Of a stretch of DNA of 64,000 nt, positions 1 through 64,000 are shown piece after piece (position 1 is the first letter of the stretch; every line of letters begins with the position of its first letter). The notes below the pieces were generated by a model. It was given only the letters and a program-made list of their open reading frames with translations. It searched no databases and had not been told where the DNA came from. The DNA is from Saccharopolyspora rhizosphaerae. Its GTDB lineage: Bacteria > Actinomycetota > Actinomycetes > Mycobacteriales > Pseudonocardiaceae. Location of the stretch: assembly GCF_003931915.1 (NCBI RefSeq), contig NZ_RSAA01000007.1, forward strand, positions 1-64,000, written 5' to 3'. A program made the translations under genes and the position numbers.

Positions 1-352
1 TCTCCAACCGGCCACGCACCCGAGCGAGATCACCCTGCTTCACAGAACAAGATCATCCCACACCAAGATCCACACCTAACAAAGCACTACTAGGACCTGT
101 GTGAACATGCGGCCGGGCCGCATCCTCCCTTCCACCACCTGAGGCGCTTTTCCCGCCGCGGGTGAGGAGCGCTTTCGTGGCGAGTACGCCGGGACGCCGT
201 GCACCCGACATACATCAGGAGCGGCGCACGGAGTCCGCGGAGGCGCTGCGCTCTCCTGTTCGGGGGTTTCCCGCCACCCGCACGGCCCAGCGGAGCGGTT
301 CTTCACCAGCTCCTGGGCCCGGTGCGGTGCGGTGTCGCTGAGCGGCGCGCTC
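1..352. other. Gene-free left edge
   Basis: I see no convincing gene here. The first 100 bases are less G+C-rich than the rest. Short open frames on both strands have the arginine/proline-rich composition of random high-GC frames. The stretch lies downstream of the amidase gene and contains one copy of a foldback element (168-247), described separately. Confidence 0.6.
168..247. repeat. Foldback element, copy B
   Basis: Arms 168-180 (AGCGCTTTCGTGG) and 235-247 (CCGCGGAGGCGCT) pair with three G-U wobbles around a 54-nt loop. The element matches a second one at 10392-10470 over most of its length, including about 21 consecutive identical bases in the 3' half of the loop. One stem pair is changed on both sides between the copies. 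This suggests a selected RNA or DNA hairpin rather than a chance inverted repeat. Confidence 0.6.
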
Positions 353-1618
353 CTAGGTCCCGGCGGCGCGGGCTCGGTCCAGAGCAGTAGTCGAGTCCTC
401 CCGTTCGGCCCGTCGAGCCGTGGCGAGCAGGGCCCTCTCGCCGTGGCGGTGCCCGATGAGCTGCACGCCCAAGGGCGCTCCGGCCTCGTCGAACTGGCCG
501 GGCACGGTGGCGGCGGGCAGGCCGAGCGCCTGCCACGGACGGCTCATGACCGGGTCTCCGGTCGCGGCGAGTCCTCGTGGTGCCGGTCCCGGAGCTGCGG
601 GTCCGACGATGGCGTCGCACTCGAGCCGGTCGAGCCGCCGGTTCGCCTCGGTGACGACCTTCCGGGCCGCGGCGTAGTCGTCGTCGCTGGTGGCCGCGCC
701 GGTGCGCAGCAGCGTGGCGAGGTGCTCGCTGATCCGGTCGGCGACGGCGAGTTCGTCAGCGCGTTCCCGCGCCGCTTCGTAGGCCATGACCACCGGGTGG
801 GCCTCGGCGAGTTCGGCGACGAGCACCTCGTGCGGGAACGCGGTGACGACCGCGCCACGGTCGCTGAGGCGCGCGCAGGCGTCGTCCACCGCTGCGCTCA
901 CGGCATCCCCCGCACCCAGGGCGGCTCCGGTCCAGCGCAGCAGTCGGGGTGCCGGTTTCGGGGCTGCTTCCGGGGTTCCGGTGAGCGCCGACCAGGCCAG
1001 GGCGAGGTCTGCGGTGGTGGCGGTGAAGAACCCGTGCGAGTCCAGGCTCGGGGCCAGTCCCACGACGCCGTCGGTGGGGATCCTGCCGTGGCTGAGCACC
1101 AGGGAGGCGACGCCGCAGAAGGCCGCGGGCCGGGTGACCGAACCCGCGGTCTGCGAGCCGATCGCCAGCGGTACGTGCCCGGCGGCCACCGCGGCCGCGG
1201 AGCCGCTCGACGACCCTCCCGGTGTGCGCTCGGGATCGGCCGGGTTGCGGGTGGGACCGGGTGAGAAGTACGCGAACTCGGTCGTCACGGTCTTGCCGAC
1301 CGGGAAGGCCCCGGCCGTGCGCCAGGCCCGGACGATCGCGGCGTCCGAGGGCGCGGGTGGGGCGTCGGCGCGGAGTTCCGTGCCGCAGCGAGTGGGAACG
1401 CCTGCCACGTCGACGATGTCCTTGACCCCGAGTGGGACACCACCCAAAGGCCCTGCGGCAGGCGCGGTTTCATCGAGGGGTTCGACCCACGCGCGCAGGG
1501 CCGGATCGGTGTCGGCGACCTTGGCGCGACTGCGCTCCAGCGCCTCCGCCGGGGTGGTGCGTCCGGCGGTCAGGTCGGCGACCAGCTCGCGCAGCGACCA
1601 GGGTTCACGCAGGTTCAC
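353..1618 (-). CDS. iacH: Amidase-signature hydrolase, IacH-like
   Basis: A 421-aa amidase-signature family enzyme. The Ser-cisSer-Lys triad is visible: Lys66 in GVKDIVD, the cis-serine in the GGSSSGS stretch (134-140) and the nucleophile Ser160 in GSQTAGSVTR. Its length is slightly short for the family (450-500) but the core is complete. The GTG start at 1618 overlaps the TGA of the upstream gene (GTGA), so translation is probably coupled. Amidase alone would be uninformative. Its position in an operon with a small IacI-like protein and a flavin reductase, facing the iacABCDE genes, identifies it as the iac-cluster amidase thought to act on a ring-opened or amide intermediate of indole-3-acetate breakdown. 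The family call is firm; the pathway role comes from synteny. Confidence 0.8.
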   Translation of the reverse strand: MNLREPWSLRELVADLTAGRTTPAEALERSRAKVADTDPALRAWVEPLDETAPAAGPLGGVPLGVKDIVDVAGVPTRCGTELRADAPPAPSDAAIVRAWRTAGAFPVGKTVTTEFAYFSPGPTRNPADPERTPGGSSSGSAAAVAAGHVPLAIGSQTAGSVTRPAAFCGVASLVLSHGRIPTDGVVGLAPSLDSHGFFTATTADLALAWSALTGTPEAAPKPAPRLLRWTGAALGAGDAVSAAVDDACARLSDRGAVVTAFPHEVLVAELAEAHPVVMAYEAARERADELAVADRISEHLATLLRTGAATSDDDYAAARKVVTEANRRLDRLECDAIVGPAAPGPAPRGLAATGDPVMSRPWQALGLPAATVPGQFDEAGAPLGVQLIGHRHGERALLATARRAEREDSTTALDRARAAGT

Positions 1619-1878
1619 GGCTGCTCCCACTCGGCGTTGGCGACCCAGTAGTCCATGCCGGAGGCGCTGACGCCGTGCCGCCACGCGGACGTGCGGCGCA
1701 GCAGCGGCTCCACCCGGGCGGTCGCCGCGTCGGCCGCCTCCGGACCGTCCTCGTCGACGAGCCAGTGCACCCACTCGACCTCGCGGCCCGCCGCGTCGTG
1801 CACGAACAGGTCCACGTGCCGCCAGCCGTAGCCGTGGGTGTCGTTGTAGCAAGTCAGCGTCATGTTCCGGTCATCCAC
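1615..1878 (-). CDS. iacI: Small protein, IacI-like by position
   Basis: A protein of about 87 aa, rich in Trp/Tyr/His, with no signal peptide or membrane segment. The GTG at 1878 is chosen because GGGAG sits six bases upstream and the codon overlaps the flavin reductase stop (1871-1873). A TTG at 1893 or ATG at 1863 are alternatives. It lies between the flavin reductase and the amidase and overlaps both neighbours. In described iac clusters a small protein of unknown function, IacI, accompanies iacG and iacH. I assign the symbol from that context and size, not from a recognised domain. It may be an accessory factor or a small cyclase-like enzyme; the sequence does not decide. Confidence 0.6.
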   Translation of the reverse strand: MDDRNMTLTCYNDTHGYGWRHVDLFVHDAAGREVEWVHWLVDEDGPEAADAATARVEPLLRRTSAWRHGVSASGMDYWVANAEWEQP

Positions 1879-2374
1879 GATGTGCTCCCGCAAGGCTGTG
1901 GAACTCCCGCTGGAAGTACACCAGAGCGCCGCTGCCCGATCGAGTGATCACCCGCTCGACGTCGACGAACATCACCGAGTGCGAGCCCTGCCTGCGCACC
2001 TGGCCGAGCCGGCCGAGGATCGACGCGGCCGCCTCGCGCAGCACCGGCACCTCCGAGAAGTCGCAGACCACACCGGCGAACCGCTCGTGCATCGGCAGCC
2101 CGGTCGCGCCCGCGAACCGCAGCGCCAGCTCCTGCTGGCCGAAGCCGAGGACGTTGACGCAGATCCGCTCGTTGGCGAGCAGCACGTCGTGGGCGCTGCT
2201 GGAGCGGTGCACGCACACCAGCATCGTCGGCGGCTCGTCGGTCACCGAGCACGCGGCGCTGACCGTGATGCCGGCCCGGCCTCGCGGCCCGTCCGTGGTG
2301 ACGATGTTGACCCCGGCCGAGAGGTTCGCCATCGCCGCGCGGAACTCCCGCTGAGCGGGCGTCAGGTCTGCCAC
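1871..2374 (-). CDS. iacG: Flavin reductase (HpaC/IacG-like)
   Basis: A 167-aa protein of the flavin reductase-like FMN-binding split-barrel family, which supplies reduced flavin to two-component monooxygenases. Family-typical features are the N-terminal FRAAMANLSAGVNIVTT segment, the GITVSAACSVTDEPPTMLVCV strand-helix region and a conserved ERFAGV stretch. The GTG start at 2374 has a strong AGGAGG site four bases upstream. An in-frame extension to 2506 reads through a low-quality leader and is rejected. Its likely partner is the acyl-CoA-dehydrogenase-like oxygenase at 4287, giving a IacG-IacA pair for the first hydroxylation of indole-3-acetate. It heads the iacG-iacI-iacH minus-strand unit. 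Confidence 0.85.
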   Translation of the reverse strand: MADLTPAQREFRAAMANLSAGVNIVTTDGPRGRAGITVSAACSVTDEPPTMLVCVHRSSSAHDVLLANERICVNVLGFGQQELALRFAGATGLPMHERFAGVVCDFSEVPVLREAAASILGRLGQVRRQGSHSVMFVDVERVITRSGSGALVYFQREFHSLAGAHRG

Positions 2375-2453
2375 GGTCCCTCCTCCCGGCCGACTCACCA
2401 CGAACCTACGGTCGTCCGGTCCGCCGCTGATATCGAGACTTCCCCGCCACACC

Positions 2454-2469
2454 CTGAAGTTTTCCCCTA
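2454..2469. promoter_or_regulatory. Shared iac promoter motif, copy 1
   Basis: The sequence CTGAAGTTTTCCCCTA lies 80-95 bases upstream of the iacG start. It matches the motif at 4190-4205 in 14 of 16 positions and contains a GAAnnnTTC dyad. Both copies read the same way on the plus strand although the genes diverge. It is a candidate operator for the pathway regulator; this is inference. Confidence 0.5.
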
Positions 2470-2518
2470 GACCTCCCCGCCCAAGCACCCCGCGGCCACC
2501 GAACACCCGAACGGAACA

Positions 2519-2574
2519 CGACGCCGCCGGGCGTCGGAAGTTCCGGTGTCGTGACCAGGGAGGAAGTCCCTCCC
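2519..2574. terminator. Possible terminator after the histidine kinase
   Basis: Two hairpins lie just downstream of the kinase gene. One is a CGACGCC/GGCGTCG stem at 2519-2536 and the other an AGGGA/TCCCT stem near 2558-2572, with a GGAAGTTCC dyad between them. No U-tract is visible, which is usual in actinomycetes. They suggest that the kinase message ends before iacG. Confidence 0.35.
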
Positions 2575-2641
2575 CGGAGTTGGTCGGTTCCAGGGGGCTC
2601 CCCGTCTCCTCGCGGGAGTCGCTGCGGTGTGCGGGGGGGTT

Positions 2642-4132
2642 CTACGCCAGGGGGAGGGAGAAGCCGAAGATCGAGCCGCCGGCCTCCCGGGGCTCGCACC
2701 AGGTGGAGCCGTGCTGGCGGTTGATGATGCGGTAGCTCAGAGCCAGCCCGATGCCGCTGCCGTGCTCCTTGCTGGTGAAGGACTCGGCGAAGAGGTCCTT
2801 CCGCACTCCCCTGCCCCGGTCGGCGACGGTGACGGTGCCGCCCTCGGGCCGGACCTCGGTGACCAGTTCGATCCGCGGGTCCGCGGAGCCGGCTTCGGCC
2901 ATCTCGTCGATGGCGTTGAAGCACAGGTTGAGCACGACCTGGCCGGTGAGCACCCGTTCGCAGCGCACCGGCACCGGTTCCTCGCTCAGCCACACGTCGA
3001 CCTCCACGCCGGCCGCCTCGGCGCGCAACCGGACGAAGTAGAGGCACTCGTCGATGACCGCGTTGAGGTCGACCACCTGCTCGACGTGCTCGAGGTGGCC
3101 CACGAAGGACCGCAGCGCGCCGACGATCGCCGACACCCGGTCGATCTGGCGGTGGGCGCTGTCGAGGCCGTACTCGAGGTGTCCGGTGGTGCCAGCGGGA
3201 ACCCGCCCGGACGACTCCAGCGCCTGCGCGTGAGCGCGGACTCCGGCGAGGAAGTTCGCGGCGGCGGCCAGCGGTTGTCCCAGTTCGTGGGCGATGGCCA
3301 TCGCCATGTCACCCATCGCGGTGTAGCGGGCGAGGTAGTTCTCGTGGCGCAGCTCCAGCTCCCGCCGTTCCTCGCCGCGGACGCGGGTGGAGACGTCGTG
3401 CAGGATCATCAGGAACGCGTCGACGTCCCGCAGACGTTCCAGCCCGCCTTCCAGCGTCACCGGCTCCGTGCCGGGGACCTCGAGGCGCACCGGCGCCACC
3501 GGGTCGGCGGCCTCGGCCGCTTCGGCCCAGGTGATCGGGGTGCCGTCGCGGCGCAACCGTGCGTAGGACTCCAGGAGTCGCCCGACCGGGGGTTCCGTGT
3601 CACCCGACAGACCGAGGTGCGCCAGGGCGGTGTCGGTGGCGAACCGGATCGCGCCCGCCGAGTCGAGCATGAACGCGACCGTGGAGGTGTGGCGCGCCAG
3701 CGCGTCGACGTAGGAGGTGGTCTGGCGCAGTTCGTGCTCCACCCGCTGCTCCCGCTCGACGTCCCGGAACTGCACCATCACCGCAGGACCCTGGGCCAGT
3801 TCGACGCGGACGGCGATCGCGTCGGTGGGGATGACCCGACCCGACCTGGACCGGTAGTGCCACTCGATGCGGCTCATGCCCTTCTCGACCGCCTCCTGCA
3901 GCCACGCGCGGCCGATCACCCGGTCGTACTGCTGCGCGGAGCTGCTCATGTGGTTGGCCTTGAGCGGCCGCAGCTCGGTGACGCTCCACTCCAGCAGGGA
4001 GCACGCGGCCGGGTTGGCCCAGAGGATGTCCTTGGTCGCCGCGTCGTGGATCAGCACGCACAGGTGAGAGGCGTGCATCATCGCGACGAAGTCGGAATCC
4101 ACCAGTTCGGGCGCCTGCGGGTCGACCACCAT
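2642..4132 (-). CDS. PAS-domain sensor histidine kinase
   Basis: A 496-aa cytosolic sensor kinase with no transmembrane segment. Two PAS-like domains (about 15-125 and 140-255) precede a HisKA/HATPase module. The phosphoacceptor His282 lies in AHELGQPLAAA, the N box is NLCFNAIDEM, the G1 box DRGRGVRKD and the G2 box GSGIGLALS. This HELGQP subtype is common in kinases sensing small organic ligands or redox through PAS. It is divergent from iacA and shares that promoter region, so I infer that it controls the auxin-degradation genes. No response regulator is visible in the window. The better-known iac clusters use a MarR regulator, so this would be a different control scheme. The Shine-Dalgarno site is weak. 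Confidence 0.85.
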   Translation of the reverse strand: MVVDPQAPELVDSDFVAMMHASHLCVLIHDAATKDILWANPAACSLLEWSVTELRPLKANHMSSSAQQYDRVIGRAWLQEAVEKGMSRIEWHYRSRSGRVIPTDAIAVRVELAQGPAVMVQFRDVEREQRVEHELRQTTSYVDALARHTSTVAFMLDSAGAIRFATDTALAHLGLSGDTEPPVGRLLESYARLRRDGTPITWAEAAEAADPVAPVRLEVPGTEPVTLEGGLERLRDVDAFLMILHDVSTRVRGEERRELELRHENYLARYTAMGDMAMAIAHELGQPLAAAANFLAGVRAHAQALESSGRVPAGTTGHLEYGLDSAHRQIDRVSAIVGALRSFVGHLEHVEQVVDLNAVIDECLYFVRLRAEAAGVEVDVWLSEEPVPVRCERVLTGQVVLNLCFNAIDEMAEAGSADPRIELVTEVRPEGGTVTVADRGRGVRKDLFAESFTSKEHGSGIGLALSYRIINRQHGSTWCEPREAGGSIFGFSLPLA

Positions 4133-4286
4133 TGGGCCAGGCTAGATCCCGGCGGCCCGGGGAGCGGAGTGGTCGTTCCGCCACCGCGGCTGAAGGATTC
4201 CCCTACCGGGCACCTGGGCAATCCCGATGTCGCGCCGCGTTGCCGCTGCTTAGCGTCGAACAGCAACCGGACACGAGGAGCGTGCC
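4133..4286. promoter_or_regulatory. Divergent kinase/iacA promoter region with motif copy 2
   Basis: This 154-base divergent region holds CTGAAGGATTCCCCTA at 4190-4205, the second copy of the motif upstream of iacG. It lies 82-97 bases before the iacA ATG. A CGAGGAGC ribosome site precedes iacA. The kinase gene lacks an obvious one. Confidence 0.5.
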
Positions 4287-5420
4287 ATGCCCCAGGAATT
4301 CGGTGGCGACGCGGCGTGGGAGGTCGTCCTGGCCGAGCTCGCCGAGCGCCGGGAGGAGTTCCACGCGCAGTCCTACGTACCGCCCGACTTCGTCGGCAGG
4401 CTCAAGGAGCTCGGCCTGTTCCGTGCTTCCACCCCGGCGAGGTTCGGCGGTGAGCCCATGCCACCGCCGGAGTTCCTGCGCCGGGTCGAGCGGATCTCGG
4501 CCGTGGACGGCTCGACCGGCTGGGTGGCCGGTTTCGGCTCCGCCGGGACCTACTTGGCGTGCCTGCCCGTCGACACCCAGGCCGAGCTCTACGCCGACGG
4601 GCCGGACCTGGTCTACGGCGGCGCGATGTTCCCGGTCAACCCGGTCACCCCGACCGAGCGCGGCTACCTGGTCAAGGGCCGGTGGCGGTTCGCCAGCGGA
4701 TGCATGGCCGCGGACGTCCTCAGCGTCGGCATCCCCGGCGACGCCGACGGCGACAACCGGCCGCGCGCGGCGATGCTGCGGCCCGAGCAGGTCGAGATCG
4801 TGCAGAACTGGGACGTCACCGGCATGCGGGCCTCGGGATCGTTCGACGTGGTGGTCGACGGGGTGGAGGTGCCGCGCGAGTGGACGTTCATCCGCGGTGG
4901 CGGGGCGAGCGTGGACGAACCGCTCTACCACTACCCGACCATCGGCTACCAGGCGCAAGTGCACGCCGCCGTGGGCCTGGGCGTGGCGCAGGCGGCCCTG
5001 GACTTCGCCGCCCAGGCCGGGTCCCGCACCGGGGTCACCGGCGCACCTCCGCTGGCCGACCGGGCCTACTACCGCACCGGTTACGCGCAGGCCGTGGCCT
5101 CGATGCGGTCGGCGCGGGCGTTCTACTACGAGCTCGCCGAGGAGGTCTGGGCCGCGGTGGCCGCCGGCCGCGAGGTCACCGACGAGCAGAACGCGCTGGT
5201 CAGGCTCTCCGCCAGCCACCTGGCCGCCACCGCCGCTCAGGTGGTGCACGAGGTGTGCGGGATCTCCGGGACCGCGACCATCGACAACGGCCACCCGCTG
5301 CAGCGGATGCGACAGGACTCGCAGGTGCCCGCGCTGCACGCGTTCCTGATGCCCTCGATGTACGACGCCGCCGGAGCCGTGCTGCTGGGACAGCCGCCGA
5401 CGGTCCCGGGTTTCCGCTGA
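4287..5420 (+). CDS. iacA: Flavin-dependent monooxygenase, IacA-like
   Basis: A 377-aa protein with the acyl-CoA dehydrogenase fold used by group D two-component flavin hydroxylases (HsaA, HpaH/C2 and IacA relatives). The N-terminal helical region is followed by a SAVDGSTGWVAGF segment, the beta-domain GRWRFASGCMAADVLS region and a C-terminal helical bundle containing VHEVCGISG. The catalytic glutamate expected of true acyl-CoA dehydrogenases is not apparent, which favours hydroxylation. It would use FMNH2/FADH2 from the flavin reductase at 1871-2374 to hydroxylate indole-3-acetate. It begins a plus-strand operon with iacB-C-D-E, and the ATG has a good GAGGAG site. The fold is certain; the substrate is inferred from the full cluster. 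Confidence 0.85.
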   Translation: MPQEFGGDAAWEVVLAELAERREEFHAQSYVPPDFVGRLKELGLFRASTPARFGGEPMPPPEFLRRVERISAVDGSTGWVAGFGSAGTYLACLPVDTQAELYADGPDLVYGGAMFPVNPVTPTERGYLVKGRWRFASGCMAADVLSVGIPGDADGDNRPRAAMLRPEQVEIVQNWDVTGMRASGSFDVVVDGVEVPREWTFIRGGGASVDEPLYHYPTIGYQAQVHAAVGLGVAQAALDFAAQAGSRTGVTGAPPLADRAYYRTGYAQAVASMRSARAFYYELAEEVWAAVAAGREVTDEQNALVRLSASHLAATAAQVVHEVCGISGTATIDNGHPLQRMRQDSQVPALHAFLMPSMYDAAGAVLLGQPPTVPGFR

Positions 5421-5439
5421 TCTCGACACAGGAGCTGCC

Positions 5440-5805
5440 ATGACCACCGCCCCGCTGCGCGTGCTGTTCTGCATCGGCATCAACCAGAACTTCTTCGACC
5501 TGCCCCAGGACGGCGTCACCGCCGGTGACGTGTGGACCGCCTTCGTCGAGATGGTGGACGGCGTCAAAGCGCTGCCCGGAGTGGACTTCATCGGCGACAT
5601 CGACGACGACAGCCACGTGGTCGGGCCCTCCGACTCGTGGCCGTGGACCTGCTACCTGCTGGCCGACGTCGACACCCAGGAGACCGTCAAGGCCGCCTGC
5701 AACCTCTTCCGGACCGTCCAGGTCGGACAGTCCGAGTGGAAGCTGTGGAAGTACGCCAAGATCGAGGCCCGGATCGGCCGGGCGCTCACGCCGCGCGAGT
5801 ACTGA
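5440..5805 (+). CDS. iacB: IacB-like small protein
   Basis: A 121-aa soluble protein with no recognised catalytic motif. It is rich in Asp/Trp and ends in IGRALTPREY. It sits 19 bases after iacA and 9 bases before the Rieske oxygenase. A protein of this size in exactly this place is IacB in the iac clusters of Pseudomonas and relatives, where it contributes to converting oxidised indole acetate intermediates; its mechanism is not settled in what I know. The assignment rests mainly on gene order. The predicted fold resembles small ferredoxin-like (dimeric alpha-beta barrel or EthD-type) proteins in composition, but I cannot prove this. Confidence 0.65.
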   Translation: MTTAPLRVLFCIGINQNFFDLPQDGVTAGDVWTAFVEMVDGVKALPGVDFIGDIDDDSHVVGPSDSWPWTCYLLADVDTQETVKAACNLFRTVQVGQSEWKLWKYAKIEARIGRALTPREY

Positions 5806-5814
5806 GGTGCCCCG

Positions 5815-7113
5815 ATGACGACCGAGATCACCGCGAGCAACGTGCACGACCTCGCGCCCGCCGACCTCGTCGCTCCCGACCAGGTGGCCGGGCGGGTCTA
5901 CACCGACCCGGACATCTTCGAGCTGGAGATGACCCGGATCTTCGAGCGGACCTGGGTGTGGGTCGCGCACGACAGCGAGCTGCCCCGTCCGGGCACGTTC
6001 AAGTCGACCCACGTCGGCAGGCAGCCGGTCATCGTCACCCGGGACCGGCAGGGCGAGGTCCGCACGGTGCTCAACCGCTGCCGCCACCGCGGTGCAAGCG
6101 TGTGCGAGCGGAAGACGGGGCGCGCCAGCGGTTTCACCTGTCCCTACCACGCCTGGTCCTACGGCCTGGACGGTTCGCTGCGCGGCGTGCCCTACCCCGA
6201 CGGCTACGCCGGGGTGATGGACCGCAGCGGGATGGGGCTCCAGCGGCTGCGCACCGAGTCCTACGGCGGGATGATCTTCGCGACCTTCGCCGAGGCCCCC
6301 GAGCCGCTGAGCGAGTTCCTCGGCGACGCGCGGACGTGGATCGACCGGTTCCTGAAGCAGGGCGGTGGGTATCCGGTGAAAGTGCTGGGGACGCACCGGT
6401 TCCGGTACCGCGGTAACTGGAAGATCCAGCTGGAGAACACCACCGACGGCTACCACTTCCCGATCGTGCACCGGTCCTGGATGGCGTCGGTGGACGCCGA
6501 AACGGCGAACATGATGAGCTTCATGACCGACCCCGAGGCCATCACCCACGACCTCGGCGGCGGGCACTCGGTCATGCAGATGGTTCCCGAGCACTCCGAC
6601 CTCGACGCGGACGACGGCACGGAGAAGCTGCAGGACCGCTTCTCACCCCTGATCTCCCAGCTGGAATCGGTCGGCGTCGAGCCGGCCGAGATCCGCCGGT
6701 TGGTGCGCGCGATGCACGGGACCGGTTTCAACCTCAACCTGTTCCCGAACGTGTCGATGTCGATCTCGTTCTTCCGGGTGCTGCGCCCGATCAGCGTGGG
6801 CGAGACCGAGATCGAGCACATCGCGATCGGCCCGGACGGGCCGCCGGAGATCACCGGACCGGTCAACCGCGAGCGGTTGCGCGCGCACGAGCACTTCCAA
6901 GGGCCGTTCGGCTTCGGCACGCCCGATGACGCCGAGGGGTGGGACCGCGTGCAGCGCGGCACCGCCGCGGCCCCGGAGATGCCGATCATGGTCAACCGCG
7001 GCCTGGGACGCGAGAAGCCGTCCCCCGAAGGCTGGCCGACTTCCCACGTCACCGACGAGACCGGCATGCGCGCCGCCTACGAGCAGTGGAAGCGGATGAT
7101 GCACGATGACTGA
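5815..7113 (+). CDS. iacC: Rieske ring-hydroxylating dioxygenase alpha subunit
   Basis: A 432-aa oxygenase large subunit. The Rieske [2Fe-2S] ligands are complete: Cys89-x-His91 (NRCRH) and Cys109-x2-His112 (TCPYH). The catalytic domain carries the mononuclear iron motif DGYHFPIVH (about residues 208-216), with the bridging Asp. It is probably the terminal oxygenase component acting on a hydroxylated indole acetate intermediate or its anthranilate-like product en route to catechol. It overlaps the beta subunit gene by eight bases. No dedicated ferredoxin or reductase gene is beside it, so electron donors must come from elsewhere. Confidence 0.88.
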   Translation: MTTEITASNVHDLAPADLVAPDQVAGRVYTDPDIFELEMTRIFERTWVWVAHDSELPRPGTFKSTHVGRQPVIVTRDRQGEVRTVLNRCRHRGASVCERKTGRASGFTCPYHAWSYGLDGSLRGVPYPDGYAGVMDRSGMGLQRLRTESYGGMIFATFAEAPEPLSEFLGDARTWIDRFLKQGGGYPVKVLGTHRFRYRGNWKIQLENTTDGYHFPIVHRSWMASVDAETANMMSFMTDPEAITHDLGGGHSVMQMVPEHSDLDADDGTEKLQDRFSPLISQLESVGVEPAEIRRLVRAMHGTGFNLNLFPNVSMSISFFRVLRPISVGETEIEHIAIGPDGPPEITGPVNRERLRAHEHFQGPFGFGTPDDAEGWDRVQRGTAAAPEMPIMVNRGLGREKPSPEGWPTSHVTDETGMRAAYEQWKRMMHDD

Positions 7114-7606
7114 CCTGCAGGCCCCGACGACGCTCGGCGACGTGCGCGTGACCCGCGCGGTCGAACTGGTGTGGCGCGAAGCCGACCTGCTCGACCGCAA
7201 GGACTACGCCACCTGGCAGGAGCTCTACGCCGACCACGGCATCTACGTCATCCCGATCGACCGCGACGCCGAGGAGTTCGACGACGTCCTCAACATGGTC
7301 TACGACGACAAGCGGATGCGGCGGTTGCGGGTGAACCGGATGACCGAGGGCTACGCGATCGCCGCCGTGGACGCGGCGACCACCGTCCGCACCGTCTCCC
7401 GCTTCGTGCCCACCGCGGTGAGCGACACCGAGGTGTCGTTGCGCGCCGCGCAGGTGCTGGTCGCCTACAAGCGCGGCACCCACGACCTGTGGGCCGCCGA
7501 CGTCGACTACACGATCCGGCTGGGAACTCCGGACACCATCGCGCGCAAAGTGGTTCGCCTCGTCAACAGCGAGGACGCCGTGCCGGCAGCGGGATTCCTG
7601 CTGTGA
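7106..7606 (+). CDS. iacD: Ring-hydroxylating dioxygenase beta subunit
   Basis: A 166-aa protein of the NTF2-like/ring-hydroxylating dioxygenase beta-subunit family. The signatures are the EADLLDRKDYATWQELYADHGIYVIP segment (typical 'E..LLD...y..Wl.ly..d..Y.vP' pattern) and the following DRDAEEFDDVLNMVYDDKRMRRLRV region. It probably forms an alpha3beta3 complex with the preceding alpha subunit. The ATG lies inside the last codons of iacC. Its own stop overlaps the GTG of the next gene, so the three are translationally coupled. Confidence 0.85.
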   Translation: MTDLQAPTTLGDVRVTRAVELVWREADLLDRKDYATWQELYADHGIYVIPIDRDAEEFDDVLNMVYDDKRMRRLRVNRMTEGYAIAAVDAATTVRTVSRFVPTAVSDTEVSLRAAQVLVAYKRGTHDLWAADVDYTIRLGTPDTIARKVVRLVNSEDAVPAAGFLL

Positions 7607-8337
7607 GCGCCGTCGTCACCGGAGCGGCGGGCGGGCTGGGCGCGGCCATCACCCGGCGGCTGCACGCCGACGGGCACGCCGTGGCGCTCGCCGACGTCGA
7701 CGGGAACGGTGCTCGCGAGCTGGCCACCGCGCTGGACGCCACCGGCCGGACCGCACGGGGCTACGCCACCGACGTCGCCGACCGCAGCGCCCTCACCGAG
7801 CTGCTGGACGCGGTGCTTGCCGACCTCGGCCCGGTGGAGGTGCTGGTGAACAACGCGGCCAGGACGCGGGCCACGCCGCTGTTCGAGATCACCCCGGAGG
7901 AACTCGACGAGGTCATGTCGGTGAACTTCACCGGCACCTTCCAGGCCTGCCAGGTCTTCGGCGCGCACATGGCCGAGCGGAGCTACGGCCGGATCGTGAA
8001 CGTGGCCTCGCTGGCCGGGCAGAACGGCGGGACGGCCACGGGCGGGCACTACGCCTCGTCCAAGGGCGCGGTCATGTCGGCCACCAAGGTCTTCGCCCGG
8101 GAGCTGGCACCGCGGGGCGTCACGGTGAACGCCGTCTCTCCCGGCCCGCAGGACTCGCCGGTGGTCCGCGACATCGTCGGCGAGGAGAACCTCGAGTCCT
8201 TCCAGCGCGCCATCCCCGTCGGACGCCTCGGCGATCCGGCGTTCATCGCGGACGTGGTCTCCCTGCTCGCCTCCCCGGGCGCCCACTCGGTCACCGGCGC
8301 GTGCTGGGACGTCAACGGCGGGTTGCACATGCGGTGA
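7603..8337 (+). CDS. iacE: Short-chain dehydrogenase/reductase, IacE-like
   Basis: A 244-aa classical SDR. It has a TGAAGGLG cofactor loop at the N-terminus, an NNAA strand motif, the catalytic Ser in NVASLAGQ and the YxxxK pair in YASSK. The GTG start at 7603 overlaps the iacD stop (GTGA); an upstream in-frame extension is only a shadow of iacD. It closes the iacABCDE order and should interconvert a hydroxy/keto intermediate of indole-3-acetate degradation with NAD(P)(H). The enzyme class is secure and the substrate inferred. Confidence 0.82.
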   Translation: MSAVVTGAAGGLGAAITRRLHADGHAVALADVDGNGARELATALDATGRTARGYATDVADRSALTELLDAVLADLGPVEVLVNNAARTRATPLFEITPEELDEVMSVNFTGTFQACQVFGAHMAERSYGRIVNVASLAGQNGGTATGGHYASSKGAVMSATKVFARELAPRGVTVNAVSPGPQDSPVVRDIVGEENLESFQRAIPVGRLGDPAFIADVVSLLASPGAHSVTGACWDVNGGLHMR

Positions 8338-8447
8338 GTCCGAATTGTCTCAGTTGCGTAACGCAGCGAACCTCCTGCGCCCCAGGGCGTTTCAACAGCA
8401 TCACCCCGCGGCGACCGCCGATCGGGACCTGATGAGGGAGGAACGAC

Positions 8448-9032
8448 ATGCGCACACCCACGACCGGCACCCTGGTGCTGCTGGGACTGGTGGCCACGTT
8501 GGCCACGGCACCGGTGGCGCTGGCCGCGACCACGGAACCCGCTCCGCCGGAACCCACGTCGGAGGAGCCCACCACCGAACCGACCTCCCCATACCCGCCG
8601 CCTTCGCCGTCGATGCACATCATGGGCGACGGACGGCCGCAGCCCGGGGACGAGATCGGTGTCGCGGTGCACTGCCCGGTCGAACCGCGCAAGGCCACGT
8701 CCCCGGTGCTGACCATCGGCGAGTACGAGCGGAGGGACCACCCGTCCGGCATGGACGTCTGGGTCGCGCCGGCGACCATCGACCTGCACACCGTGCCGGG
8801 CGACTACCCGGTCAGGGCGTGGTGCGAGCGCGAGCACCTCAAGTGGACCTTCAGGGTGTTCCCCGCGGACTCCGCCGGTGACGACGGTGAAGCCGCGCCG
8901 CCCGCGGTCGAGAAGCCCTCGAAGCCGGCCGGTTCCTCGGCCTCGCAGGTCAGCCGGGTTCCGAATGGGGCGCCCGAGACCGGCGGCGGCCCTGGTGAGC
9001 TGAGCGTTCTCGGCCACGCGGGAAACCGGTGA
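8448..9032 (+). CDS. Exported Pro/Thr-rich protein with GAPETGGG tail
   Basis: A 194-aa protein that begins with a signal peptide (hydrophobic core LVLLGLVATLATAPVALAA, cleavage near residue 27). A low-complexity Pro/Glu/Thr linker follows to about residue 55. A compact domain with two Cys (AVHCPVEP and RAWCERE) comes next, then a second flexible stretch ending in VPNGAPETGGG. The tail resembles the sorting-like motif seen in proteins beside class F sortases. Here no hydrophobic anchor and only a short polar end follow it. The gene has a clear GGAGG site and overlaps the sortase gene (GTGA), so the two are an operon. It is probably a cell-surface protein of unknown role. Confidence 0.75.
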   Translation: MRTPTTGTLVLLGLVATLATAPVALAATTEPAPPEPTSEEPTTEPTSPYPPPSPSMHIMGDGRPQPGDEIGVAVHCPVEPRKATSPVLTIGEYERRDHPSGMDVWVAPATIDLHTVPGDYPVRAWCEREHLKWTFRVFPADSAGDDGEAAPPAVEKPSKPAGSSASQVSRVPNGAPETGGGPGELSVLGHAGNR

Positions 9033-9616
9033 GCCGGATCCGCGCGGTGCTGTTCGCGGCACTGATCCTGCTCGCCGGGTGCGGTGGGCCCACTCCCGGC
9101 CCCACCGCACCACCCGCCGACGCGGGCACCGCGCTCCCGTCCTCGACCACCGCACTGCCGCCGTCGAACCCGGTGCACCTGCGCATCCCGTCCATCGGTG
9201 CCGCTTCCACGCTCGTGCCGCTCGGCCTCAACCCCGACGACACGGTGGAGGTGCCGCCCGTGGAGGCGCCGATGCAGGCCGGCTGGTACCGGTACGGGCC
9301 CACGCCCGGGGAGCTGGGTCCAGCGGTGGTGCTCGGTCACGTCGACGGTGGTGGCCGCGACGGGATCTTCGCGCGGTTGCGGGAGATCGCCGTCGGTGAC
9401 CAGGTGTTCGTGACGCGTGAAGATGGCGGGACGGCGACCTTCACCGTCACGCGGGTCGTGCAGGTGCCGAAGGCCCGTTTCCCCAGCGAGGAGGTCTACG
9501 GCGACACGGGTGCCGTCGAGCTGCGGCTGATCACGTGCGGCGGTTCCTTCGACCGGGAGCGCGGCAGTTACCGCGACAACGTCATCGCCTACGCGACGTT
9601 GAGCGGCGCCGGGTGA
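9029..9616 (+). CDS. Class F sortase (lipoprotein-type)
   Basis: A 195-aa sortase. The catalytic triad is visible: His in LGHVDG, Cys in LRLITCGG and Arg in the GSYRDNVI segment. The N-terminus has a lipobox (LLAGC), so the enzyme is probably lipid-anchored outside the membrane, followed by a Pro/Thr spacer. The spacing and the LRIPSIG-to-ATSLVPLGL beta strands fit the class F group of actinobacteria. The GTG at 9029 overlaps the preceding stop. It should act on, or with, the exported partner encoded just upstream. Confidence 0.87.
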   Translation: MSRIRAVLFAALILLAGCGGPTPGPTAPPADAGTALPSSTTALPPSNPVHLRIPSIGAASTLVPLGLNPDDTVEVPPVEAPMQAGWYRYGPTPGELGPAVVLGHVDGGGRDGIFARLREIAVGDQVFVTREDGGTATFTVTRVVQVPKARFPSEEVYGDTGAVELRLITCGGSFDRERGSYRDNVIAYATLSGAG

Positions 9617-9687
9617 CCTTGTCCCGGGCCACCGTGATCGCCTAGCGTTCCGGTGACCTGTGAACCGGAACGAGGGTGGGCACGACT

Positions 9688-10155
9688 GTGGCTGACGCCG
9701 ATCGGGACATGCGCGCGGAGGTCTCCATCGCCGCACCGCCGGAGCGGGTGTGGGAGCTGCTGACGCGGACCCGCACCCACGTGGACGCCAGTCCGGAGCT
9801 GGTGGCGATGCTCCCGCTCAAGCCCGGTGGTTTCCGCGAGGGGCAGTGGTTCCTGGGGCTGAACCGGCGCAAGGCCGTGGTGTGGCCGACCCGCAACGTC
9901 GTGACCGCCGTCGTGCCGCACCGGCGGCTGGCGTGGGACACCACCACCAGTGGTGCCCGCTGGCTCTTCGAGCTGGAGCCGGCCGCCTCCGGCACCCGGC
10001 TGGTCCAGCACCGGGTCCTCACGAAGCAGCTGACGAAGCTCAGCACGGTCTTCGCCACCGCGCTGCTCGGCGGCGTCAGCGGCCACGCCGACGAGCTCGA
10101 AGAAGGCATGGCAGCAACGCTCCACCGCCTCAAGCACATCGCCGAAAACACCTGA
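9688..10155 (+). CDS. SRPBCC/START-fold protein
   Basis: A protein of about 155 aa with the polyketide cyclase/dehydrase-like SRPBCC pattern: an N-terminal strand VSIAAPPERVWELLTRT, then strands around NVVTAVVPHRRLAWDTT and WLFELEPAASGTRLVQH, and a long C-terminal helix. These cavity-forming proteins bind hydrophobic ligands. Most stand-alone actinomycete members have no known function. The GTG at 9688 is preferred for its spacing from a GAGGGTGGG stretch; a GTG at 9676 in the same frame is possible. It is probably monocistronic. Confidence 0.75.
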   Translation: MADADRDMRAEVSIAAPPERVWELLTRTRTHVDASPELVAMLPLKPGGFREGQWFLGLNRRKAVVWPTRNVVTAVVPHRRLAWDTTTSGARWLFELEPAASGTRLVQHRVLTKQLTKLSTVFATALLGGVSGHADELEEGMAATLHRLKHIAENT

Positions 10156-10264
10156 CCGCCAGGCGGGTTCGCATAGCGGCGGCAGCAGCCGTGCCAGGTG
10201 AGGGAGTCAACTCCCACCGCTGGGCCGACGACCTCTGAACCCGGCTCATCACCCGTTCTTCGCG

Positions 10265-10300
10265 GTGCGAACGACATTTCGCGCGAAATGTCGTTCGCAC
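10265..10300. repeat. Perfect 36-bp palindrome with TTCGCGCGAA core
   Basis: Bases 10265-10282 are the exact reverse complement of 10283-10300. The centre reads ATTTCGCGCGAAAT. It is the longest perfect member seen of a palindrome family that recurs at 20.8-21.3, 59.4-59.6 and 63.2-63.5 kb. It lies between convergent genes, so it could act as a terminator or cruciform. Nothing shows which. Confidence 0.85.
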
Positions 10301-10381
10301 GACGAAGTGCACGTCGCAGCAGGATCCCGGCGGCCCGCGGCGGCAGCCGCTCCCCAGGTGTGGGGCTCAACCGGCAGCGCC

Positions 10382-10480
10382 GCAGGTTCTGAGCGGCTTC
10401 GTGGCGAGTGCACCGCGACGCCGTGTACCGGCGTGCACCAGGAGCGGCGCACGGAGTCCACGGAGCCGCTCAGAACCTGC
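10382..10480. repeat. Foldback element, copy A
   Basis: Arms 10382-10404 and 10458-10480 are complementary at 22 of 23 positions, the exception being a G-U type pair. They enclose a 53-base loop that contains the conserved CAGGAGCGGCGCACGGAGTC block also found in copy B (168-247). The pairing is strong enough to form a very stable hairpin. It could be a small RNA, a terminator-like repeat or a MITE-like relic. Confidence 0.75.
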
Positions 10481-10502
10481 CACCCGCACCGCCACGCGAA
10501 GC

Positions 10503-11210
10503 TCACCGAGCAACACCTACGTAAACGGTGTTGGCGGATTTCCCTCCTGTGTAGTGGTTGTCGAAGCTCACCACGTGGGCGGCGACGTCGTCGAAGACCT
10601 CAGCGAGGGTGCGGGTGAAGGTTTCCTCTGGCGGGTCGTCGGACCACAGCGCGAAGACCCCGCCGGGGTGCAGGTGCGCGGCCATCCGCCGCAGACCGTC
10701 GGGCGTGTAGAAGCCGGTGTGCCCGCTGTCGAGGACGTTCTGCGGTGAGTGGTCGATGTCGAGCAGGATCGCGTGGAACGTGCGTCCCCGGTCGAAGCCC
10801 GGTTCCGATTCCGCCAGTGCGAAGAAGTCACCGTGCAGGAACCGGTTCCGCGCGTCACCGGTCAGCTCGGCGGCCAGCGGGAGCAGGCCGCGCTCGTGCC
10901 AGTCGATGACCTCGCCCAGCCCTTCCACCACCAGCAACGACCGGACCCGCTGGTCCTCCAGCGCGGCCCGCGCGGTGTAGCCCAGTCCGAGACCGCCGAC
11001 CACGACGTCGAGCTCGGAGCCGGAGACCACGCCCAAGCCGAGCCGGGCGAGTTCCACCTCGGCGACGGTGAACAGGCTCGACATCAGGTACTCGTCGCCG
11101 AGCTTGACCTCGAAGACGTCCACGTCCAACACGGGATCCCGGCGGCGCCGCAGGCTGATCTCTCCGATGGGCGTCTCCCGCCAATCGAGCTCCTCGAACC
11201 GCAACCCCAC
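10503..11210 (-). CDS. Spermidine-synthase-like methyltransferase-fold protein
   Basis: A 235-aa protein with the Rossmann-fold pattern of the spermidine synthase/SAM-dependent methyltransferase superfamily. It has a glycine-rich loop VVVGGLGLGYTARAAL, an acidic strand end in SLLVVEGLGEVI and the LLDIDHSP motif in place of the aminopropyltransferase D-x-D region. The GTG start at 11210 follows GGAGAGGTGG; a longer frame reaching 11324 has no ribosome site. Proteins of this type in actinomycetes are usually annotated spermidine synthase, but true polyamine synthesis is not supported by neighbours. It may be a methyltransferase of unknown substrate. Confidence 0.75.
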   Translation of the reverse strand: MGLRFEELDWRETPIGEISLRRRRDPVLDVDVFEVKLGDEYLMSSLFTVAEVELARLGLGVVSGSELDVVVGGLGLGYTARAALEDQRVRSLLVVEGLGEVIDWHERGLLPLAAELTGDARNRFLHGDFFALAESEPGFDRGRTFHAILLDIDHSPQNVLDSGHTGFYTPDGLRRMAAHLHPGGVFALWSDDPPEETFTRTLAEVFDDVAAHVVSFDNHYTGGKSANTVYVGVAR

Positions 11211-11524
11211 AGCGCCACCTCTCCGGAAAACCCCGACCCTACTCGCCGCCGACGACCGGTGCTCTCCCCGCCCGGCTCGAGGATCGAAGGCCTGACCAGC
11301 TACTGCGCTCGACCACGGCCTCACCGCTCACGCGGACAGAGCTGACCTGCCGCACTCAGCGCGGTCCGGCAGGACCACGGGCAACCCCTCCACAGTGGAG
11401 GATCCCACTCCCCCGCCCAGCCGAGTCAGCCGGAGGCGGGGCTCCACGCAGCGACCACCACCCACGACTCAGCGGCGGAACCGGCGCGCAGGTCCTCCAC
11501 ACCAGCGGCGCCCCCACCTGCCTC
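11211..11524. other. Gene-free intergenic stretch
   Basis: About 310 bases upstream of the spermidine-synthase-like gene and downstream of the small protein at 11525. I see no gene, RNA or strong palindrome. It presumably holds the minus-strand promoter for the gene at 11210. Confidence 0.5.
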
Positions 11525-11875
11525 TCACGGCCGCGCGATGCCTGCGATGGCGATGTGCGCGTTGTCGGTGGCGCGACGGGCTTCGGCGAGGCTGGTCCGG
11601 GCCTGGTCCAGCCAGTGGTGGGCGGTCAGCGCCGACTCGACGGGGTCGCCCGCGAAGGGACCTTCGACGTTGGTGAGCTCGCCCGCGCAGGCTCCGTCGA
11701 CGAGGCCCTCGCCGAAGCTGCCCAGCGCGACGTCGAGGGAGGTCAGCAGTTGGCGCAGCGATCCGAGGGTCCAGTAGGCGTCCTGCCCCAGCGCGTCCGC
11801 GCCGGTCTGGCGTGCGGCCAGGGTCACCGTGTCCCGCGCTGCGCGGTAAGCCTGGTCGGTCTGTGGCGACTTCAC
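11525..11875 (-). CDS. Small helical protein of unknown function
   Basis: A predicted 116-aa all-helical soluble protein, rich in Ala and Leu. Its composition is normal for a real gene, unlike the arginine-rich frames that overlap it. It carries patterns typical of four-helix-bundle actinobacterial hypothetical proteins (for example LGSLRQLLTSLDVAL and WLDQARTSLAEARR). No catalytic motif is seen. It is divergent from the LysR gene at 11948, with about 70 bases between them, so the two may share a promoter region. I do not recognise it. Confidence 0.6.
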   Translation of the reverse strand: MKSPQTDQAYRAARDTVTLAARQTGADALGQDAYWTLGSLRQLLTSLDVALGSFGEGLVDGACAGELTNVEGPFAGDPVESALTAHHWLDQARTSLAEARRATDNAHIAIAGIARP

Positions 11876-11947
11876 GGCGACCAGTGTTCACCGGACTCGA
11901 CATCAGCGGAAGTTACTTGTTCTCCAGCACTGCGTTAGCGTGGCTGA

Positions 11948-12874
11948 ATGCCACTCGACCCGCGTCGCCTGCTGCTCCTGCGCACCGTCCGGCGGACCGG
12001 CAGCGTGCTCGCCGCCGCGCGGCTGCTCCACCTCACCCCCTCCGGGGTGTCGCAGCACCTGTCGAAGTTGGAGAACGAGCTGGGCATCGACCTGGTCGAC
12101 CGGGAGCAGCGCGGTGGTGGGCGGACGATCCGGTTCACCCCGGCGGGCAACGCGCTGGCCGATCGGGCCGACCGGGTCGCCGAGGCACTCGCGGAGGCCG
12201 AGCGCGACGTCGAGCAGTTCCGCGAAGGGCCTGCCGGTCCGTTGCGGATCGGGGGTTTCTCGGTGGCGCTCAGCGAGCTGGCGGCGCCCGTGGCCATGCG
12301 CATGGCCGCGGCGAACCCCGCGCTGGACCCGCAGCTCTCCGAGATCTCCGAGTCCGAGCGCATGCACGCGCTCCTCGCCGGGGACCTCGACCTGATCCTC
12401 AGCGAACGACCCGGCGACGACGGCCCGGAACGCCCTCCGGGGGTCGTCGAGGTGGACCTGATGCGCGACCCGTTCCGGGTGGTCGTCCCGGCCACGTGGC
12501 CGTCGGACTCGGAACCGGAAACCCTGCTCGCCCGGCGGTGGATCACCACGTCGTTCGGTCCTGCGACCCGTCGCCACCTGGAGAGGATGTGCCGCGAGCA
12601 CGGGCTCGAGCTCGACGCCTACGACATCGGCACCGGCACCGCCCCGACGCTGCTGGGCCTGGTCGCCCACGGGCTCGGCGCGACGATCATCCCGGCGCTG
12701 ACGCTGCGGCAGAACCCGTCGCCGAACGTGCGCCTGAGCAACGCCATCGCGGACCCGGGTTCGCGGGTGCTCACCTGCTTGCACCGGGACAACGCCCCGG
12801 CGCTCGTGCACCACGTGATCAACGAGCTGCGCCACCACGCCGCGACCGAGTTGCAGCACGTACCGTCGGGTTGA
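11948..12874 (+). CDS. LysR-family transcriptional regulator
   Basis: A 308-aa LysR regulator. The N-terminal winged HTH occupies about residues 1-65 (VLAAARLLHLTPSGVSQHLSKLE recognition region) and is followed by a linker helix rich in Glu/Arg and a periplasmic-binding-like effector domain. It lies 25 bases before the DUF4185 gene on the same strand and is divergent from the small helical protein. The effector is unknown. The N-terminal MPLDPRRLLLLRTV is a typical start for the family. Confidence 0.88.
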   Translation: MPLDPRRLLLLRTVRRTGSVLAAARLLHLTPSGVSQHLSKLENELGIDLVDREQRGGGRTIRFTPAGNALADRADRVAEALAEAERDVEQFREGPAGPLRIGGFSVALSELAAPVAMRMAAANPALDPQLSEISESERMHALLAGDLDLILSERPGDDGPERPPGVVEVDLMRDPFRVVVPATWPSDSEPETLLARRWITTSFGPATRRHLERMCREHGLELDAYDIGTGTAPTLLGLVAHGLGATIIPALTLRQNPSPNVRLSNAIADPGSRVLTCLHRDNAPALVHHVINELRHHAATELQHVPSG

Positions 12875-12899
12875 GGACGAACCCGACGAGAAGGGCAGC

Positions 12900-13979
12900 G
12901 TGTTGCGCAAGGTCAAGGACCTGACAGGACCGGGGATCACCGACCACCTGGGCATCGGCGGCACCGACCTGGGGGTCACGGCGATCGCCCCGGACGGCAG
13001 GCTGGTGGCGGTGTTCGGCGACACCTTCGACCGCGCCGGGGTCGGCGGGCCGGGCTGGCGCTCGCCGGTCGTGGTCTTCGGCGACGCGGGCAGCGCGCGC
13101 AACGGCATCCGGTGGACCGGTTCGCTCGGAGCGCGCAGCGCCTACGCCGAGCAAGCCCTGTCCTACGAGCACGAGTCGATCATCCACGGGCACCCGGTCA
13201 GCACCGTGCTGCCGACGGACCTGATCACCGTCGGCAACGCGATGTTCCTGCACGTCATGGTTTGCCAGGGCCTCGGCAACGTGCACTGGACGGAGATCCA
13301 CCGCTCCACCGACAACGGCGAGACCTGGCAGCACACCGGCGCCACCTGGCCCGGTGACGCGCACGGCGGGCTGTTCCAGATGCTGACCTGGGAGCTCGGC
13401 GAGGACGGTTACGTCTACGCCTTCTCGACCGGTTTTCAGCGCGACAAGGGGCTGATCCTGCAGCGCGTGCCCGCCGACCGGCTCACCGACCCCCGCGCGT
13501 GGCAGGGCTGGGGTTTCCGCGACGGGCAGTGGGCGTGGGGCAACCCGCCGACGGTCGCGCTCACCGGCGCCTACGGCGAGCTGTGCCTGCGCCGGGTCGA
13601 GGACCGCTGGCTGCTGGCGCTGTTCAACGCCGGCGACTACCGGATGGACGTGCTCAACCTCGACGGGCCGACCGCGAACCTCTACGAGGCGGTCCGGGGC
13701 ACCGTGCTGCACGGCTGCGCGTGGGGCTGCGAGGACCACGGGGCGGGCCACGTCGCGCAGCTCTACGGCGGCTACATCGTCCCCGGCTCGACCCTCGACG
13801 ACCTGCACCTGGTCGTGAGCCAGTGGAACACCGAGCGGAACTGGCCGTACCGGGCCATGCAGTTCGCCGGGACGGCACCGCGCCCCGGCGACCAGCCGCT
13901 CCCGCTTCCCGCGGCCCCTGGCAGCAGCGGCGGCCTGGTCGGAGAAGCGGTCAAGCTCGCCCGCCGCTTCCTGTCCTGA
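12900..13979 (+). CDS. DUF4185 domain protein
   Basis: A 359-aa protein matching the DUF4185 pattern, a five-bladed beta-propeller-like fold related to glycosyl hydrolase families. It has GGTDLGVTAIAPDGRLVAVFGDTF near the start, repeated W/D-rich blades (STDNGETWQHTGATWPGD, GYVYAFSTGFQRDKGLIL) and YGGYIVPGSTLDDLHLVVSQWNT near the end. Many members are secreted mycobacterial/actinobacterial proteins. This one has no obvious signal peptide, so it may be cytosolic or exported by another route. The start is the GTG at 12900; a TTG three bases later is possible. No activity has been established for the family to my knowledge. Confidence 0.78.
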   Translation: MLRKVKDLTGPGITDHLGIGGTDLGVTAIAPDGRLVAVFGDTFDRAGVGGPGWRSPVVVFGDAGSARNGIRWTGSLGARSAYAEQALSYEHESIIHGHPVSTVLPTDLITVGNAMFLHVMVCQGLGNVHWTEIHRSTDNGETWQHTGATWPGDAHGGLFQMLTWELGEDGYVYAFSTGFQRDKGLILQRVPADRLTDPRAWQGWGFRDGQWAWGNPPTVALTGAYGELCLRRVEDRWLLALFNAGDYRMDVLNLDGPTANLYEAVRGTVLHGCAWGCEDHGAGHVAQLYGGYIVPGSTLDDLHLVVSQWNTERNWPYRAMQFAGTAPRPGDQPLPLPAAPGSSGGLVGEAVKLARRFLS

Positions 13980-14006
13980 GTGATGTCGAGCACGGCCCCC
14001 GACAAG

Positions 14007-14020
14007 TTACTCACGGGTAA
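14007..14020. promoter_or_regulatory. Operator-like dyad in the DUF4442 promoter
   Basis: TTACTCACGGGTAA is a TTAC/GTAA dyad of the kind bound by TetR-family regulators of acyl-CoA metabolism. It is followed directly by TATAAC (14021-14026), a good -10 hexamer. The ATG at 14037 lies about 11 bases past the hexamer, with no ribosome site, so a leaderless transcript is likely. Confidence 0.45.
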
Positions 14021-14036
14021 TATAACCTGTCGGCCC

Positions 14037-14510
14037 ATGAGCTCTCAGACTCCGACCTTCGCGCTCTGGAACAAGCTCTCCGGCACTTCCGCCGGGCGTG
14101 CGCTGTTCTCGCTGGGCGTGAGCCTCAAGGCGCCCTACTTCCGGACGGTGCTGCCCTCGGTCCGTGAGATGGCGCCCGGACGCTGCGTGGTCACCTCGCC
14201 GAAGTGGTGGGGCGTGCGCAACCACATCGGCACCTACCACGCGATCGCCGCGTGCAACCTCGCCGAGGTCGCGATGGGCATGGTCGCCGAGGCCACCGTG
14301 CCCCCCTCGCACCGCTGGCTGCCGAAGCGGATGCAGGTCGAGTACCTCGCCAAGGCCGAGACGAGCCTGCGGGCGGTCGCCGAGCTCGACCCGGTTCCCG
14401 AGTTCGGCGACGAGGGGCAGGAGATCGATGTCCCGGTGGACGTCCTCGACAAGCACGGCCAGGTCGTCGTCCGCGCCACCATCACCACCTGGGTCACCCG
14501 CAGGAAGTGA
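14037..14510 (+). CDS. DUF4442 hotdog-fold protein (thioesterase-like)
   Basis: A 157-aa protein of the DUF4442 group within the hotdog/PaaI thioesterase superfamily. The segment HIGTYHAIAACNLAEVAMGM is the hot-dog helix with its catalytic-region Asn/Glu, and PKRMQVEYLAKAETSLRAVAEL is the following strand pair. It probably hydrolyses or binds an acyl-CoA. The ATG at 14037 is chosen over an upstream in-frame ATG at 13980 because the promoter hexamer TATAAC lies between them. That also implies leaderless translation. The adjacent operator-like dyad suggests control by a fatty-acid-responsive TetR regulator. Confidence 0.75.
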   Translation: MSSQTPTFALWNKLSGTSAGRALFSLGVSLKAPYFRTVLPSVREMAPGRCVVTSPKWWGVRNHIGTYHAIAACNLAEVAMGMVAEATVPPSHRWLPKRMQVEYLAKAETSLRAVAELDPVPEFGDEGQEIDVPVDVLDKHGQVVVRATITTWVTRRK

Positions 14511-14615
14511 GAGCTGGCCGGAGGCGGGGTTTCCGCAGCGGACCTCCCGCTTCCGACTCAGGAGTCGCGTCTTCCGGAGTACTGTTCTCCCTGATCCTTC
14601 AGCGGGGAGGCGGAC

Positions 14616-14975
14616 GTGGCGGATCGCGGTGGCAGGCGGTGGCCGTGGGTGGCCGCCGCCGCGGTGTCGGTGGTGGTCCTCGTCGTCGGCGGGTGGTGGC
14701 TGGTCGACCAGGTCAGCGCCTTCGGCCGGCGACCTCTGTCCGATCAGGACAGCATCGCGAGCGTGACCAGCATGGTCATCGGCGCGGCCGCGCTGCTGGT
14801 GGCCATGGCCTCGCTGGTCGTGGCCGTGCTGCAGCTGCGGCGGGAGCGGACTTCGGCGGGCTCCGGCGGGTCGGTGCAGGTCGGGACCGCGCAGGACGGC
14901 GGACGGCTGTTCATGGTCGCCGACGGCGACGTGCACCTCCACGGCCCCGACGAGCACCGGGAGGACCCGTCGTGA
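14616..14975 (+). CDS. Small two-TM membrane protein coupled to the NTPase
   Basis: A 119-aa protein with two hydrophobic helices (about 10-30 and 50-70) separated by a short loop. A basic stretch and a short soluble tail (GSVQVGTAQDGG...VADGDVHLHG) follow. The tail resembles the opening of the next protein (VRVESGFGYG...VGADLHVFADRG): both share a V-x-V...G...DxHxH-like pattern. The GTG start has a strong GGGGAGG site. Its TGA overlaps the GTG of the NTPase gene. It may anchor the NTPase to the membrane or act as its effector; both are inferences. Confidence 0.72.
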   Translation: MADRGGRRWPWVAAAAVSVVVLVVGGWWLVDQVSAFGRRPLSDQDSIASVTSMVIGAAALLVAMASLVVAVLQLRRERTSAGSGGSVQVGTAQDGGRLFMVADGDVHLHGPDEHREDPS

Positions 14976-17728
14976 CCGGCGGAGGATCCCCGGTGCACCA
15001 GGAAGTCCGCGTCGAGAGCGGGTTCGGCTACGGGGTGGTCGGAGCGGACCTGCACGTCTTCGCCGACCGCGGGCCGGTGTACGTGCTCGAGGAGTTCCGG
15101 CCCCCTGCCGAGCCCGATCCCGAGTGGCTGGTGGAGATGCCCAGCCGGATGCTCAACGCGCGGCACAAGGTCGTCGAGTTCACCGGTCGCGCGGACGAGC
15201 TGGACCGGCTGCGGGAGTGGCGCGACGCGGGCCCCAGGATGGCCGCGCGCTGGCTGCACGCACCTGGCGGACAGGGCAAGACGCGGCTGGCTTCCCGGTT
15301 CGCGGCCGACTCGCTCGCCGAGGGTTGGAAGGTCGTCACCGCCACGCACGGACCGGGGACCGTGCTGCCGCCGCCCGGGAGCCAGGACCTGCGCACCACC
15401 GGGCGGACCGGGCTGCTGCTGCTCGTCGACTACGCCGACCGCTGGCCGTTGACGCACCTGACCTGGCTGCTCAGCAACGCCGTCCTGCACCAGAGCGCCG
15501 TGCCCGCCCGGGTGCTGCTGCTGGCCCGCAGCGCCGACGCCTGGCCCGCGGTGCGCGCCGCGCTGGCCAACCACCAGGCCGGGACCTCCACGCAACGCCT
15601 GCCCGACCTGCCCGACGACACCGGCCAGCGGGCCGAGATGTTCCACGCCGCGCGCGACGGTTTCGCCCGGCGCTACGGCGTCGAGGGCGCCGCGCGCATC
15701 GAGCCCCCAGGACCGCTGGAGGACCCCGACTTCGGGTTGACCCTGGCCGTGCACGTCGCGGCGCTCGTCGCGGTCGACGCGCACGTCGCGGGCCGCAGGC
15801 CGCCCGCCGACATGGCGAACCTGACCACCTACCTGCTGGACCGCGAACACCTGCACTGGACGAACCTCTTCGAGAACCGCGGTGTGCGCACTCCCCCGGC
15901 CGTGATGAACCGGACCGTGTTCACCGCCTCGCTGACCGGGCCCGGACCGCGCGCCCCGGCGAAGGTGGTGCTGCGATCGCTCGGCCTGGAGGCGCCCGCC
16001 GAGCAGGTCCTCGACGACCACGCGTTGTGCTATCCCCCTGCCGCACCTGCGGATTCGGCGATGGAGCCGCTCTACCCGGACCGGCTCGCCGAAGACTTCC
16101 TGGCCCTGACGTTGCCCGGGCACACCGCCGACTACCCCGCGCAGAGCTGGGCCGCTCCCACCACCGCCACCCTGCTCACCGACGCCGGGACCGAACGGCT
16201 CGCGCGCGGCATGACGTTCCTGGCCGCCGCCGCGCAGCGCTGGCCGCACGTCGGGCCGGACCACCTGTACCCGCTGCTGCGGGCCTCGCCCCGCACCGCG
16301 GTGGACGCCGGAGGCGCCGTGCTGAGCGCGTTGGCCGACCTCGACGACGTCGAACCGGACCTGCTCGAAGCGGTCGCCGCGCACATCCCCGAGAGCAGGC
16401 GGGCGGATCTCGACGTGGGCACGGCGGCGATCACCGTGCGACTCGCTCCGCACCGGCTGCGACGCGCCACCGGGCCGGTTGAGGAGTTCGAGGTGCACAC
16501 CGAGGTCGGCAGGCGGCTGTCCCACGCCGGTCGGCACCAGCAGGAACTCGGGGCTCGCGAACAGGCGGTGGCGGCCGCGCGACGCGTGGACGCCGCGGCC
16601 ACCGGGCGACAGCGGATCGTGGCCGATCTCGTGCTGGCCAAAGCGCTGCGCGAGTTGTCCCGCAGCCTGCACGAACTGCAGCGGGAGGGTGACGCCCTCG
16701 ACGCCGCCGTGGAGGCGGTCGCGGCTGCCCGCCGCCTGGCCGGTGCGGCACCTGGCCGCTTCGACGCCGAGCTCGCGCACACCGTCTACGTCCACGCCAA
16801 GACGTTGTCACACCTGGGACGGCGCCGGGAAGCGCTGGAGACGCTGCAGGAGTCGGTGGAGCTCTTCCGCAGGTTGGCGCAGCGGGACCGGCGCTACGAG
16901 CGGGACTTCGCGGTGCGCCTGACCGCGCTCGGCGCCAGCCTCACCGACGCCGCGAGGCTGCCGGAAGCCGTCGAGGTCAGCCTGCAGGCGGTCAGCACCA
17001 TGCGGCGGCTGGTCGCCGAGAACCCCGCCGAGAACGAGATCGACTTCGCGGAGCTGCTCCTGCACTGCGGGAACCGGCTGAGCCAAGCGGGCCGGGGCGG
17101 TGAGGCGGTCGAGATCGCCGGCGAAGCGGTGGAGGCCTACCGCAGGTTGGCGCGGCGCAATCCCGCGGCGTTCGAACCGCTGCTGGCCAGGGCGCTGCAA
17201 TCGCAGGCTCCGTGCCTGGCCGGGACCGGCCGCGTTCCCGAAGCGCTCGCCGCGCTGGAGGAGGCGGTCGCGGTGCTGACCCGGGTCACCCGCACCGCGC
17301 CCGCCGCCTACGAGCCGAAGCGGATCGAGGCCTCGCTCGTGCTGGCCGCCTTCCTGGCTTTCGGCGGGCAGCTCGAGCGCGCCAGGGCGATCCAACGGGA
17401 ACAGCTGGCGGCCTACCGGAAGCTCGTGCAGGCCGCTCCCGACGTCCACGAGCACACGTTCATGGTGCTGCTGCTGAGCCTCGCGAGCCAGAACGCCGAC
17501 CTCCCCGGCGAGATCGACCGGGCGCTGGAGGTCCTCGAGGAGGCGCTCGCGCTCTCCAGGCGCAGGCCGGGGGAAGTGCCGGTGATCGTCCAAGGCATGT
17601 TCCGAGAAGCCGGGAGAACCGTCGCCGACCGCCTCGAACAGCACGGCCGCGCACCGGAAGCCGTCGAGCTGCGCGCGACGATCGCTGCCCTGCCGGGGCT
17701 TCCAGACACGACGAGACCCCGCCCGTGA
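14972..17728 (+). CDS. Large P-loop (STAND-like) NTPase with TPR-type C-terminus
   Basis: A 918-aa protein. After a short N-terminal module (1-45), FTGRADELDRLREW introduces an NTPase domain with Walker A GGQGKT (about 99-104) and Walker B LLLLVDYAD (148-156). The C-terminal half (about 490-918) is a series of helical 40-45-residue repeats of TPR type (for example 'GRRREALETLQESVELFRRLA', 'GRGGEAVEIAGEAVEAYRRLA'). This is the architecture of STAND signalling NTPases. No toxin, nuclease or HTH domain is visible in it. It is coupled by GTGA overlap to a small membrane protein, and its stop codon lies in the loop of a bidirectional terminator. The role is unknown; a defence or stress-signalling function is possible. 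Confidence 0.82.
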   Translation: MTGGGSPVHQEVRVESGFGYGVVGADLHVFADRGPVYVLEEFRPPAEPDPEWLVEMPSRMLNARHKVVEFTGRADELDRLREWRDAGPRMAARWLHAPGGQGKTRLASRFAADSLAEGWKVVTATHGPGTVLPPPGSQDLRTTGRTGLLLLVDYADRWPLTHLTWLLSNAVLHQSAVPARVLLLARSADAWPAVRAALANHQAGTSTQRLPDLPDDTGQRAEMFHAARDGFARRYGVEGAARIEPPGPLEDPDFGLTLAVHVAALVAVDAHVAGRRPPADMANLTTYLLDREHLHWTNLFENRGVRTPPAVMNRTVFTASLTGPGPRAPAKVVLRSLGLEAPAEQVLDDHALCYPPAAPADSAMEPLYPDRLAEDFLALTLPGHTADYPAQSWAAPTTATLLTDAGTERLARGMTFLAAAAQRWPHVGPDHLYPLLRASPRTAVDAGGAVLSALADLDDVEPDLLEAVAAHIPESRRADLDVGTAAITVRLAPHRLRRATGPVEEFEVHTEVGRRLSHAGRHQQELGAREQAVAAARRVDAAATGRQRIVADLVLAKALRELSRSLHELQREGDALDAAVEAVAAARRLAGAAPGRFDAELAHTVYVHAKTLSHLGRRREALETLQESVELFRRLAQRDRRYERDFAVRLTALGASLTDAARLPEAVEVSLQAVSTMRRLVAENPAENEIDFAELLLHCGNRLSQAGRGGEAVEIAGEAVEAYRRLARRNPAAFEPLLARALQSQAPCLAGTGRVPEALAALEEAVAVLTRVTRTAPAAYEPKRIEASLVLAAFLAFGGQLERARAIQREQLAAYRKLVQAAPDVHEHTFMVLLLSLASQNADLPGEIDRALEVLEEALALSRRRPGEVPVIVQGMFREAGRTVADRLEQHGRAPEAVELRATIAALPGLPDTTRPRP

Positions 17729-17742
17729 CGGGCGGGGTCTCG
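17712..17742. terminator. Bidirectional terminator between NTPase and katG
   Basis: A perfect 14-bp stem (CGAGACCCCGCCCG and its complement) has a three-base loop. The loop is TGA, the stop codon of the NTPase gene, so the 5' arm is coding sequence. It lies between convergent genes and should stop both transcripts. Confidence 0.88.
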
Positions 17743-17774
17743 TTCAGCTGTGCACGCCGCTGAGCGGCGCGACC

Positions 17775-19997
<2,223 letters not shown>

Positions 19998-20015
19998 TCA
20001 GTGCAGTGCGGTTCT

Positions 20016-20441
20016 TCAGCGTTCGGGGGCGCAGGACGCGCAGAGCCCCCAGTAGATGACCTCGGCTTCGTCTATCACGAAACCGTGGGTGTCGGACGCC
20101 GTCAGGCACGGCGCGGCACCCACTGAGCAGTCGACGTCGTGGATCTCGCCGCACGAGCGGCACACGACGTGGTGGTGGTTGTCCCCGACCCGCGCCTCGT
20201 AGCGGGCCACGGAGCCCATCGGCTGGATGCGGCGGACCAGTCCAGCGACGGTGAGCGCGCGCAAGACGTCGTAGACGGCTTGGTGGGACACCTTGGGCAG
20301 GTCCTGGCGAACCAGACCGATGATCGAATCGGTGTCGGCGTGCGCGTTCTCGTGCACTGCGGACAGCACCGCCACACGAGGTCGCGTCACGCGCAGCGCA
20401 GCCTCGCGCAACATGCGCTCGTAGTCCGCAGTGGTCTTCAC
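20016..20441 (-). CDS. furA: Fur-family peroxide/iron regulator FurA
   Basis: A 141-aa Fur-family repressor. It has an N-terminal winged helix (about 1-80, with KVSHQAVYDVLRALTVAGLVRRI), the metal site DNHHHVVCRSCGEIHDVDC and a second zinc pair, LCASC, near the C-terminus. The start is the GTG at 20441 (VKTTADYERML); an upstream extension runs into the promoter. It is encoded directly before katG and very probably represses the shared promoter in the reduced, metal-loaded state. The CTTGA/TCAAG dyad at 20464-20478 just upstream is a plausible self-binding site. Confidence 0.93.
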   Translation of the reverse strand: MKTTADYERMLREAALRVTRPRVAVLSAVHENAHADTDSIIGLVRQDLPKVSHQAVYDVLRALTVAGLVRRIQPMGSVARYEARVGDNHHHVVCRSCGEIHDVDCSVGAAPCLTASDTHGFVIDEAEVIYWGLCASCAPER

Positions 20442-20463
20442 GCCCCGCAGCCTGCCGCATTTT

Positions 20464-20478
20464 CTTGAACTAATCAAG
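20464..20478. promoter_or_regulatory. Candidate FurA operator
   Basis: CTTGAACTAATCAAG is a 5-bp dyad around ACTAA, in the only AT-rich patch upstream of furA and 23-37 bases before its GTG. TTGACT overlaps it on the minus strand as a -35-like hexamer. Autoregulation of furA-katG is typical of actinobacteria. Confidence 0.5.
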
Positions 20479-21452
20479 TCAACGCGGCCGCGAGTCACCT
20501 CCACGGGTGAGCCGCAGGTGGCTCCTGTGACGGGTGCAGGCATGGGCGAGCGCCGGGTTCAGCACCCGAACCCGCTGGCCACGGGGCCGTGCCTCTCGAT
20601 CAAGACCGCGAGTCCCGGGACGTCTCGCGGATCACGAAGACGATCTTCGAGAGGAGGACATGGCCGGACTCACCACTGCAGGCGCGCCGCGAGCGTGCGG
20701 CCGACCACGCCACGTGACGGCCCCGCACGAACCCGTGCCGAGCCCCCACAGCACGTCGAGCGATCCCGACCTTGCCGCACCCGCGAAGCACGACACCACG
20801 GGAGGCCCCGTTCGCTCAGAGCGATCGAGTTCGAACTTCGCGCGACATCGGCCCGGAGCCCGAACCGCCCCTCGACACCACCGGGCATCACACGAGCCCC
20901 CCCTGAGGCCCTCCCGCGCGGCTCCCGGACCCCTCCCACGACAGCTCCGGTTTCCTGTCGCGGTTCGAAGTCTTGCGGCCTTCACACGAGACTTCCCGCC
21001 TTCACGACGAAACTCCCTCGGCTTGGGACGAGGCCCCAGATTCCTCACGCGGCTCTCCCGGCCTTCACACGAGGCTCCCCACTTCGCGCCGAAACCTCCT
21101 CGGCTTTCACGTGAAGCTCCCGGCTTGGCGAGGTTGCCCGGGCTACGCGCTTGACCACCACCCTGGCGGCCTGGCGTGACGTGCGGGAGCAGCGCGCCCC
21201 TTCGAACTTCGCGGGTCGACCCGGAAGTTCCGCCCTCGAATTTCTCGCGAAGTTCGACACCGACGGCTGGGCCTCGAAGTTCTCCGAAGTTCGACACCGG
21301 AAGCTGGTCCTCGAACTTCGCGCGAAGTGTGAAGTTCGAGGCGGGGCCTCCCGGGTCGCAGTGGCACGAGCGGGCCTGATCGCTCAGCCGGAGGAGCAGC
21401 GCCCCCGAGTCTCGGACGGGGTGGTCGAGATCCGGGGGCGCCGCAGCTCACA
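20479..21452. other. Gene-free kilobase of degenerate palindromic repeats
   Basis: I see no credible gene in this kilobase. All open frames are Arg/Pro/Ser-rich and unlike the neighbours. From about 20830 to 21345 it is built from short degenerate palindromes, described in the next entry. It separates furA from the P450 gene. Confidence 0.65.
20831..21345. repeat. Array of degenerate TTCGCGCGAA-type units
   Basis: Between about 20980 and 21130 roughly eight units follow each other at 20-22 base spacing. Each resembles CTTCACGTGAAGCTCCCGG (for example TTCACACGAGACTTCCC, TTCACGACGAAACTCCC, TTCACGTGAAGCTCCC). At 21231-21345 three longer units of 36-39 bases each contain CTCGAANTTC...GAAGTTCGA. 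A nested dyad at 21204-21230 pairs GAACTTC with GAAGTTC around CGGGTCGACCCG. Tandem amplification with drift is the simplest explanation. Confidence 0.7.
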
Positions 21453-22904
21453 TCACCTCCGGCGCAGTTCCACGGGGAGGCCGTCGACCGGGACCGGGAG
21501 GGAGACGTAGTCCCACTTGACCTCGTAGTCCTGCGGGACCGTCCAGGTGTAGCCCCGGAGCATCTCGTGCAGCAGGAGCTTCACCTCGAGCGTCCCGAAG
21601 TGCAGGCCGATGCACTTGTGCGCGCCGCCACCGAACGGCACCCACGCGAACCGGTGGGACTTGTCCTCCCGGCGCGATTCGGAGAAGCGCTCGGGGTCGA
21701 AGTCGAACGGGTTCGTCCAGTGGTCGGCGGAGTAGTGGTTGAGGACCGGCGACACGCCGACCATCGTCCCGGCGGGCAGGTGGTGGCCGAGGACGTCGGT
21801 GTCGCGGACGGTCGTGCGCACCATCGACGGCACCGGCGCGACCAGCCGCAACGACTCCTTGATCACCAGGTCCAGCGTCTCCAGCCGTTCCAGCGCCTCG
21901 ATGTCGGGGATGTCGTCGCCCAGCGCGAGGGATTCCGCCCGGGCCCGCTCCTGCCACTCGGGGTGCTTGGCCAGGAAGTAGGCCACCGCCGTGCTGGTGA
22001 TGGTGGACGTGTCGTGGGCGGCCATCATCAGGAAGATCATGTGGTTGATGACGTCGTCATCGCTGAACTGCTCGCCGTCGTCGCTGCGCGCGTGGCACAG
22101 CGCCGAGAACAGGTCGTCGCCGTCGGACCGGCGCGCGCGGCCGATGTTGTCGGCGAAGTAGCGCTCCAGCAGCTTGCGCCCGTTCACCCCCGCCGCCCAG
22201 CGGCCGCCGGGAACGGGGTAGCGCACGATGGCGGTCGCCGCGCGCACCGAGTCGACGAAGGCGCGGTTGATGCGGTCGGCGTCCTCACCGCTGCGCTGGT
22301 CCATGAACACGCGGGTGGCCACGTCGAGCGTGAGCTGCTTGAGCAGCCAGTACAGCCGCGGCCGGTGCTGCCCGCCCCAGGAGCCGACGCCTTCGCGCAG
22401 GGTGGGACCCATCTGCTCGACGTAGCCGGTGAGGCGTTTCCGGGTGAAGGCCTGCTGCATGATGCGCCGGTGCGACATGTGCTCGTCGAAGTCCAGCAGC
22501 ATCAAGCCGCGGTGGAAGAACGTGTCGATGAGCGCCCGCCAACCGCCTTGCGAGAAGGCCTTGTCCTTGTTGACCAGGGCGATGGAGGTCGCTTCGGGCC
22601 CGCCGAGGGTGACCATGCGCTGGCCGAGGGAGTAGGCCCAGGAGATCGGTCCGTAGAGCTGGTAGCGACGCAGCGCGAAGGAGGGGCCGTAGCGCATGAA
22701 GTCCAGCGAGTGGCCGATGACCGGCGGGCCGGCGTCGCCGAGGATGGGCTTGAGCCCGCTTCCGGGCGGTGGGGGCGCGAGTTCGGTGACCGGCCAGCGC
22801 TTTTCGAGGATCCGCTGGTCCACGGCACGCGGTAGCGGCAGCGACGTGATCGGCGGGACTCTCCGTCTGATCGCTTCGTTGACCTTCTCCAGCTGGAAGA
22901 CCAC
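21453..22904 (-). CDS. Cytochrome P450
   Basis: A 483-aa P450. The I-helix oxygen-binding motif is AAHDTST, the K-helix ExxR is KESLR, and the haem-ligand loop is FGGGAHKCIG with Cys at about 431. There is no N-terminal membrane anchor, as usual in bacteria. The N-terminal half (FDEHMSHRRIMQQAFTRKRLTGYV) and the FGGG loop resemble the CYP51/CYP136-like sterol or lipid clan more than antibiotic P450s, but the family is not certain. It lies 300 bases downstream of the mce operon on the same strand, so it may oxidise an imported lipid or sterol. The GTG start follows GGGGAGGAGC. No ferredoxin is adjacent. Confidence 0.9.
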   Translation of the reverse strand: MVFQLEKVNEAIRRRVPPITSLPLPRAVDQRILEKRWPVTELAPPPPGSGLKPILGDAGPPVIGHSLDFMRYGPSFALRRYQLYGPISWAYSLGQRMVTLGGPEATSIALVNKDKAFSQGGWRALIDTFFHRGLMLLDFDEHMSHRRIMQQAFTRKRLTGYVEQMGPTLREGVGSWGGQHRPRLYWLLKQLTLDVATRVFMDQRSGEDADRINRAFVDSVRAATAIVRYPVPGGRWAAGVNGRKLLERYFADNIGRARRSDGDDLFSALCHARSDDGEQFSDDDVINHMIFLMMAAHDTSTITSTAVAYFLAKHPEWQERARAESLALGDDIPDIEALERLETLDLVIKESLRLVAPVPSMVRTTVRDTDVLGHHLPAGTMVGVSPVLNHYSADHWTNPFDFDPERFSESRREDKSHRFAWVPFGGGAHKCIGLHFGTLEVKLLLHEMLRGYTWTVPQDYEVKWDYVSLPVPVDGLPVELRRR

Positions 22905-23204
22905 TGCTGCTCCTCCCCCTTCGGAAGAACGGCTGGGTTCCTGCCGAGCGCCAGCCGTCGAACCACTCTCCCGAGGGCGGTCTGATCAGGAAGGAGGCTC
23001 AGCACGCGAAGAGGAGGACCAGCTGGAGAACTCAGCGGAACGGGCTAGGACACGGCTCGTCGTGGGCAACGTCGTGGCACCGATACTCGCACCACGACAC
23101 CCTGCGGTCAATGTCACACCAGAACTGACACACAACCGGGGTCACACGGACCTTGTCACGGTCGGTGACCACGGAATCCCTGGTCACCCGGTTGGCCGCA
23201 CGGC
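22905..23204. other. Intergenic stretch between mce operon and P450
   Basis: Three hundred bases contain several short GGTCAC/GTGACC-type dyads (for example GTCACGGTCGGTGAC near 23156-23170). I see no gene. They could be operators or part of a terminator for the mce operon. Confidence 0.4.
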
Positions 23205-23732
23205 TCAGACGGTGTCCATCTTGGACACGCGCCACTCCTCGCCCACCTGCTCCAAGGTCACCCGCACCCTGGCGCCCTCGATGAGCGGGGTGGTCTGGCG
23301 GCTGCTGGTGGTGAGCTGGTTGATGAACGCCAGCACCACCACCTGCTGGTCGTCGCCGCGGACGACGCCGAGCGCGGACAGCGTGGTGCGGGTGCTGATC
23401 CGGTCGCGGACGGCGGCGGGACGGATCATGGTCCGCTGCAGTTCGAGGTAATCGCGGGCGAACCCGCCGGTCACCGAGCGTTCCGCGGCGGCGAGGTCGC
23501 GGTCGAGGGTGTCGTGGGCGTAGCTGAGGATGGCGGAGATCCGCTCGCCGGCCGCCCGGGTGGCTTCCGCGCGGGCCGCCTCGACCCGCGCGGCCGAGTC
23601 CTGCCGCGCGTGCAGCACCGCGACGGCCGCGGTGACCGCCAGCAGCACCAGCACGGCCAGTACCGGAAGAGTCCTGCGGCGCTTCGGTTCCGGGGTCGGC
23701 TCGGTCGTCTCGACGGTGTCGGTCGTGGTCAT
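23205..23732 (-). CDS. Mce-associated membrane protein 2
   Basis: A 175-aa protein with a cytosolic Thr/Pro/Glu N-terminus, one transmembrane helix (about 22-42) and an extracytoplasmic alpha+beta (NTF2-like) domain. The sequence ends in VGEEWRVSKMDTV, typical of Mce-associated (Mas/Mam) proteins, which stabilise Mce transport complexes. It is the last gene of the operon and overlaps the previous gene by ATGA. Confidence 0.82.
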   Translation of the reverse strand: MTTTDTVETTEPTPEPKRRRTLPVLAVLVLLAVTAAVAVLHARQDSAARVEAARAEATRAAGERISAILSYAHDTLDRDLAAAERSVTGGFARDYLELQRTMIRPAAVRDRISTRTTLSALGVVRGDDQQVVVLAFINQLTTSSRQTTPLIEGARVRVTLEQVGEEWRVSKMDTV

Positions 23733-24229
23733 GGCACGAACTCCAGGTTGGCGACGAGCCAGGTCTCGGCCGTCTTCTCGAGGGTGATGCGCAGCCGGTA
23801 CTGGCGCTGCTGGCCTTCCGGCGCGGCCGCGTTGCCGACGGTGGCCCGCACGGCGGCCAGCGCGACCGCGGTGCGGCCGTCGGAGTGCGACAGGGCCGCC
23901 TCCACGACCTCGCCCCGCGAGGTGACCTGCGAGCCGGTGACGATGTCGCGGAAAGCGGTGGTCTGCTGGGCGAACTGGTCCGCGAAGGCACCGGTCGCCA
24001 GCGCGGCCAGCCGCTGGGTGTCCTGCTCGACGGTCTGAGCGCTGATGTTGGTGAGCCCGAGCGCCGCCTGCCGGGCCACGGCGACCGCGCGCCGGTCGGA
24101 CTCGTCCTTCGCCGCCGCCGCGGCGGCCGCGTTGTGGAAGTGGGTGCCCGCCACGACGAGCACTACCAGCAGCAGCACCGCCACCACGAGTCCGGTGGTG
24201 CGCCTCACTTCAGCAGCAGATCGCGCCAC
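23729..24229 (-). CDS. Mce-associated membrane protein 1
   Basis: A 166-aa paralogue of the next gene with one transmembrane helix (about 12-30) and an external domain ending in EKTAETWLVANLEFVP. The GTG at 24229 is preferred because GGAGG lies nine bases before it, even though it overlaps mceF by 25 bases. A GTGA-coupled GTG at 24208 is an alternative. It probably supports assembly of the MceA-F complex in the cell envelope. Confidence 0.8.
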   Translation of the reverse strand: MARSAAEVRRTTGLVVAVLLLVVLVVAGTHFHNAAAAAAAKDESDRRAVAVARQAALGLTNISAQTVEQDTQRLAALATGAFADQFAQQTTAFRDIVTGSQVTSRGEVVEAALSHSDGRTAVALAAVRATVGNAAAPEGQQRQYRLRITLEKTAETWLVANLEFVP

Positions 24230-25500
24230 GTCCGCTCCTCCCCTCTCGGTTGTTGCCGCACGTCGCCCAGCAGGACCAGGTGTCCGTCGGGCAGCAGGGC
24301 GCCCCCGGTGCTCGGGTCGTAGGGCGCCACGACTTCCTCCGGGCGCGCTCCGCAGGAGGCCGCGGTCGGGCCGCGCCGGGTCGGGTCGTTGGCGCACGGG
24401 TAGTTCCGCGCTCCCCGCACCGAGCGCGGGTCGTCCGGGGCGACCTTGCAGTACTGGTCCCGGGGCGTCTCCGCGGGCGTTCCGTCGTCGAAGGAGCGCT
24501 GCTGCGACATCGGCGTGTACCCGGTGTAGCAGGGCGGTGTGCTGTTGACCGAGACGCGGATGCCCAGGTGGGCGCTGGCCGGTGCGGCTCCCGGCTGCTG
24601 GACGACGCGTTGCAGCGCCGCGGTGACCGCGGGGTAGAGCACCAGGGTTTGCGACACGCCCGGCAGTTGGGTGCGTACCACCTGGCCCGTGGCCTCCAGG
24701 TCGGCCAGCAGCTGCGGGAGCGCGGGGGTCAACCGGTCCTGCAGGCCGATCAGCTCGTCAGCGGCAGGCGGGGTGTGGGCGAACACGCCGCGCAGGTCGG
24801 CGTCGCTGCGGCGCAACTGCTCGGTGAACACGGCGAGATCCCGCAGGCTGGAACGGGTTTCGGGCGCGACCTGCTGCTGGGTGCGCAGGAACGGGCCGAG
24901 TTCGCGGATGAGGTCGACGGTGGGTTCGAGGTTGAGCCCGGCCTGGTGCAGCACGGTCCTGGTGTTCTCCAGCAGGGCCGTGACCTGCGGCTCCTTCCCG
25001 CCCAGCCCGGTGGTGAGCTCGTCGAGGACGACGGTGAGCTCGTCCTGCGGTACCGAGGCGGCGAGGTCGTTGAGGCTGGTGATGAGCACGTCGGTGCGCG
25101 GCAGCGTTGTCGTGGCGGTGATCTGGTCGCCCGGTTGCAACCACGGTGGCCCGTTCGCGGTGGGCGTGAGGTTGACCGACTGCTCGCCGATCGCGGACTT
25201 GCTGCGGATCGCGGCGTGCAGCCGGGCCGGGACGCGCACGTCGTCGTCGATGCCGAGCGTGGCGACCGCGGTGCCGTCGCCGAGGTCGACCGACCGCACC
25301 TTGCCGATCTCCACGTCCCGGTAGCCGACCATCGCGCCCGGGTGCAACCCGGTGGCGTCGGGGAACACGGCGGTGACCTCGTACTGCCCGAAGCCGAGCA
25401 GCTGGCGCAGGTCGAGGTAGTTCACCAGCACCGTGCCGACGCCGAACACGGTGAGCACGGCGAACACCGCGAGCTGCAGCCGGATCCGTCTCGTCAGCAT
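24205..25500 (-). CDS. mceF: MceF, mammalian-cell-entry substrate-binding protein
   Basis: A 431-aa protein with an N-terminal signal anchor and an MlaD/MCE domain (about 35-115, QYEVTAVFPDATGLHPGAMVGYRDVEIGKV). A long helical region and a Cys-containing C-terminal tail with PCYTGYTP follow. Six different Mce proteins assemble into a hydrophobic tunnel that carries lipids from the envelope to the YrbE permease. This is the sixth. It overlaps mceE by one base (TGATG). Confidence 0.9.
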   Translation of the reverse strand: MLTRRIRLQLAVFAVLTVFGVGTVLVNYLDLRQLLGFGQYEVTAVFPDATGLHPGAMVGYRDVEIGKVRSVDLGDGTAVATLGIDDDVRVPARLHAAIRSKSAIGEQSVNLTPTANGPPWLQPGDQITATTTLPRTDVLITSLNDLAASVPQDELTVVLDELTTGLGGKEPQVTALLENTRTVLHQAGLNLEPTVDLIRELGPFLRTQQQVAPETRSSLRDLAVFTEQLRRSDADLRGVFAHTPPAADELIGLQDRLTPALPQLLADLEATGQVVRTQLPGVSQTLVLYPAVTAALQRVVQQPGAAPASAHLGIRVSVNSTPPCYTGYTPMSQQRSFDDGTPAETPRDQYCKVAPDDPRSVRGARNYPCANDPTRRGPTAASCGARPEEVVAPYDPSTGGALLPDGHLVLLGDVRQQPRGEERTWRDLLLK

Positions 25501-26672
25501 CAGCGGCCTCCCGGGAAGACGCCGGGCAGCAGGTCGTCGGGCAGCGGCAGCACCGGGTCCGGTGGCGGGTTCGCCGGTGGTGGCGAGGACGGCGGTTCCT
25601 CGATCGGCGAACCGATGCCCAGCGGTCCGCGGATCGGGTCGGTGGCCTGCAGGGCCGTGCGGGCGGCGTCGAAGACGGTTTCGACGGGAGTTCCTGCCAG
25701 CAGCCCGGATTCGAGGCTGGGCACCGAGAGGTCCAGTGTCACGGCTAGGTTCAGGTAGTCGCCGCGGATGATCTTCTTGTAGGTGCTCAGCGGGAACAGC
25801 AGGGTTCCCAGCGTGTCGAGCGACTTCGGCACGCTGTCGCCGGCGGCGACGAGCTGGTGCAGGCTCGGGCGGAGGTCCTGCACGGTGGCCAGCAGGTCGT
25901 CGCGGGACCGGTTGAGCACGTCGGTCCCCACCGCGCCGAGCCGGCTGGACGCGTCCAGCGCCGAGCGCAGCGCGTCGCGCTGCTCGTTGAGCACCTGGAT
26001 GCCCGGCCCCAGCTCGTCGAAGGCCTGGCCGAGCCGCTGGGAGCGGGAGCGCAGCCGAGCGGCGAGGCCGTCGACCGCTTCGAGGGACCGCAGGATCTGC
26101 CCCTTCTGCTCGTCAGCGGAGCGGGCGAGGGCGTCGAGCTGGTGGACGAGGTCCCGGGCTTGCTGCTCGTGGCCGCCCAGGGCCCGGTCGAGCTCGTCGG
26201 TGATGACCCGGACCTGGCGCAGTCCCCCGCCGTTGAGCCACAGCGACAGCGCGGCCAGCAGTTCCTCGGTGCCCGGGTAGCGGTTGGTGCGTTCGACCGG
26301 GACGACGTCTCCGTCGCGCAACAGTCCGACCGCGTCGGGCGGGGCCGCGAGCTCGACGTACTGGGCGCCCAGCAGGCTCTTCTGCCCGATGTTGGCCACG
26401 GTGTTGGCGGGCAGCACGACCCCGGGGTCGAGCCCGATCTCCACCTGCGCCTGCCAGCCGTGCAGCCCGATGCTGCGGACGGTGCCCACGGTGACGTCGT
26501 CGACCTTGACCTCCGAGCGCGGCACCAGGTTGGCGACGTCGGCGAAGCGCACCACGACGCGGCGCGCGTCGGACCCGCTGCCTGGACCGCCCGGCAGCGG
26601 CACGACCTGGGCGCTGTCCACCGAGCACCCGGCCAGCAGGCAGCTGACGAGCAGGAGTGCGAGTGCGCGCAT
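25500..26672 (-). CDS. mceE: MceE lipoprotein
   Basis: A 390-aa Mce-family lipoprotein. The signal peptide ends in LLAGC with the lipidated Cys at residue 16, as in mycobacterial MceE/LprK proteins. The MCE domain follows (VVVRFADVANLVPRSEVKVDDVTVGTV), then a helical coiled-coil region and a Pro-rich C-terminal tail. Starts and stops overlap both neighbours by one base. It should tether the Mce tunnel to the outer face of the membrane. Confidence 0.92.
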   Translation of the reverse strand: MRALALLLVSCLLAGCSVDSAQVVPLPGGPGSGSDARRVVVRFADVANLVPRSEVKVDDVTVGTVRSIGLHGWQAQVEIGLDPGVVLPANTVANIGQKSLLGAQYVELAAPPDAVGLLRDGDVVPVERTNRYPGTEELLAALSLWLNGGGLRQVRVITDELDRALGGHEQQARDLVHQLDALARSADEQKGQILRSLEAVDGLAARLRSRSQRLGQAFDELGPGIQVLNEQRDALRSALDASSRLGAVGTDVLNRSRDDLLATVQDLRPSLHQLVAAGDSVPKSLDTLGTLLFPLSTYKKIIRGDYLNLAVTLDLSVPSLESGLLAGTPVETVFDAARTALQATDPIRGPLGIGSPIEEPPSSPPPANPPPDPVLPLPDDLLPGVFPGGR

Positions 26673-27787
26673 CACGGCCCTCCCGGCGGTGGCTGCTGGT
26701 GCGGGTTGCCGGTGCGATGCAGCGGGTCGAGGCCGATCGGCGGGTGCGGCGTGTCGAGGGGCTTGAGCAGCGGGTCCAGAGCGGCCCGGCAGTCGTCGAT
26801 GGTGCCGCCCGCGGAGAAGACCATCTGGCAGGTGAGGCTGGAAACGCTCGCGGTGTAAGGCATCTGGACGCGTGTGCTGGCGGAGCCGGTGGCCGGTTCG
26901 TAGACGTTGTAGAGGTTGGCCAGCGCGTGCGGCGCGATGTGCAGCACCTCGGCGAGGTCGGCGCGGCTGGCGGCCAGCGTGGCGCCGACGTCGCGCAGCT
27001 CGCCGACGGTGTCGCCGAGCTGCCGGCCGTGGGTGCGGGTGAAGTCGGTGAGGGTGACCAGTGCCCGGTCGGAGGCGGCCAGCGCCTGCCCGAGGGCGGC
27101 CCGGTTGTCCTCGGCGAGCGCGCTGATCGACGCGAGCTGGGTGGAGAAGGCCCGCAGCCGGTCCTGGCTCGCGTTGAGGCTCGTGGTGAACTCCTCGAGG
27201 TTCCGCAGGCTGGTGAACAGGTCCTCGCTGCCCGCCGCGACCGTGGTGGAGGTGCCCGCGAGCTGGTCGAGGGTGCGGCGGAACTCGGCTCCGTTGCCGC
27301 CGAGGTTGGCCGCGCCCGCTTCGATCGCCCGGGACACGGCGCCGGAGCGGTTGGCACCGCCCGGGCCGAGCGCCTGGGCGAGCTCGGTGAGCTCGGCGTT
27401 GGTCTGGTCCCACTCGGCGGGCACCACCGTGCGCGACTGCGGGATCTCGGCGTCGTCGGGCAGCACCGGTCCGCCCCGGTAGACCGGGGCGAGTTGCAGG
27501 TACCGGCCGCTGACCAGGCTGGGCGCCACGAGCGCGACGGAGGTGTCGGCCGGGACCTTGCGGTCGGCGTCGTAGCTGAAGCGGATCCGCACGCCGCTGC
27601 CCTCGGGGACGATCTCGTCGACCTCGCCGACCCGCACGCCCAGCACCCGCACCTCGTCGTCGACGTGGATGCCGCTCGCGCTCGGGAAGTGCGCGGTGGC
27701 GTGCTTGGTCCGCTCGGTGGTCAGCAGGAGCACCGCGGCGGACAGGAGCAGCACGCCGAGCAGGACGGCCAGCACTCGCCGGGTCAT
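26672..27787 (-). CDS. mceD: MceD, Mce-family protein
   Basis: A 371-aa protein with one N-terminal hydrophobic segment, an MCE domain at about 35-115 (THFPSASGIHVDDEVRVLGVRVGEVDEI-like pattern) and a helical region that forms the tunnel. The C-terminus contains a Cys pair (LTCQMVF and DDCRAAL) and a Pro/His tail. It overlaps mceC by ATGA and mceE by one base. It is one of six subunits of the lipid import complex. Confidence 0.9.
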   Translation of the reverse strand: MTRRVLAVLLGVLLLSAAVLLLTTERTKHATAHFPSASGIHVDDEVRVLGVRVGEVDEIVPEGSGVRIRFSYDADRKVPADTSVALVAPSLVSGRYLQLAPVYRGGPVLPDDAEIPQSRTVVPAEWDQTNAELTELAQALGPGGANRSGAVSRAIEAGAANLGGNGAEFRRTLDQLAGTSTTVAAGSEDLFTSLRNLEEFTTSLNASQDRLRAFSTQLASISALAEDNRAALGQALAASDRALVTLTDFTRTHGRQLGDTVGELRDVGATLAASRADLAEVLHIAPHALANLYNVYEPATGSASTRVQMPYTASVSSLTCQMVFSAGGTIDDCRAALDPLLKPLDTPHPPIGLDPLHRTGNPHQQPPPGGP

Positions 27788-28764
27788 CGGGTCCCCCTCC
27801 CGAGCAGGTCTTGCAGACCGGGAACGGCGTTGGTGGGCGGGATGTTGGCGAAGTAGGCGTCCAGCGCGGGCATCGTGGACAGCACCTCCCCGAGGGTGCG
27901 CAGCATCGGCACCGCCTCGTGCACCGCGGAGGCGATGTTGTCCCGGTTCTCGCGCAGGATCGCCAGCACCGAGCGGAGTTCGGTGAGCGCGGGCTGCAGC
28001 TGCGCGTCGTTCTCGCGCGCGAGCGCGTCGAGCTGGTCCGCGGTCGTGGTGAGGTCGGCGAGCAACCGTTCGACGGCGGCCTGGCGCTGGTTGAGCGAGG
28101 CGAGCAGCACCGCCCCGCGGTCGAAGATCTCCCGCAGGTCCGCGTCGTGCTGGGCCAGCAACTGCGTCGTGGTCCGGGTGCGTTCCAGCAGGGAGCGCAG
28201 TTCGGCGTCGCGGGCGTTGACGCTCTCGGCCAGCCGCCGCAAGCCGGTCAGCGCCGCGGGCACGCTCTGCGCGGTCCCCCCGAGGGTGTCGGCGACCGCG
28301 TGGAAGGCGCCCGCCAGCCGTTCGGTGTCCAGCCGGGAGGTCTGGTCGGTGAGGCTCTGCAGGGCTTGGGTGACGTCGTAGGGCGCGATGGTGCGCGACA
28401 GCGGGATCTGCGCGTCGTCGGGCAGGTCGCCGGGCCCGGCGGGGGCGAGGCTCAGCGCCTTCTCGCCGAGCGCGCTCTGGGCCTTGATGGCCGCGGTGCT
28501 CGCCTCCCCCACCAGCAGGTCCGGTTCGTCGACGCTGAAGGAGATGAGCACGTCGGTATCGCGCAGCTCGACCTGCTCGACGCGGCCGACGGTCATCCCG
28601 GACACCACCACGGGGTCGCCCTCGGTCAGCCCGCCGGCTTCGGCGAACACCGCGTGGAGGCCGCGTCCGGCCAGCAGCGGCGAGAGGGCGTCGCCGCTGA
28701 GCGAGAGCAGCACGGCGAGCGTCAGCAGCACCGAGCCGACCACGCCGAGCCGGGAGTCGGTCAT
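27784..28764 (-). CDS. mceC: MceC, Mce-family protein
   Basis: A 326-aa protein, short for MceC because the extended C-terminal Pro-rich tail is missing. It has a hydrophobic N-terminus, an MCE domain (FAEAGGLTEGDPVVVSGMTVGRVEQV) and a helical repeat region with paired heptads, consistent with a tunnel-forming coiled coil. It ends with a GLQDLLGRGTR tail. The ATG lies one base after the mceB stop. Confidence 0.9.
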   Translation of the reverse strand: MTDSRLGVVGSVLLTLAVLLSLSGDALSPLLAGRGLHAVFAEAGGLTEGDPVVVSGMTVGRVEQVELRDTDVLISFSVDEPDLLVGEASTAAIKAQSALGEKALSLAPAGPGDLPDDAQIPLSRTIAPYDVTQALQSLTDQTSRLDTERLAGAFHAVADTLGGTAQSVPAALTGLRRLAESVNARDAELRSLLERTRTTTQLLAQHDADLREIFDRGAVLLASLNQRQAAVERLLADLTTTADQLDALARENDAQLQPALTELRSVLAILRENRDNIASAVHEAVPMLRTLGEVLSTMPALDAYFANIPPTNAVPGLQDLLGRGTR

Positions 28765-28765
28765 C

Positions 28766-29788
28766 TCAGCCTCCCGCTTCCTCGGCGCACCGCCGCACGT
28801 CGCTGTCGATCCACGGGGTGTGCAGGTAGCCACCGGTCGGAGCGCTGGTGCGGATGCGCACGCTGCACAGGTAGGCGTTGAAGAAGTTGCCGTGCACGCC
28901 GATCCGGCTGATGCGGCGGTAGGCCTCGGGCAGTTCGGCGAGGGCGGTGCGCAGGTGTTCGTCGTTGGCGTTGAGGGTGCCGGACAGCGCCTGCAGGTCA
29001 CCGATCTCGGCGCGGAGGTCGGGCCGCAGCCGGGGCAGCAGGTCGGCGGTGGCGGCGGTCAGGCCGTGCAGGTGGTCGACGGCGCCGGTGACCGACTGCC
29101 GGTCGGCGGCCAGGCCGTCGACCAGCTGCCGGGTCTGCGCGATGACCTCGGAGAGCTGCTGGTCGTGCTGGTCGAAGGTGGCCAGCGCGGCGTTGAGGTT
29201 GCCGATCACGTCGCCGATCAGCCGGTCGCGGTCGGCGAGGGTGTTGGTGACCGACGCCAGCGAGGTCAGGAACGAGTTGAGCGCCCCGGCTTCGCCCTGC
29301 AGGACCTGGACCAGCGAACCGGACAGCTGGTTGACCTGTTCCGGCGACATGGCTTGGAACAGCGGCTGGAACCCGCCGACGAGCACGTCGAGGTCCAGCG
29401 CGGGCCGGGTGCGGTGCACCGGGATGGCCTCGTCGTCCAGCGGTGCGCCGCCCTCGCCTTCGGCGAGTTCGAGGTAGCGGTTGCCGACGAGGTCCCGGTA
29501 CTTCACCGCGACGCGCGTGCCGCGGGTCAGCGGCGGAGCGCCGGAGACCGACGCGGTGACCAGCACCGTCGCGTCCGGACGCATCCGCAGCTCCTCGACC
29601 CGGCCGACCCGCACCCCGGCCACCCGCACGGGGTCGCCGGGCTCCAGGTAGGACACGTCGGAGAACACCGCTCGCACCCGGGTTTCCGGCCCGGCGCTGC
29701 GGGTTTCGGCCAGCAGGACCCCGATGTAGCCGGCGGCTGCGACGGCGATCGCGAAGAACACCGCCAGTTTGACGACCTCGCTCCTCAC
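28766..29788 (-). CDS. mceB: MceB, Mce-family protein
   Basis: A 340-aa protein with an N-terminal transmembrane helix (VVKLAVFFAIAVAAAGYIGVLL), an MCE domain (FSDVSYLEPGDPVRVAGVRVGRVEEL) and a helical domain. The short C-terminal domain carries a Cys pair (YLCSVRI and RRCAEE). GTG at 29788 overlaps the mceA stop. It is part of the lipid-transport hexamer. Confidence 0.9.
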   Translation of the reverse strand: MRSEVVKLAVFFAIAVAAAGYIGVLLAETRSAGPETRVRAVFSDVSYLEPGDPVRVAGVRVGRVEELRMRPDATVLVTASVSGAPPLTRGTRVAVKYRDLVGNRYLELAEGEGGAPLDDEAIPVHRTRPALDLDVLVGGFQPLFQAMSPEQVNQLSGSLVQVLQGEAGALNSFLTSLASVTNTLADRDRLIGDVIGNLNAALATFDQHDQQLSEVIAQTRQLVDGLAADRQSVTGAVDHLHGLTAATADLLPRLRPDLRAEIGDLQALSGTLNANDEHLRTALAELPEAYRRISRIGVHGNFFNAYLCSVRIRTSAPTGGYLHTPWIDSDVRRCAEEAGG

Positions 29789-30966
29789 CGGCCACCTCCG
29801 AACGGGGAGAGCGGGCCGAACAGGTAGATCGCCAGCATGTCGGGATTGAGCGTGACGGTCTCGTCGGTGCCGCGGTAGGGGTTGGCGCCCGTGTCGTAGT
29901 TGACGTAGGGCGGGATGCCCTGCACGTGCGGGAGCCCGTGGCACTGCGGGCCGGTGTCCACACCGGTCTTGGGCAGGTCCTGCGGGTGTTCGTAGGCGGG
30001 CATGCCGGGCAGCAGGCTCACGGTGACGTGGGTGTTCGGGTGCGTGCCACCGAACTCGGGACCGCCGGTGACCTGGCGGATGATCTCACCGTTGCGTTCC
30101 ACGCCCTGGAAGAAGCACGGCACCACCGGCGAGTAGCGGCTCAGCAGCCCGGTGGTGGGTTCGAGCGCGTCGACGGTGCGCACCAGCTGGTCGCCGTGGC
30201 GTTCCAGGGTCCCCGCGGTGCTGTTGCCGAGTCCGGTCAGCGACAGCAGGAATCCCGCGAACGCCCGGTCCTGCTCGGCCAGCGTGGTGCTGGTGCCGCC
30301 GAGGTTGGCCGCGGTGGTGCTGAGGTCGTCGACGACGTCGCGGTAGTCCTCAGCGGTGGCGGCGATCTCGGGCAGCCTCGCTTCGAGCTCGGGCAGGTGC
30401 GGGTTGAACGCGCGCAGGTAGGCGTCGGTGTCGGCGATCAGCGCACCGATGCGCTCACCGTTGCCCTGCAGCGCGCCGGACACCGAGGTCAGGGCCGCGT
30501 TGAGCTTGCTCGGCGGCACGCCGCTCAGGGTGCGCATGACGTTGTCGAAGGTGTGGTCCAGCTCGACGTTGACCCGCGTCCGGTCGACGACCGCACCGGC
30601 GGTGATGTGTTCGCCGGTGTCCCGTCCGGCGCGCAGCTCGACGTGCTTGGCGCCGAACACCGTCGAGGGCACGAGGTTCGCCGAGACCTCGGCGGGGATC
30701 CGCTCGGCCTGCTCGGGGTCGAGCTCGACGGTCACCCGGGCACCGCTGCCGTCGGTGGTGACCTCGCTGACCGAACCCACCTCGACGCCGCGCAGCTTCA
30801 CCGGCGACCCCGGCTCCATGAGCAGCCCGGACCGGTCGGCGAGGACGGTGATCGGCACGACCCGGTCGAACGCCCGGTGGTACTGCGCGACCGCCAGCAC
30901 CGCCAGCAGCCCCAGGAACGCGAGGAACCCGGCCCCGGCCAGCACGTGTCTCCCGTTCACCGGCAT
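29785..30966 (-). CDS. mceA: MceA, Mce-family protein
   Basis: A 393-aa protein. An N-terminal transmembrane segment (FLAFLGLLAVLAVAQY) precedes an MCE domain (LADRSGLLMEPGSPVKLRGVEVGSV), a helical region and a C-terminal domain with CFFQGVERNG and PQCHGLPH. It is the first Mce protein after the two permease genes, which is the canonical order. The ATG overlaps the yrbEB stop by one base. Confidence 0.92.
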   Translation of the reverse strand: MPVNGRHVLAGAGFLAFLGLLAVLAVAQYHRAFDRVVPITVLADRSGLLMEPGSPVKLRGVEVGSVSEVTTDGSGARVTVELDPEQAERIPAEVSANLVPSTVFGAKHVELRAGRDTGEHITAGAVVDRTRVNVELDHTFDNVMRTLSGVPPSKLNAALTSVSGALQGNGERIGALIADTDAYLRAFNPHLPELEARLPEIAATAEDYRDVVDDLSTTAANLGGTSTTLAEQDRAFAGFLLSLTGLGNSTAGTLERHGDQLVRTVDALEPTTGLLSRYSPVVPCFFQGVERNGEIIRQVTGGPEFGGTHPNTHVTVSLLPGMPAYEHPQDLPKTGVDTGPQCHGLPHVQGIPPYVNYDTGANPYRGTDETVTLNPDMLAIYLFGPLSPFGGGR

Positions 30967-31805
30967 CACCCCGAGATGTGCACCGACGACGCGGAACCGT
31001 AGATCGCCAGGTCTAGCAGCAGGTCGACCAGCATCACGCCGATCAGCGAGCCGCGCACCGCCTTGCCCACCGCGCGGCCCACGCCCGCCGGGCCTCCGGC
31101 GGCGGCGAAGCCGTGGTAGCAGTGCACCGACATCACCACCACGGACATGGCCAGCGCCTTGACGAACGACCACAGCAGGTCCGAAGGAACCAGGAACGCG
31201 CTGAAGTAGTGGTCGTAGGTCCCGCCCGACTGTCCATAGGCGACGGTCACCACCAACCGCGTCGCGGCGAACGAGCCGAGCACCGCCAGCGAGTACAGCG
31301 GGATGATCGCCACGAACCCGGCGATGATGCGCGTGGTCACCAGGTACGGCACCGAGCGGATCGCCATCACCTCCAGCGCGTCGATCTCCTCGCTGATGCG
31401 CATGGCACCGAGCTGCGCGGTGAACCCGGCTCCGACCGTGGCGGTCAGCGCGACCCCGGCGATGACCGGGGCGGCCTCGCGGGTGTTGGCGTAGGAGGAG
31501 ACGAACCCGGCCAGCGCCTCGACACCGATGTTGGCCAGCGAGGAGTAGCCCTGCAGCCCGACTTCGACGCCGATGGCCGCGGTCATGAACACCACGATCA
31601 CCACCGTGCCGCCGATCACGGCCAGGCCACCGGTGCCGAGGCTGACCTCGGCGATCAGCCGCAGCACCTCGCGCTTGTAGCGGGCGAGCGCGGTCGGCAC
31701 CGAGGCGTAGACCCGGCCGTGGAAGACGACCTGGCGGCCGGTCTCCTCGAGCTTGCGCAGCGGCACGCGGATCGCGCGCTCCCGCTTGGACTCGCCGATC
31801 GCCAC
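30966..31805 (-). CDS. yrbEB: YrbEB, MlaE-family permease
   Basis: A 279-aa integral membrane protein of the MlaE/YrbE family with about five hydrophobic segments and the conserved EEIDALEVMAIRSVPYLVTTR coupling helix that contacts the ATPase. The GTG start at 31805 lies three bases after the yrbEA stop. Together with YrbEA it forms the heterodimeric permease of the Mce lipid transporter. The ATPase partner (MceG/Mkl) is not in the window, as is usual in actinobacteria. Confidence 0.92.
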   Translation of the reverse strand: MAIGESKRERAIRVPLRKLEETGRQVVFHGRVYASVPTALARYKREVLRLIAEVSLGTGGLAVIGGTVVIVVFMTAAIGVEVGLQGYSSLANIGVEALAGFVSSYANTREAAPVIAGVALTATVGAGFTAQLGAMRISEEIDALEVMAIRSVPYLVTTRIIAGFVAIIPLYSLAVLGSFAATRLVVTVAYGQSGGTYDHYFSAFLVPSDLLWSFVKALAMSVVVMSVHCYHGFAAAGGPAGVGRAVGKAVRGSLIGVMLVDLLLDLAIYGSASSVHISG

Positions 31806-31807
31806 CG

Positions 31808-32572
31808 CTACCCCCTCGTCTGCAGGAACACGGCCGTGATCAGCGAGTTCGCGGCGAACAGCAGGATGAAGCTGAACACCACGGTCTGGTTCACCGCATC
31901 GCCAACACCTTTCGGCCCGCCCTTGGCGTTGAGCCCGAGGTGGCAGGCGACCAATCCGGACAGCAGGCCGAACACGGCGGCCTTCACCTCGCTGACGAGG
32001 AGGTCGTCGACACCGGTGAGCAGGGTCAGGTTCGACAGGAACAGGCCCGCGCTGGCCTTCTGCACGAGCACCGAGAACAGGAAGCTGCCGGCCAAGCCGA
32101 CGAAGGTGACCAGCCCGTTGAGCGCGAGGGCGACGATCGTGGAGGCCAGCACCCGGGGAACCACCAGGCGCTGCACGGGGTTGAGCCCCATCACGCTCAG
32201 CGCCTCGATCTCGTCGCGGATCTTCCGCGCCCCCAGGTCGGCGCAGATCGCGGTCGCCCCGGCCCCGGCCACGACCAGGACGCTGACCATCGGCCCGATC
32301 TCGCGCACCACCGCCAGCCCCGCTCCGGCACCGGCGAGGTCGGTGGCGCCCAGCTCGGTGAGCAGCTGGTTGAGCTGGAAGACGACGATGACGCAGAACG
32401 GGACCGCGACCAGCAGCGTCGGGACGACCGACACGCTCACGACCATCCAGGACTGCTGGAGGAGTTCGCGGAGCTGGAACGGCCTCCGGACTCCCTGCCG
32501 GAAGACCTCGGCGGTCAGCCGGTAGAAGGAGCCGACAGGCGCGCTGATCTTCGCCGTTCCGGAATCCGCCAT
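31808..32572 (-). CDS. yrbEA: YrbEA, MlaE-family permease
   Basis: A 254-aa MlaE-family permease with multiple transmembrane segments and the coupling motif RDEIEALSVMGLNPVQRLVVPR. It is the first gene of a ten-gene Mce operon in which almost every gene pair overlaps or touches. The ATG has a strong GGGGAGG site. A 240-base region upstream, before the LAL regulator gene, should carry the operon promoter. Confidence 0.92.
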   Translation of the reverse strand: MADSGTAKISAPVGSFYRLTAEVFRQGVRRPFQLRELLQQSWMVVSVSVVPTLLVAVPFCVIVVFQLNQLLTELGATDLAGAGAGLAVVREIGPMVSVLVVAGAGATAICADLGARKIRDEIEALSVMGLNPVQRLVVPRVLASTIVALALNGLVTFVGLAGSFLFSVLVQKASAGLFLSNLTLLTGVDDLLVSEVKAAVFGLLSGLVACHLGLNAKGGPKGVGDAVNQTVVFSFILLFAANSLITAVFLQTRG

Positions 32573-32811
32573 CGATTGACCTCCCCCGGGCAGGCAGCAT
32601 CTACTGCGGCGAGGGATGGACCTCGCGCACGAGAAGTGAGAGAACGAAACCCGACAACGGCACGGTCACGCGTGGAGATTCGGCGACGGCTGGGCTCTGC
32701 AGTGCCGACGATAGTCGCACCGCGCAACCTGTTCGTCAACATCCCGGAGCCGAAACCGCGCCCGCCCGAACGGGAATCGCACCGCCCCCGGCTGCTCCAT
32801 CGAGGTGACGG

Positions 32812-35394
32812 TCAGAGCGGTTGCAGGAGGTCGCCGGAGTCGTCGTCGAGGTGGGACAGTTCTGCGGGGAGTTCGGTGCGGTTGCGGACGTCGAGCTTGC
32901 GGTAGACGCGGGTGAGGTGCTGTTCGACGGTGCTGACCGTGATGTGGAGGCGGCGGCCGATCTCCCGGTTGGTCTCGCCTCGGGCGGCGAGCTCGGCGAC
33001 CTTGCGCTCGGCTTCGCTGAGCAGCGGGGTGGTCGTCGAAGCGACCTCGCGCGGCGGACGGGTGCCGAGGTCGTCGCGCACCCGGTGGGGCAGCACTTCG
33101 GCCTGGCACGCCTTGGCCACCTGGTCGGCCTTGCGCAGCACCAGGCGGGCGTTGCTGAGCTGGCCGAGCTCGCTGTGGGCCTGGCTGAGGTCTGCCAGGG
33201 CGCGGGCCAGTTCGAGCCGGTCGCCGCAGCGTTCCAGCAGCGGGAGGGCTTCGCCCAGGAGGGACACCCGCTGGTGGCCTCCGCTGCAGGCCGCCAGCAC
33301 CCGCAGTGCGATCGCCCGGACGCGCACGCCGCCGGAGGCGCTCGCCAGCTGCTCGGTGACCAGCTGCCGCGCTTCGTCGCGTCTGCCCAGCAGCAGGTAC
33401 GCCTGGGCGAGGTCGCTGCGCCACGGGAGGGTGGTGGGCATCGCCGCGTTCGCGCCGCGCATGCGGGTGGCCACCCGCTCGACGGCGTCCAAGGCGGCGA
33501 GCGTGCGCCCGGTGGCCAGCGCGTGCCTGCCGAGGGCGTGCAGGTGGTGCAGGCCGAAGGTGGTGGCGGCCATCTGCTCCGGCACCGGGCGGGTCAGCAG
33601 GTCGGCGGCCACGTCGTGCCGGCCCAGCGCCGAGTTGGCCAGGATCGCGGTCGACAGCGGGAGCCCGACCAGCACGCCCCAGCTCTGCGGGTGCAGCAGC
33701 CGCATCGCCTCCTGGGCCTGGGTCTCCGCCGCGATGAGGTCTCCCCTGCGCCAGGACATGTCGGCGCGGACGGCGGTGATCAGCGCACGTGCGGTCGTGG
33801 CGCCCTGCCTGCGGGCTTGGTCGGTGAGGACGTCGCACCAGTGCCGGGCGCGGTCGGCGTGGCCGGTGTGGTCGAGGGCGAGGACGGCGGCCGACGCGGC
33901 TTCAGGCAGCACGTCGTGCGCGCAGCTCTGCAGGACGTGCTCGGCCGCGCGCAGCGCGTCGGAGGGAGCGCCGGACGCCCAGGTCTCCAGCAGGTGCGCG
34001 GTGCGCTGCCAGGACGTCCCGTCGGCGGCCAGCGGCACGTGGTCGGCCAAGCCGCCGTGGATCCACTCGGTCGCGATGCGCAGCTCAGCGGCGGCACGAG
34101 GGTGCGGCGCGCCCGCGCGGGCACGGGTGGCGCGCAGCAGCTCCCCGGCCGGATCGCCTTGCCAGAACCGCAACCGGACCACCGGCACCGCCTCGCGCCA
34201 GCCCAGGTCGCTCCGGCCGGCCAGCGGGCCGAGGTGACGGTCGGCGAGGGCTGGGTTGATCCGCCAGGCCGCGCGGACCAGCGCGGCCGACAGCTCGACC
34301 CGCTCGCGCTCGTCCTCGCACGCCTTCAGGGCCAGTTCCAGGCAGCGGACGGCGAGTTCGGCATCGTCCACAACGGACTGCTCGGCCGCGTGGCGCAGCG
34401 GTCGCAGCGCCCACCGCCCGGGGACCGCACCCGCTGCCGCGAGGTGGCGGGCGACCTCGACCGCGGGTGCTCCGCGCCGGTGGAGCAGTTCCGCGGCACG
34501 CGTGTGCAAGCACGCGGCGTCCTCGGAGTCGAGGCTTTCCAGCACGACGTCGGGGTGGCGCAGGCGCTGGTCGCGCAGCAGCCCGGCGGCCTCGAGCGCC
34601 TCGAGCACCGGGCCGACCACGGGGGCCGACGTGGACCGCAGCTCGGCGACCAGCGGCGGGGTGGCCGCGTCACCGAGGACGGCCAGTGCTTCGGCCACGG
34701 CGAGGAAGTCCGGGCCCCAGCGGGTCAGGCAGTCGAGCACCGCGCGCCGGAACCGAGGGCCGACGCCGAGCCCGTCCTCGGCGAGCGCGGTGAGCAGCGC
34801 GGGGTTCCCGCCGGTGAGCGCGAAAGCCGTTGCGGCGCGGTCACCTCGGTCCTGGATCAGCTGCGCCGCGCCGGCCTCCGACAGCGGCCTGAGATCGATG
34901 CGGTGGTCCGGTTGGCGGACCAGCTCCGCGTGCAGCGGCTCGCGCGCCAGGTGGGGCCGGTCCCACTCGGTGAGGACCAGGAGCAGCCGCGCCGAGGCGA
35001 GCCTCCGGCGCAGGTAGAGCAGAACCCGTTGCGAAGCGGAGTCGGCGAAGTGCACGTCGTCGACGGCCAGCACCAGCGGAGGTCCGCTCGCCAGCAGCTG
35101 CTCGCCGACCTCCTCCCACGTGCGGGAGTCCAGCGGCGCGAGCCGGTCGCGCACGCACGGTTCGGCGTCCAGCAGCTGGGTCACGACGCCGAGGCCGAGG
35201 TTCCGTTCAGCGCGCGAGCCGACGGCGCGCAGCAGCCTCGCACGATCACCGACGAGGCCGGGCAGCTCGTCCAGCAGAGCGGTCTTGCCCGTGGCGGGGC
35301 CGCCTCCGATGAGCACGACCCGGCCTGTCCCCCGCTCGCAGTCGGCCAGGGCCTCGGACAGCCGGGCCAGCTCGCCGGTCCGTTCGGTCAGCAT
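32812..35394 (-). CDS. LAL-type LuxR regulator
   Basis: An 860-aa large ATP-binding LuxR-family regulator. The N-terminal AAA/STAND ATPase has Walker A GGPATGKTAL and Walker B LVLAVDDVH. A long TPR-like helical middle and a C-terminal LuxR HTH (SEAERKVAELAARGETNREIGRRL) complete it. Such regulators often control secondary-metabolite or sugar genes. This one lies directly upstream of the mce operon on the same strand, so it may control mce, but that is only positional. The start at ATG 35394 is preferred over 35409. A GGG-rich upstream region offers no clear ribosome site for either. Confidence 0.88.
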   Translation of the reverse strand: MLTERTGELARLSEALADCERGTGRVVLIGGGPATGKTALLDELPGLVGDRARLLRAVGSRAERNLGLGVVTQLLDAEPCVRDRLAPLDSRTWEEVGEQLLASGPPLVLAVDDVHFADSASQRVLLYLRRRLASARLLLVLTEWDRPHLAREPLHAELVRQPDHRIDLRPLSEAGAAQLIQDRGDRAATAFALTGGNPALLTALAEDGLGVGPRFRRAVLDCLTRWGPDFLAVAEALAVLGDAATPPLVAELRSTSAPVVGPVLEALEAAGLLRDQRLRHPDVVLESLDSEDAACLHTRAAELLHRRGAPAVEVARHLAAAGAVPGRWALRPLRHAAEQSVVDDAELAVRCLELALKACEDERERVELSAALVRAAWRINPALADRHLGPLAGRSDLGWREAVPVVRLRFWQGDPAGELLRATRARAGAPHPRAAAELRIATEWIHGGLADHVPLAADGTSWQRTAHLLETWASGAPSDALRAAEHVLQSCAHDVLPEAASAAVLALDHTGHADRARHWCDVLTDQARRQGATTARALITAVRADMSWRRGDLIAAETQAQEAMRLLHPQSWGVLVGLPLSTAILANSALGRHDVAADLLTRPVPEQMAATTFGLHHLHALGRHALATGRTLAALDAVERVATRMRGANAAMPTTLPWRSDLAQAYLLLGRRDEARQLVTEQLASASGGVRVRAIALRVLAACSGGHQRVSLLGEALPLLERCGDRLELARALADLSQAHSELGQLSNARLVLRKADQVAKACQAEVLPHRVRDDLGTRPPREVASTTTPLLSEAERKVAELAARGETNREIGRRLHITVSTVEQHLTRVYRKLDVRNRTELPAELSHLDDDSGDLLQPL

Positions 35395-35553
35395 TGGTGA
35401 ACCCCACATCCCCGACCGCCCGACGGCCTTCGGTCAGCGACCGGTGCCGTGGGGCTGGGTCGTCGCCGCGTGCACACCGGTCGGACGTCGCCGGTTCCGG
35501 TGTGGTTCCGCGGCGGACGCGGAGATTCCGCTCCTCTTCCCGAACGGCAAGGC

Positions 35554-35889
35554 TCACTTCCGGGCGAGTGCCCGCTGCAGCTCTTCCTTGGTCATCTTGG
35601 AACGACCTTCGATGCCCTGCCGCTTGGCGTCCTCGTAGAGCTGTTGCTTGGTGCGTCCACCCGGTCCTTCGCGCTTGCCGGAGCGCTTGCCGCCTCGGCG
35701 CTGCGGCGGGATGTCCTCGGTGGAAACCTTGCTGCGCTGCTTGGCGGTGCCCTTCTGCGCGCGGTTCTTGTTCACCGTGCGGGCGGCGATCTCCTCAGCG
35801 CGCCCCTCGCTGGAACCGTGCTCCTTGGTGCCCTGCTTGATGTGCTCGTACTGCCGCTCTTCCTTGTTGGACCATGCGCGCTGGGGCAT
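35554..35889 (-). CDS. Small basic Rho-N/SAP-like protein
   Basis: A 111-aa very basic, Lys/Arg/Glu-rich protein. The N-terminus (MPQRAWSNKEERQYEHIKQG) and the ARTVNKNRAQKG segment are typical of a widespread actinobacterial family often annotated as plasmid-stabilisation or ChaB-like. The C-terminal TKQQLYEDAKRQGIEGRSKMTKEELQRAL has the Rho-N/SAP helix-extension-helix pattern that binds nucleic acid. It is probably an unstructured, DNA- or RNA-binding stress protein. The annotation as a plasmid maintenance factor has no support in the sequence. Confidence 0.75.
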   Translation of the reverse strand: MPQRAWSNKEERQYEHIKQGTKEHGSSEGRAEEIAARTVNKNRAQKGTAKQRSKVSTEDIPPQRRGGKRSGKREGPGGRTKQQLYEDAKRQGIEGRSKMTKEELQRALARK

Positions 35890-36023
35890 AGCGTTCCCTC
35901 CGTTCTCAGCGTCTCGTGTGACCAAGAACGACCTACCCACGCACCCCAACCGGCAAACTCACCCCGCCACGCACCACCACTCCCACCAGCAGCGCTCGCC
36001 CAGGGGCCTGCGCCCGGCATGAC

Positions 36024-36055
36024 GCGCCCGCCACGCGAGGCGGCGTGGCGGGCGC
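36024..36055. terminator. Terminator of the formate dehydrogenase operon
   Basis: A perfect 13-bp stem (GCGCCCGCCACGC, 36024-36036, with its complement 36043-36055) has a six-base loop. It lies 12 bases beyond the fdsD stop on the minus strand. No U-run is present, as is common in actinomycetes. Confidence 0.82.
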
Positions 36056-36066
36056 CTCTGCTCGGG

Positions 36067-36300
36067 TCAGGAGGTGGTCGCGTCGGCGTTGCGCAAGAGC
36101 CGGGCGGCTGCCAGCGCCAGCGGGTCCAGGTCCGGGGGCGGCGAGTCGGCGATGCGGTCAAGCTCGGCCCGCATCCTCGGGTCCCAGAACATCTTGATGT
36201 GGTTCGCCACCTCCCGCGCCGCTTGGCGCTGCGGCAGGTGGGCGAACTGGATGGCGATGTCGTTGGCCATCCGCACCTGCGGTGAGACCTCGGTGCTCAT
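36067..36300 (-). CDS. fdsD: Formate dehydrogenase delta subunit
   Basis: A 77-aa protein with the VRMANDIAIQFAHLP...AAREVANHIKMFWDPRMRAEL pattern of the small FdsD subunit of NAD-dependent molybdenum formate dehydrogenases. FdsD is thought to help assembly or stability of the complex. The ATG overlaps the fdsA stop (ATGA). It is the last gene of the operon. No fdhD (sulphurtransferase) gene follows. Confidence 0.88.
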   Translation of the reverse strand: MSTEVSPQVRMANDIAIQFAHLPQRQAAREVANHIKMFWDPRMRAELDRIADSPPPDLDPLALAAARLLRNADATTS

Positions 36301-39107
36301 GACTCGCTCAACACCGCCTCCCGCTGCTCCACGTCGGCCTGCTCGCCGCGCGTCTCCCGCGCGACCTGGACCGCGGTGACCTTGTACTCCGGGCAGTTGG
36401 TGGCCCAGTCGGAGTTCTCGGTGGTCACCACGTTCGCCCCGGTCACCGGGTGGTGGAAGGTCGTGTACACCACGCCCACCGGCATCCGGTCGGAGATCTT
36501 CGCCCGCAAGGACGTGGTGCCCACCCGGCTGGAGAGGTTCACCACGTCACCGGAGGAGATGCCGCGGTCCTCGGCGTCGTGCGGGTGGATCTCCAGCACG
36601 TCCTCCGGGTGCCAGGCGACGTTGGCGGTGCGCCGGGTCTGCGCGCCGACGTTGTACTGCGACAGGATCCGGCCCGTGGTCAGCACCAGCGGGAACCGGC
36701 GGGTGCTGCGCTCGCGGGTGGCCACGAACGGCGTGAGCACGAACTTCCCCTTGCCGCGCACGAACTGCTCGGTGTGCATGACCGGCGTGCCCTCGGGTGC
36801 CGTGTCGTTGCACGGCCACTGGACGCTGCCCAGCTCGTCGAGCTTGCCGAACGACACCCCGGCGAAGGTCGGGGTCACCGCGGCGATCTCGTCCATGATC
36901 TCGCGCGGGTGGTCGTAGTGCATGTCGTAGCCCATGGCCTGGGCGATCTCGCAGGCGACCTGCCACTCGTCCTTGCCGGGCTTGGGCACCATCACCGGGC
37001 GGACCCGGTTGATCCGCCGCTCGGCGTTGGTGAACGTGCCGTCCTTCTCCAGGAACGAGGTGCCCGGCAGGAACACGTGCGCGAACTTGCTGGTCTCGTT
37101 GAGGAACAGGTCTTGGACGACCACGAGTTCCATCGCCGACAGCGCGGCCTGCACGTGCTGGGTGTTGGGGTCGGACTGCGCGATGTCCTCGCCCTGGACG
37201 AACAGGCCGTGGAAGGTGCCGTCCACGGCGGAATCGAACATGTTCGGGATCCGCAGGCCCGGATCGGGCAGGATCGGCCGCTCCCAGAGCCGCTCGAACA
37301 CCTCGCGCACGGCGTCGTCGGAGACGTGCCGGTAGCCGGACAGCTCGTGCGGGAACGACCCCATGTCGCAGGAGCCCTGCACGTTGTTCTGCCCGCGCAG
37401 CGGGTTCACGCCCACGCCGTCGCGGCCGATGTTGCCGGTGACCATGGCGAGGTTCGCCATGCCCATCACCATCGTGGAGCCCTGGCTGTGCTCGGTGACG
37501 CCCAGCCCGTAGTAGATCGCGCTGTTGCCGCCGGTGGCGTAGAGCCGCGCGGCGTCGCGGACCTGCTCGGCAGGCACGCCGGTGATCGACTCGACGGCCT
37601 CCGGGCTGTTCTCCGGTCGCGCGATGAACTCCGCCCAGTCCTCGAAGCCCTCGCACCGCGAGCCCACGAACGACTCGTCGACCAGCCCCTCGGTGACCAC
37701 CACGTGCGCGAGCGCGTTGACCATCGCGACGTTGGTGCCCGGAGCGAGCTGCAAGTGGTGCTCGGCCTCGATGTGCGGGGTGCGCACCAGGTCGATCCGC
37801 CGCGGGTCGATGACGATCAGCTTGGCGCCCTCCCGCAACCTGCGCTTCATCCGCGAGGCGAAGACCGGATGCCCGTCGGTCGGGTTCGCACCGATCACCA
37901 CCATGACGTCCGAGGAGGCCACGGACCGGAAGTCCTGGGTGCCCGCCGAGGTGCCGAAGGTCTGCTTGAGGCCGTACCCGGTCGGCGAGTGGCAGACGCG
38001 CGCGCAGGTGTCGACGTTGTTGTTGCCGAAGGCCGCGCGCACCATCTTCTGCACCGCGTAGACCTCCTCGTTGGTGCAGCGCGAGGAGGTGATGCCGCCG
38101 ATGGAGTTGGTCCCGTGCCGGGCCTGGATGTCGCGGAACTTCTCGGCGACGTAGGAGATCGCGGTGTCCCAGTCGGTCTCGCGCCACTCGTCGGTGATGC
38201 GCTCCCGGATCATCGGCTTGAGCTTGCGGTCCGGGTGGGTGGCGTAGCCGAAGGCGAAGCGGCCCTTGACGCAGGAGTGGCCCTCGTTGGCACCGCCGTC
38301 CTTGTAGGGCACCATCCGCACCAGCTCGTCACCGCGCAGCTCGGCCTTGAACGAGCAGCCCACACCGCAGTAGGCGCAGGTGGTCAGCACCGAGCGGGTC
38401 GGCATGCCGAGGTCGACCACGGACTTCTCCTGCAGCGTGGCCGTGGGGCAGGCCTGCACGCACGCGCCGCAGGACACGCAGTCGGACTCCAAGAACGGGT
38501 CCCCGGCGCCCGCCACGACCTTGGAGTCGAAGCCGCGCCCCTCGATGGTCAGCGCGAAGGTGCCCTGCACCTCGTCGCAGGCCCGCACGCAGCGCGAGCA
38601 CACGATGCACTTGGAGGCGTCGAAGTCGAAGTAGGGGTTGCTGGTGTCCGTGGGCGCGTCGAGGTGGTTGGCGCCCTCGTAGCCGTAGCGCACCTGGCGC
38701 AGCCCGACGACACCGGACATGTCCTGCAGCTCGCAGTCACCGTTCGCCGAGCAGGTCAGGCAGTCCAGCGGGTGGTCGGAGATGTAGAGCTCCATGATCC
38801 CCTGGCGCAACTTCTCCAGCCGCGGGGTCTGGGTGCGGACCTTCATGCCCTCGGCCACCGGCGTGGTGCACGAGGCCGGGGTGCCCTTGCGCCCGTCGAC
38901 CTCCACCAGGCACAGCCGGCACGAGCCGAACGCCTCCAGGCTGTCGGTCGCGCACAGCTTCGGGATGTCGGTGCCGGACTCGGCGGCGGCGCGCATCACC
39001 GAGGTGCCCTCGGGCACGGTGATCGGGACGCCGTCGATCTCGACCGTGACGGTGGCCTCCCCCGCTCGGGCAGGGGTGCCGAAGTCGGGTTCCTTCAACA
39101 GACCCAT
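36297..39107 (-). CDS. fdsA: NAD-dependent formate dehydrogenase alpha subunit
   Basis: A 936-aa catalytic subunit. An N-terminal [2Fe-2S] domain (Cys52, 63, 66, 80 region) and a His-Cys-ligated cluster region (HPLDCLTCSANGDC) come first. Two ferredoxin-type [4Fe-4S] segments follow (CIVCSRCVRAC at 167-177; CVSCGACVQAC at 210-220), then the CAYCGVGC cluster at 244. The molybdopterin domain comes next with the catalytic Cys372-His373 in RVCHSP, so it is the Cys rather than the selenocysteine form. It oxidises formate to CO2 and passes electrons to FdsB and NAD. Its gene lies in fdsGBAD order. Confidence 0.95.
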   Translation of the reverse strand: MGLLKEPDFGTPARAGEATVTVEIDGVPITVPEGTSVMRAAAESGTDIPKLCATDSLEAFGSCRLCLVEVDGRKGTPASCTTPVAEGMKVRTQTPRLEKLRQGIMELYISDHPLDCLTCSANGDCELQDMSGVVGLRQVRYGYEGANHLDAPTDTSNPYFDFDASKCIVCSRCVRACDEVQGTFALTIEGRGFDSKVVAGAGDPFLESDCVSCGACVQACPTATLQEKSVVDLGMPTRSVLTTCAYCGVGCSFKAELRGDELVRMVPYKDGGANEGHSCVKGRFAFGYATHPDRKLKPMIRERITDEWRETDWDTAISYVAEKFRDIQARHGTNSIGGITSSRCTNEEVYAVQKMVRAAFGNNNVDTCARVCHSPTGYGLKQTFGTSAGTQDFRSVASSDVMVVIGANPTDGHPVFASRMKRRLREGAKLIVIDPRRIDLVRTPHIEAEHHLQLAPGTNVAMVNALAHVVVTEGLVDESFVGSRCEGFEDWAEFIARPENSPEAVESITGVPAEQVRDAARLYATGGNSAIYYGLGVTEHSQGSTMVMGMANLAMVTGNIGRDGVGVNPLRGQNNVQGSCDMGSFPHELSGYRHVSDDAVREVFERLWERPILPDPGLRIPNMFDSAVDGTFHGLFVQGEDIAQSDPNTQHVQAALSAMELVVVQDLFLNETSKFAHVFLPGTSFLEKDGTFTNAERRINRVRPVMVPKPGKDEWQVACEIAQAMGYDMHYDHPREIMDEIAAVTPTFAGVSFGKLDELGSVQWPCNDTAPEGTPVMHTEQFVRGKGKFVLTPFVATRERSTRRFPLVLTTGRILSQYNVGAQTRRTANVAWHPEDVLEIHPHDAEDRGISSGDVVNLSSRVGTTSLRAKISDRMPVGVVYTTFHHPVTGANVVTTENSDWATNCPEYKVTAVQVARETRGEQADVEQREAVLSES

Positions 39108-39110
39108 CGC

Positions 39111-40640
39111 CTACTGCGCCTCCTTCTGGAAGTCCTCGGGGAAGTGCGCCAGTGCGCTGCGCACCGGGTTCGGGGTGAGACCACCCATCGCGCACAACGA
39201 GCCGTCGGTCATCAGCTCGCACAGGTCGTTGAGCAGCGCGAGGTTGCCGTCGCGGTCCTGGCCTCCCACGATCCGGTCGACGACCTCGACACCGCGGACC
39301 GCGCCGATCCGGCACGGCGTGCACTTGCCGCAGGACTCCTCGGCGCAGAACTCGAACGCGAAGCGCGCCATCGACGCCATGTCGACGCTGTCGTCGAAGA
39401 CGGTGATGCCGCCGTGGCCGAGCATCGCCTGCGCCTCGGCCAGCGCCTCGTAGTCCATCGGCAGGTCGAACTGCTCGGGCGGCACGTAGGAGCCCAGCGG
39501 TCCGCCGATCTGCACCGCGCGCACCGGACGCCCCGACCGGGTGCCGCCGCCGTAGCCGTTGACCAGCTCGTCGATCGTGATGCCGAAGGCGGTCTCGAAG
39601 ACACCGCCGCGCGCGACGTTGCCGGCCAGCTGGAAGACCTGGGTGCCGCGCGAGCGCTCGACTCCCAGGTCGGCGTAGGCCTGGCCGCCGTCGGCGAGGA
39701 TCGCCGGGACGCTGGCCAGCGTGAGCACGTTGTTGACCACCGTGGGCTTGCCGAACAGCCCGGTGATCGCCGGGATCGGCGGTTTGGAGCGCACCACCCC
39801 CCGCCTGCCCTCCAGGCTCTCCAGCATGGAGGTCTCCTCGCCGCAGATGTAGGCGCCAGCCCCGACCCGCACGAACAGGTCGAACTGCAGCTCCGAGCCG
39901 AGCACTCCCGGTCCGAGCCAGCCTGCCGAGTAGGCGGCGTCGATCGCGCGGCGCAGCGTGCGCACGGCGTCGGGGTACTCGGAGCGCACGTAGAGGTAGC
40001 CCTCGGTGGCCCCGACGGCGTGCGCGGCGACGGCCATGCCCTCGATGAGGCAGAACGGGTCGCCTTCCATGAGCATCCGGTCGGCGAAGGTGCCGGAGTC
40101 GCCCTCGTCGGCGTTGCAGCAGACGAACTTGACGGATCCCTCGGCCTTGAGGACGGTGTTCCACTTGATCCCGGCCGGGAACCCGGCGCCGCCGCGGCCG
40201 CGCAGGCCCGAGGTGGTGACCTCCTCGACGACCTCGGCGGGTTCCTTCGCCAGCGCCGCGCGCAGCCCGCGCAGGCCGCCGTGCGCCTCGTAGTCCGATG
40301 TGGACACCGGGTCGGTGATGCCGACGCGGGCGAAGCACAACCGCTGCTGGTCGCGCATCCACGGCAGCTCCTCGACCACGCCGAGGCAGAGCTCGTGGTC
40401 GGCGCCGCGCAGCATCCCGGCGCGCACCAGCTCCGGCACGCGCCCGGGGGTGACCGGGCCGTAGCCGATGCGACCGCGCTCGGTTTCCACCTCGACCAGG
40501 GGTTCGAGCCAGAGCATGCCGCGAGATCCGTTGCGCACCAGCCGGATCGGCTCGTCGGCTTCGCGGTGCAGCGCTGCCGCGACCTCGTTCGCGCCGACCG
40601 AGACCGCCGCGGAGTCTGTGGGGACGTAGACCGTGATCAT
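39111..40640 (-). CDS. fdsB: Formate dehydrogenase beta subunit (NADH-binding)
   Basis: A 509-aa NuoF-like diaphorase subunit with an N-terminal thioredoxin-like part, the FMN/NADH-binding motif GRGGAGFPAGIKW and the [4Fe-4S] ligands in CGKCTPCRIG. It receives electrons from FdsA and reduces NAD. The ATG at 40640 overlaps the fdsG stop (ATGA) and the stop is four bases before fdsA. An upstream frame extension to 41201 is a shadow of fdsG. Confidence 0.93.
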   Translation of the reverse strand: MITVYVPTDSAAVSVGANEVAAALHREADEPIRLVRNGSRGMLWLEPLVEVETERGRIGYGPVTPGRVPELVRAGMLRGADHELCLGVVEELPWMRDQQRLCFARVGITDPVSTSDYEAHGGLRGLRAALAKEPAEVVEEVTTSGLRGRGGAGFPAGIKWNTVLKAEGSVKFVCCNADEGDSGTFADRMLMEGDPFCLIEGMAVAAHAVGATEGYLYVRSEYPDAVRTLRRAIDAAYSAGWLGPGVLGSELQFDLFVRVGAGAYICGEETSMLESLEGRRGVVRSKPPIPAITGLFGKPTVVNNVLTLASVPAILADGGQAYADLGVERSRGTQVFQLAGNVARGGVFETAFGITIDELVNGYGGGTRSGRPVRAVQIGGPLGSYVPPEQFDLPMDYEALAEAQAMLGHGGITVFDDSVDMASMARFAFEFCAEESCGKCTPCRIGAVRGVEVVDRIVGGQDRDGNLALLNDLCELMTDGSLCAMGGLTPNPVRSALAHFPEDFQKEAQ

Positions 40641-41095
40641 GCGTTGCCCTCCGCGAGGATCTCGACCAGCCGGCTGCGGTCGACGCGGCCGTGCACGGTT
40701 CCGTTCACCTGCGCGGACGGACCGAGCGCGCAGTTGCCCAGGCAGAACACCTGGTCGAGCGTGACCGAGCGGTCGGGCGTGGTCTGCCCGACCTTGACCC
40801 CGAAGACCTGCTCGGCGTCGGCCACCAGCTGCTCGGCGCCCACCGACCGGCAGGCCTCCGCGCGGCAGATCTTGACCGTGGTGGTGCCCGCGGGTTCGGA
40901 GCGGAAGTCGGTGTAGAAGGAGATGACCCCGTGGACATCGGCCCGGGACAGGTTGAGCTCCTCGGCCAGGACCGGTACGACCTGGGGGTCGATCCAGCCG
41001 AACTCCTCTTGGACGTGGTGCAGGATGGGCAGCAGGGCACCGCGCTCGCCCCGGTGCGCTTCGACAACACCGCGCACCCGATCCGCTATCGTCAT
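40637..41095 (-). CDS. fdsG: Formate dehydrogenase gamma subunit
   Basis: A 152-aa NuoE-like thioredoxin-fold subunit with a [2Fe-2S] cluster ligated by the Cys in CRAEACRS and CLGNCALGPSA. It begins the fdsGBAD operon. The ATG at 41095 is preceded by GGAG at six bases. An extension upstream to 41203 passes through the promoter dyad and is rejected. Confidence 0.9.
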   Translation of the reverse strand: MTIADRVRGVVEAHRGERGALLPILHHVQEEFGWIDPQVVPVLAEELNLSRADVHGVISFYTDFRSEPAGTTTVKICRAEACRSVGAEQLVADAEQVFGVKVGQTTPDRSVTLDQVFCLGNCALGPSAQVNGTVHGRVDRSRLVEILAEGNA

Positions 41096-41533
41096 CTGCG
41101 TCTCCACTCCGTTGTAGATTGGGTCTACCGTCGCGCTGCGTCGCGCTGAGTTCAACGCACGCCTGTTTATGCAGCGATAAGCACCGAATATCGTTGCGCA
41201 CACCGCGTCACCGGATTCGGCTCATCTTCGCTGGACAGGGGCTTCTTGGAACCGAATTCCCCGTCATGTTCGGCGTCTCGCACACGCAGCGGAACCAGTC
41301 CCGACCAGCAATTTCACCCATCCGCGTCGACGCGTGATCGTGTCACCGCCGCGCCGCTGGTTGTCCAGCGCGTGCCGCTCGTGCGGGCTTGGCGCGCACT
41401 CGTCCCCGTCGGCTTGCAGGTCGATTCCGGAGGCGCCTAACTTCGGTTCCAGCGGCGAACTCGGGAATTCTCGTCAGCCCGATTCCCCGCCGCCGGGAAG
41501 CACTCCCGGCGGAGACGACCTGAGGAGAACGCG
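41096..41533. promoter_or_regulatory. Divergent fds / pqqA2 control region
   Basis: A gene-free 438-base region separates the minus-strand fds operon from the plus-strand pqqA copy. A GTAGA/TCTAC dyad lies at 41114-41128, 19 bases before the fdsG ATG. A larger imperfect dyad of 9-bp arms (GCAGCGATA, 41171-41179; TATCGTTGC, 41189-41197) contains a T-N11-A LysR-type box, the likely fds activator site. The pqqA copy has GAGGAGA as ribosome site. Confidence 0.5.
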
Positions 41534-41614
41534 ATGACCTGGGAAACCCCTGAATACACCGTGATCGACGTCTGCGCGGAAGTCACCGGCTACCTGCACC
41601 GCTCCGAGGACTGA
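41534..41614 (+). CDS. pqqA: PqqA precursor peptide, second copy
   Basis: A 26-aa peptide: MTWETPEYTV at the start and AEVTGYLHRSED at the end. Glu16 and Tyr20 form the E-x3-Y pair that the PqqE/PqqD machinery crosslinks in pyrroloquinoline quinone synthesis. It is almost identical through residue 20 to the minus-strand PqqA at 45081-45155, and differs at the tail. GAGGAGA lies at a good distance upstream. It stands alone on the opposite strand from pqqBCDE, about 180 bases before a Rieske ferredoxin gene. Confidence 0.87.
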   Translation: MTWETPEYTVIDVCAEVTGYLHRSED

Positions 41615-41650
41615 CCGGCCGCTCCCACCACGTGGCTCGAACAGCACCGA

Positions 41651-41726
41651 GTGCCGCAAGTCCCCGCACGATCCCAGGCGCGCGAACCGCGGTTCCGCCC
41701 GCAGGATCGGCTGGGGCTTGCGGCAC
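41651..41726 (+). ncRNA. Nested hairpin between pqqA2 and the Rieske gene
   Basis: Arms 41651-41665 and 41713-41726 (GTGCCGCAAG...CTTGCGGCAC plus CCCC/GGGG) pair with one bulged base. Inside them CGATCC/GGATCG pair, and GAACCGCGGTTC at 41684-41695 is a third palindrome. This gives a nested, stable structure in the transcribed gap between the two genes. It may limit read-through or stabilise the pqqA message so that precursor peptide is made in excess. It is a predicted structure, not a known RNA family. Confidence 0.5.
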
Positions 41727-41790
41727 CGTTGTCCTCGGGGCCGGTGCGACGCCGGCGCCACGGAGCTCCTGGCGAAAGGGAGTGGCATCG

Positions 41791-42123
41791 ATGCCCCCGG
41801 CCACACATCGAGTCAGGGTGTGCAGGCTGCACGAATTCCCGCCCGGCGCCCTCCGGCGCCTCGACACCTCGCCCCCGGTCGTCGTGTTCAACGTCGGCGG
41901 CTGGCTCTACGCGATCGACGACGTGTGCACGCACGCCTGCGGCATCCTCAGCGAAGGGCACTTCGACGGCACCTCGCTGGAGTGCCCGGTGCACCTGTCC
42001 CGCTTCGACGTCCGCAACGGCGAACCGCTGTGCCCACCGGCGACCGAGCCCGTGCGCACCCACCGCGTCGAAGTCAGCGGCAACGAGATCGTCGTGCACA
42101 TCGACATCGGCCGCAGCGCCTGA
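41791..42123 (+). CDS. Rieske [2Fe-2S] ferredoxin-type protein
   Basis: A 110-aa single-domain Rieske protein of the biphenyl-dioxygenase ferredoxin type. Cluster ligands are Cys-x-His in DDVCTHACG and Cys-x2-His in ECPVHLS. The ATG at 41791 has a GAAAGGGA site. It may supply electrons to an oxygenase. Its proximity to pqqA suggests co-regulation with PQQ synthesis, but the link is unproven. It is convergent with pqqE, only six bases apart. It could also serve the iacC oxygenase, which lacks a local ferredoxin; that is speculation. Confidence 0.82.
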   Translation: MPPATHRVRVCRLHEFPPGALRRLDTSPPVVVFNVGGWLYAIDDVCTHACGILSEGHFDGTSLECPVHLSRFDVRNGEPLCPPATEPVRTHRVEVSGNEIVVHIDIGRSA

Positions 42124-42129
42124 TCCCGC

Positions 42130-43224
42130 TCACCTCACGGCCGCGCCGGGACGGCGGTAGACCGGTTCCGGCGCGCGGTCCGCGCCCTCGTTGGCGCCCT
42201 CGACCGCCTCCTCCACCAGGTGGTGGTCGGGCGAGTACACGCACACCGGGTCGGTGCGCGCGGCATCACCGGTCAGCGCGAACGCCTGGCAGCGGCAACC
42301 GCCGAAGTCGATCTCCTTGCGCGAGCAGGATCGGCACGGCTCCGGCATCCAGTCCGTGCCCCGGAACGCCTCGAACCCGGGCGACTTCGCCCAGATCCAC
42401 TCCAACGGGTGCTCGGTGACCGACGGGAAGTCCACCGTGTCGATGTCGGCGGCGACCGGGCACGGGTAGGCCACCCCGTCGGGCGCCACGGTCAGCGCGG
42501 TGCGCGCCCAGCCGCCCATGCACGGCTTCGGGAAGCGCTCGTAGTAGTCCGGCAGGATCCACAGCAGCTCCACCCGGCCCGCCAGCTCCGCCTTGCGGCG
42601 GTGGTAGACCTCCTCCGCGGCGGCCAGCTGCTCCCGGCTGGGCAGCAGCAGTTCCCGGTTGCGCAGCGCCCACCCGTAGTACTGGGTGTTGGCCAGTTCC
42701 AGGCGTTCCGCGCCCCACGACTCGCAGACGTCGATGATGGCGTCGAGCCGGTCGAGGTTGAGCCGGTGCAGCACCACGTTCATGCTCAGCGGCAGCCCGA
42801 CGTCGGTGATGGTGCGCGCCGCCTCGCGCTTCTTGTCGAACCGCTTGGTGGCCGCCACCCGCTCGCTCGCCTCGGCGGTGTCGCCCTGGATGCTCAGCTG
42901 CGCGCTGTTGAGCCCGGCGGCCACCAGGGACTTCGCCCGCTCCTCGGTGAGCCCGAGCCCGCTGGTGATCAGGTTGGTGTAGAGCTCGCAGGCCCGGGCT
43001 TGGGCGATGAGCTCGGCGAGGTCGCCGCGCAGCAGCGGCTCGCCGCCGGAGAAGTGCACCTGCACCACCCCGAGGTCGGCGGCCTCGCGGATGACCCGCG
43101 TCCAGTCCGCCGTGCCGATCTCCTGCTCCCGCGCCCGCAGTTCCAGCGGGTTGGAGCAGTACAGGCAGTGCAGCGGGCACTGGTGGGTCACCTCGGCCAG
43201 CAGCCCGTACGGCGCGGGGAGCAT
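42130..43224 (-). CDS. pqqE: PQQ biosynthesis radical SAM protein PqqE
   Basis: A 364-aa radical SAM/SPASM enzyme. The SAM cluster motif is Cys16-x3-Cys20-x2-Cys23 (CPLHCLYC), followed by HFSGGEPLLR. The C-terminal SPASM Cys are in KPCMGGW, YPCPVA and CRSCSRKEIDFGGCRC. It makes the carbon-carbon crosslink between Glu and Tyr of PqqA, in complex with PqqD. The ATG at 43224 overlaps the pqqD stop by one base and matches the usual PqqE N-terminus; an ATG at 43239 is possible. It is the last gene of the pqq operon. Confidence 0.95.
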   Translation of the reverse strand: MLPAPYGLLAEVTHQCPLHCLYCSNPLELRAREQEIGTADWTRVIREAADLGVVQVHFSGGEPLLRGDLAELIAQARACELYTNLITSGLGLTEERAKSLVAAGLNSAQLSIQGDTAEASERVAATKRFDKKREAARTITDVGLPLSMNVVLHRLNLDRLDAIIDVCESWGAERLELANTQYYGWALRNRELLLPSREQLAAAEEVYHRRKAELAGRVELLWILPDYYERFPKPCMGGWARTALTVAPDGVAYPCPVAADIDTVDFPSVTEHPLEWIWAKSPGFEAFRGTDWMPEPCRSCSRKEIDFGGCRCQAFALTGDAARTDPVCVYSPDHHLVEEAVEGANEGADRAPEPVYRRPGAAVR

Positions 43225-43487
43225 CAGGTCACCACCCATCCCTGGTCACGTGCGTCCCGCAGGAACGCCACCACGTCGTCGTTGAGCCCGCTGGTGTCGA
43301 ACTGCTCCTCCAGCCGCTCGACGAGCTCGCCCACGGTGCGGGTCCCGTCGCACAACCTCAGGATGGCCGCACCGGAGACGTTGAGCTGGACGACGCGCTC
43401 GGGCAGCAGCAGCAGGTCGGCGTCGCGGACCTTGTCGTGCTTGAGCATCGCCTTCGGCACCAGGCGGGGCTTGCTGTCGGCGTCCAT
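43224..43487 (-). CDS. pqqD: PQQ biosynthesis chaperone PqqD
   Basis: An 87-aa winged-helix peptide chaperone: RPKLVPKAMLKHDKVRDADLLLLPERV-type strand region followed by SGAAILRLCDGTRTVGELVERLEEQF. PqqD binds PqqA and presents it to PqqE. It is overlapped by one base at both ends by pqqC and pqqE. Confidence 0.92.
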   Translation of the reverse strand: MDADSKPRLVPKAMLKHDKVRDADLLLLPERVVQLNVSGAAILRLCDGTRTVGELVERLEEQFDTSGLNDDVVAFLRDARDQGWVVT

Positions 43488-44182
43488 CACTCGGCCTTGC
43501 CGTAGGCCTGCTGGACCGCGTCCAGCAGCGCCCACAGCACGTCGCACTTGAACTCCAGCGCGCGCAAGCAGGCCTCCTGCTGCTCGCGCGTCCGCGCGTG
43601 CGTGAGCACCAGGCCCAGCAGGTGCTCGATGTCGGCGGGCTGCTGGGTCAGCCGGGTCCGGAAGTACTCCAGACCGCGGGAGTCCAGCCACGGGTAGTGC
43701 TCCTGGACGTCGACGATCCGGCGACTGAGCAGACCGGGTGCGAACAGCTCGGTCATCGCCGAGGCGACCGCCTCCAACCACGGCTTGTGCCGGCAGAAGT
43801 CGACGTAGGCGTCGACGGCGAAGCGCACCCCGGGCAGGACGGTCCGGGTGTCGTAGAGCTCCTCGCGGGTCAGGCCGACGGCTTCGCCCAACCGCACCCA
43901 GCGCTCGATGCCGCCCTCGGTGTCGGCGGTGCCGTCGTGATCGGTGATGCGCTTGATCCACTTCCGGCGCTCGGCCCCGCTGGGGAGCTTGGCGAGGACG
44001 TAGGCGTCCTTGATCGGCAGGTTGATCTGGTAGTAGAAGCGGTTGCGCACCCAGCCGCGGAACTCGTCCTCGGTGAGGTCTCCGGCGTGCATCCGCTGGT
44101 TGAACGGGTGCAGGTGGTGGTAGCGCGCTTCGCCGACCGCCCGCAGTTCCGCTTCGAACTCCTCCGACGACCACGGCCTCAT
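43487..44182 (-). CDS. pqqC: PQQ synthase PqqC
   Basis: A 231-aa all-helical oxidase of the haem-oxygenase-like fold. It carries the conserved HPFNQRMHAG and NRFYYQINLPIKDA segments and the GGIERWVRLGEAVGL helix. It carries out the final cofactor-free eight-electron oxidation and ring closure to PQQ. The ATG overlaps the pqqB stop. Confidence 0.95.
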   Translation of the reverse strand: MRPWSSEEFEAELRAVGEARYHHLHPFNQRMHAGDLTEDEFRGWVRNRFYYQINLPIKDAYVLAKLPSGAERRKWIKRITDHDGTADTEGGIERWVRLGEAVGLTREELYDTRTVLPGVRFAVDAYVDFCRHKPWLEAVASAMTELFAPGLLSRRIVDVQEHYPWLDSRGLEYFRTRLTQQPADIEHLLGLVLTHARTREQQEACLRALEFKCDVLWALLDAVQQAYGKAE

Positions 44183-45072
44183 AGTTCGACCTCCATACCC
44201 GCACGACCCACCTCGATGCCGAGCTTCGCGAGCTCACCCCGCTCAGCGGAGCCCTCGTCGAGGACGGGATTGGTGTTGTTGACGTGGACGTAGATCTTGC
44301 GGCGGGCGGGCAGAGCCGCAAGTCGGCGCGCCGACCCGTCCGGGCCGCTCACCGGCATGTGCCCCATGGACCTGCCGGGCCGGTCCCCGGTGCCCTGCCG
44401 GGCCATCTCGTCGTCGGTCCAGAACGTGCCGTCGACGAAGACGCAGTCGGCGTCGGCGACCTGCTCGGCGACGTGCTCGTCCCAGCACGGCACGGTCGGG
44501 GCGTAGACGGCGGTGCCACCGCTGACGGGGTCGTGCAGCACGTAGCCGGTCTCCCACTCGCCGGGCCCGGCGTGGTGCCCGACGTAGCGGGGCGGTTTGC
44601 TCCCGGTGGCGAAGGCCGTCACCTGGAGCCGTTCGTCGAGGTCGACGGGCTTGCCCACGTGCACCGCCCGCCACCGGAAGTCGGCGTAGTCGGCGACGAG
44701 GTCGCGCACCGGGAAGTGGTCGGTGAGCGCGGCCAGCACGGGTGCGGTGCCGTAGACGTCCAACGACGACCCCTCGCGCAGCACCAGCAGCCCGATGGTG
44801 TGGTCGAACTCGGCGTCGGTCAGCAGCACGCCGGCCACCGGCGTGTCCCGGACCCCGGGCCCGGGGTGCAGGGACGGGTCGGCGGCGATCTGGTGGTGCA
44901 CGTCGGGGGTGGCGTTGAGCAGGAACCAGCGATCACCCGTTCCGGACACCGCGAGACCCGCGTGCGCCGAGGCGTTCTCCGGCGCGGTGCGGGCCTTGCG
45001 GCACCCGTCGCAGGCGCAGTTCCACTGCGGGTACCCGCCACCAGCTGCGACTCCCAGGCAGTGGATCAGCAC
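44179..45072 (-). CDS. pqqB: PQQ biosynthesis protein PqqB
   Basis: A 297-aa metallo-beta-lactamase-fold protein with the PqqB pattern: GVAAGGGYPQWNCACDGCRKAR at the start (with the CxC-x2-C zinc site), TDAEFDHTIGLLVLREG in the core, and HVNNTNPVLDEGSAER near the end. It is proposed to hydroxylate the crosslinked tyrosine during PQQ synthesis. The GTG start lies eight bases after the pqqA stop. Confidence 0.93.
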   Translation of the reverse strand: MLIHCLGVAAGGGYPQWNCACDGCRKARTAPENASAHAGLAVSGTGDRWFLLNATPDVHHQIAADPSLHPGPGVRDTPVAGVLLTDAEFDHTIGLLVLREGSSLDVYGTAPVLAALTDHFPVRDLVADYADFRWRAVHVGKPVDLDERLQVTAFATGSKPPRYVGHHAGPGEWETGYVLHDPVSGGTAVYAPTVPCWDEHVAEQVADADCVFVDGTFWTDDEMARQGTGDRPGRSMGHMPVSGPDGSARRLAALPARRKIYVHVNNTNPVLDEGSAERGELAKLGIEVGRAGMEVEL

Positions 45073-45080
45073 GGCGCCCG

Positions 45081-45155
45081 TCAGCCCTGGTGGTGGTAGC
45101 CGGTGACTTCAGCGCAGACGTCGATCACCATGTACTCGGGCTTCTCCCAGGTCAT
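45081..45155 (-). CDS. pqqA: PqqA precursor peptide, operon copy
   Basis: A 24-aa peptide (MTWEKPEYMV... ending AEVTGYHHQG) with Glu16 and Tyr20 in the E-x3-Y pattern that becomes PQQ. It heads pqqABCDE, with GAGGAGG a few bases before the ATG. It is too short for routine gene callers. It matches the second pqqA at 41534 through residue 20 apart from positions 5 and 9. Confidence 0.93.
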   Translation of the reverse strand: MTWEKPEYMVIDVCAEVTGYHHQG

Positions 45156-45329
45156 GAATCCTCCTCGATTCGGTGTTCTAGCAGTTCACAGCCTCAGCGA
45201 TCTGCCGCGACGATGACAACCGATCGCCGACCGGCGGAGCGGAACTCCTGACGAACGGCACGGGGTGAACTACGAGCGGTGCACCACGAGCTTGCGCCCG
45301 CAGCGGCGCTCCGGCAGCGCTGGCGGCCG

Positions 45330-46757
45330 TCAAACACCCAGGAGGCGACGCACCTCGGGCGCGTGGCGTCGCGAGACGGGGACCAGCTCGGGCACCCGGG
45401 GGTCGGTGATCAGGAAGAGCTCGCCCTTGGTCCCGCGCTCCACCTCGGCGACCCGGCGGAGGTTGACCAGGAACCGGCGGTGCACGCGGCGGAAGCCGTG
45501 GCGGGTCAACGACCGGTCGACGTGGTCCAGACCCCTGGTCGCGGCCAGGATCCGGCCGCGGTCGGTGCTGAGCCACACGGTGTTGCGGTCGGCTTCGGCG
45601 TAGCGGATCTCCGACGGGGCCAGCAGCACGAGGCGGTCGTTGCGGATGCCGATGACCCGCGGCGGCATCGGCACCGCCGAGCCCTCGCCCGCCCGGCCGT
45701 GCGGTTCGCCCTCCTGCAGCCCGAAGGCGCAGAGCAGGCCGACCACCCGGTTGGCGTCGACGATCGGCCGCAGCGTCGCGGGCATCGCGCCTTCGGCGCT
45801 CACCCCGAGCTGGGCGTAACCGCTCCACTGTGGATCCTGCGCAGCGCGGGTGGCCGCCCAGCGGACCACCTCGGCGAGCTCGGGGATGTCCGGCCGGTAC
45901 CGCTCGGCGGGGTCGACCGCCCCGCGCGAGGCCGGAGCGTCGGCCGGCAACCGCAGCAGCGACATCGCCGCGTCGTTGGCGGCCACGACCTGGCCGCCGC
46001 GGTCGAGCGCGACCAGCGGGCCGCTGCTGTCGGTGCGCTCCTGCGTGAAGGCGTTGACCACTTGCGTGGCCTCGCCGAGGGCCCTGCGGTGGATCTCCTG
46101 CTCGACGCTGGTGGCGGCCTTCTGCAACCACACCGGCACGTGACCGGAAAGCGTTGCGCCCCAACGGGAGATGTTGATCGAGGCGATGGCCGACCCGGTG
46201 ACCACGTCGCGGATGGCGATGCCGGCGCAGGCCCACTGGTGGAACCCCTCGCACCAGTGCTCGGCCCCGGTGACGGTGACCGGGCCGGAGACCTCGAAGG
46301 AGGTGCCCATGCCGTTGGTGCCGGTGCACTGCTCGGACCACGAGGACCAGGGGGCCATGTTCGACATCTCGGCGCGGCGGCGGGCCGAGGGGTCGCCCCA
46401 GGTGCCGAGGATGCGGCCGGTGCCGTCGGTCACCGCGACGACGCCGCCGTCGAGTTCGACGTCGCGGCCCGCCAGCGCACCGAGCCCGCCGAGCTGGGTG
46501 AAGAGCACGTCGCTGTCAGGTCCTTGGTCGTCGTGGTGGCCGGGCGCGGGCGGCGCGACGTCGAGCGCCGGGTCCACTTCGTACTGGTCGCGACAGCGGT
46601 ACCAGGACGCGAGGATGTCGGGGCGCACGTCGGAGGTGACGTCGCCACCGGTCGCGAAGGTCTCCCACGCCTGGGCGACGGACGACGTCGCGGTGGTCAG
46701 CGATTCTCCGCCAGGAGTGCCCGACGTGATCTCCAACGGCGGGAGCAAGCCGGCCAT
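45330..46757 (-). CDS. GAF-LytTR transcriptional regulator
   Basis: A protein of about 475 aa. The N-terminal part (ILASWYRCRDQYEVDP, then a GAF domain with SWSEQCTGTNGMGTSFEVSGPVTVTGAEHWCEGF) matches the sensory half of AcoR/MimR-type activators. The sigma54-interaction domain is absent. Instead the C-terminus (about 375-475) is a LytTR DNA-binding domain (ITD/HRRFLVNLRRVAEVERGTKGELFLI). It sits upstream of the pqq operon on the same strand, about 175 bases before pqqA. It is therefore a candidate activator of PQQ synthesis or of a PQQ-dependent alcohol oxidation regulon elsewhere. The start is ATG 46757 or 46760. Confidence 0.82.
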   Translation of the reverse strand: MAGLLPPLEITSGTPGGESLTTATSSVAQAWETFATGGDVTSDVRPDILASWYRCRDQYEVDPALDVAPPAPGHHDDQGPDSDVLFTQLGGLGALAGRDVELDGGVVAVTDGTGRILGTWGDPSARRRAEMSNMAPWSSWSEQCTGTNGMGTSFEVSGPVTVTGAEHWCEGFHQWACAGIAIRDVVTGSAIASINISRWGATLSGHVPVWLQKAATSVEQEIHRRALGEATQVVNAFTQERTDSSGPLVALDRGGQVVAANDAAMSLLRLPADAPASRGAVDPAERYRPDIPELAEVVRWAATRAAQDPQWSGYAQLGVSAEGAMPATLRPIVDANRVVGLLCAFGLQEGEPHGRAGEGSAVPMPPRVIGIRNDRLVLLAPSEIRYAEADRNTVWLSTDRGRILAATRGLDHVDRSLTRHGFRRVHRRFLVNLRRVAEVERGTKGELFLITDPRVPELVPVSRRHAPEVRRLLGV

Positions 46758-47049
46758 CACGACCTCCTCGTCGTAGCACGGACATGCGCCATCGCCCCAC
46801 CAGGACGGTGACCTCCGTCACGTTAAGGCGGCCCACCACCCGAATCAAGGACATCCATCCGGTTGCAGCAGCCGCACACGCAGGCGCTGATCTTCGTGCC
46901 CGGCGGTGCGAGGACCGTCCTCCCGGGCAGTTGCGCGACCCGGATCCGGCCCTCCCGCAGCGACTTCCACGGTCCCGCCGGAGCGGCTGGTCCCATCGCT
47001 CGTCCGCCACGCGGCAACGCCGCCCCGCGCTGGTGAACGCGGGTCTAGC

Positions 47050-47970
47050 ATGCCCGGCATGCTGCTTCGGCAACTGGAGTACCTGACCACCCTCGCGCGC
47101 GAGAAGCACTTCGCTCGCGCCGCCGAGGCCTGCTACATCTCCCAGCCGGCGATGTCGGCTGCGATCCGCAAGCTCGAGGCGGAGCTGCACGTCCAGATCA
47201 TCCAGCGGGGGAACCGCTTCATCGGTTTCACCCCCGAGGGCGAGCGGATCTTGAAGTGGGCCTACCGCATCCTCGCCGAGCGGGACGCGCTGATCGAGGA
47301 CGTCGGCGCGATGCGGGAGGGGCTCAGCGGCCGGTTGCGCATCGGCTGCATCCCGACCGCGCTGTGCGTGGTGCCGGTCCTGACCTCCGTGCTGTGCCAG
47401 GACCAGCCGCGGGTGCGGGTGCAGGTGAGCTCGATGACCTCGATCGAGATCCAGCGAGGGCTGTCGCAGTACGGGCTCGACGTCGGGGTCACCTACATCG
47501 ACAACGAACCCCTGACCGGGGTCCGCACCGTGCCGCTCTACCACGAGCGCTACCTGCTGCTGGCCGCCGAGGAGGAGCTCGCCGACCAGGACACGGCGAC
47601 CTGGGCGGAGGCCGCCGATCTGCCGCTGTGCCTGCTCTCCGAGGACATGCAGAACCGTCGCATCCTCAACTCGGTGTTCGACGAGGCCCAGGCCAGGCCC
47701 CAGCCCGCGGTGGAGACCAACTCCATCAGCGCCCTCTACGCGCACGTCCGCGAAGGGCCGTGGGCCACCGTCCTCCCCCACTCGTGGCTGATGCGCTTCG
47801 GGGTTCCCGAAGGCATGCGCGCCGTGCCCCTGGAAGAACCCACCATCAGCAAGACCATCGGCCTGGTCCTGCACGACCGGGACCCGGAACCCATCCTCGC
47901 CAAGGCCTTCGTCGACACGGCCCGCCGGGTCGACCTCGAAGAACTCCTCGCCGCCACCACGCTCGCCTGA
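47050..47970 (+). CDS. LysR-family regulator
   Basis: A LysR-family regulator of about 306 aa with HTH MLLRQLEYLTTLAREKHFARAAEACYISQPAMSAAIRKLEAEL, then a substrate-binding domain (GCIPTALCVVPVLT...). Its closest look is to regulators found beside formate/CO2 metabolism genes (FdsR/CynR-like), and the fds promoter in this window has a LysR-type box. The pqq block separates it from fds, so the link is a hypothesis. ATG 47050 or 47059. Confidence 0.85.
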   Translation: MPGMLLRQLEYLTTLAREKHFARAAEACYISQPAMSAAIRKLEAELHVQIIQRGNRFIGFTPEGERILKWAYRILAERDALIEDVGAMREGLSGRLRIGCIPTALCVVPVLTSVLCQDQPRVRVQVSSMTSIEIQRGLSQYGLDVGVTYIDNEPLTGVRTVPLYHERYLLLAAEEELADQDTATWAEAADLPLCLLSEDMQNRRILNSVFDEAQARPQPAVETNSISALYAHVREGPWATVLPHSWLMRFGVPEGMRAVPLEEPTISKTIGLVLHDRDPEPILAKAFVDTARRVDLEELLAATTLA

Positions 47971-48041
47971 CCCCACCCACGACCTCCGGCGGCGCCCCGA
48001 CGCCGGGCACCGCGGTGATCCAGGCCGACCGGTGCGCGCGG

Positions 48042-49058
48042 TCAGTCGTCCAGGCGGAGGAGGACCTTGCTGCTGCCCGTGGACCGGTCTGCTGCCGTCT
48101 CGAGAGCTCGGTCCGCCTGGGCCAGGGGGTAGGTGTGGGTGATCAGCGGGCTCACGTCGAGCCCGCCCCGGAGGACGTCGAGGGCGTCGGTGATCTCGTC
48201 GACGAAGCGGTAGGAACCGCACCAGGTGATCTCGCGCGTCACCAGGTCGCCGAGCGCCGCCGAGACGGCCTCACCGGGGAGGTTGCCCACCTGGACGACC
48301 GTGCCGCCACGCGCGGTGGCGCGCAGGACCGGGCCGATCGCGGCCGGCGAGCCGGAGGCCTCGAAGGAGACGTCGACCTCCCCCGGCAACGGCTGTGCCG
48401 ACAGAGCACGCACCTCGTCAGCACCCATGCGTTTGGCGATGCGCAGCGAGGCGGGCGCGAGGTCTGCGGCGACCACGGCCGAGGCTCCCCGGTGCTTCGC
48501 AGCGGCGACCACCAGGGCCCCGATCGGTCCGGCGCCGTTGACCAGAACCGTTCTGCCGCGCAGGGATCCGGCGCGGTTGACCGCGTGCAGCGCGACACCG
48601 AGCGGTTCGGCCAACGCCCCCTGGCGCGTGGACACCCCGTCCGGCAGCGCCCGCAGTTGGTCGACCCGGACCGCGCGGTACTGGCTGAACCCGCCGTCGG
48701 TGTGCGGGTCGAATGCGGCCGAGCCGAAGTAGCGGACGTGGGGGTGCAGGTTGCTGCGCCCTTCCGGGTGCGCGGGCTCGCCCACCAGCTCGGCCGGGTG
48801 CACGGTCACCGGCTGCCCGACCTCCACGCCGGACACGCCAGGCCCGAGCCGGGCGACGCGTCCGGCGACCTCGTGACCGAGGACCACGGGGTGGCGCAGC
48901 ACGGCCGTCCCGGTACCGCCGTGGCGCCAGTAGGAGATGTCGGACCCGCAGATCCCGCCCCACTCCAGCGCCAGCAGGACCTCCCCGTCACCGGGTTCCG
49001 GGTCCGGGACCTCGTCGACGCGGACATCGCGGGGGCCGTGCACGACAACGGCTTTCAC
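48042..49058 (-). CDS. Zinc-type polyol dehydrogenase (L-idonate/sorbitol DH-like)
   Basis: A 338-aa medium-chain dehydrogenase. The catalytic zinc ligands (Cys in GGICGSD, His-Glu in GHEVAG) and the Rossmann motif NGAGPIGALVV are present. The lobe that normally holds four cysteines of a structural zinc reads VHPAELVGEPAHPEGRSNLHPHVRYFG, with none of them, so the structural zinc is lost. The downstream part matches L-idonate/sorbitol dehydrogenases. The GTG overlaps the transporter stop. With the transporter it probably imports and oxidises a sugar acid or polyol. Confidence 0.85.
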   Translation of the reverse strand: MKAVVVHGPRDVRVDEVPDPEPGDGEVLLALEWGGICGSDISYWRHGGTGTAVLRHPVVLGHEVAGRVARLGPGVSGVEVGQPVTVHPAELVGEPAHPEGRSNLHPHVRYFGSAAFDPHTDGGFSQYRAVRVDQLRALPDGVSTRQGALAEPLGVALHAVNRAGSLRGRTVLVNGAGPIGALVVAAAKHRGASAVVAADLAPASLRIAKRMGADEVRALSAQPLPGEVDVSFEASGSPAAIGPVLRATARGGTVVQVGNLPGEAVSAALGDLVTREITWCGSYRFVDEITDALDVLRGGLDVSPLITHTYPLAQADRALETAADRSTGSSKVLLRLDD

Positions 49059-50386
49059 AGGGCGTCCTCCGGTCGCACGAGGTTCCGGCCACGCGTTTCG
49101 GGCGCGAACCAGGCGGAGACGAGCGTGATCAGCGAGTAGGCGATGAGCATGGCGGCGATCGGCCACCAGTGCTGGGTCCAGGCGGTCACGCTCGCGGCCA
49201 CGACCGGCCCGATCGCGGTGGCCAACGTGCCCCCGATCTCCTTGGCGACCGCGAGCTGCGTGAAGCGGGTTCGCGAGCCGAACAGCTCGGCCATCGTGAC
49301 GCTCTCGACCGCGAACAGGCTCAGCACGCCGATGTTGAGGCTCACGACCACCGCGATCGTCAGGACCACCGTGTTCCCGGTGGCGATGGTGGCCATCATC
49401 GGCACCGCGATGATCGCGGTCAGCAGGCTCAACCCGAGGTAGACCGGCCGCCGCCCGAAGCGGTCACCGAGCACCCCCACCAGCGGGATCGTGGCGAAGC
49501 CGAGCAGCGAGCCGTAGACGATGGCGTTGGTGGGCACCGACCGGTTGATCGCCAGCGAGGAAGCGATGTAGCCGACGAGGAAGGTCTGCACGAGTCCGGA
49601 GTTGCCGGCCTGACCGAAGCGGAGCCCGAGCGCGAGCAGGAAGGCCCGCCCCTTGCGCTGCTCAAGACCCGCCTCGAGGGCGCTCTTCTCGGTGCGGGCG
49701 ACGTCCTTGCTCTCCTCGAAGACGGGGCTCTCCTGCAGGTTCGAGCGCATCCACACGCCGAACAGCAGGAGCACGAAGCTCAGCAGGAACGGCAGCCGCC
49801 AGCCCCAGGCGATGACCTGCTCCTCGGACAACACCAGCAGCAGGAACGCCCAGAGACCGGACGCGGCGAGAGTTCCGGAGTTGGTGCCCAGCGACACCAA
49901 GGAGGAGACCAGCCCGCGCCGCTCGACCGGCGCGTGCTCCACGAGCATCACCGTCGCCCCGGCGATCTCGGCTCCGGCGCCGAAGCCCTGGACCAGCCGC
50001 AGCGCCACCAGCAGGATCGGCGCGGCGATGCCGATCGTCTCGTACGGCGGCAGGGCACCGATGAGCGTCGTCGACGCGCCCATGATCGTGATGGTGAGGA
50101 AGAGGACCTTCTTGCGGCCGATCCGGTCGCCCATCCGCCCGAAGTAGAAGGCACCGACCAGCCGCGCGACGTAGCCGACCCCGTAGGTGGCCATCGCCGC
50201 GATCAGCCCTATCGCGGGGCTGACGTCGGGGAAGAAGATCTTGTTGAAGACGATCGCGGCAGCCAGCGAGTACAGCTGGAAGTCCATGAACTCCATGGCA
50301 GTGCCCAGCCAGCCCGACACGGCGGCTTTGCTCAGCTCGCGGGTCGAGCGTCTCGCGACCCTCGCCGTGCGCGGGCTCTCCGTCAT
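49055..50386 (-). CDS. MHS-type MFS transporter
   Basis: A 443-aa twelve-helix major-facilitator protein of the metabolite:H+ symporter group (GWLGTAMEFMDFQLYSLAAAIVFNKIFFP opening, GRMGDRIGRKKVLF loop 2-3, GDRFGRRPVYLG in loop 8-9). Substrates of such carriers are organic acids or sugar acids. The ATG at 50386 has an AAGGAG site. A longer frame starting at 50416 has none. It is translationally coupled to the dehydrogenase at 48042 and divergent from a GntR regulator. Confidence 0.9.
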   Translation of the reverse strand: MTESPRTARVARRSTRELSKAAVSGWLGTAMEFMDFQLYSLAAAIVFNKIFFPDVSPAIGLIAAMATYGVGYVARLVGAFYFGRMGDRIGRKKVLFLTITIMGASTTLIGALPPYETIGIAAPILLVALRLVQGFGAGAEIAGATVMLVEHAPVERRGLVSSLVSLGTNSGTLAASGLWAFLLLVLSEEQVIAWGWRLPFLLSFVLLLFGVWMRSNLQESPVFEESKDVARTEKSALEAGLEQRKGRAFLLALGLRFGQAGNSGLVQTFLVGYIASSLAINRSVPTNAIVYGSLLGFATIPLVGVLGDRFGRRPVYLGLSLLTAIIAVPMMATIATGNTVVLTIAVVVSLNIGVLSLFAVESVTMAELFGSRTRFTQLAVAKEIGGTLATAIGPVVAASVTAWTQHWWPIAAMLIAYSLITLVSAWFAPETRGRNLVRPEDAL

Positions 50387-50425
50387 CGTGCGCTCCTTCG
50401 CTCCACGCCGGCCCAACTGATGTGG

Positions 50426-50447
50426 CAGTGCTGGTATACAAGCACTG
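50426..50447. promoter_or_regulatory. GntR operator
   Basis: A 22-bp palindrome with a single mismatched pair, arms CAGTGCT and AGCACTG around GTATAC. The GTATAC centre is typical of FCD-type GntR regulators. It lies in the 99 bases between the divergent transporter and gntR genes and should control both. Confidence 0.78.
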
Positions 50448-50485
50448 ACCGATCAGCGAGGTCAACCCTCGGCTAACCTGGCCTC

Positions 50486-51193
50486 GTGCCCGAGCCCGCG
50501 AAGCGCCCCCATCGCCGTGCCATCTACGAGACGTTGCGGCGCAAGGTGCTCACCCTGGAACTCCAACCCGGGGAAGCGCTGTCGGAGAAGGAGTTGGCCG
50601 CCGCCCTGGGCGTGAGCCGCACCCCGGTCCGCGAGGGGCTGATCCTGCTCGCCGAGGAAGGCTTGGTGCAGGTGTTCCCGCAGATCGGCTCCTTCGTCTC
50701 CCGCGTGGACCCGCAGCGGGTCGCGGACGCCCAGTTCCTGCGCGAGGCGGTCGAGCTGAGAGCCTTGGAAGACGTGCCGGCCGAACCCCACCCGGACGTG
50801 CTGGCCGTGCTCGAGGACAACCTGGCCCGCCAGCGCTCACCCGAGATCGACGTCGAGGACTTCTTCGCCCTCGACGAGGAGTTCCACCGCGGGCTGCTTC
50901 GCCTGTCCGGCCACGAACGAGCCTGGCCCACGGTGGTTTCCGCCAAGGGCCACCTCGACCGCGCCCGCCGACTGGGCCTGGAGTCGAGCCCGCCGCAGGT
51001 CTACGCGCGGCAGCACGTCGACATCCTCGACGCCCTCCGCGCGCACGACCTCGACCGCGCCCGCAGCACGATGCGCACCCACCTCCGCGCGGTCTTCACC
51101 GACATCGAAGACCTCCGCAACCGCAAACCCGAGCTCTTCGCCACCGACTCCGACGCCACCCCGGTCCGGAAGACCACCACCGTCTGGCAGTGA
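50486..51193 (+). CDS. GntR-family (FCD) regulator
   Basis: A 235-aa regulator. It has an N-terminal winged HTH (AIYETLRRKVLTLELQPGEALSEKELAAALGVSRTPVREGL) and a C-terminal FCD ligand-binding domain with the metal-binding His/Asp residues (LDEEFHRGLL; ARQHVDILDAL). It is divergent from the transporter-dehydrogenase pair, with an excellent operator between them, so it most likely represses them until a carboxylate inducer binds. Confidence 0.92.
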   Translation: MPEPAKRPHRRAIYETLRRKVLTLELQPGEALSEKELAAALGVSRTPVREGLILLAEEGLVQVFPQIGSFVSRVDPQRVADAQFLREAVELRALEDVPAEPHPDVLAVLEDNLARQRSPEIDVEDFFALDEEFHRGLLRLSGHERAWPTVVSAKGHLDRARRLGLESSPPQVYARQHVDILDALRAHDLDRARSTMRTHLRAVFTDIEDLRNRKPELFATDSDATPVRKTTTVWQ

Positions 51194-51619
51194 TCGCTCG
51201 GCCCCCCGCACTCGCTCCCGCCGCGCGAGCGTGAGCGGCCGTGCCCGTGCGCGCCTTCCAGCACGGCGGTGGTCGGAGCACTCATCGGCCCTCGCAAGTC
51301 CCCTGCCGCCGAAGATCGCGACCGAGCGGAAAACGTGATCCACGGTTCCTCCCGTGGAAGTCAGGCAGCCCGCGGGAGGGCCAGCAGCGCACCGGCGAGC
51401 CTGAACCGCGGAGAGCGCTCCCGGCGCCGGTGATGACCAAAACCGTTCTGCCGACGTGTTTTCGACGACGACCGGTGTGACCCCTCCCCCTCTCCTGACA
51501 GGGCTGCGTGGGGAATTCCCGCGGGAGAGAACGGCTTCGGAAAGATCGTCGGGACTTTCGGCACTGCCCTCCGCCGACCTGTCGCGCCACGATGCGATTG
51601 CACGACGGGGGGAGGAACG
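51194..51619. other. Gene-free stretch
   Basis: About 425 bases between gntR and the lipoprotein gene. I see no gene, and no strong repeat beyond short G+C-rich dyads. The last 100 bases, less G+C-rich, should hold the lipoprotein promoter. Confidence 0.5.
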
Positions 51620-52084
51620 ATGAACACGCGCGCCCGCATCGCCGCCGCCGTTGCCGCGGGAGGGCTGATCATCGGTGCTGCGGCCGGCTGCACCGCCGAA
51701 GACGACGCAGCGCAACCCAGCTACCTGGGCGCCGAGGGCTTCACCGGCACCGCTCCGCACGTCGCTGACGAGGAGGAGCCCCCGTCCCCGTCACCCCTGC
51801 ACGAACAGGCGCTGGGAGCCGCGCGGGCCTACGTCGACTCCGCCCACTTCTCCGAGTCCGGGCTGACCGAGCAGCTGGCCACGGTCGACCAGTTCCCGCC
51901 CGACGTCGCGTCCTGGGCCGCCGCCCACTCGGGGGCCGACTGGAACGCCGAGGCGCTGGAGAGCGCCGAGGAGTACCGGGGCATCTCCCACGCCTCGGGT
52001 GCGGAGGTCCGCGACCGGCTGATCACCGTCGACCGCTTCACCCCCGAGCAGGCCGAGTACGCGACGTCCCACCTCGGAGGCTGA
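51620..52084 (+). CDS. Ltp-family surface lipoprotein
   Basis: A 154-aa lipoprotein with a lipobox (GAAAGC, Cys at about 24), a flexible acidic linker and two copies of a roughly 45-residue helical repeat. The first is ALGAARAYVDSAHFSESGLTEQLATV and the second starts at ALESAEEYRGISHASGAEVRDRLITV. This is the host-cell-surface-exposed lipoprotein (Ltp) pattern. Phage-encoded members of the family block DNA injection by superinfecting phages, and chromosomal members are common in actinobacteria. Whether this copy protects against phage is unknown. A GGGGGGAGG site precedes the ATG. Confidence 0.82.
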   Translation: MNTRARIAAAVAAGGLIIGAAAGCTAEDDAAQPSYLGAEGFTGTAPHVADEEEPPSPSPLHEQALGAARAYVDSAHFSESGLTEQLATVDQFPPDVASWAAAHSGADWNAEALESAEEYRGISHASGAEVRDRLITVDRFTPEQAEYATSHLGG

Positions 52085-52185
52085 CCGCGCGGCCACCGGC
52101 GTGCCGCGAGGAATCGCGTTCCGGAGGAGCTGATCGCCGGCGCTATCCTGGGGGAACACGCATCCCCCCGAGCACGAGGAGCGTC

Positions 52186-53193
52186 GTGGCGGCACGAGCA
52201 GCGACTCTGACCGACGTCGCCAAGGAGGCGGGCGTCTCGCTCGCGACCGCCTCGCGAGCGCTCAACGGCAGTGACCGCGTGGTGCGCGCCGAGCTGCACG
52301 AACGCGTCCTGGCGGCGGCCACCCGGCTCGGCTATTCCCCGAACGCGCAGGCCCAGTCGATGGCCCGCGGTTCCACCGACCTGGTCGGTCTGATGGTCAA
52401 CGACATCTCCGACCCGTACTTCTCGACCATCGCGGCGGGCCTGGCCAACGCCGCCGAGGAGCAGGGGCTGCTGGTCATGCTGTGCAGCACCGCGGGTCGT
52501 CCGGAGCGCGAGCTGGAGCTGCTGGGTGCTCTGCGGCGGCAGCGCGGGCGCGCGATCGTGCTGGCCGGGAGCCGTACCAGCGACCGCGCCCACCTGCGCG
52601 AGCTGAACGCCCAGATCGATCCGTTCGTCTCCTCCGGCGGACGCGTGGTGGCGATCAGCGAACCGAAGCTGCAGGTCGACACCGTTGTGGTGGAGAACCG
52701 CACGGGCGCGCAGGACCTCGCCGCCGAGATCGCGGCACTCGGCTACCGCAAGCCGGCGGTTCTGGCAGGGCCGGAGAACTTGCTGGTCTCGCGCGACCGC
52801 CACGAGGGCTTCACCGCCGGGTGGCCCGAGGACGAGCCGGTCGTGGTGGCCGACGAGTTCAGCCGTGACGGCGGTTTCCGCGCGATGCACCGGCTGCTGG
52901 ACTGCGGCGCCGACGTGGACTGCGTGTTCGCGATCAACGACCTGATGGCGATGGGCGCGATGGCCGCGTGCCGCGAGCGCGGGGTCGACGTGCCGCGCGA
53001 CCTGGCCGTGGCCGGCTTCGACGACATCTCGACGCTGCGTGACGTCACCCCCGCGCTGACCACGGTCCGGTTGCCGCTGACCGAGATGGGGCACGTGGCG
53101 CTCGACCTGGTGCTCGGCGAGCGCACGGCGCGACCGCGCCGCCGCAAGGTCCGCGGCGAGGTCATCGTCCGCGAGAGCACTCCGCCCCGCTGA
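52186..53193 (+). CDS. LacI-family regulator
   Basis: A 335-aa repressor with an N-terminal HTH/hinge (TLTDVAKEAGVSLATASRALNGSDRV) and a type-1 periplasmic-binding-like domain (GLMVNDISDPYFSTIAAGL). It is followed 75 bases later by a sugar-catabolism operon. A LacI operator lies in that gap, so it should regulate the genes downstream in response to a sugar or polyol. Confidence 0.93.
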   Translation: MAARAATLTDVAKEAGVSLATASRALNGSDRVVRAELHERVLAAATRLGYSPNAQAQSMARGSTDLVGLMVNDISDPYFSTIAAGLANAAEEQGLLVMLCSTAGRPERELELLGALRRQRGRAIVLAGSRTSDRAHLRELNAQIDPFVSSGGRVVAISEPKLQVDTVVVENRTGAQDLAAEIAALGYRKPAVLAGPENLLVSRDRHEGFTAGWPEDEPVVVADEFSRDGGFRAMHRLLDCGADVDCVFAINDLMAMGAMAACRERGVDVPRDLAVAGFDDISTLRDVTPALTTVRLPLTEMGHVALDLVLGERTARPRRRKVRGEVIVRESTPPR

Positions 53194-53233
53194 GGTCCCC
53201 TTGCACCAGGCACCCGATCCGGCCTACCGTCGC

Positions 53234-53247
53234 GGTAAGCGCTTTCC
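53234..53247. promoter_or_regulatory. LacI-type operator
   Basis: GGTAAGCGCTTTCC has the AAGCGCTT core and CG centre typical of LacI/GalR family sites. It lies 22 bases before the Gfo/Idh ATG and immediately downstream of the LacI gene. Confidence 0.78.
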
Positions 53248-53268
53248 TTCTTCCGGAGGAGGTTCGGC

Positions 53269-54417
53269 ATGGCCGAACGGCGGCTGGGTGTCGTCATGAA
53301 CGGCGTCACCGGGCGGATGGGCTTCCGGCAGCACCTGGTCCGCTCGGTGCTCGCCATCCGGGAGCAGGGCGGGGTGGCGCTCTCCGACGGCATCCGGGTG
53401 GTGCCCGACCCGGTCCTGGTGGGCCGCGACGAGCACAAGCTCCGCGCGATCGCCGCGGCCCACGACCTCGACCGCTGGAGCACCGACCTCGACGCCGCGC
53501 TGGCCGGCCCGGACGAGTTGTACTTCGACGCGCAGCTGACGTCGGTGCGCGAGTCCGCCATCACCCGCGCGCTGGCCGCCGGCAAGCACGTCTACACCGA
53601 AAAACCGCTCGCCCACGACCTCGAGGGCGCGCTGCGGCTGGTCCGGCTCGCTCACGAGGCCGGCGTGAGGACCGGTGTGGTGCACGACAAGCTGTACCTG
53701 CCGGGCTTGCTGAAATTGCGCCGGCTGGTGGAGTCGGGTTTCTTCGGGCGCGTCCTGTCGGTGCGCGGGGAGTTCGGCTACTGGGTGTTCGAGGGCGACC
53801 TCCAACCCGGACAGCGACCGAGCTGGAACTACCGCACCGAGGACGGCGGCGGCATCGTCAGGGACATGTTCCCGCACTGGAACTACGTGCTGGAGAACCT
53901 CTTCGGCCGGGTCGAGGCCGTCACGACCAAGGCCATCACGCACGTTCCCGAGCGTCGGGACGAGCGCGGCGAGCCCTACGCGGCGACGGCCGACGACGCC
54001 GCCTACGGCATCTTCGAGCTGTCCGGTGGGATCGTGGCGCAGATCAACTCGTCCTGGACCACACGGGTGCACCGCGACGAGCTCGTCGAGTTCCACGTCG
54101 ACGGCACCCACGGCAGCGCAGTGGCCGGACTGCACCGCTGCGTCGCGCAGCACCGGGTGCACACCCCCAAGCCGGTGTGGAACCCGGACCTGGTGGACGC
54201 CACGCCGTTCCGCGACCAGTGGTCACCGGTGCCCGACAACCGGGAGTTCGAGAACGGTTTCAAGGCGCAGTGGGAACAGTTCCTGCGCCACCTGTGCGAC
54301 GACGGCGACCACCCCTACGACTTCCTCGCCGGCGCGCGGGGCGTGCGGCTGGCCGAAGCGGGCCTGGAATCCTCGCGCGAGGGCCGGCGCGTCGAGATCA
54401 GCGAGGTGAGGCCGTGA
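53269..54417 (+). CDS. Gfo/Idh/MocA-family oxidoreductase
   Basis: A 382-aa NAD(P)-dependent sugar or polyol dehydrogenase with the N-terminal GVTGRMG cofactor loop and the GKHVYTEKP motif (104-112) with its catalytic Lys. It probably oxidises a hexose, inositol or sugar-acid substrate. It overlaps the DUF993 gene by four bases (GTGA) and follows a LacI operator. Confidence 0.9.
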   Translation: MAERRLGVVMNGVTGRMGFRQHLVRSVLAIREQGGVALSDGIRVVPDPVLVGRDEHKLRAIAAAHDLDRWSTDLDAALAGPDELYFDAQLTSVRESAITRALAAGKHVYTEKPLAHDLEGALRLVRLAHEAGVRTGVVHDKLYLPGLLKLRRLVESGFFGRVLSVRGEFGYWVFEGDLQPGQRPSWNYRTEDGGGIVRDMFPHWNYVLENLFGRVEAVTTKAITHVPERRDERGEPYAATADDAAYGIFELSGGIVAQINSSWTTRVHRDELVEFHVDGTHGSAVAGLHRCVAQHRVHTPKPVWNPDLVDATPFRDQWSPVPDNREFENGFKAQWEQFLRHLCDDGDHPYDFLAGARGVRLAEAGLESSREGRRVEISEVRP

Positions 54418-55565
54418 TCCTCCTCCCCCAGGCCGACGGGCGCGTGGTCGAGCACAGCACGGGTCCACCGCGCGAGTGGCCGGAACCCGTGCGGCCGTTG
54501 CGGTCCCGTGCGGTGTTCGCCGCGGCGCACGTGGTGCCGCGCGTGCTCGGCGAGAACGTGCCGGGCGCGCCAGCGGACCTCGACTGGGACACCACGCTGG
54601 CCGTCCGGCACCGGATCTGGTCCTCCGGGCTCGGCGTCGCGGAGGCGGTCGACACCGCGCAGCGCGGGATGGGCCTCGGCTGGCCCGAGGCCGCCGAACT
54701 GGTGCGGCGCTCGTCGGCCGAGGCCCGCTCGGTGTGTGGTGCGATCGCGGCGGGCGCGGGAACGGACCACCTCACCGGGACACCGACGTTGCCGCGGGTG
54801 CTCGACGCCTACCGCGAGCAGGTGGAGGTCGTGGCCGGTGCCGGAGCGCGCGTGATCCTGATGGCCTCGCGGGCGTTGGCAGCGGTGGCCCGCTCCGCCG
54901 AGGACTACGCCTCGGTGTACGGGACGCTGCTGGAGGAGGCCGACGAGCCGGTCGTCCTGCACTGGCTCGGCCCGATGTTCGACCCGGCGCTGCGCGGCTA
55001 CTGGGGCAGCGAGGACGTCTCCACGGCGACGGAGACGTTCCTGGAGGTCATCCGCTCCCGGCCGGAGAAGGTCGACGGGGTGAAGGTCTCGCTGCTCGAC
55101 GCCGAGCGCGAAGTCGCGCTGCGGCGGGTACTCCCCACAGGCGTTCGCCTCTACACCGGCGACGACTTCCACTACCCGGAGCTCATCGTCGGTTCGGGAG
55201 GGGACTTCTCGGACGCGCTGCTGGGGATCTTCGCCGCCGTCCACCCGGCGGCATCGGCAGCGGTCCAGGCACTGGACCGGGACGACCCGCTCACCGCCAA
55301 GTCCATCTTGGACAGCACGGAGCCGTTGGGTCGACACCTCTTCGAGCAGCCGACCTTCCACTACAAGACCGGCATCGCGTTCCTGTCGTGGCTCAACGGG
55401 CACCAGCCGGGCTTCTCGATGGTGGGCGGCCTGCACGCGGGCCGCTCCGTGCCGCACCTGGCTGAGGTGTTCCGGCTGGCCGACCGGGCGGGACTGCTGG
55501 TCGACCCGGACGCGGCCGAGGAGCGGATGCGCGCTTTCCTCGCGGTGAACGGAGTGCAGCGGTGA
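54414..55565 (+). CDS. DUF993 family protein (aldolase-like)
   Basis: A 383-aa protein of the DUF993 family, predicted to share the (beta/alpha)8 dihydrodipicolinate synthase/aldolase fold. Segments such as VDGVKVSLLDAEREVALRRVLP (with a likely Schiff-base-region Lys) and LYTGDDFHYPELIVG match family pattern. It is regularly found between Gfo/Idh and TIM-barrel isomerase genes. It probably splits a keto-sugar intermediate. GTG start at 54414; its stop overlaps the next GTG. Confidence 0.85.
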   Translation: MILLPQADGRVVEHSTGPPREWPEPVRPLRSRAVFAAAHVVPRVLGENVPGAPADLDWDTTLAVRHRIWSSGLGVAEAVDTAQRGMGLGWPEAAELVRRSSAEARSVCGAIAAGAGTDHLTGTPTLPRVLDAYREQVEVVAGAGARVILMASRALAAVARSAEDYASVYGTLLEEADEPVVLHWLGPMFDPALRGYWGSEDVSTATETFLEVIRSRPEKVDGVKVSLLDAEREVALRRVLPTGVRLYTGDDFHYPELIVGSGGDFSDALLGIFAAVHPAASAAVQALDRDDPLTAKSILDSTEPLGRHLFEQPTFHYKTGIAFLSWLNGHQPGFSMVGGLHAGRSVPHLAEVFRLADRAGLLVDPDAAEERMRAFLAVNGVQR

Positions 55566-56407
55566 ACGACCTGGGGCGGCTGTCGCTGAACATCGCGACG
55601 ACGAAGAGGTGGACCTTGCGCGAGGCCGTCGACGGCGCCGTCCGCGCCGGGTTGCCCGCGGTCGGGTTGTGGCGCGACCGCGTCGCCGAGGAGGGGCTGG
55701 CCGAGTCGGCCGCGCTCCTCCGCGAGGCGGGCCTGCGGGTGTCGAGCCTGTGCCGGGGCGGCTTCCTCACCGCAGCCGGTGAGGCCGGTGTGCGCACAGC
55801 CCTGGAGGACAACTGCGCGGCCATCGTGGAGGCGTCGACGCTCGGCACGGACGCGGTGGTCCTGGTGGTGGGCGGCCTGCCGGAAGGTGATCGGGACCTG
55901 GCGGGTGCCCGCGAACGCGTCGCCGAGCGGATCGCGGACCTGGCACCGTTCGCCCGCGAGCACGGTGTCCGGCTCGCGCTGGAGCCGCTGCACCCGATGT
56001 ACTGCGCCGATCGCGCCGTCATCTCGACCCTGGGACAGGCCCTGGACCTGGCGGCCCCGCACCCGCCGGCAGAGGTGGCGGTGGTGGTCGACACCTTCCA
56101 CGTGTTCTGGGACCCGGCCTTGGCGGAGAACATCGCCCGCGCAGGCCGGGAGGACCGCATCGCCTCCTACCAGGTGTGCGACTTCGCCCTGCCGATCGCG
56201 CAGGACGCCCTGCTGTCACGGGGGATGATGGGCGACGGCGTCATCGACTTCGCCGCCACCACCCGCATGATCGCCGCCGCGGGCTACACCGGGGACGTCG
56301 AGGTGGAGATCTTCAGCGCCGACATCTGGAACACCCCCGGCGACCAGGTCATCGCCACGATGATCTCCCGCTACCGGGACCTGGTCCTCCCCCACCTCAC
56401 CGGGTGA
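55562..56407 (+). CDS. Sugar phosphate isomerase/epimerase
   Basis: A 281-aa xylose-isomerase-like TIM barrel. Metal-binding residues are visible in LALEPLHPM, VVDTFHVFWDP and YTGDVEVEIFS. It probably isomerises or epimerises the keto-sugar made by the Gfo/Idh enzyme. It completes the coupled set Gfo/Idh-DUF993-isomerase under LacI control. Confidence 0.9.
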   Translation: MNDLGRLSLNIATTKRWTLREAVDGAVRAGLPAVGLWRDRVAEEGLAESAALLREAGLRVSSLCRGGFLTAAGEAGVRTALEDNCAAIVEASTLGTDAVVLVVGGLPEGDRDLAGARERVAERIADLAPFAREHGVRLALEPLHPMYCADRAVISTLGQALDLAAPHPPAEVAVVVDTFHVFWDPALAENIARAGREDRIASYQVCDFALPIAQDALLSRGMMGDGVIDFAATTRMIAAAGYTGDVEVEIFSADIWNTPGDQVIATMISRYRDLVLPHLTG

Positions 56408-56418
56408 GGCGAGCAGGG

Positions 56419-56831
56419 CTACCCGAGCCCGAGGAGCCCGGGCTCCTGGGCGCGCTTCCGCCACTGCTCGGCGGGATCGTGCACGAGGCGCCGGGTGGCG
56501 AGGTCGAGGAGGCCGCTGGGGTGGGTCACCTCGGCGGCGATCTCACCGTCGGCTCGCCGCAGGAGCTGCTCGACGCGGTAGGTCTTGCCCGCACCGCACC
56601 CCACCGGAACGCGCAGGTCACGTCGACGTCGTCGCCGCCACGCAACTCGTCGTGGTAGCGCAGGTTGGTCTCCAGGTTCACCGGGCCGATGCCGTCGGCC
56701 AACATATCGTCGACGTCGACACCGGCCGCCTGCAGGCACTCGAACCGCGCGTGGTCGGAGCACTGGACGTAGACCGCACCGTTCACGTGGCGTTGCGGGT
56801 CGAGCTCGTAGACGCGCACCGTCATCCGCAC
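56419..56831 (-). pseudogene. Frameshifted acyl-CoA thioesterase (4HBT hotdog)
   Basis: The N-terminal half in one frame (MTVRVYELDPQRHVNGAVYVQ at 56825, then FECLQAAGVDVDDML) is a 4HBT thioesterase. The C-terminal half (GKTYRVEQLLRRADGEIAA ... WRKRAQEPGLL) continues in another frame. At 56591-56600 the sequence GCACC is present twice in a row. Removing one copy joins the halves as WGAGKTYRVEQ. A 5-bp slippage has therefore broken a complete gene of about 135 aa. A recent mutation, phase variation or a sequencing error are all possible. Confidence 0.82.
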
Positions 56832-57029
56832 GGGGAACGGCTCAGCGTCCCTGACGCCCTCCTCGGGGAAGTTCGGAGGGCGCGGGTGCGCACCGCACCG
56901 GTGTGGGGGAACTCCGACGTAGCGAAGTGTCCACGCGGAGGACCGTCCCCGAGGCCGTTCAGCCGCGTCGGTTCTCGACGAGCGCAGGCGCTCGGGCCTG
57001 GCCACGCGCTGGACGACCCGATAGCCTAC

Positions 57030-57043
57030 CAAGCACTTGCTTG
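57030..57043. promoter_or_regulatory. TetR-type operator before the SDR gene
   Basis: CAAGCACTTGCTTG is a perfect 6-bp-arm dyad. Such sites (CAAGCAnnTGCTTG) precede many acyl-CoA and lipid genes in actinobacteria and are usually bound by TetR repressors. It lies 28-41 bases before the SDR GTG. Confidence 0.5.
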
Positions 57044-57070
57044 ATGAAGCCGTGGGGTGAGGAGGCGGGC

Positions 57071-57889
57071 GTGGCGACGTTGCCGATGTTCCGGTTGGAC
57101 GGCCGGGTGGCGTTGGTGTCCGGAGCGGGCCGCGGGATCGGTGCCGCCACGGCGTTGGCGCTGGCGGAGGCCGGGGCGGACGTGGCGGTGCTGTCGCGGA
57201 CGCCCGAGCAGGTCGAATCCGTGGCCGAGCAGGCCCGCGGGATGGGGCGTCGGGCCGTGGCGGTCCCGACCGACGCCGGGAACGCCGACGCCGTCGCGCG
57301 GGCGGTGTCCCGCGTGGCCGAGGAGCTGGGGCGCATCGACGTCGTGGTGAGCGTGACCGGTGGGTCGAGGCCCCGGCCGTTCGCCGACACCCACGACGAG
57401 GCCTTGCGGAAGTCCTTCGAGAACAACGTCGTGCACGGCGTGCGGTTGGTGCGCGAGGCCGTACCGCACCTGGTCGAGTCCGACGCGGCGAGCGTCGTGA
57501 TGGTCTCCAGCAGCACCGGGCACCTGGCCGGGCGCGGGTACCTCGCCTACGGCGCCGCCAAGGCGTCGCTGGACCACGCGGTCCGGATGATGGCAGCCGA
57601 CCTCAACCCGCGGATCCGGGTCAACGCGGTGGCGCCGGGCGCGATCCTCACCGAAGCCTTGGAGGTCGTCGCCGCGGACCCGACGATGAAGGCGACCTTG
57701 GAGGACCACACGCCGCTGCGCCGCCTCGGCGTCCCCGAGGACATCGCCGCGGCGATCCTCTACCTGGCCTCCCCCGCCTCCTCCTACGTCACCGGCCAGG
57801 TGCTGGCGGTCGACGGCGGCCTCGTCACGCCGAACATGCCGTTGCCGATCCCCGACGTCGTGCCCGGGAGCAGCCCTCCCCAGCACTGA
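57071..57889 (+). CDS. Short-chain dehydrogenase/reductase
   Basis: A 272-aa classical SDR with SGAGRGIG cofactor loop, the catalytic Ser in VSSSTG and YGAAK. The C-terminal PASSYVTGQVLAVDGG is the family signature. GTG at 57071 has GGAGG eight bases upstream; an in-frame ATG at 57044 lies upstream of the ribosome site. It is next to the broken thioesterase on the opposite strand and probably belongs to a lipid or polyketide-like pathway regulated by TetR. Confidence 0.88.
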   Translation: MATLPMFRLDGRVALVSGAGRGIGAATALALAEAGADVAVLSRTPEQVESVAEQARGMGRRAVAVPTDAGNADAVARAVSRVAEELGRIDVVVSVTGGSRPRPFADTHDEALRKSFENNVVHGVRLVREAVPHLVESDAASVVMVSSSTGHLAGRGYLAYGAAKASLDHAVRMMAADLNPRIRVNAVAPGAILTEALEVVAADPTMKATLEDHTPLRRLGVPEDIAAAILYLASPASSYVTGQVLAVDGGLVTPNMPLPIPDVVPGSSPPQH

Positions 57890-58292
57890 CAGGCTCCCAG
57901 CGGCATCACCTCCAGCGTGGAGGGCCGCGAGGTCGCCGCGACCGAGACGACCGTCTGCGAACGAGAAGTGCGCTCCGGTGTCCCGCACCTGACCTTCACC
58001 TTCGGTTGCACCCACCACAGCTGGACGCTCAAGGCCGTCCTGGTGGGCGCGTTCCTCGTCCGCCTGCTGCGCCAGGTGCGGCGCGGCGGTTCACGGCCAC
58101 TGCGTCACGGCCAAGCAGAGCCCCGGTCAGCGGCCGGTGATCGAGAACTGCACCGCCGGGTACGGCCAGCGCGCCATCGACGCCTTCCCACGCTCGGACG
58201 TGACGAGGCCGTGGCGGGTGAAGAGGGACCACTGCCACGACATCCTGGCGCTGCGTGAAGATCAACGAGCGCCACCTCCGGTTCGGCCGGAG
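57890..58292. other. Possible decayed gene
   Basis: About 400 bases between convergent genes. Plus-strand frames contain normal-looking peptides such as VPHLTFTFGCTHHSWTLKAVLVG and, in another frame, QRPVIENCTAGYGQRAIDAF. None is a full gene, and no domain is recognised. It may be a relic with frameshifts. Confidence 0.3.
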
Positions 58293-59228
58293 TCACTCGC
58301 AGGCCACACCGTCTCCGTCACTGTCCATCTCGGACGAATACCCGGTGTCGCCGCGGCGCAGCGGTGCGACTCCCGCGGCCCGGGCGTCCGCGCACGTGGC
58401 GTAGTGGGCGGGCAGCACGACCCCGGCCGCGGTCGGCGACGCGGCCTGGGCGGCGGGACGGCAGCGCTCGCCCCACATCCCGGTGCCGGCGGACTTCGCG
58501 GTGGCTTCGGCCTGGGTGAGTTCGGCGGTCAGCCCCTCGGCCAGGAACGCGTGCGGGTAGAGCCGGGCGACACCCCGCTGCAGCGCCAGCGACGAGTACT
58601 CGACGCCGTCGGGCAAGCGGAGCGAGACCTCGGGTTCCGCGCTGCGGCCGCTGCTCCAACCGACGCCGGAGGTGACCGTCACCGCCGCACCGCGCAGCGT
58701 GCGTTCGGCGAACGCCCGGGCCTCCCCGACCCAGCACTCCCCCGCCGCCGGGGCCCGCACGCCCGCGACGCGGACGACCCGCGGTGCCCCGCCCGGCACC
58801 GCGATCAGCACCCGGTCGTCGTCGAGGACCTGCTGCACCACCGCTCGCTCCTGCGGTGGAGGTGGGGCGATCAGCGGTTTCGGCGCGGGCATCGAGGGCG
58901 GCGGGGAGTTCGGCTCCCGCAGCACCTGCGGCCCGGCTGGTTGCGCCCGCTGCGCGGGCCCGCCCCCGAGCGAGCCGACCACCAGCAGTCCGACGACGGC
59001 GCAGAGCGCGCACGCTCCCGCGATCAGCGGAGCCCGTTTCGACGCGTCCTGCCGGGACCAGTAGGCGCCGACGGCGAGCCAGAGCGTCAACGGCCAGACC
59101 AACGCCGCGACCAGCCCGGCCATGGCCCAGGGCCACGCGCGTCCCCGCCTCGCTCGTTGCCGCCACAGCAGCACGCTCATGACCACCGTCGCCACCGCAC
59201 CGACCAGGTGGACGATCCCGAAGACCAT
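58293..59228 (-). CDS. Membrane protein with SNase-like and Excalibur domains
   Basis: A 311-aa protein with three to four N-terminal hydrophobic segments, a Pro-rich linker (about 90-130), a thermonuclease-like (SNase fold) region (DDDRVLIAVPGG ... GVRAPAAGECWVGEARAFAERTL) and a C-terminal Excalibur Ca-binding motif ending EMDSDGDGVACE. The catalytic Arg/Glu/Arg of true nucleases is not evident, so it may bind rather than cut DNA. It probably displays its C-terminus outside the cell. ATG at 59228 has a GAGGAG site. Confidence 0.78.
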   Translation of the reverse strand: MVFGIVHLVGAVATVVMSVLLWRQRARRGRAWPWAMAGLVAALVWPLTLWLAVGAYWSRQDASKRAPLIAGACALCAVVGLLVVGSLGGGPAQRAQPAGPQVLREPNSPPPSMPAPKPLIAPPPPQERAVVQQVLDDDRVLIAVPGGAPRVVRVAGVRAPAAGECWVGEARAFAERTLRGAAVTVTSGVGWSSGRSAEPEVSLRLPDGVEYSSLALQRGVARLYPHAFLAEGLTAELTQAEATAKSAGTGMWGERCRPAAQAASPTAAGVVLPAHYATCADARAAGVAPLRRGDTGYSSEMDSDGDGVACE

Positions 59229-59363
59229 CGAACTCCTCACCGCGCTCGCGTTCGGAGCCCGATGATCGCTCACTCGATCGAGCGGTTTCCGCCCTTTCGA
59301 CCCCAACACCACCCCACCGGACCAACCCCCGATCGCCACAACCGGTTCCCCCACCGAGGAACG

Positions 59364-59385
59364 GACATTTCGCGCGCAATGTCCT
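59364..59385. repeat. GGACATT/AATGTCC palindrome
   Basis: A 22-base imperfect palindrome with 7-bp perfect arms and a CGCGCG-rich centre. It resembles the 36-bp palindrome at 10265-10300, whose inner part is GACATTTCGCGCGAAATGTC. Confidence 0.7.
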
Positions 59386-59518
59386 TACCCCCGCGAAGGT
59401 TCTCCCGCCCGCAGACTCGCCCGAACACGCCCTGCGGAGCGACGACGGCTTGCGGAGCGGCGTCTGTGGACACCTCAGCGCCCTGCGGACAGGCACGATG
59501 ACCGTTCGGGTGACCTTG

Positions 59519-59578
59519 TCGAACTTCGCGCGAAGTTTGATGGCTGGCTGCCGGTCTCGAACTTCGCGCGAAGTTCGA
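59519..59578. repeat. Two TTCGCGCGAA palindromes in tandem
   Basis: GAACTTCGCGCGAAGTTC at 59559-59576 is perfect, and perfect for two more bases on each side. A copy 38 bases upstream (59519-59540) differs at one base. They belong to the family at 10.3, 20.8-21.3 and 63.2-63.5 kb. Confidence 0.85.
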
Positions 59579-59770
59579 CGGGTGGTTGTGGGGTGGGCCT
59601 CGCGCGGCATCGCGGAGTCCGCTCCAGCTGCCTCCCCCAGCCGTGACCTTGAACGAGCTGGGTGTGTCGTCGAGCCGGGACCGGGGTGGCTGAGCTTGAG
59701 AGGGGCGGGACGCGGGCGGCTGGGGCGAGAAGTCGTCGGTCGGGGTGCGTGGGAGACTGGGCGTGGTAGG

Positions 59771-59788
59771 CATTACCAACGGGTAATG
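59771..59788. promoter_or_regulatory. Operator-like dyad
   Basis: CATTACC and GGTAATG arms flank AACG. It lies 44 bases before the gene at 59832. It resembles the TTAC...GTAA site at 14007-14020, so one TetR-type regulator may bind both. Confidence 0.45.
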
Positions 59789-59831
59789 GCACAGCCGTCG
59801 TTGCACACACGGCCGCGAGGGGGCGGTGCAC

Positions 59832-60230
59832 GTGAGCGTTCCTGGGCTCGACGCCCTGCTCCAGCAGATGCGGCGCGACGGCTGGGAGTCCTACGTCTTC
59901 GGCCCGCGCGACGCGCCGCACGCCGTCAGCGTGGTCCACCGGTGGACGACCTGCGCGGACGTCCTCGTGCTGCGCGCGGAGGACGACGCGACCGCCTACC
60001 GGACGCCGTTGCGGCCGGACGCCGACCTGTTCGCGCCGACCACCGTGTCGTGGCACTACCACGCGACGGCGGAGTGGACGGTCCGCGCGGTCCTGGACCT
60101 GGCGGAGCCCGGTACGCCCGGCTCACCGATGGCGGTGCTGACACCACCGCCGGACTGCGGTGTTCCCGCCGGACTGCGCCGCACCACGACGATCCGGCTG
60201 CACCCGCGCCGCACGCACGCAGCCACCTGA
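59832..60230 (+). CDS. Small protein of unknown function
   Basis: A protein of about 132 aa. It begins VSVPGLDALLQQMRRDGWESYVFGPRDAPHAVSVVHRW and contains a mix of strands ending in TIRLHPRRTHAAT. Composition and codon bias are those of a real gene. No domain is recognised. A start at GTG 59826 is also possible. It is 52 bases before the decarboxylase gene and may be co-transcribed; an operator-like dyad lies upstream. Confidence 0.6.
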   Translation: MSVPGLDALLQQMRRDGWESYVFGPRDAPHAVSVVHRWTTCADVLVLRAEDDATAYRTPLRPDADLFAPTTVSWHYHATAEWTVRAVLDLAEPGTPGSPMAVLTPPPDCGVPAGLRRTTTIRLHPRRTHAAT

Positions 60231-60282
60231 ACGGGTTACGCCCGACGCTGCTGCGGCGTCCCGCTGCGGGCAACCTGGGCTG

Positions 60283-61668
60283 GTGCCGCTGACGCATCCG
60301 GACAACACGCCGCCCCCGCACCGCAGCGAGGTCGCGGTGAACCCGATCTTCGCGCGCGAACCGCTGCACGTGCCGACCTACGACTTCCCGGCCCAGGGCA
60401 CTGATCCCGAGGTCGCCTACCAGGTCGTGCACGACGAACTGATGCTCGACGGCAACGCGCGGCTGAACCTGGCGACCTTCGTGTCCACCTGGATGGAGCC
60501 GCACGCCAACCGGTTGATGGCCGAGTGCTTCGACAAGAACGTCATCGACAAGGACGAGTACCCGCGCACCGCCGCCTTGGAGGACCGGTGCGTGCGGATG
60601 CTCGCCGGGCTGTGGCACGCGCCCGACCCGCACCACGTGGTCGGCTGCTCCACGACCGGGTCCTCGGAGGCGTGCATGCTCGCCGGCCTCGCGCTCAAGC
60701 GGCGCTGGCGGGGCACCGGCACCCCGAACATCGTGCTCGGTGCCGACGTGCAGATCTGCTGGGAGAAGTTCGCGAACTTCTTCGAGGTCGAACCGCGCTA
60801 CGTGCCGATGGAGGGCGACCGGTTCACGCTCTCCGCCGAGGAAGCGCTGCGTCGTGTCGACGAGAACACCATCGGCGTCGTGACCATCATGGGCTCGACC
60901 TTCGACGGCTCCTACGAACCGGTCGCCGAGGTCTGCCACGCGCTCGACGAGCTGGCCGCGCGCGGTGGCCCCGACATCCCGGTCCACGTCGACGGGGCGT
61001 CCGGAGCGCTGATCGCGCCGTTCCTGGACCCGGAGCTGGCGTGGGACTTCCGGCTGCCGCGGGTGGCCTCGATCAACACCTCCGGGCACAAGTACGGGCT
61101 GGTCTACCCCGGCATCGGCTGGGTCGTGTGGCGCTCGCCCGACGCGCTGCCGGACGAGCTGGTGTTCCGGGTGAACTACCTCGGCGGCGAGATGCCGACC
61201 TTCGCGCTGAACTTCTCCCGGCCGGGAGCGCAGGTGGCCGCCCAGTACTTCACCTTCCTGCGGCTGGGGTTCGACGGGTACCGCAGGGTGCAGCAGGAGT
61301 GCCGCGACGTGGCGACTCGGCTGGCGACCGAGATCGCCGAGCTCGGCCCGTTCGAGCTGCTCACCGACGGCAGCCACATCCCGGCCTTCGCGTTCACCTT
61401 GCGCGAGGACGCGGGCAGCTACTCCGTCTTCGACGTCTCCGCCGCTCTGCGAGCCAGCGGCTGGTTGGTCCCGGCCTACTCGTTCCCGGCGAACCGCACG
61501 GACCTGTCGGTGCTGCGGATCGTGGTGCGCAACGGTTTCAGCCACGACCTCGCCGACCTGCTGCTGGACGACCTGCGTCGAGCGTTGCCCCGGCTCGAGG
61601 CCCAGACCGCGCCCGCACGGGGTCGCGAGTCCGCCGGGTTCGCCCATGGCGCCGGTTCCCACCACTGA
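60283..61668 (+). CDS. gadB: Glutamate decarboxylase (PLP-dependent)
   Basis: A 461-aa group II PLP decarboxylase that matches GadB throughout. It has ARLNLATFVSTWMEP near the N-terminus, CSTTGSSEACMLAG cofactor-phosphate loop, HVDGASGALIAPF and the PLP Lys270 in TSGHKYGLVYPG. It converts glutamate to GABA with proton consumption. No glutamate/GABA antiporter gene is in view, so a role in acid resistance is not shown. GABA catabolism is an alternative. GTG start at 60283. Confidence 0.92.
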   Translation: MPLTHPDNTPPPHRSEVAVNPIFAREPLHVPTYDFPAQGTDPEVAYQVVHDELMLDGNARLNLATFVSTWMEPHANRLMAECFDKNVIDKDEYPRTAALEDRCVRMLAGLWHAPDPHHVVGCSTTGSSEACMLAGLALKRRWRGTGTPNIVLGADVQICWEKFANFFEVEPRYVPMEGDRFTLSAEEALRRVDENTIGVVTIMGSTFDGSYEPVAEVCHALDELAARGGPDIPVHVDGASGALIAPFLDPELAWDFRLPRVASINTSGHKYGLVYPGIGWVVWRSPDALPDELVFRVNYLGGEMPTFALNFSRPGAQVAAQYFTFLRLGFDGYRRVQQECRDVATRLATEIAELGPFELLTDGSHIPAFAFTLREDAGSYSVFDVSAALRASGWLVPAYSFPANRTDLSVLRIVVRNGFSHDLADLLLDDLRRALPRLEAQTAPARGRESAGFAHGAGSHH

Positions 61669-61880
61669 CACAGCTGGGCAACGAGCCTTTCGCCGTGCCA
61701 GCCCGAACTCGCACGCAGCGCGGTTCTCGGGCAGGGCAATGAGGCGCCTTCGACCACACGAGCGGACCGTGCGAAAACCTCCCGTACCCCGGGAAGGTCC
61801 AGCACTGGAGTGGTGCGTGCGGTCACGCCAAGTCGATCAGCTGATCGCAGTCCGTTCCCGGCCGACTAACGTGGCCGATC

Positions 61881-62432
61881 ATGAGTCGTTCCGAGGACGC
61901 CCACGCGCGGCTGACCGACCTGGCGCTGCACGCGCGTCGCGGTGACCCGCACGCGATGGAGACCTTCATCCGGGAGAGCCAGCACGACGTCTGGCGCTTC
62001 GTCGCGCACCTCGCCGGACCGCACCTCGCCGACGACCTCGCGCAGGAGACGTTCCTGCGCGCCTTCCGCAGCGTCCGCCGCTTCACCGCCCGTTCCTCGG
62101 CCCGGACGTGGCTGCTGAGCATCGCCCGTCGCGTGGTCGTCGACCAGATCCGCTACGAGCGTTCGCGCCCGCGCACCACCTACGTCAGCGCCGACCTCGA
62201 CACCACCTCCTCGGACACCGGTTTCGAGGACGTCGTCGCGCTCAACCTGCTGCTGCGCGACCTGGACCCGGAGCGCCGCGAAGCCCTCGTCCTCACCCAG
62301 GTCCTCGGACTCCCCTACGCCGACGCCGCGCACATCGCCGGCTGCCCGGTGGGGACCATCCGCTCGCGAGTCGCCCGTGCCCGGGAGCAGCTGCTCACCA
62401 CCCAGCCCCGCTCCGACGAAGAAACCGGCTGA
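61881..62432 (+). CDS. ECF sigma factor (SigC-like)
   Basis: A 183-aa sigma factor with region 2 (FIRESQHDVWRFVAHLAGPHLADDLAQETFLRAFRSV) and region 4 (LPYADAAHIAGCPVGTIRSRVARAREQL). It resembles actinobacterial SigC/ECF39-type factors. The next gene encodes a zinc-finger membrane protein that is probably its anti-sigma factor. ATG at 61881 has no strong ribosome site, and transcription may be leaderless. Confidence 0.9.
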   Translation: MSRSEDAHARLTDLALHARRGDPHAMETFIRESQHDVWRFVAHLAGPHLADDLAQETFLRAFRSVRRFTARSSARTWLLSIARRVVVDQIRYERSRPRTTYVSADLDTTSSDTGFEDVVALNLLLRDLDPERREALVLTQVLGLPYADAAHIAGCPVGTIRSRVARAREQLLTTQPRSDEETG

Positions 62433-62506
62433 CCTCGCCGCGGCCGGGACAGCGCGACTTCGGACCCGCCGGGAACTCCTGCGCGGCGGGGAGCGACAGT
62501 AAGGGC

Positions 62507-63193
62507 GTGGAGTGTTCTGTTTGCCGGGAGGCGCTGTCGGCCCGGCTCGACGGCGAGGACCCGCCGGTGGCCGCGGCTGGAGTGGAGCGGCACCTGGCCG
62601 CGTGCGACGAGTGCCGGGCCTGGCAAGCTCGCGCCGTCGCGTTGAGCAGGGAGTTGCGGGTTCGCGCGGTGCCGAGCACGCCGGACCTGACCGACTCGGT
62701 GCTGCGGGCGCTGCCCGCGCCCACCGCTCGGCGGTGGCCCCGGGTGCTGCTGGGTGCGGTCGCCGCGGTGCAGGTCGCGCTGGGCGCGCTGCAGCTGCTC
62801 GGCGCCGGAGGGCACGAGGCCATGGCCGGGCACCTGTTCCACGAGAGCAGCGCCTGGAACCTCGCCCTGGGCGCCGGTTTCGGTGGGGCGGCCTGGCGGG
62901 CTCGCGCGAGTGCCGGCGTGCTGCCGGTGCTGAGCGCGTTCCTGGCCGTGCTCACCGTCGTCAGCGTCCAGGACGTCCTCACCGGCGGGGTCTCGGCCGG
63001 TCGCCTCGTCTCGCACCTGCCGCTGGTGGCGGCGCTGGTGCTGTTGCTGGTGATCCGCCACGACCACCGCGACCGCGAGCCCGGCCCACGACAGGGCCTC
63101 CGCCACGACGAGAACACCGCCATCACCGACGTGCCGGACGACCCGCAGCCACCCCGCGAACTCGGCCCCACCGCCTACCGCGAAGCGGGTTGA
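62507..63193 (+). CDS. zf-HC2 membrane protein, likely anti-sigma factor
   Basis: A 228-aa protein. The N-terminal zinc-binding anti-sigma motif is intact (VECSVCREALSARLDGE ... HLAACDECRAW, Cys/His ligands), and about four transmembrane segments follow from residue 85. A polar C-terminal tail ends it. Proteins of this shape hold an ECF sigma factor at the membrane. It lies 74 bases after the sigma gene. GTG at 62507 fits the AAGGGC site. Confidence 0.85.
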   Translation: MECSVCREALSARLDGEDPPVAAAGVERHLAACDECRAWQARAVALSRELRVRAVPSTPDLTDSVLRALPAPTARRWPRVLLGAVAAVQVALGALQLLGAGGHEAMAGHLFHESSAWNLALGAGFGGAAWRARASAGVLPVLSAFLAVLTVVSVQDVLTGGVSAGRLVSHLPLVAALVLLLVIRHDHRDREPGPRQGLRHDENTAITDVPDDPQPPRELGPTAYREAG

Positions 63194-63688
63194 GCCTGCT
63201 CAGCGCTGCGGCGGAGCCGCCGTTCCCGGCCCTGCGCCGCCAGGCGCTCCCGGAACTTCGCGCGAACTTCGACGCCCGAAGTCCCCCTCGTCATTCGCGA
63301 GAAGTTCGAAGGCAGCTCCGCCCTCCGCACCGCGCAGCTTCCGAGCGAGGGGGCCAGCACGTGGCGACGTCGCCCCCCGCTCGACCCGACGCCCGAAGTC
63401 CCCTCGAAGTTCGCGCGAAGTTGGACGGGAATCCGCCCTCAGCGCCGCAGCTTCCGAGCTAGGGGCGAGCACGCGCGGCGCCGCCCACCTGCTCGATCCG
63501 AGGCTCGGGATCCCCTCGACGTTCGCGCGAAGTTCGAGAGGGGCTCCGCCCTCGGCGCCGCAGCTTCCGAGGTAAGAGGCGAGGCACGCAGCGACCTCGC
63601 ACCAGCCTGCTCGAAGGGTGGCGCGTGGAGTCCACGGCCGCTCGGGCTCTCCACCGGCTCAGCTGAGCGGCCGCGACCGATCAGAGGC
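63194..63688. other. Gene-free region made of tandem repeats
   Basis: About 495 bases between convergent genes, mostly the tandem array below. I see no coding sequence. Confidence 0.7.
63271..63619. repeat. Three tandem repeats of about 115 bases
   Basis: Units start at 63271, 63388 and 63500 (spacings 117 and 112). Each runs GACGCCCGAAGTCCCCTCG, then a TTCGCGCGAAGTT-type palindrome, then CTCCGCCCTC-GCGCCGCAGCTTCCGAG and a variable GAGGC-rich tail. A further isolated palindrome (GGAACTTCGCGCGAAC) lies at 63252. The repeats combine the dispersed palindrome family with a longer unit. Confidence 0.8.
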
Positions 63689-64000
63689 TCAGCGTTTGCG
63701 GCCTACTGCGGCCCAGTAGTAGGCGCTGTGCGGGTCGACCTGGTGCTCCGGGTGCAGCTTGGTGACCCCGCCGGGTTCGTCGTCCGGTCGCCACGCCAGC
63801 ACCGGCGCGACACCGGGCTCGACCAGGTCCATTCCCTGGAAGAACGAGGCGACCTCGTCCTGGCTGCGCGGCTGGAACGGGATCCCGGACCGCTCCGCGG
63901 AGGCCACCACACCGGCCATCGCCTCGGGGTCGAAGTCGGCGGTGGGGTGGGTGATCGCCAGGTAGCTGCCGGACGGGACCGCGTCGAGAAGCTTGCCGAG
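63689..64000 (-). CDS. S-adenosyl methyltransferase (DUF574-type), C-terminal part
   Basis: The last 103 residues of a minus-strand gene whose start lies beyond the right edge. The sequence (LLDAVPSGSYLAITHPTADFDPEAM ... FFQGMDLVEPGVAPVLAWRPD ... YYWAAVGRKR) matches the C-terminus of the actinobacterial SAM-dependent methyltransferase family (DUF574). Such proteins are numerous in actinomycetes and their substrates are unknown. The stop is at 63689. Confidence 0.88.
   Translation of the reverse strand, partial: LGKLLDAVPSGSYLAITHPTADFDPEAMAGVVASAERSGIPFQPRSQDEVASFFQGMDLVEPGVAPVLAWRPDDEPGGVTKLHPEHQVDPHSAYYWAAVGRKR

Follow-up and report, generated by a model that had tools for sequence, protein, structure and literature searches.

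The window analyzed here, the first 64,000 nucleotides of contig NZ_RSAA01000007.1 of Saccharopolyspora rhizosphaerae, opens with what is highly likely to be the larger part of an actinobacterial form of the iac locus, which serves the aerobic catabolism of indole-3-acetic acid (IAA), an assessment that extends to the working model outlined below. Judging from its genes, the cluster very probably serves in auxin breakdown; IAA would be its substrate, and the organism may interact with plants. Auxin degradation loci of Actinobacteria have already been published, although the passage cited here does not give their type (PMC9613470). The new parts, relative to known iac clusters, are a small conserved protein, here called S, and a putative two-component auxin regulon; the functions that we propose for both are predictions.

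The catabolic genes lie on both strands, and those named in the first-pass annotation are all there, on the strands that it gave. The forward strand encodes an IacA-like flavin monooxygenase of the acyl-CoA-dehydrogenase fold (4287 to 5420; PF08028, E = 6.7e-18; 39 to 50% identity to reference clusters), IacB (5440 to 5805; 55 to 61% identity to three reference clusters, two of which carry the annotation “IacB protein”), the Rieske oxygenase alpha subunit IacC (5815 to 7113; PF00355, E = 1.3e-19; PF00848, E = 5.9e-15; 54 to 69%), the adjacent oxygenase beta subunit IacD (7106 to 7606; PF00866, E = 1.7e-11; 37 to 51%), and the short-chain dehydrogenase IacE (7603 to 8337; 50 to 52%), whose GTG start overlaps the IacD stop, the open reading frame at 7171 to 8337 being too long. 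The reverse strand encodes an IacH-like amidase with amidase motifs (353 to 1618; PF01425, E = 8.9e-60), 30 to 31% identical to the Acinetobacter and Klebsiella cluster amidases, and an IacG-like flavin reductase (about 1871 to 2374, with a tentative start and a longest open reading frame reaching 2506; PF01613, E = 2.3e-32) that shares 44% identity with the reductase of the Klebsiella cluster and 29% with that of the Acinetobacter cluster. The open reading frame at 353 to 1852 overstates the amidase gene, since it reads on through the gene upstream, which uses a different frame. Intact catalytic motifs are seen in IacC (the metal motifs CxH...CxxH, of the Rieske type, and DxxHxxxxH), IacE (TGxxxGLG, NNA, and YxxxK), IacH, and the sensor kinase described below. 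Since this gene set recurs in related loci, where its order is conserved, and the motifs are intact, a chance assemblage can be excluded.

Other assignments of the oxygenases scored poorly. Against the profile of HsaA, one of the competing identities that the earlier reading had given as examples for the gene at 4287 to 5420, IacA scored 129.4 bits (cutoff, 450), which excludes HsaA. A p-hydroxyphenylacetate hydroxylase was rejected at 90 bits against an NCBIfam equivalog cutoff of 650, and benzoate or anthranilate dioxygenase was rejected for IacC at profile scores far below the curated cutoffs. The structure of IacB, predicted from an alignment of the window's protein with 33 of 46 nonredundant relatives (mean pLDDT, 85.6), came nearest in the PDB to ferredoxin-like dimeric alpha-beta-barrel proteins (MhuD, methylmuconolactone methylisomerase, YgiN, and SnoaB); the best of these matches had an E value of 1.4e-3, with none at 0.001, and offers a lead only.

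Contig C32 ends where the window begins, and the window thus shows the locus incompletely. A search of the organism's own genome showed that contig C2 carries, at its end, a major facilitator superfamily (MFS) transporter (T), IacI (SnoaL_4, E = 4.8e-21), and a FixJ-like response regulator (J), which rules out the absence of IacI that the window alone would imply. The first-pass reading of the cluster as iac-like is supported, and its gene set was incomplete by these three genes. In five related loci (L001 to L005), the MFS, IacI, and response regulator genes directly adjoin H-S-G-K-A-B-C-D-E, except that no match to H was found in L003 and L004; we infer that C2 and C32 are adjacent in this genome as well. 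Apparently, a repeated element splits the locus: an 18-mer at positions 75 to 92 (reverse strand), the inverted-repeat end common to copies of that element, has six copies in the genome, all of them within 93 bases of a contig end. With both contigs considered, the locus comprises three transcription units, T-I-J, G-S-H, and A-B-C-D-E. The iac markers are iacA, iacB, and iacI, according to the cited passage of PMC9613470; the first two are in the window and the third is on C2.

The small protein beside the amidase had been taken for IacI. It is instead S, an 82-amino-acid conserved protein of unassigned family (1615 to 1863, reverse strand, overlapping the amidase start): two reference IacI proteins (175 and 186 amino acids) gave no match to it, and matches to S and to IacI coexist in 64 of 79 actinobacterial loci. 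Thirty of its 82 positions are invariant among 41 sequences chosen from 70. S had no match in Pfam or NCBIfam at E values up to 10, and at most 2 of the 41 members of its alignment touched unrelated Pfam models, at E values of 0.1 or worse. Its structure was predicted with a pLDDT of 94, and Foldseek returned no match to this model in the PDB or BFVD at an E value of 0.001. The best PDB sequence matches of S were antibody chains (E = 0.003 to 0.004), which we take as chance.

The distribution of S follows that of IacC. Of 297 genomes of the family, 41 gave both S and the IacC orthologue, and no genome gave one without the other. IacB was found in 53, and none of the 12 genomes with IacB and without an IacC match had a match to S. 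These absences rest on a first look in which, in the genomes listed, at most 14, 18, and 5 candidates per genome were scored. All 69 loci with S also have C. Outside the family, seven actinobacterial genomes or records agree: S was present in all five with IacC and missing from both without it. These seven remain of ten after setting aside L032 (Amycolatopsis), L047, and L079, which belong to the family itself and are possibly among the 297; genome G702 shows the same places as genome G654. S was not found in three proteobacterial genomes or records with IacC. These patterns suggest that S is tied to the stage between DOAA and catechol, the steps of which are unassigned in the cited portions of the literature (PMC7225977; PMC9613470).

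The locus's own regulator noted in the first-pass annotation, at 2642 to 4132, is a PAS-containing sensor histidine kinase (K; reverse strand; HATPase_c, E = 1.4e-14, with PAS and a HisKA domain below cutoff) that has an H-box, HELGQP, at residue 282. The best-scoring NCBIfam models for K and J were FixL and FixJ, and both proteins fell short of the curated cutoffs (K, 127.2 bits versus 850; J, 208.5 bits versus 255). Of 79 actinobacterial loci, 76 have a match to K and 74 a match to J, the two occurring together in 74; neither was matched in five proteobacterial loci. Two MarR queries matched none of the 79 actinobacterial loci and nothing in the window or in locus L095. We propose that K and J form a pair, K responding to a ligand and J exerting control over the iac genes. 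Neither a two-component regulator nor a further small protein of an iac locus turned up in the titles and abstract openings of the open PMC papers listed by literature searches.

A motif, CTGAAGNNNTCCCCTA, lies upstream of all three transcription units and may be the operator bound by J. Exact copies are found upstream of G-S-H (2454 to 2469, forward strand) and in the divergent K/A promoter (4190 to 4205, forward strand), and a third copy, with one mismatch, precedes T-I-J. The genome contains just these two exact copies, both in iac promoters, against 0.08 expected from base composition if the GC content of the window holds for the whole genome. With up to two mismatches, 56 of the 86 scanned sequences, the window among them, have the motif between K and A. 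At one mismatch, the genome count is 4 against 3.8 expected (reversed control, 2), and at two mismatches, 9 of 100 window shuffles reach the observed 2. Support for the motif therefore comes only from its exact copies and from where they lie. The palindrome TGTN9ACA, tried as a guess, did not exceed its chance frequency.

Neither the window's genome nor those of eight relatives yielded an IacF orthologue, so no dedicated reductase was found for the Rieske step. The best match was 40% identical in this genome and 37 to 42% identical in the relatives, and two true orthologues share 67%. The iacF gene is part of the Pseudomonas putida iac set. As it is absent from the list of three markers, we retain the locus as an iac variant despite the missing iacF. 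Ten reductases related to IacF are encoded in the genome, and IacC/D may draw electrons from a source other than IacF. For the catechol branch, catA (TIGR02438, 484.8 bits; cutoff, 404.4) and catC (144.7 bits; cutoff, 130.6) were identified, with a muconate-cycloisomerase-like gene beside them that scored 193.8 bits, below the cutoff of 334.95.

In the working model, T would take up IAA, IacA with IacG would oxidize it, and IacE, perhaps with IacB, would make DOAA; we infer the IacA/IacG and IacE steps from homology to proteobacterial relatives for which they have been reported. IacC/D, IacI, and IacH, together with S, would then convert DOAA to catechol, to be degraded by CatA, CatB, and CatC through ortho cleavage. 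K would sense IAA or a product of it and phosphorylate J, which would activate T-I-J, G-S-H, and A-B-C-D-E from one common operator. The scheme builds on gene content, conserved order, the co-occurrence of S with IacC, and the common motif, which are direct computational observations, and assigns S a putative place in the pathway. The cited passages of the literature report no biochemistry for an actinobacterial member. In its most specific form, which we hold only tentatively and regard as possible rather than probable, the model combines a two-component IAA regulon (PAS kinase, FixJ-like regulator, CTGAAGNNNTCCCCTA operator, and three units) with S as the obligate partner of IacC/D in Actinobacteria, supplying the catalyst or subunit missing from the DOAA-to-catechol stage and having a predicted fold for which Foldseek finds no counterpart in the PDB.

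S could instead have a regulatory or protective task outside the catabolic chemistry and simply have been inherited along with the operon, for no fold or family match supplies a function and its transcription unit in the window is that of G and H rather than of C and D. Against this, S tracks IacC rather than IacB or the kinase: four loci (L047, L074, L077, and L079) carry K and J in genomes that gave neither an IacC orthologue nor S. This and its many invariant positions make a noncatabolic role unlikely, if the most credible of the alternatives. We think it improbable that K and J answer another signal, such as oxygen (as FixLJ does), and that another regulator controls iac. J does resemble FixJ, a LysR gene lies in the window at 11948 to 12874, 3.6 kb from IacE, and Paraburkholderia phytofirmans uses a LysR regulator, according to the cited part of PMC9613470. 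However, K is far below the FixL cutoff, the K-J pair recurs in nearly all actinobacterial iac loci, and a close match to the LysR protein was found in only 2 of 84 other loci (L001 and L002), several of the stretches ending near the 3.6-kb distance.

The remaining alternatives concern the pathway itself. It is slightly less probable still that the pathway ends at DOAA, with the Rieske step idle without IacF and auxin inactivated without use of the ring as carbon. Besides the missing IacF orthologues, five loci with A-B-E and no C nearby point this way, four of the genomes being without an IacC orthologue at an E value of 1e-100; in the clade of the window, by contrast, C, D, I, and S have uninterrupted reading frames and are 80 to 92% identical, and the genome holds both the IacF-related reductases and a catechol branch. 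Least probable, in our view, is that the locus acts on a different indole or N-heteroaromatic acid (indole-3-propionate or an IAA conjugate, for example) and turns over IAA as a side substrate. Caballeronia IacA and IacE convert several indole acids, as stated in the cited portion of PMC7225977, IacH is distant from the proteobacterial sets examined, and S is missing from them; homologues of IacA, -B, -C, -D, -E, -G, and -I are nevertheless all present, the iac markers included.

If the preferred reading of S as a participant in the DOAA-to-catechol stage holds, its presence exactly where an IacC orthologue was found in the family makes it a concrete candidate gene for that gap. Next to MarR and LysR, K and J would be a third kind of auxin catabolism regulator and could serve as an auxin biosensor. 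The partial loci, with A-B-E and no C-D, suggest that certain actinobacteria do no more than inactivate auxin, which, if so, bears on microbial tuning of the hormone.

Among known systems, FixL-FixJ likewise couples a PAS-HisKA kinase to a REC-LuxR regulator, whereas K and J score below its curated cutoffs and have another gene context. The iad locus of Variovorax and Bradyrhizobium also includes a Rieske oxygenase in an auxin degradation operon, but here the iac markers IacA, IacB, and IacI are present, and a Pfam scan of the genes at 353 to 9616 and the three C2 genes detected no iadA/iotA or iadB/iorB markers. The LysR-regulated iac genes of Paraburkholderia share the split arrangement and the MFS transporters (in strain LB400, iacT2AG lies apart from iacCD, according to the cited part of PMC11676955) and differ in having LysR and IacF, where we found a two-component pair and no IacF; the Paraburkholderia record PREW-6R gave no match to S. 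The proteobacterial MarR-type iac clusters (P. putida 1290 type; Acinetobacter L081 and Klebsiella L082) have a MarR gene in place of the K/J pair, and L081 and L082 have a single H-A-B-I-C-D-E-F-G run in place of three units, while the actinobacterial locus has no detected IacF, the additional protein S, and catechol genes elsewhere in the genome. Common to both are homologues of IacA, -B, -C, -D, -E, -G, -H, and -I, catechol as the likely product, and catechol genes in the genome.

All the genes that the first-pass annotation read as a probable indole-3-acetic acid (IAA) degradation (iac) locus at 353-8337 were confirmed by ORF listing and by Pfam and NCBIfam scans; the amidase and IacE begin at other positions than their listed ORFs. 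On the reverse strand lie the amidase IacH (353-1618), an 82-aa ORF seen in the ORF listing and here called S (1615-1863), the flavin reductase IacG (about 1871-2374), and a PAS histidine kinase, K (2642-4132). IacA, IacB, IacC, IacD, and IacE follow in that order on the forward strand, from 4287 to 8337, and the IacC/IacD and IacD/IacE genes overlap. Identities to three reference clusters, on plasmids of Acinetobacter (L081), Klebsiella (L082), and Rhodococcus (L084), were 39 to 50% for IacA, 55 to 61% for IacB (so named in the annotation of L081 and L082), 54 to 69% for IacC, 37 to 51% for IacD, and 50 to 52% for IacE; against the two proteobacterial clusters only, they were 44% and 29% for IacG and 30 to 31% for IacH. 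An HsaA-type oxygenase had been named as one example of an identity that would speak against this reading; for IacA, the NCBIfam models of HsaA and p-hydroxyphenylacetate hydroxylase scored far under their cut-offs. With IacI counted, the iac marker set of PMC9613470 is complete. The locus is of the iac type, in an actinobacterial form.

Because the window is positions 1 to 64,000 of contig C32, one of 34 in this genome, it starts at a contig end. A search of the same genome placed IacI (SnoaL_4, E = 4.8e-21), as an 85% match, close to the end of contig C2, with an MFS transporter (T) and a FixJ-like REC-LuxR response regulator (J). In five Saccharopolyspora relatives (L001 to L005), the order T-I-J is directly followed by (H)-S-G-K and A-B-C-D-E, H having no match in L003 and L004. 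The C2 and C32 ends share an 18-base inverted repeat, TAGTAGTGCTTTGTTAGG (window 75-92 and the end of the C2 stretch), which occurs six times genome-wide, always at most 93 bases from some contig end. The simplest reading is that the assembly broke at an insertion element lying between J and H; no transposase of this presumed element was seen. Since the repeat end lies at six contig ends, three copies of a repeated element probably break this assembly, one inside the iac locus. Directly downstream of IacE, genes for a protein that on visual inspection looks secreted and for a sortase-domain protein (8448-9616) were matched, among the fetched loci, in L002 and L005 only and are therefore probably unrelated to the iac locus. 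Elsewhere in the window, predicted genes are closely packed on the reverse strand in a long run (23205-32572); an adjoining cytochrome P450 gene (21453-22904) was the sole gene scanned there.

Protein S had no Pfam or NCBIfam match, and 41 aligned members, picked from 69 loci plus the window, gave only chance-level Pfam matches; 30 of the 82 positions are invariant among them. The AlphaFold2 model is confident (pLDDT 94), with elements in the order b-b-b-a-b-b-b, and neither the PDB nor BFVD gave a match to it at E 0.001. Where S and IacH are both present (66 loci), they lie at most 300 bases apart in 57 and, counted separately, on one strand in 57.

The distribution of S follows that of IacC. 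Among 84 fetched loci (the best 80 of 207 confirmed relatives from genome contigs, plus four plasmid loci), S was found in 69 of 79 actinobacterial and none of five proteobacterial stretches, and IacC was present in all 69 loci with S. In the window's family, Pseudonocardiaceae, the same 41 of 297 genomes had S and an IacC orthologue (E at most 1e-120), and 53 had IacB, all 41 among them; at most 18 candidates per genome were scored for S and 5 for IacC, so absences are less firm than presences. Relatedness of the genomes swells these counts, but IacB and IacC were sampled alike and still differ. We also searched fourteen of the genomes or records from which the loci came, scoring all S candidates except in two large genomes, where 150 were scored in each: G708 has S, and G709 gave no match. 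Ten of the fourteen are actinobacterial: S is present in all six that have IacC and gave no match in the four that lack it. Three of these ten (L032, L047, L079) are Pseudonocardiaceae and could already be part of the 297-genome sample, which leaves seven independent ones, with both genes in five (L064, L067, L075, L078, L084) and neither in two (L074, L077). The four proteobacterial ones had IacC in three and S in none. In a sample of 396 genomes from the phylum, with no more than 14 candidates scored per listed genome, S was matched in the genome of the window and in no other. Only 3 of 72,556 plasmid records had S, all actinobacterial and each with IacB and IacC; these are also the only ones with S among 23 records with IacC at E 1e-150, the other 20 being from proteobacterial genera. 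In Streptomyces sp. SID10853, 74 bases separate the match to S from that to IacC, and two S matches (G459, G704) contain an internal stop. On the Rhodococcus sp. USK13 plasmid (L084), S lies about 34 kb from IacC.

Four loci (L047, L074, L077, L079) have A-B-E and K-J with no IacC orthologue, S, IacI, or IacF nearby, and their genomes had neither an IacC orthologue at E 1e-100 nor S. These loci may turn IAA only into DOAA, an intermediate upstream of catechol. From the co-occurrence counts, we infer that S belongs to the stage needing IacC/D and not to the first two steps.

The reductase IacF was matched in 66 of 79 actinobacterial stretches. Eight stretches (L001 to L005, L018, L028, L029) had IacC and no IacF; neither their genomes nor the window's yielded an IacF orthologue, the best matches in these nine being 37 to 42% identical, versus 67% between two true orthologues. 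The closest relative in the window's genome adjoins another Rieske-type gene. That genome has catA and catC above curated cut-offs, adjoined by a muconate-cycloisomerase-like gene under its cut-off. On the linear plasmid L084, iac genes adjoin catechol 1,2-dioxygenase, muconate/chloromuconate cycloisomerase, maleylacetate reductase, and cyclase-family genes.

The locus had been credited with its own regulator. Of the 79 actinobacterial loci, 76 have K and 74 have J, and the pair occurs together in 74; the five proteobacterial loci have neither. Two MarR queries matched none of the 79. Aerobic IAA degradation loci are described in PMC9613470 as having one or two MarR regulators, P. phytofirmans with LysR being the exception. 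A dyad search found TAGG-N6-CTTC in 50 of 70 distinct K-A intergenic regions and in none of one shuffled set, whose top dyad count was not above 9. With up to one mismatch, CTGAAGNNNTCCCCTA occurred in 86 sequences at 53 places in the K-A interval and at 27 in the G-K interval, and never inside assigned gene bodies. The window has two exact copies, both in iac promoters; allowing two mismatches adds none, and 9 of 100 shuffles also reach two. Genome-wide, four sites have up to one mismatch (the two exact ones, one before T-I-J, and one elsewhere), versus 2 for the reversed pattern and 3.8 expected from base composition (0.08 for exact sites). The copies lie 82, 80, and 106 bases upstream of A, G, and T, respectively, and 58 bases upstream of K, in mixed orientation.

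Literature searches over open PMC papers, by the titles and abstract starts listed, showed no earlier description of S or of the proposed K/J regulon. The predicted structure of IacB (5440-5805) weakly resembles ferredoxin-like dimeric alpha-beta-barrel proteins (best E = 1.4e-3), including SnoaB, a cofactor-independent oxygenase. Together, IacB and the SnoaL-type IacI recall IifA, a two-domain protein of indole degradation; PMC7225977 already draws part of this comparison.
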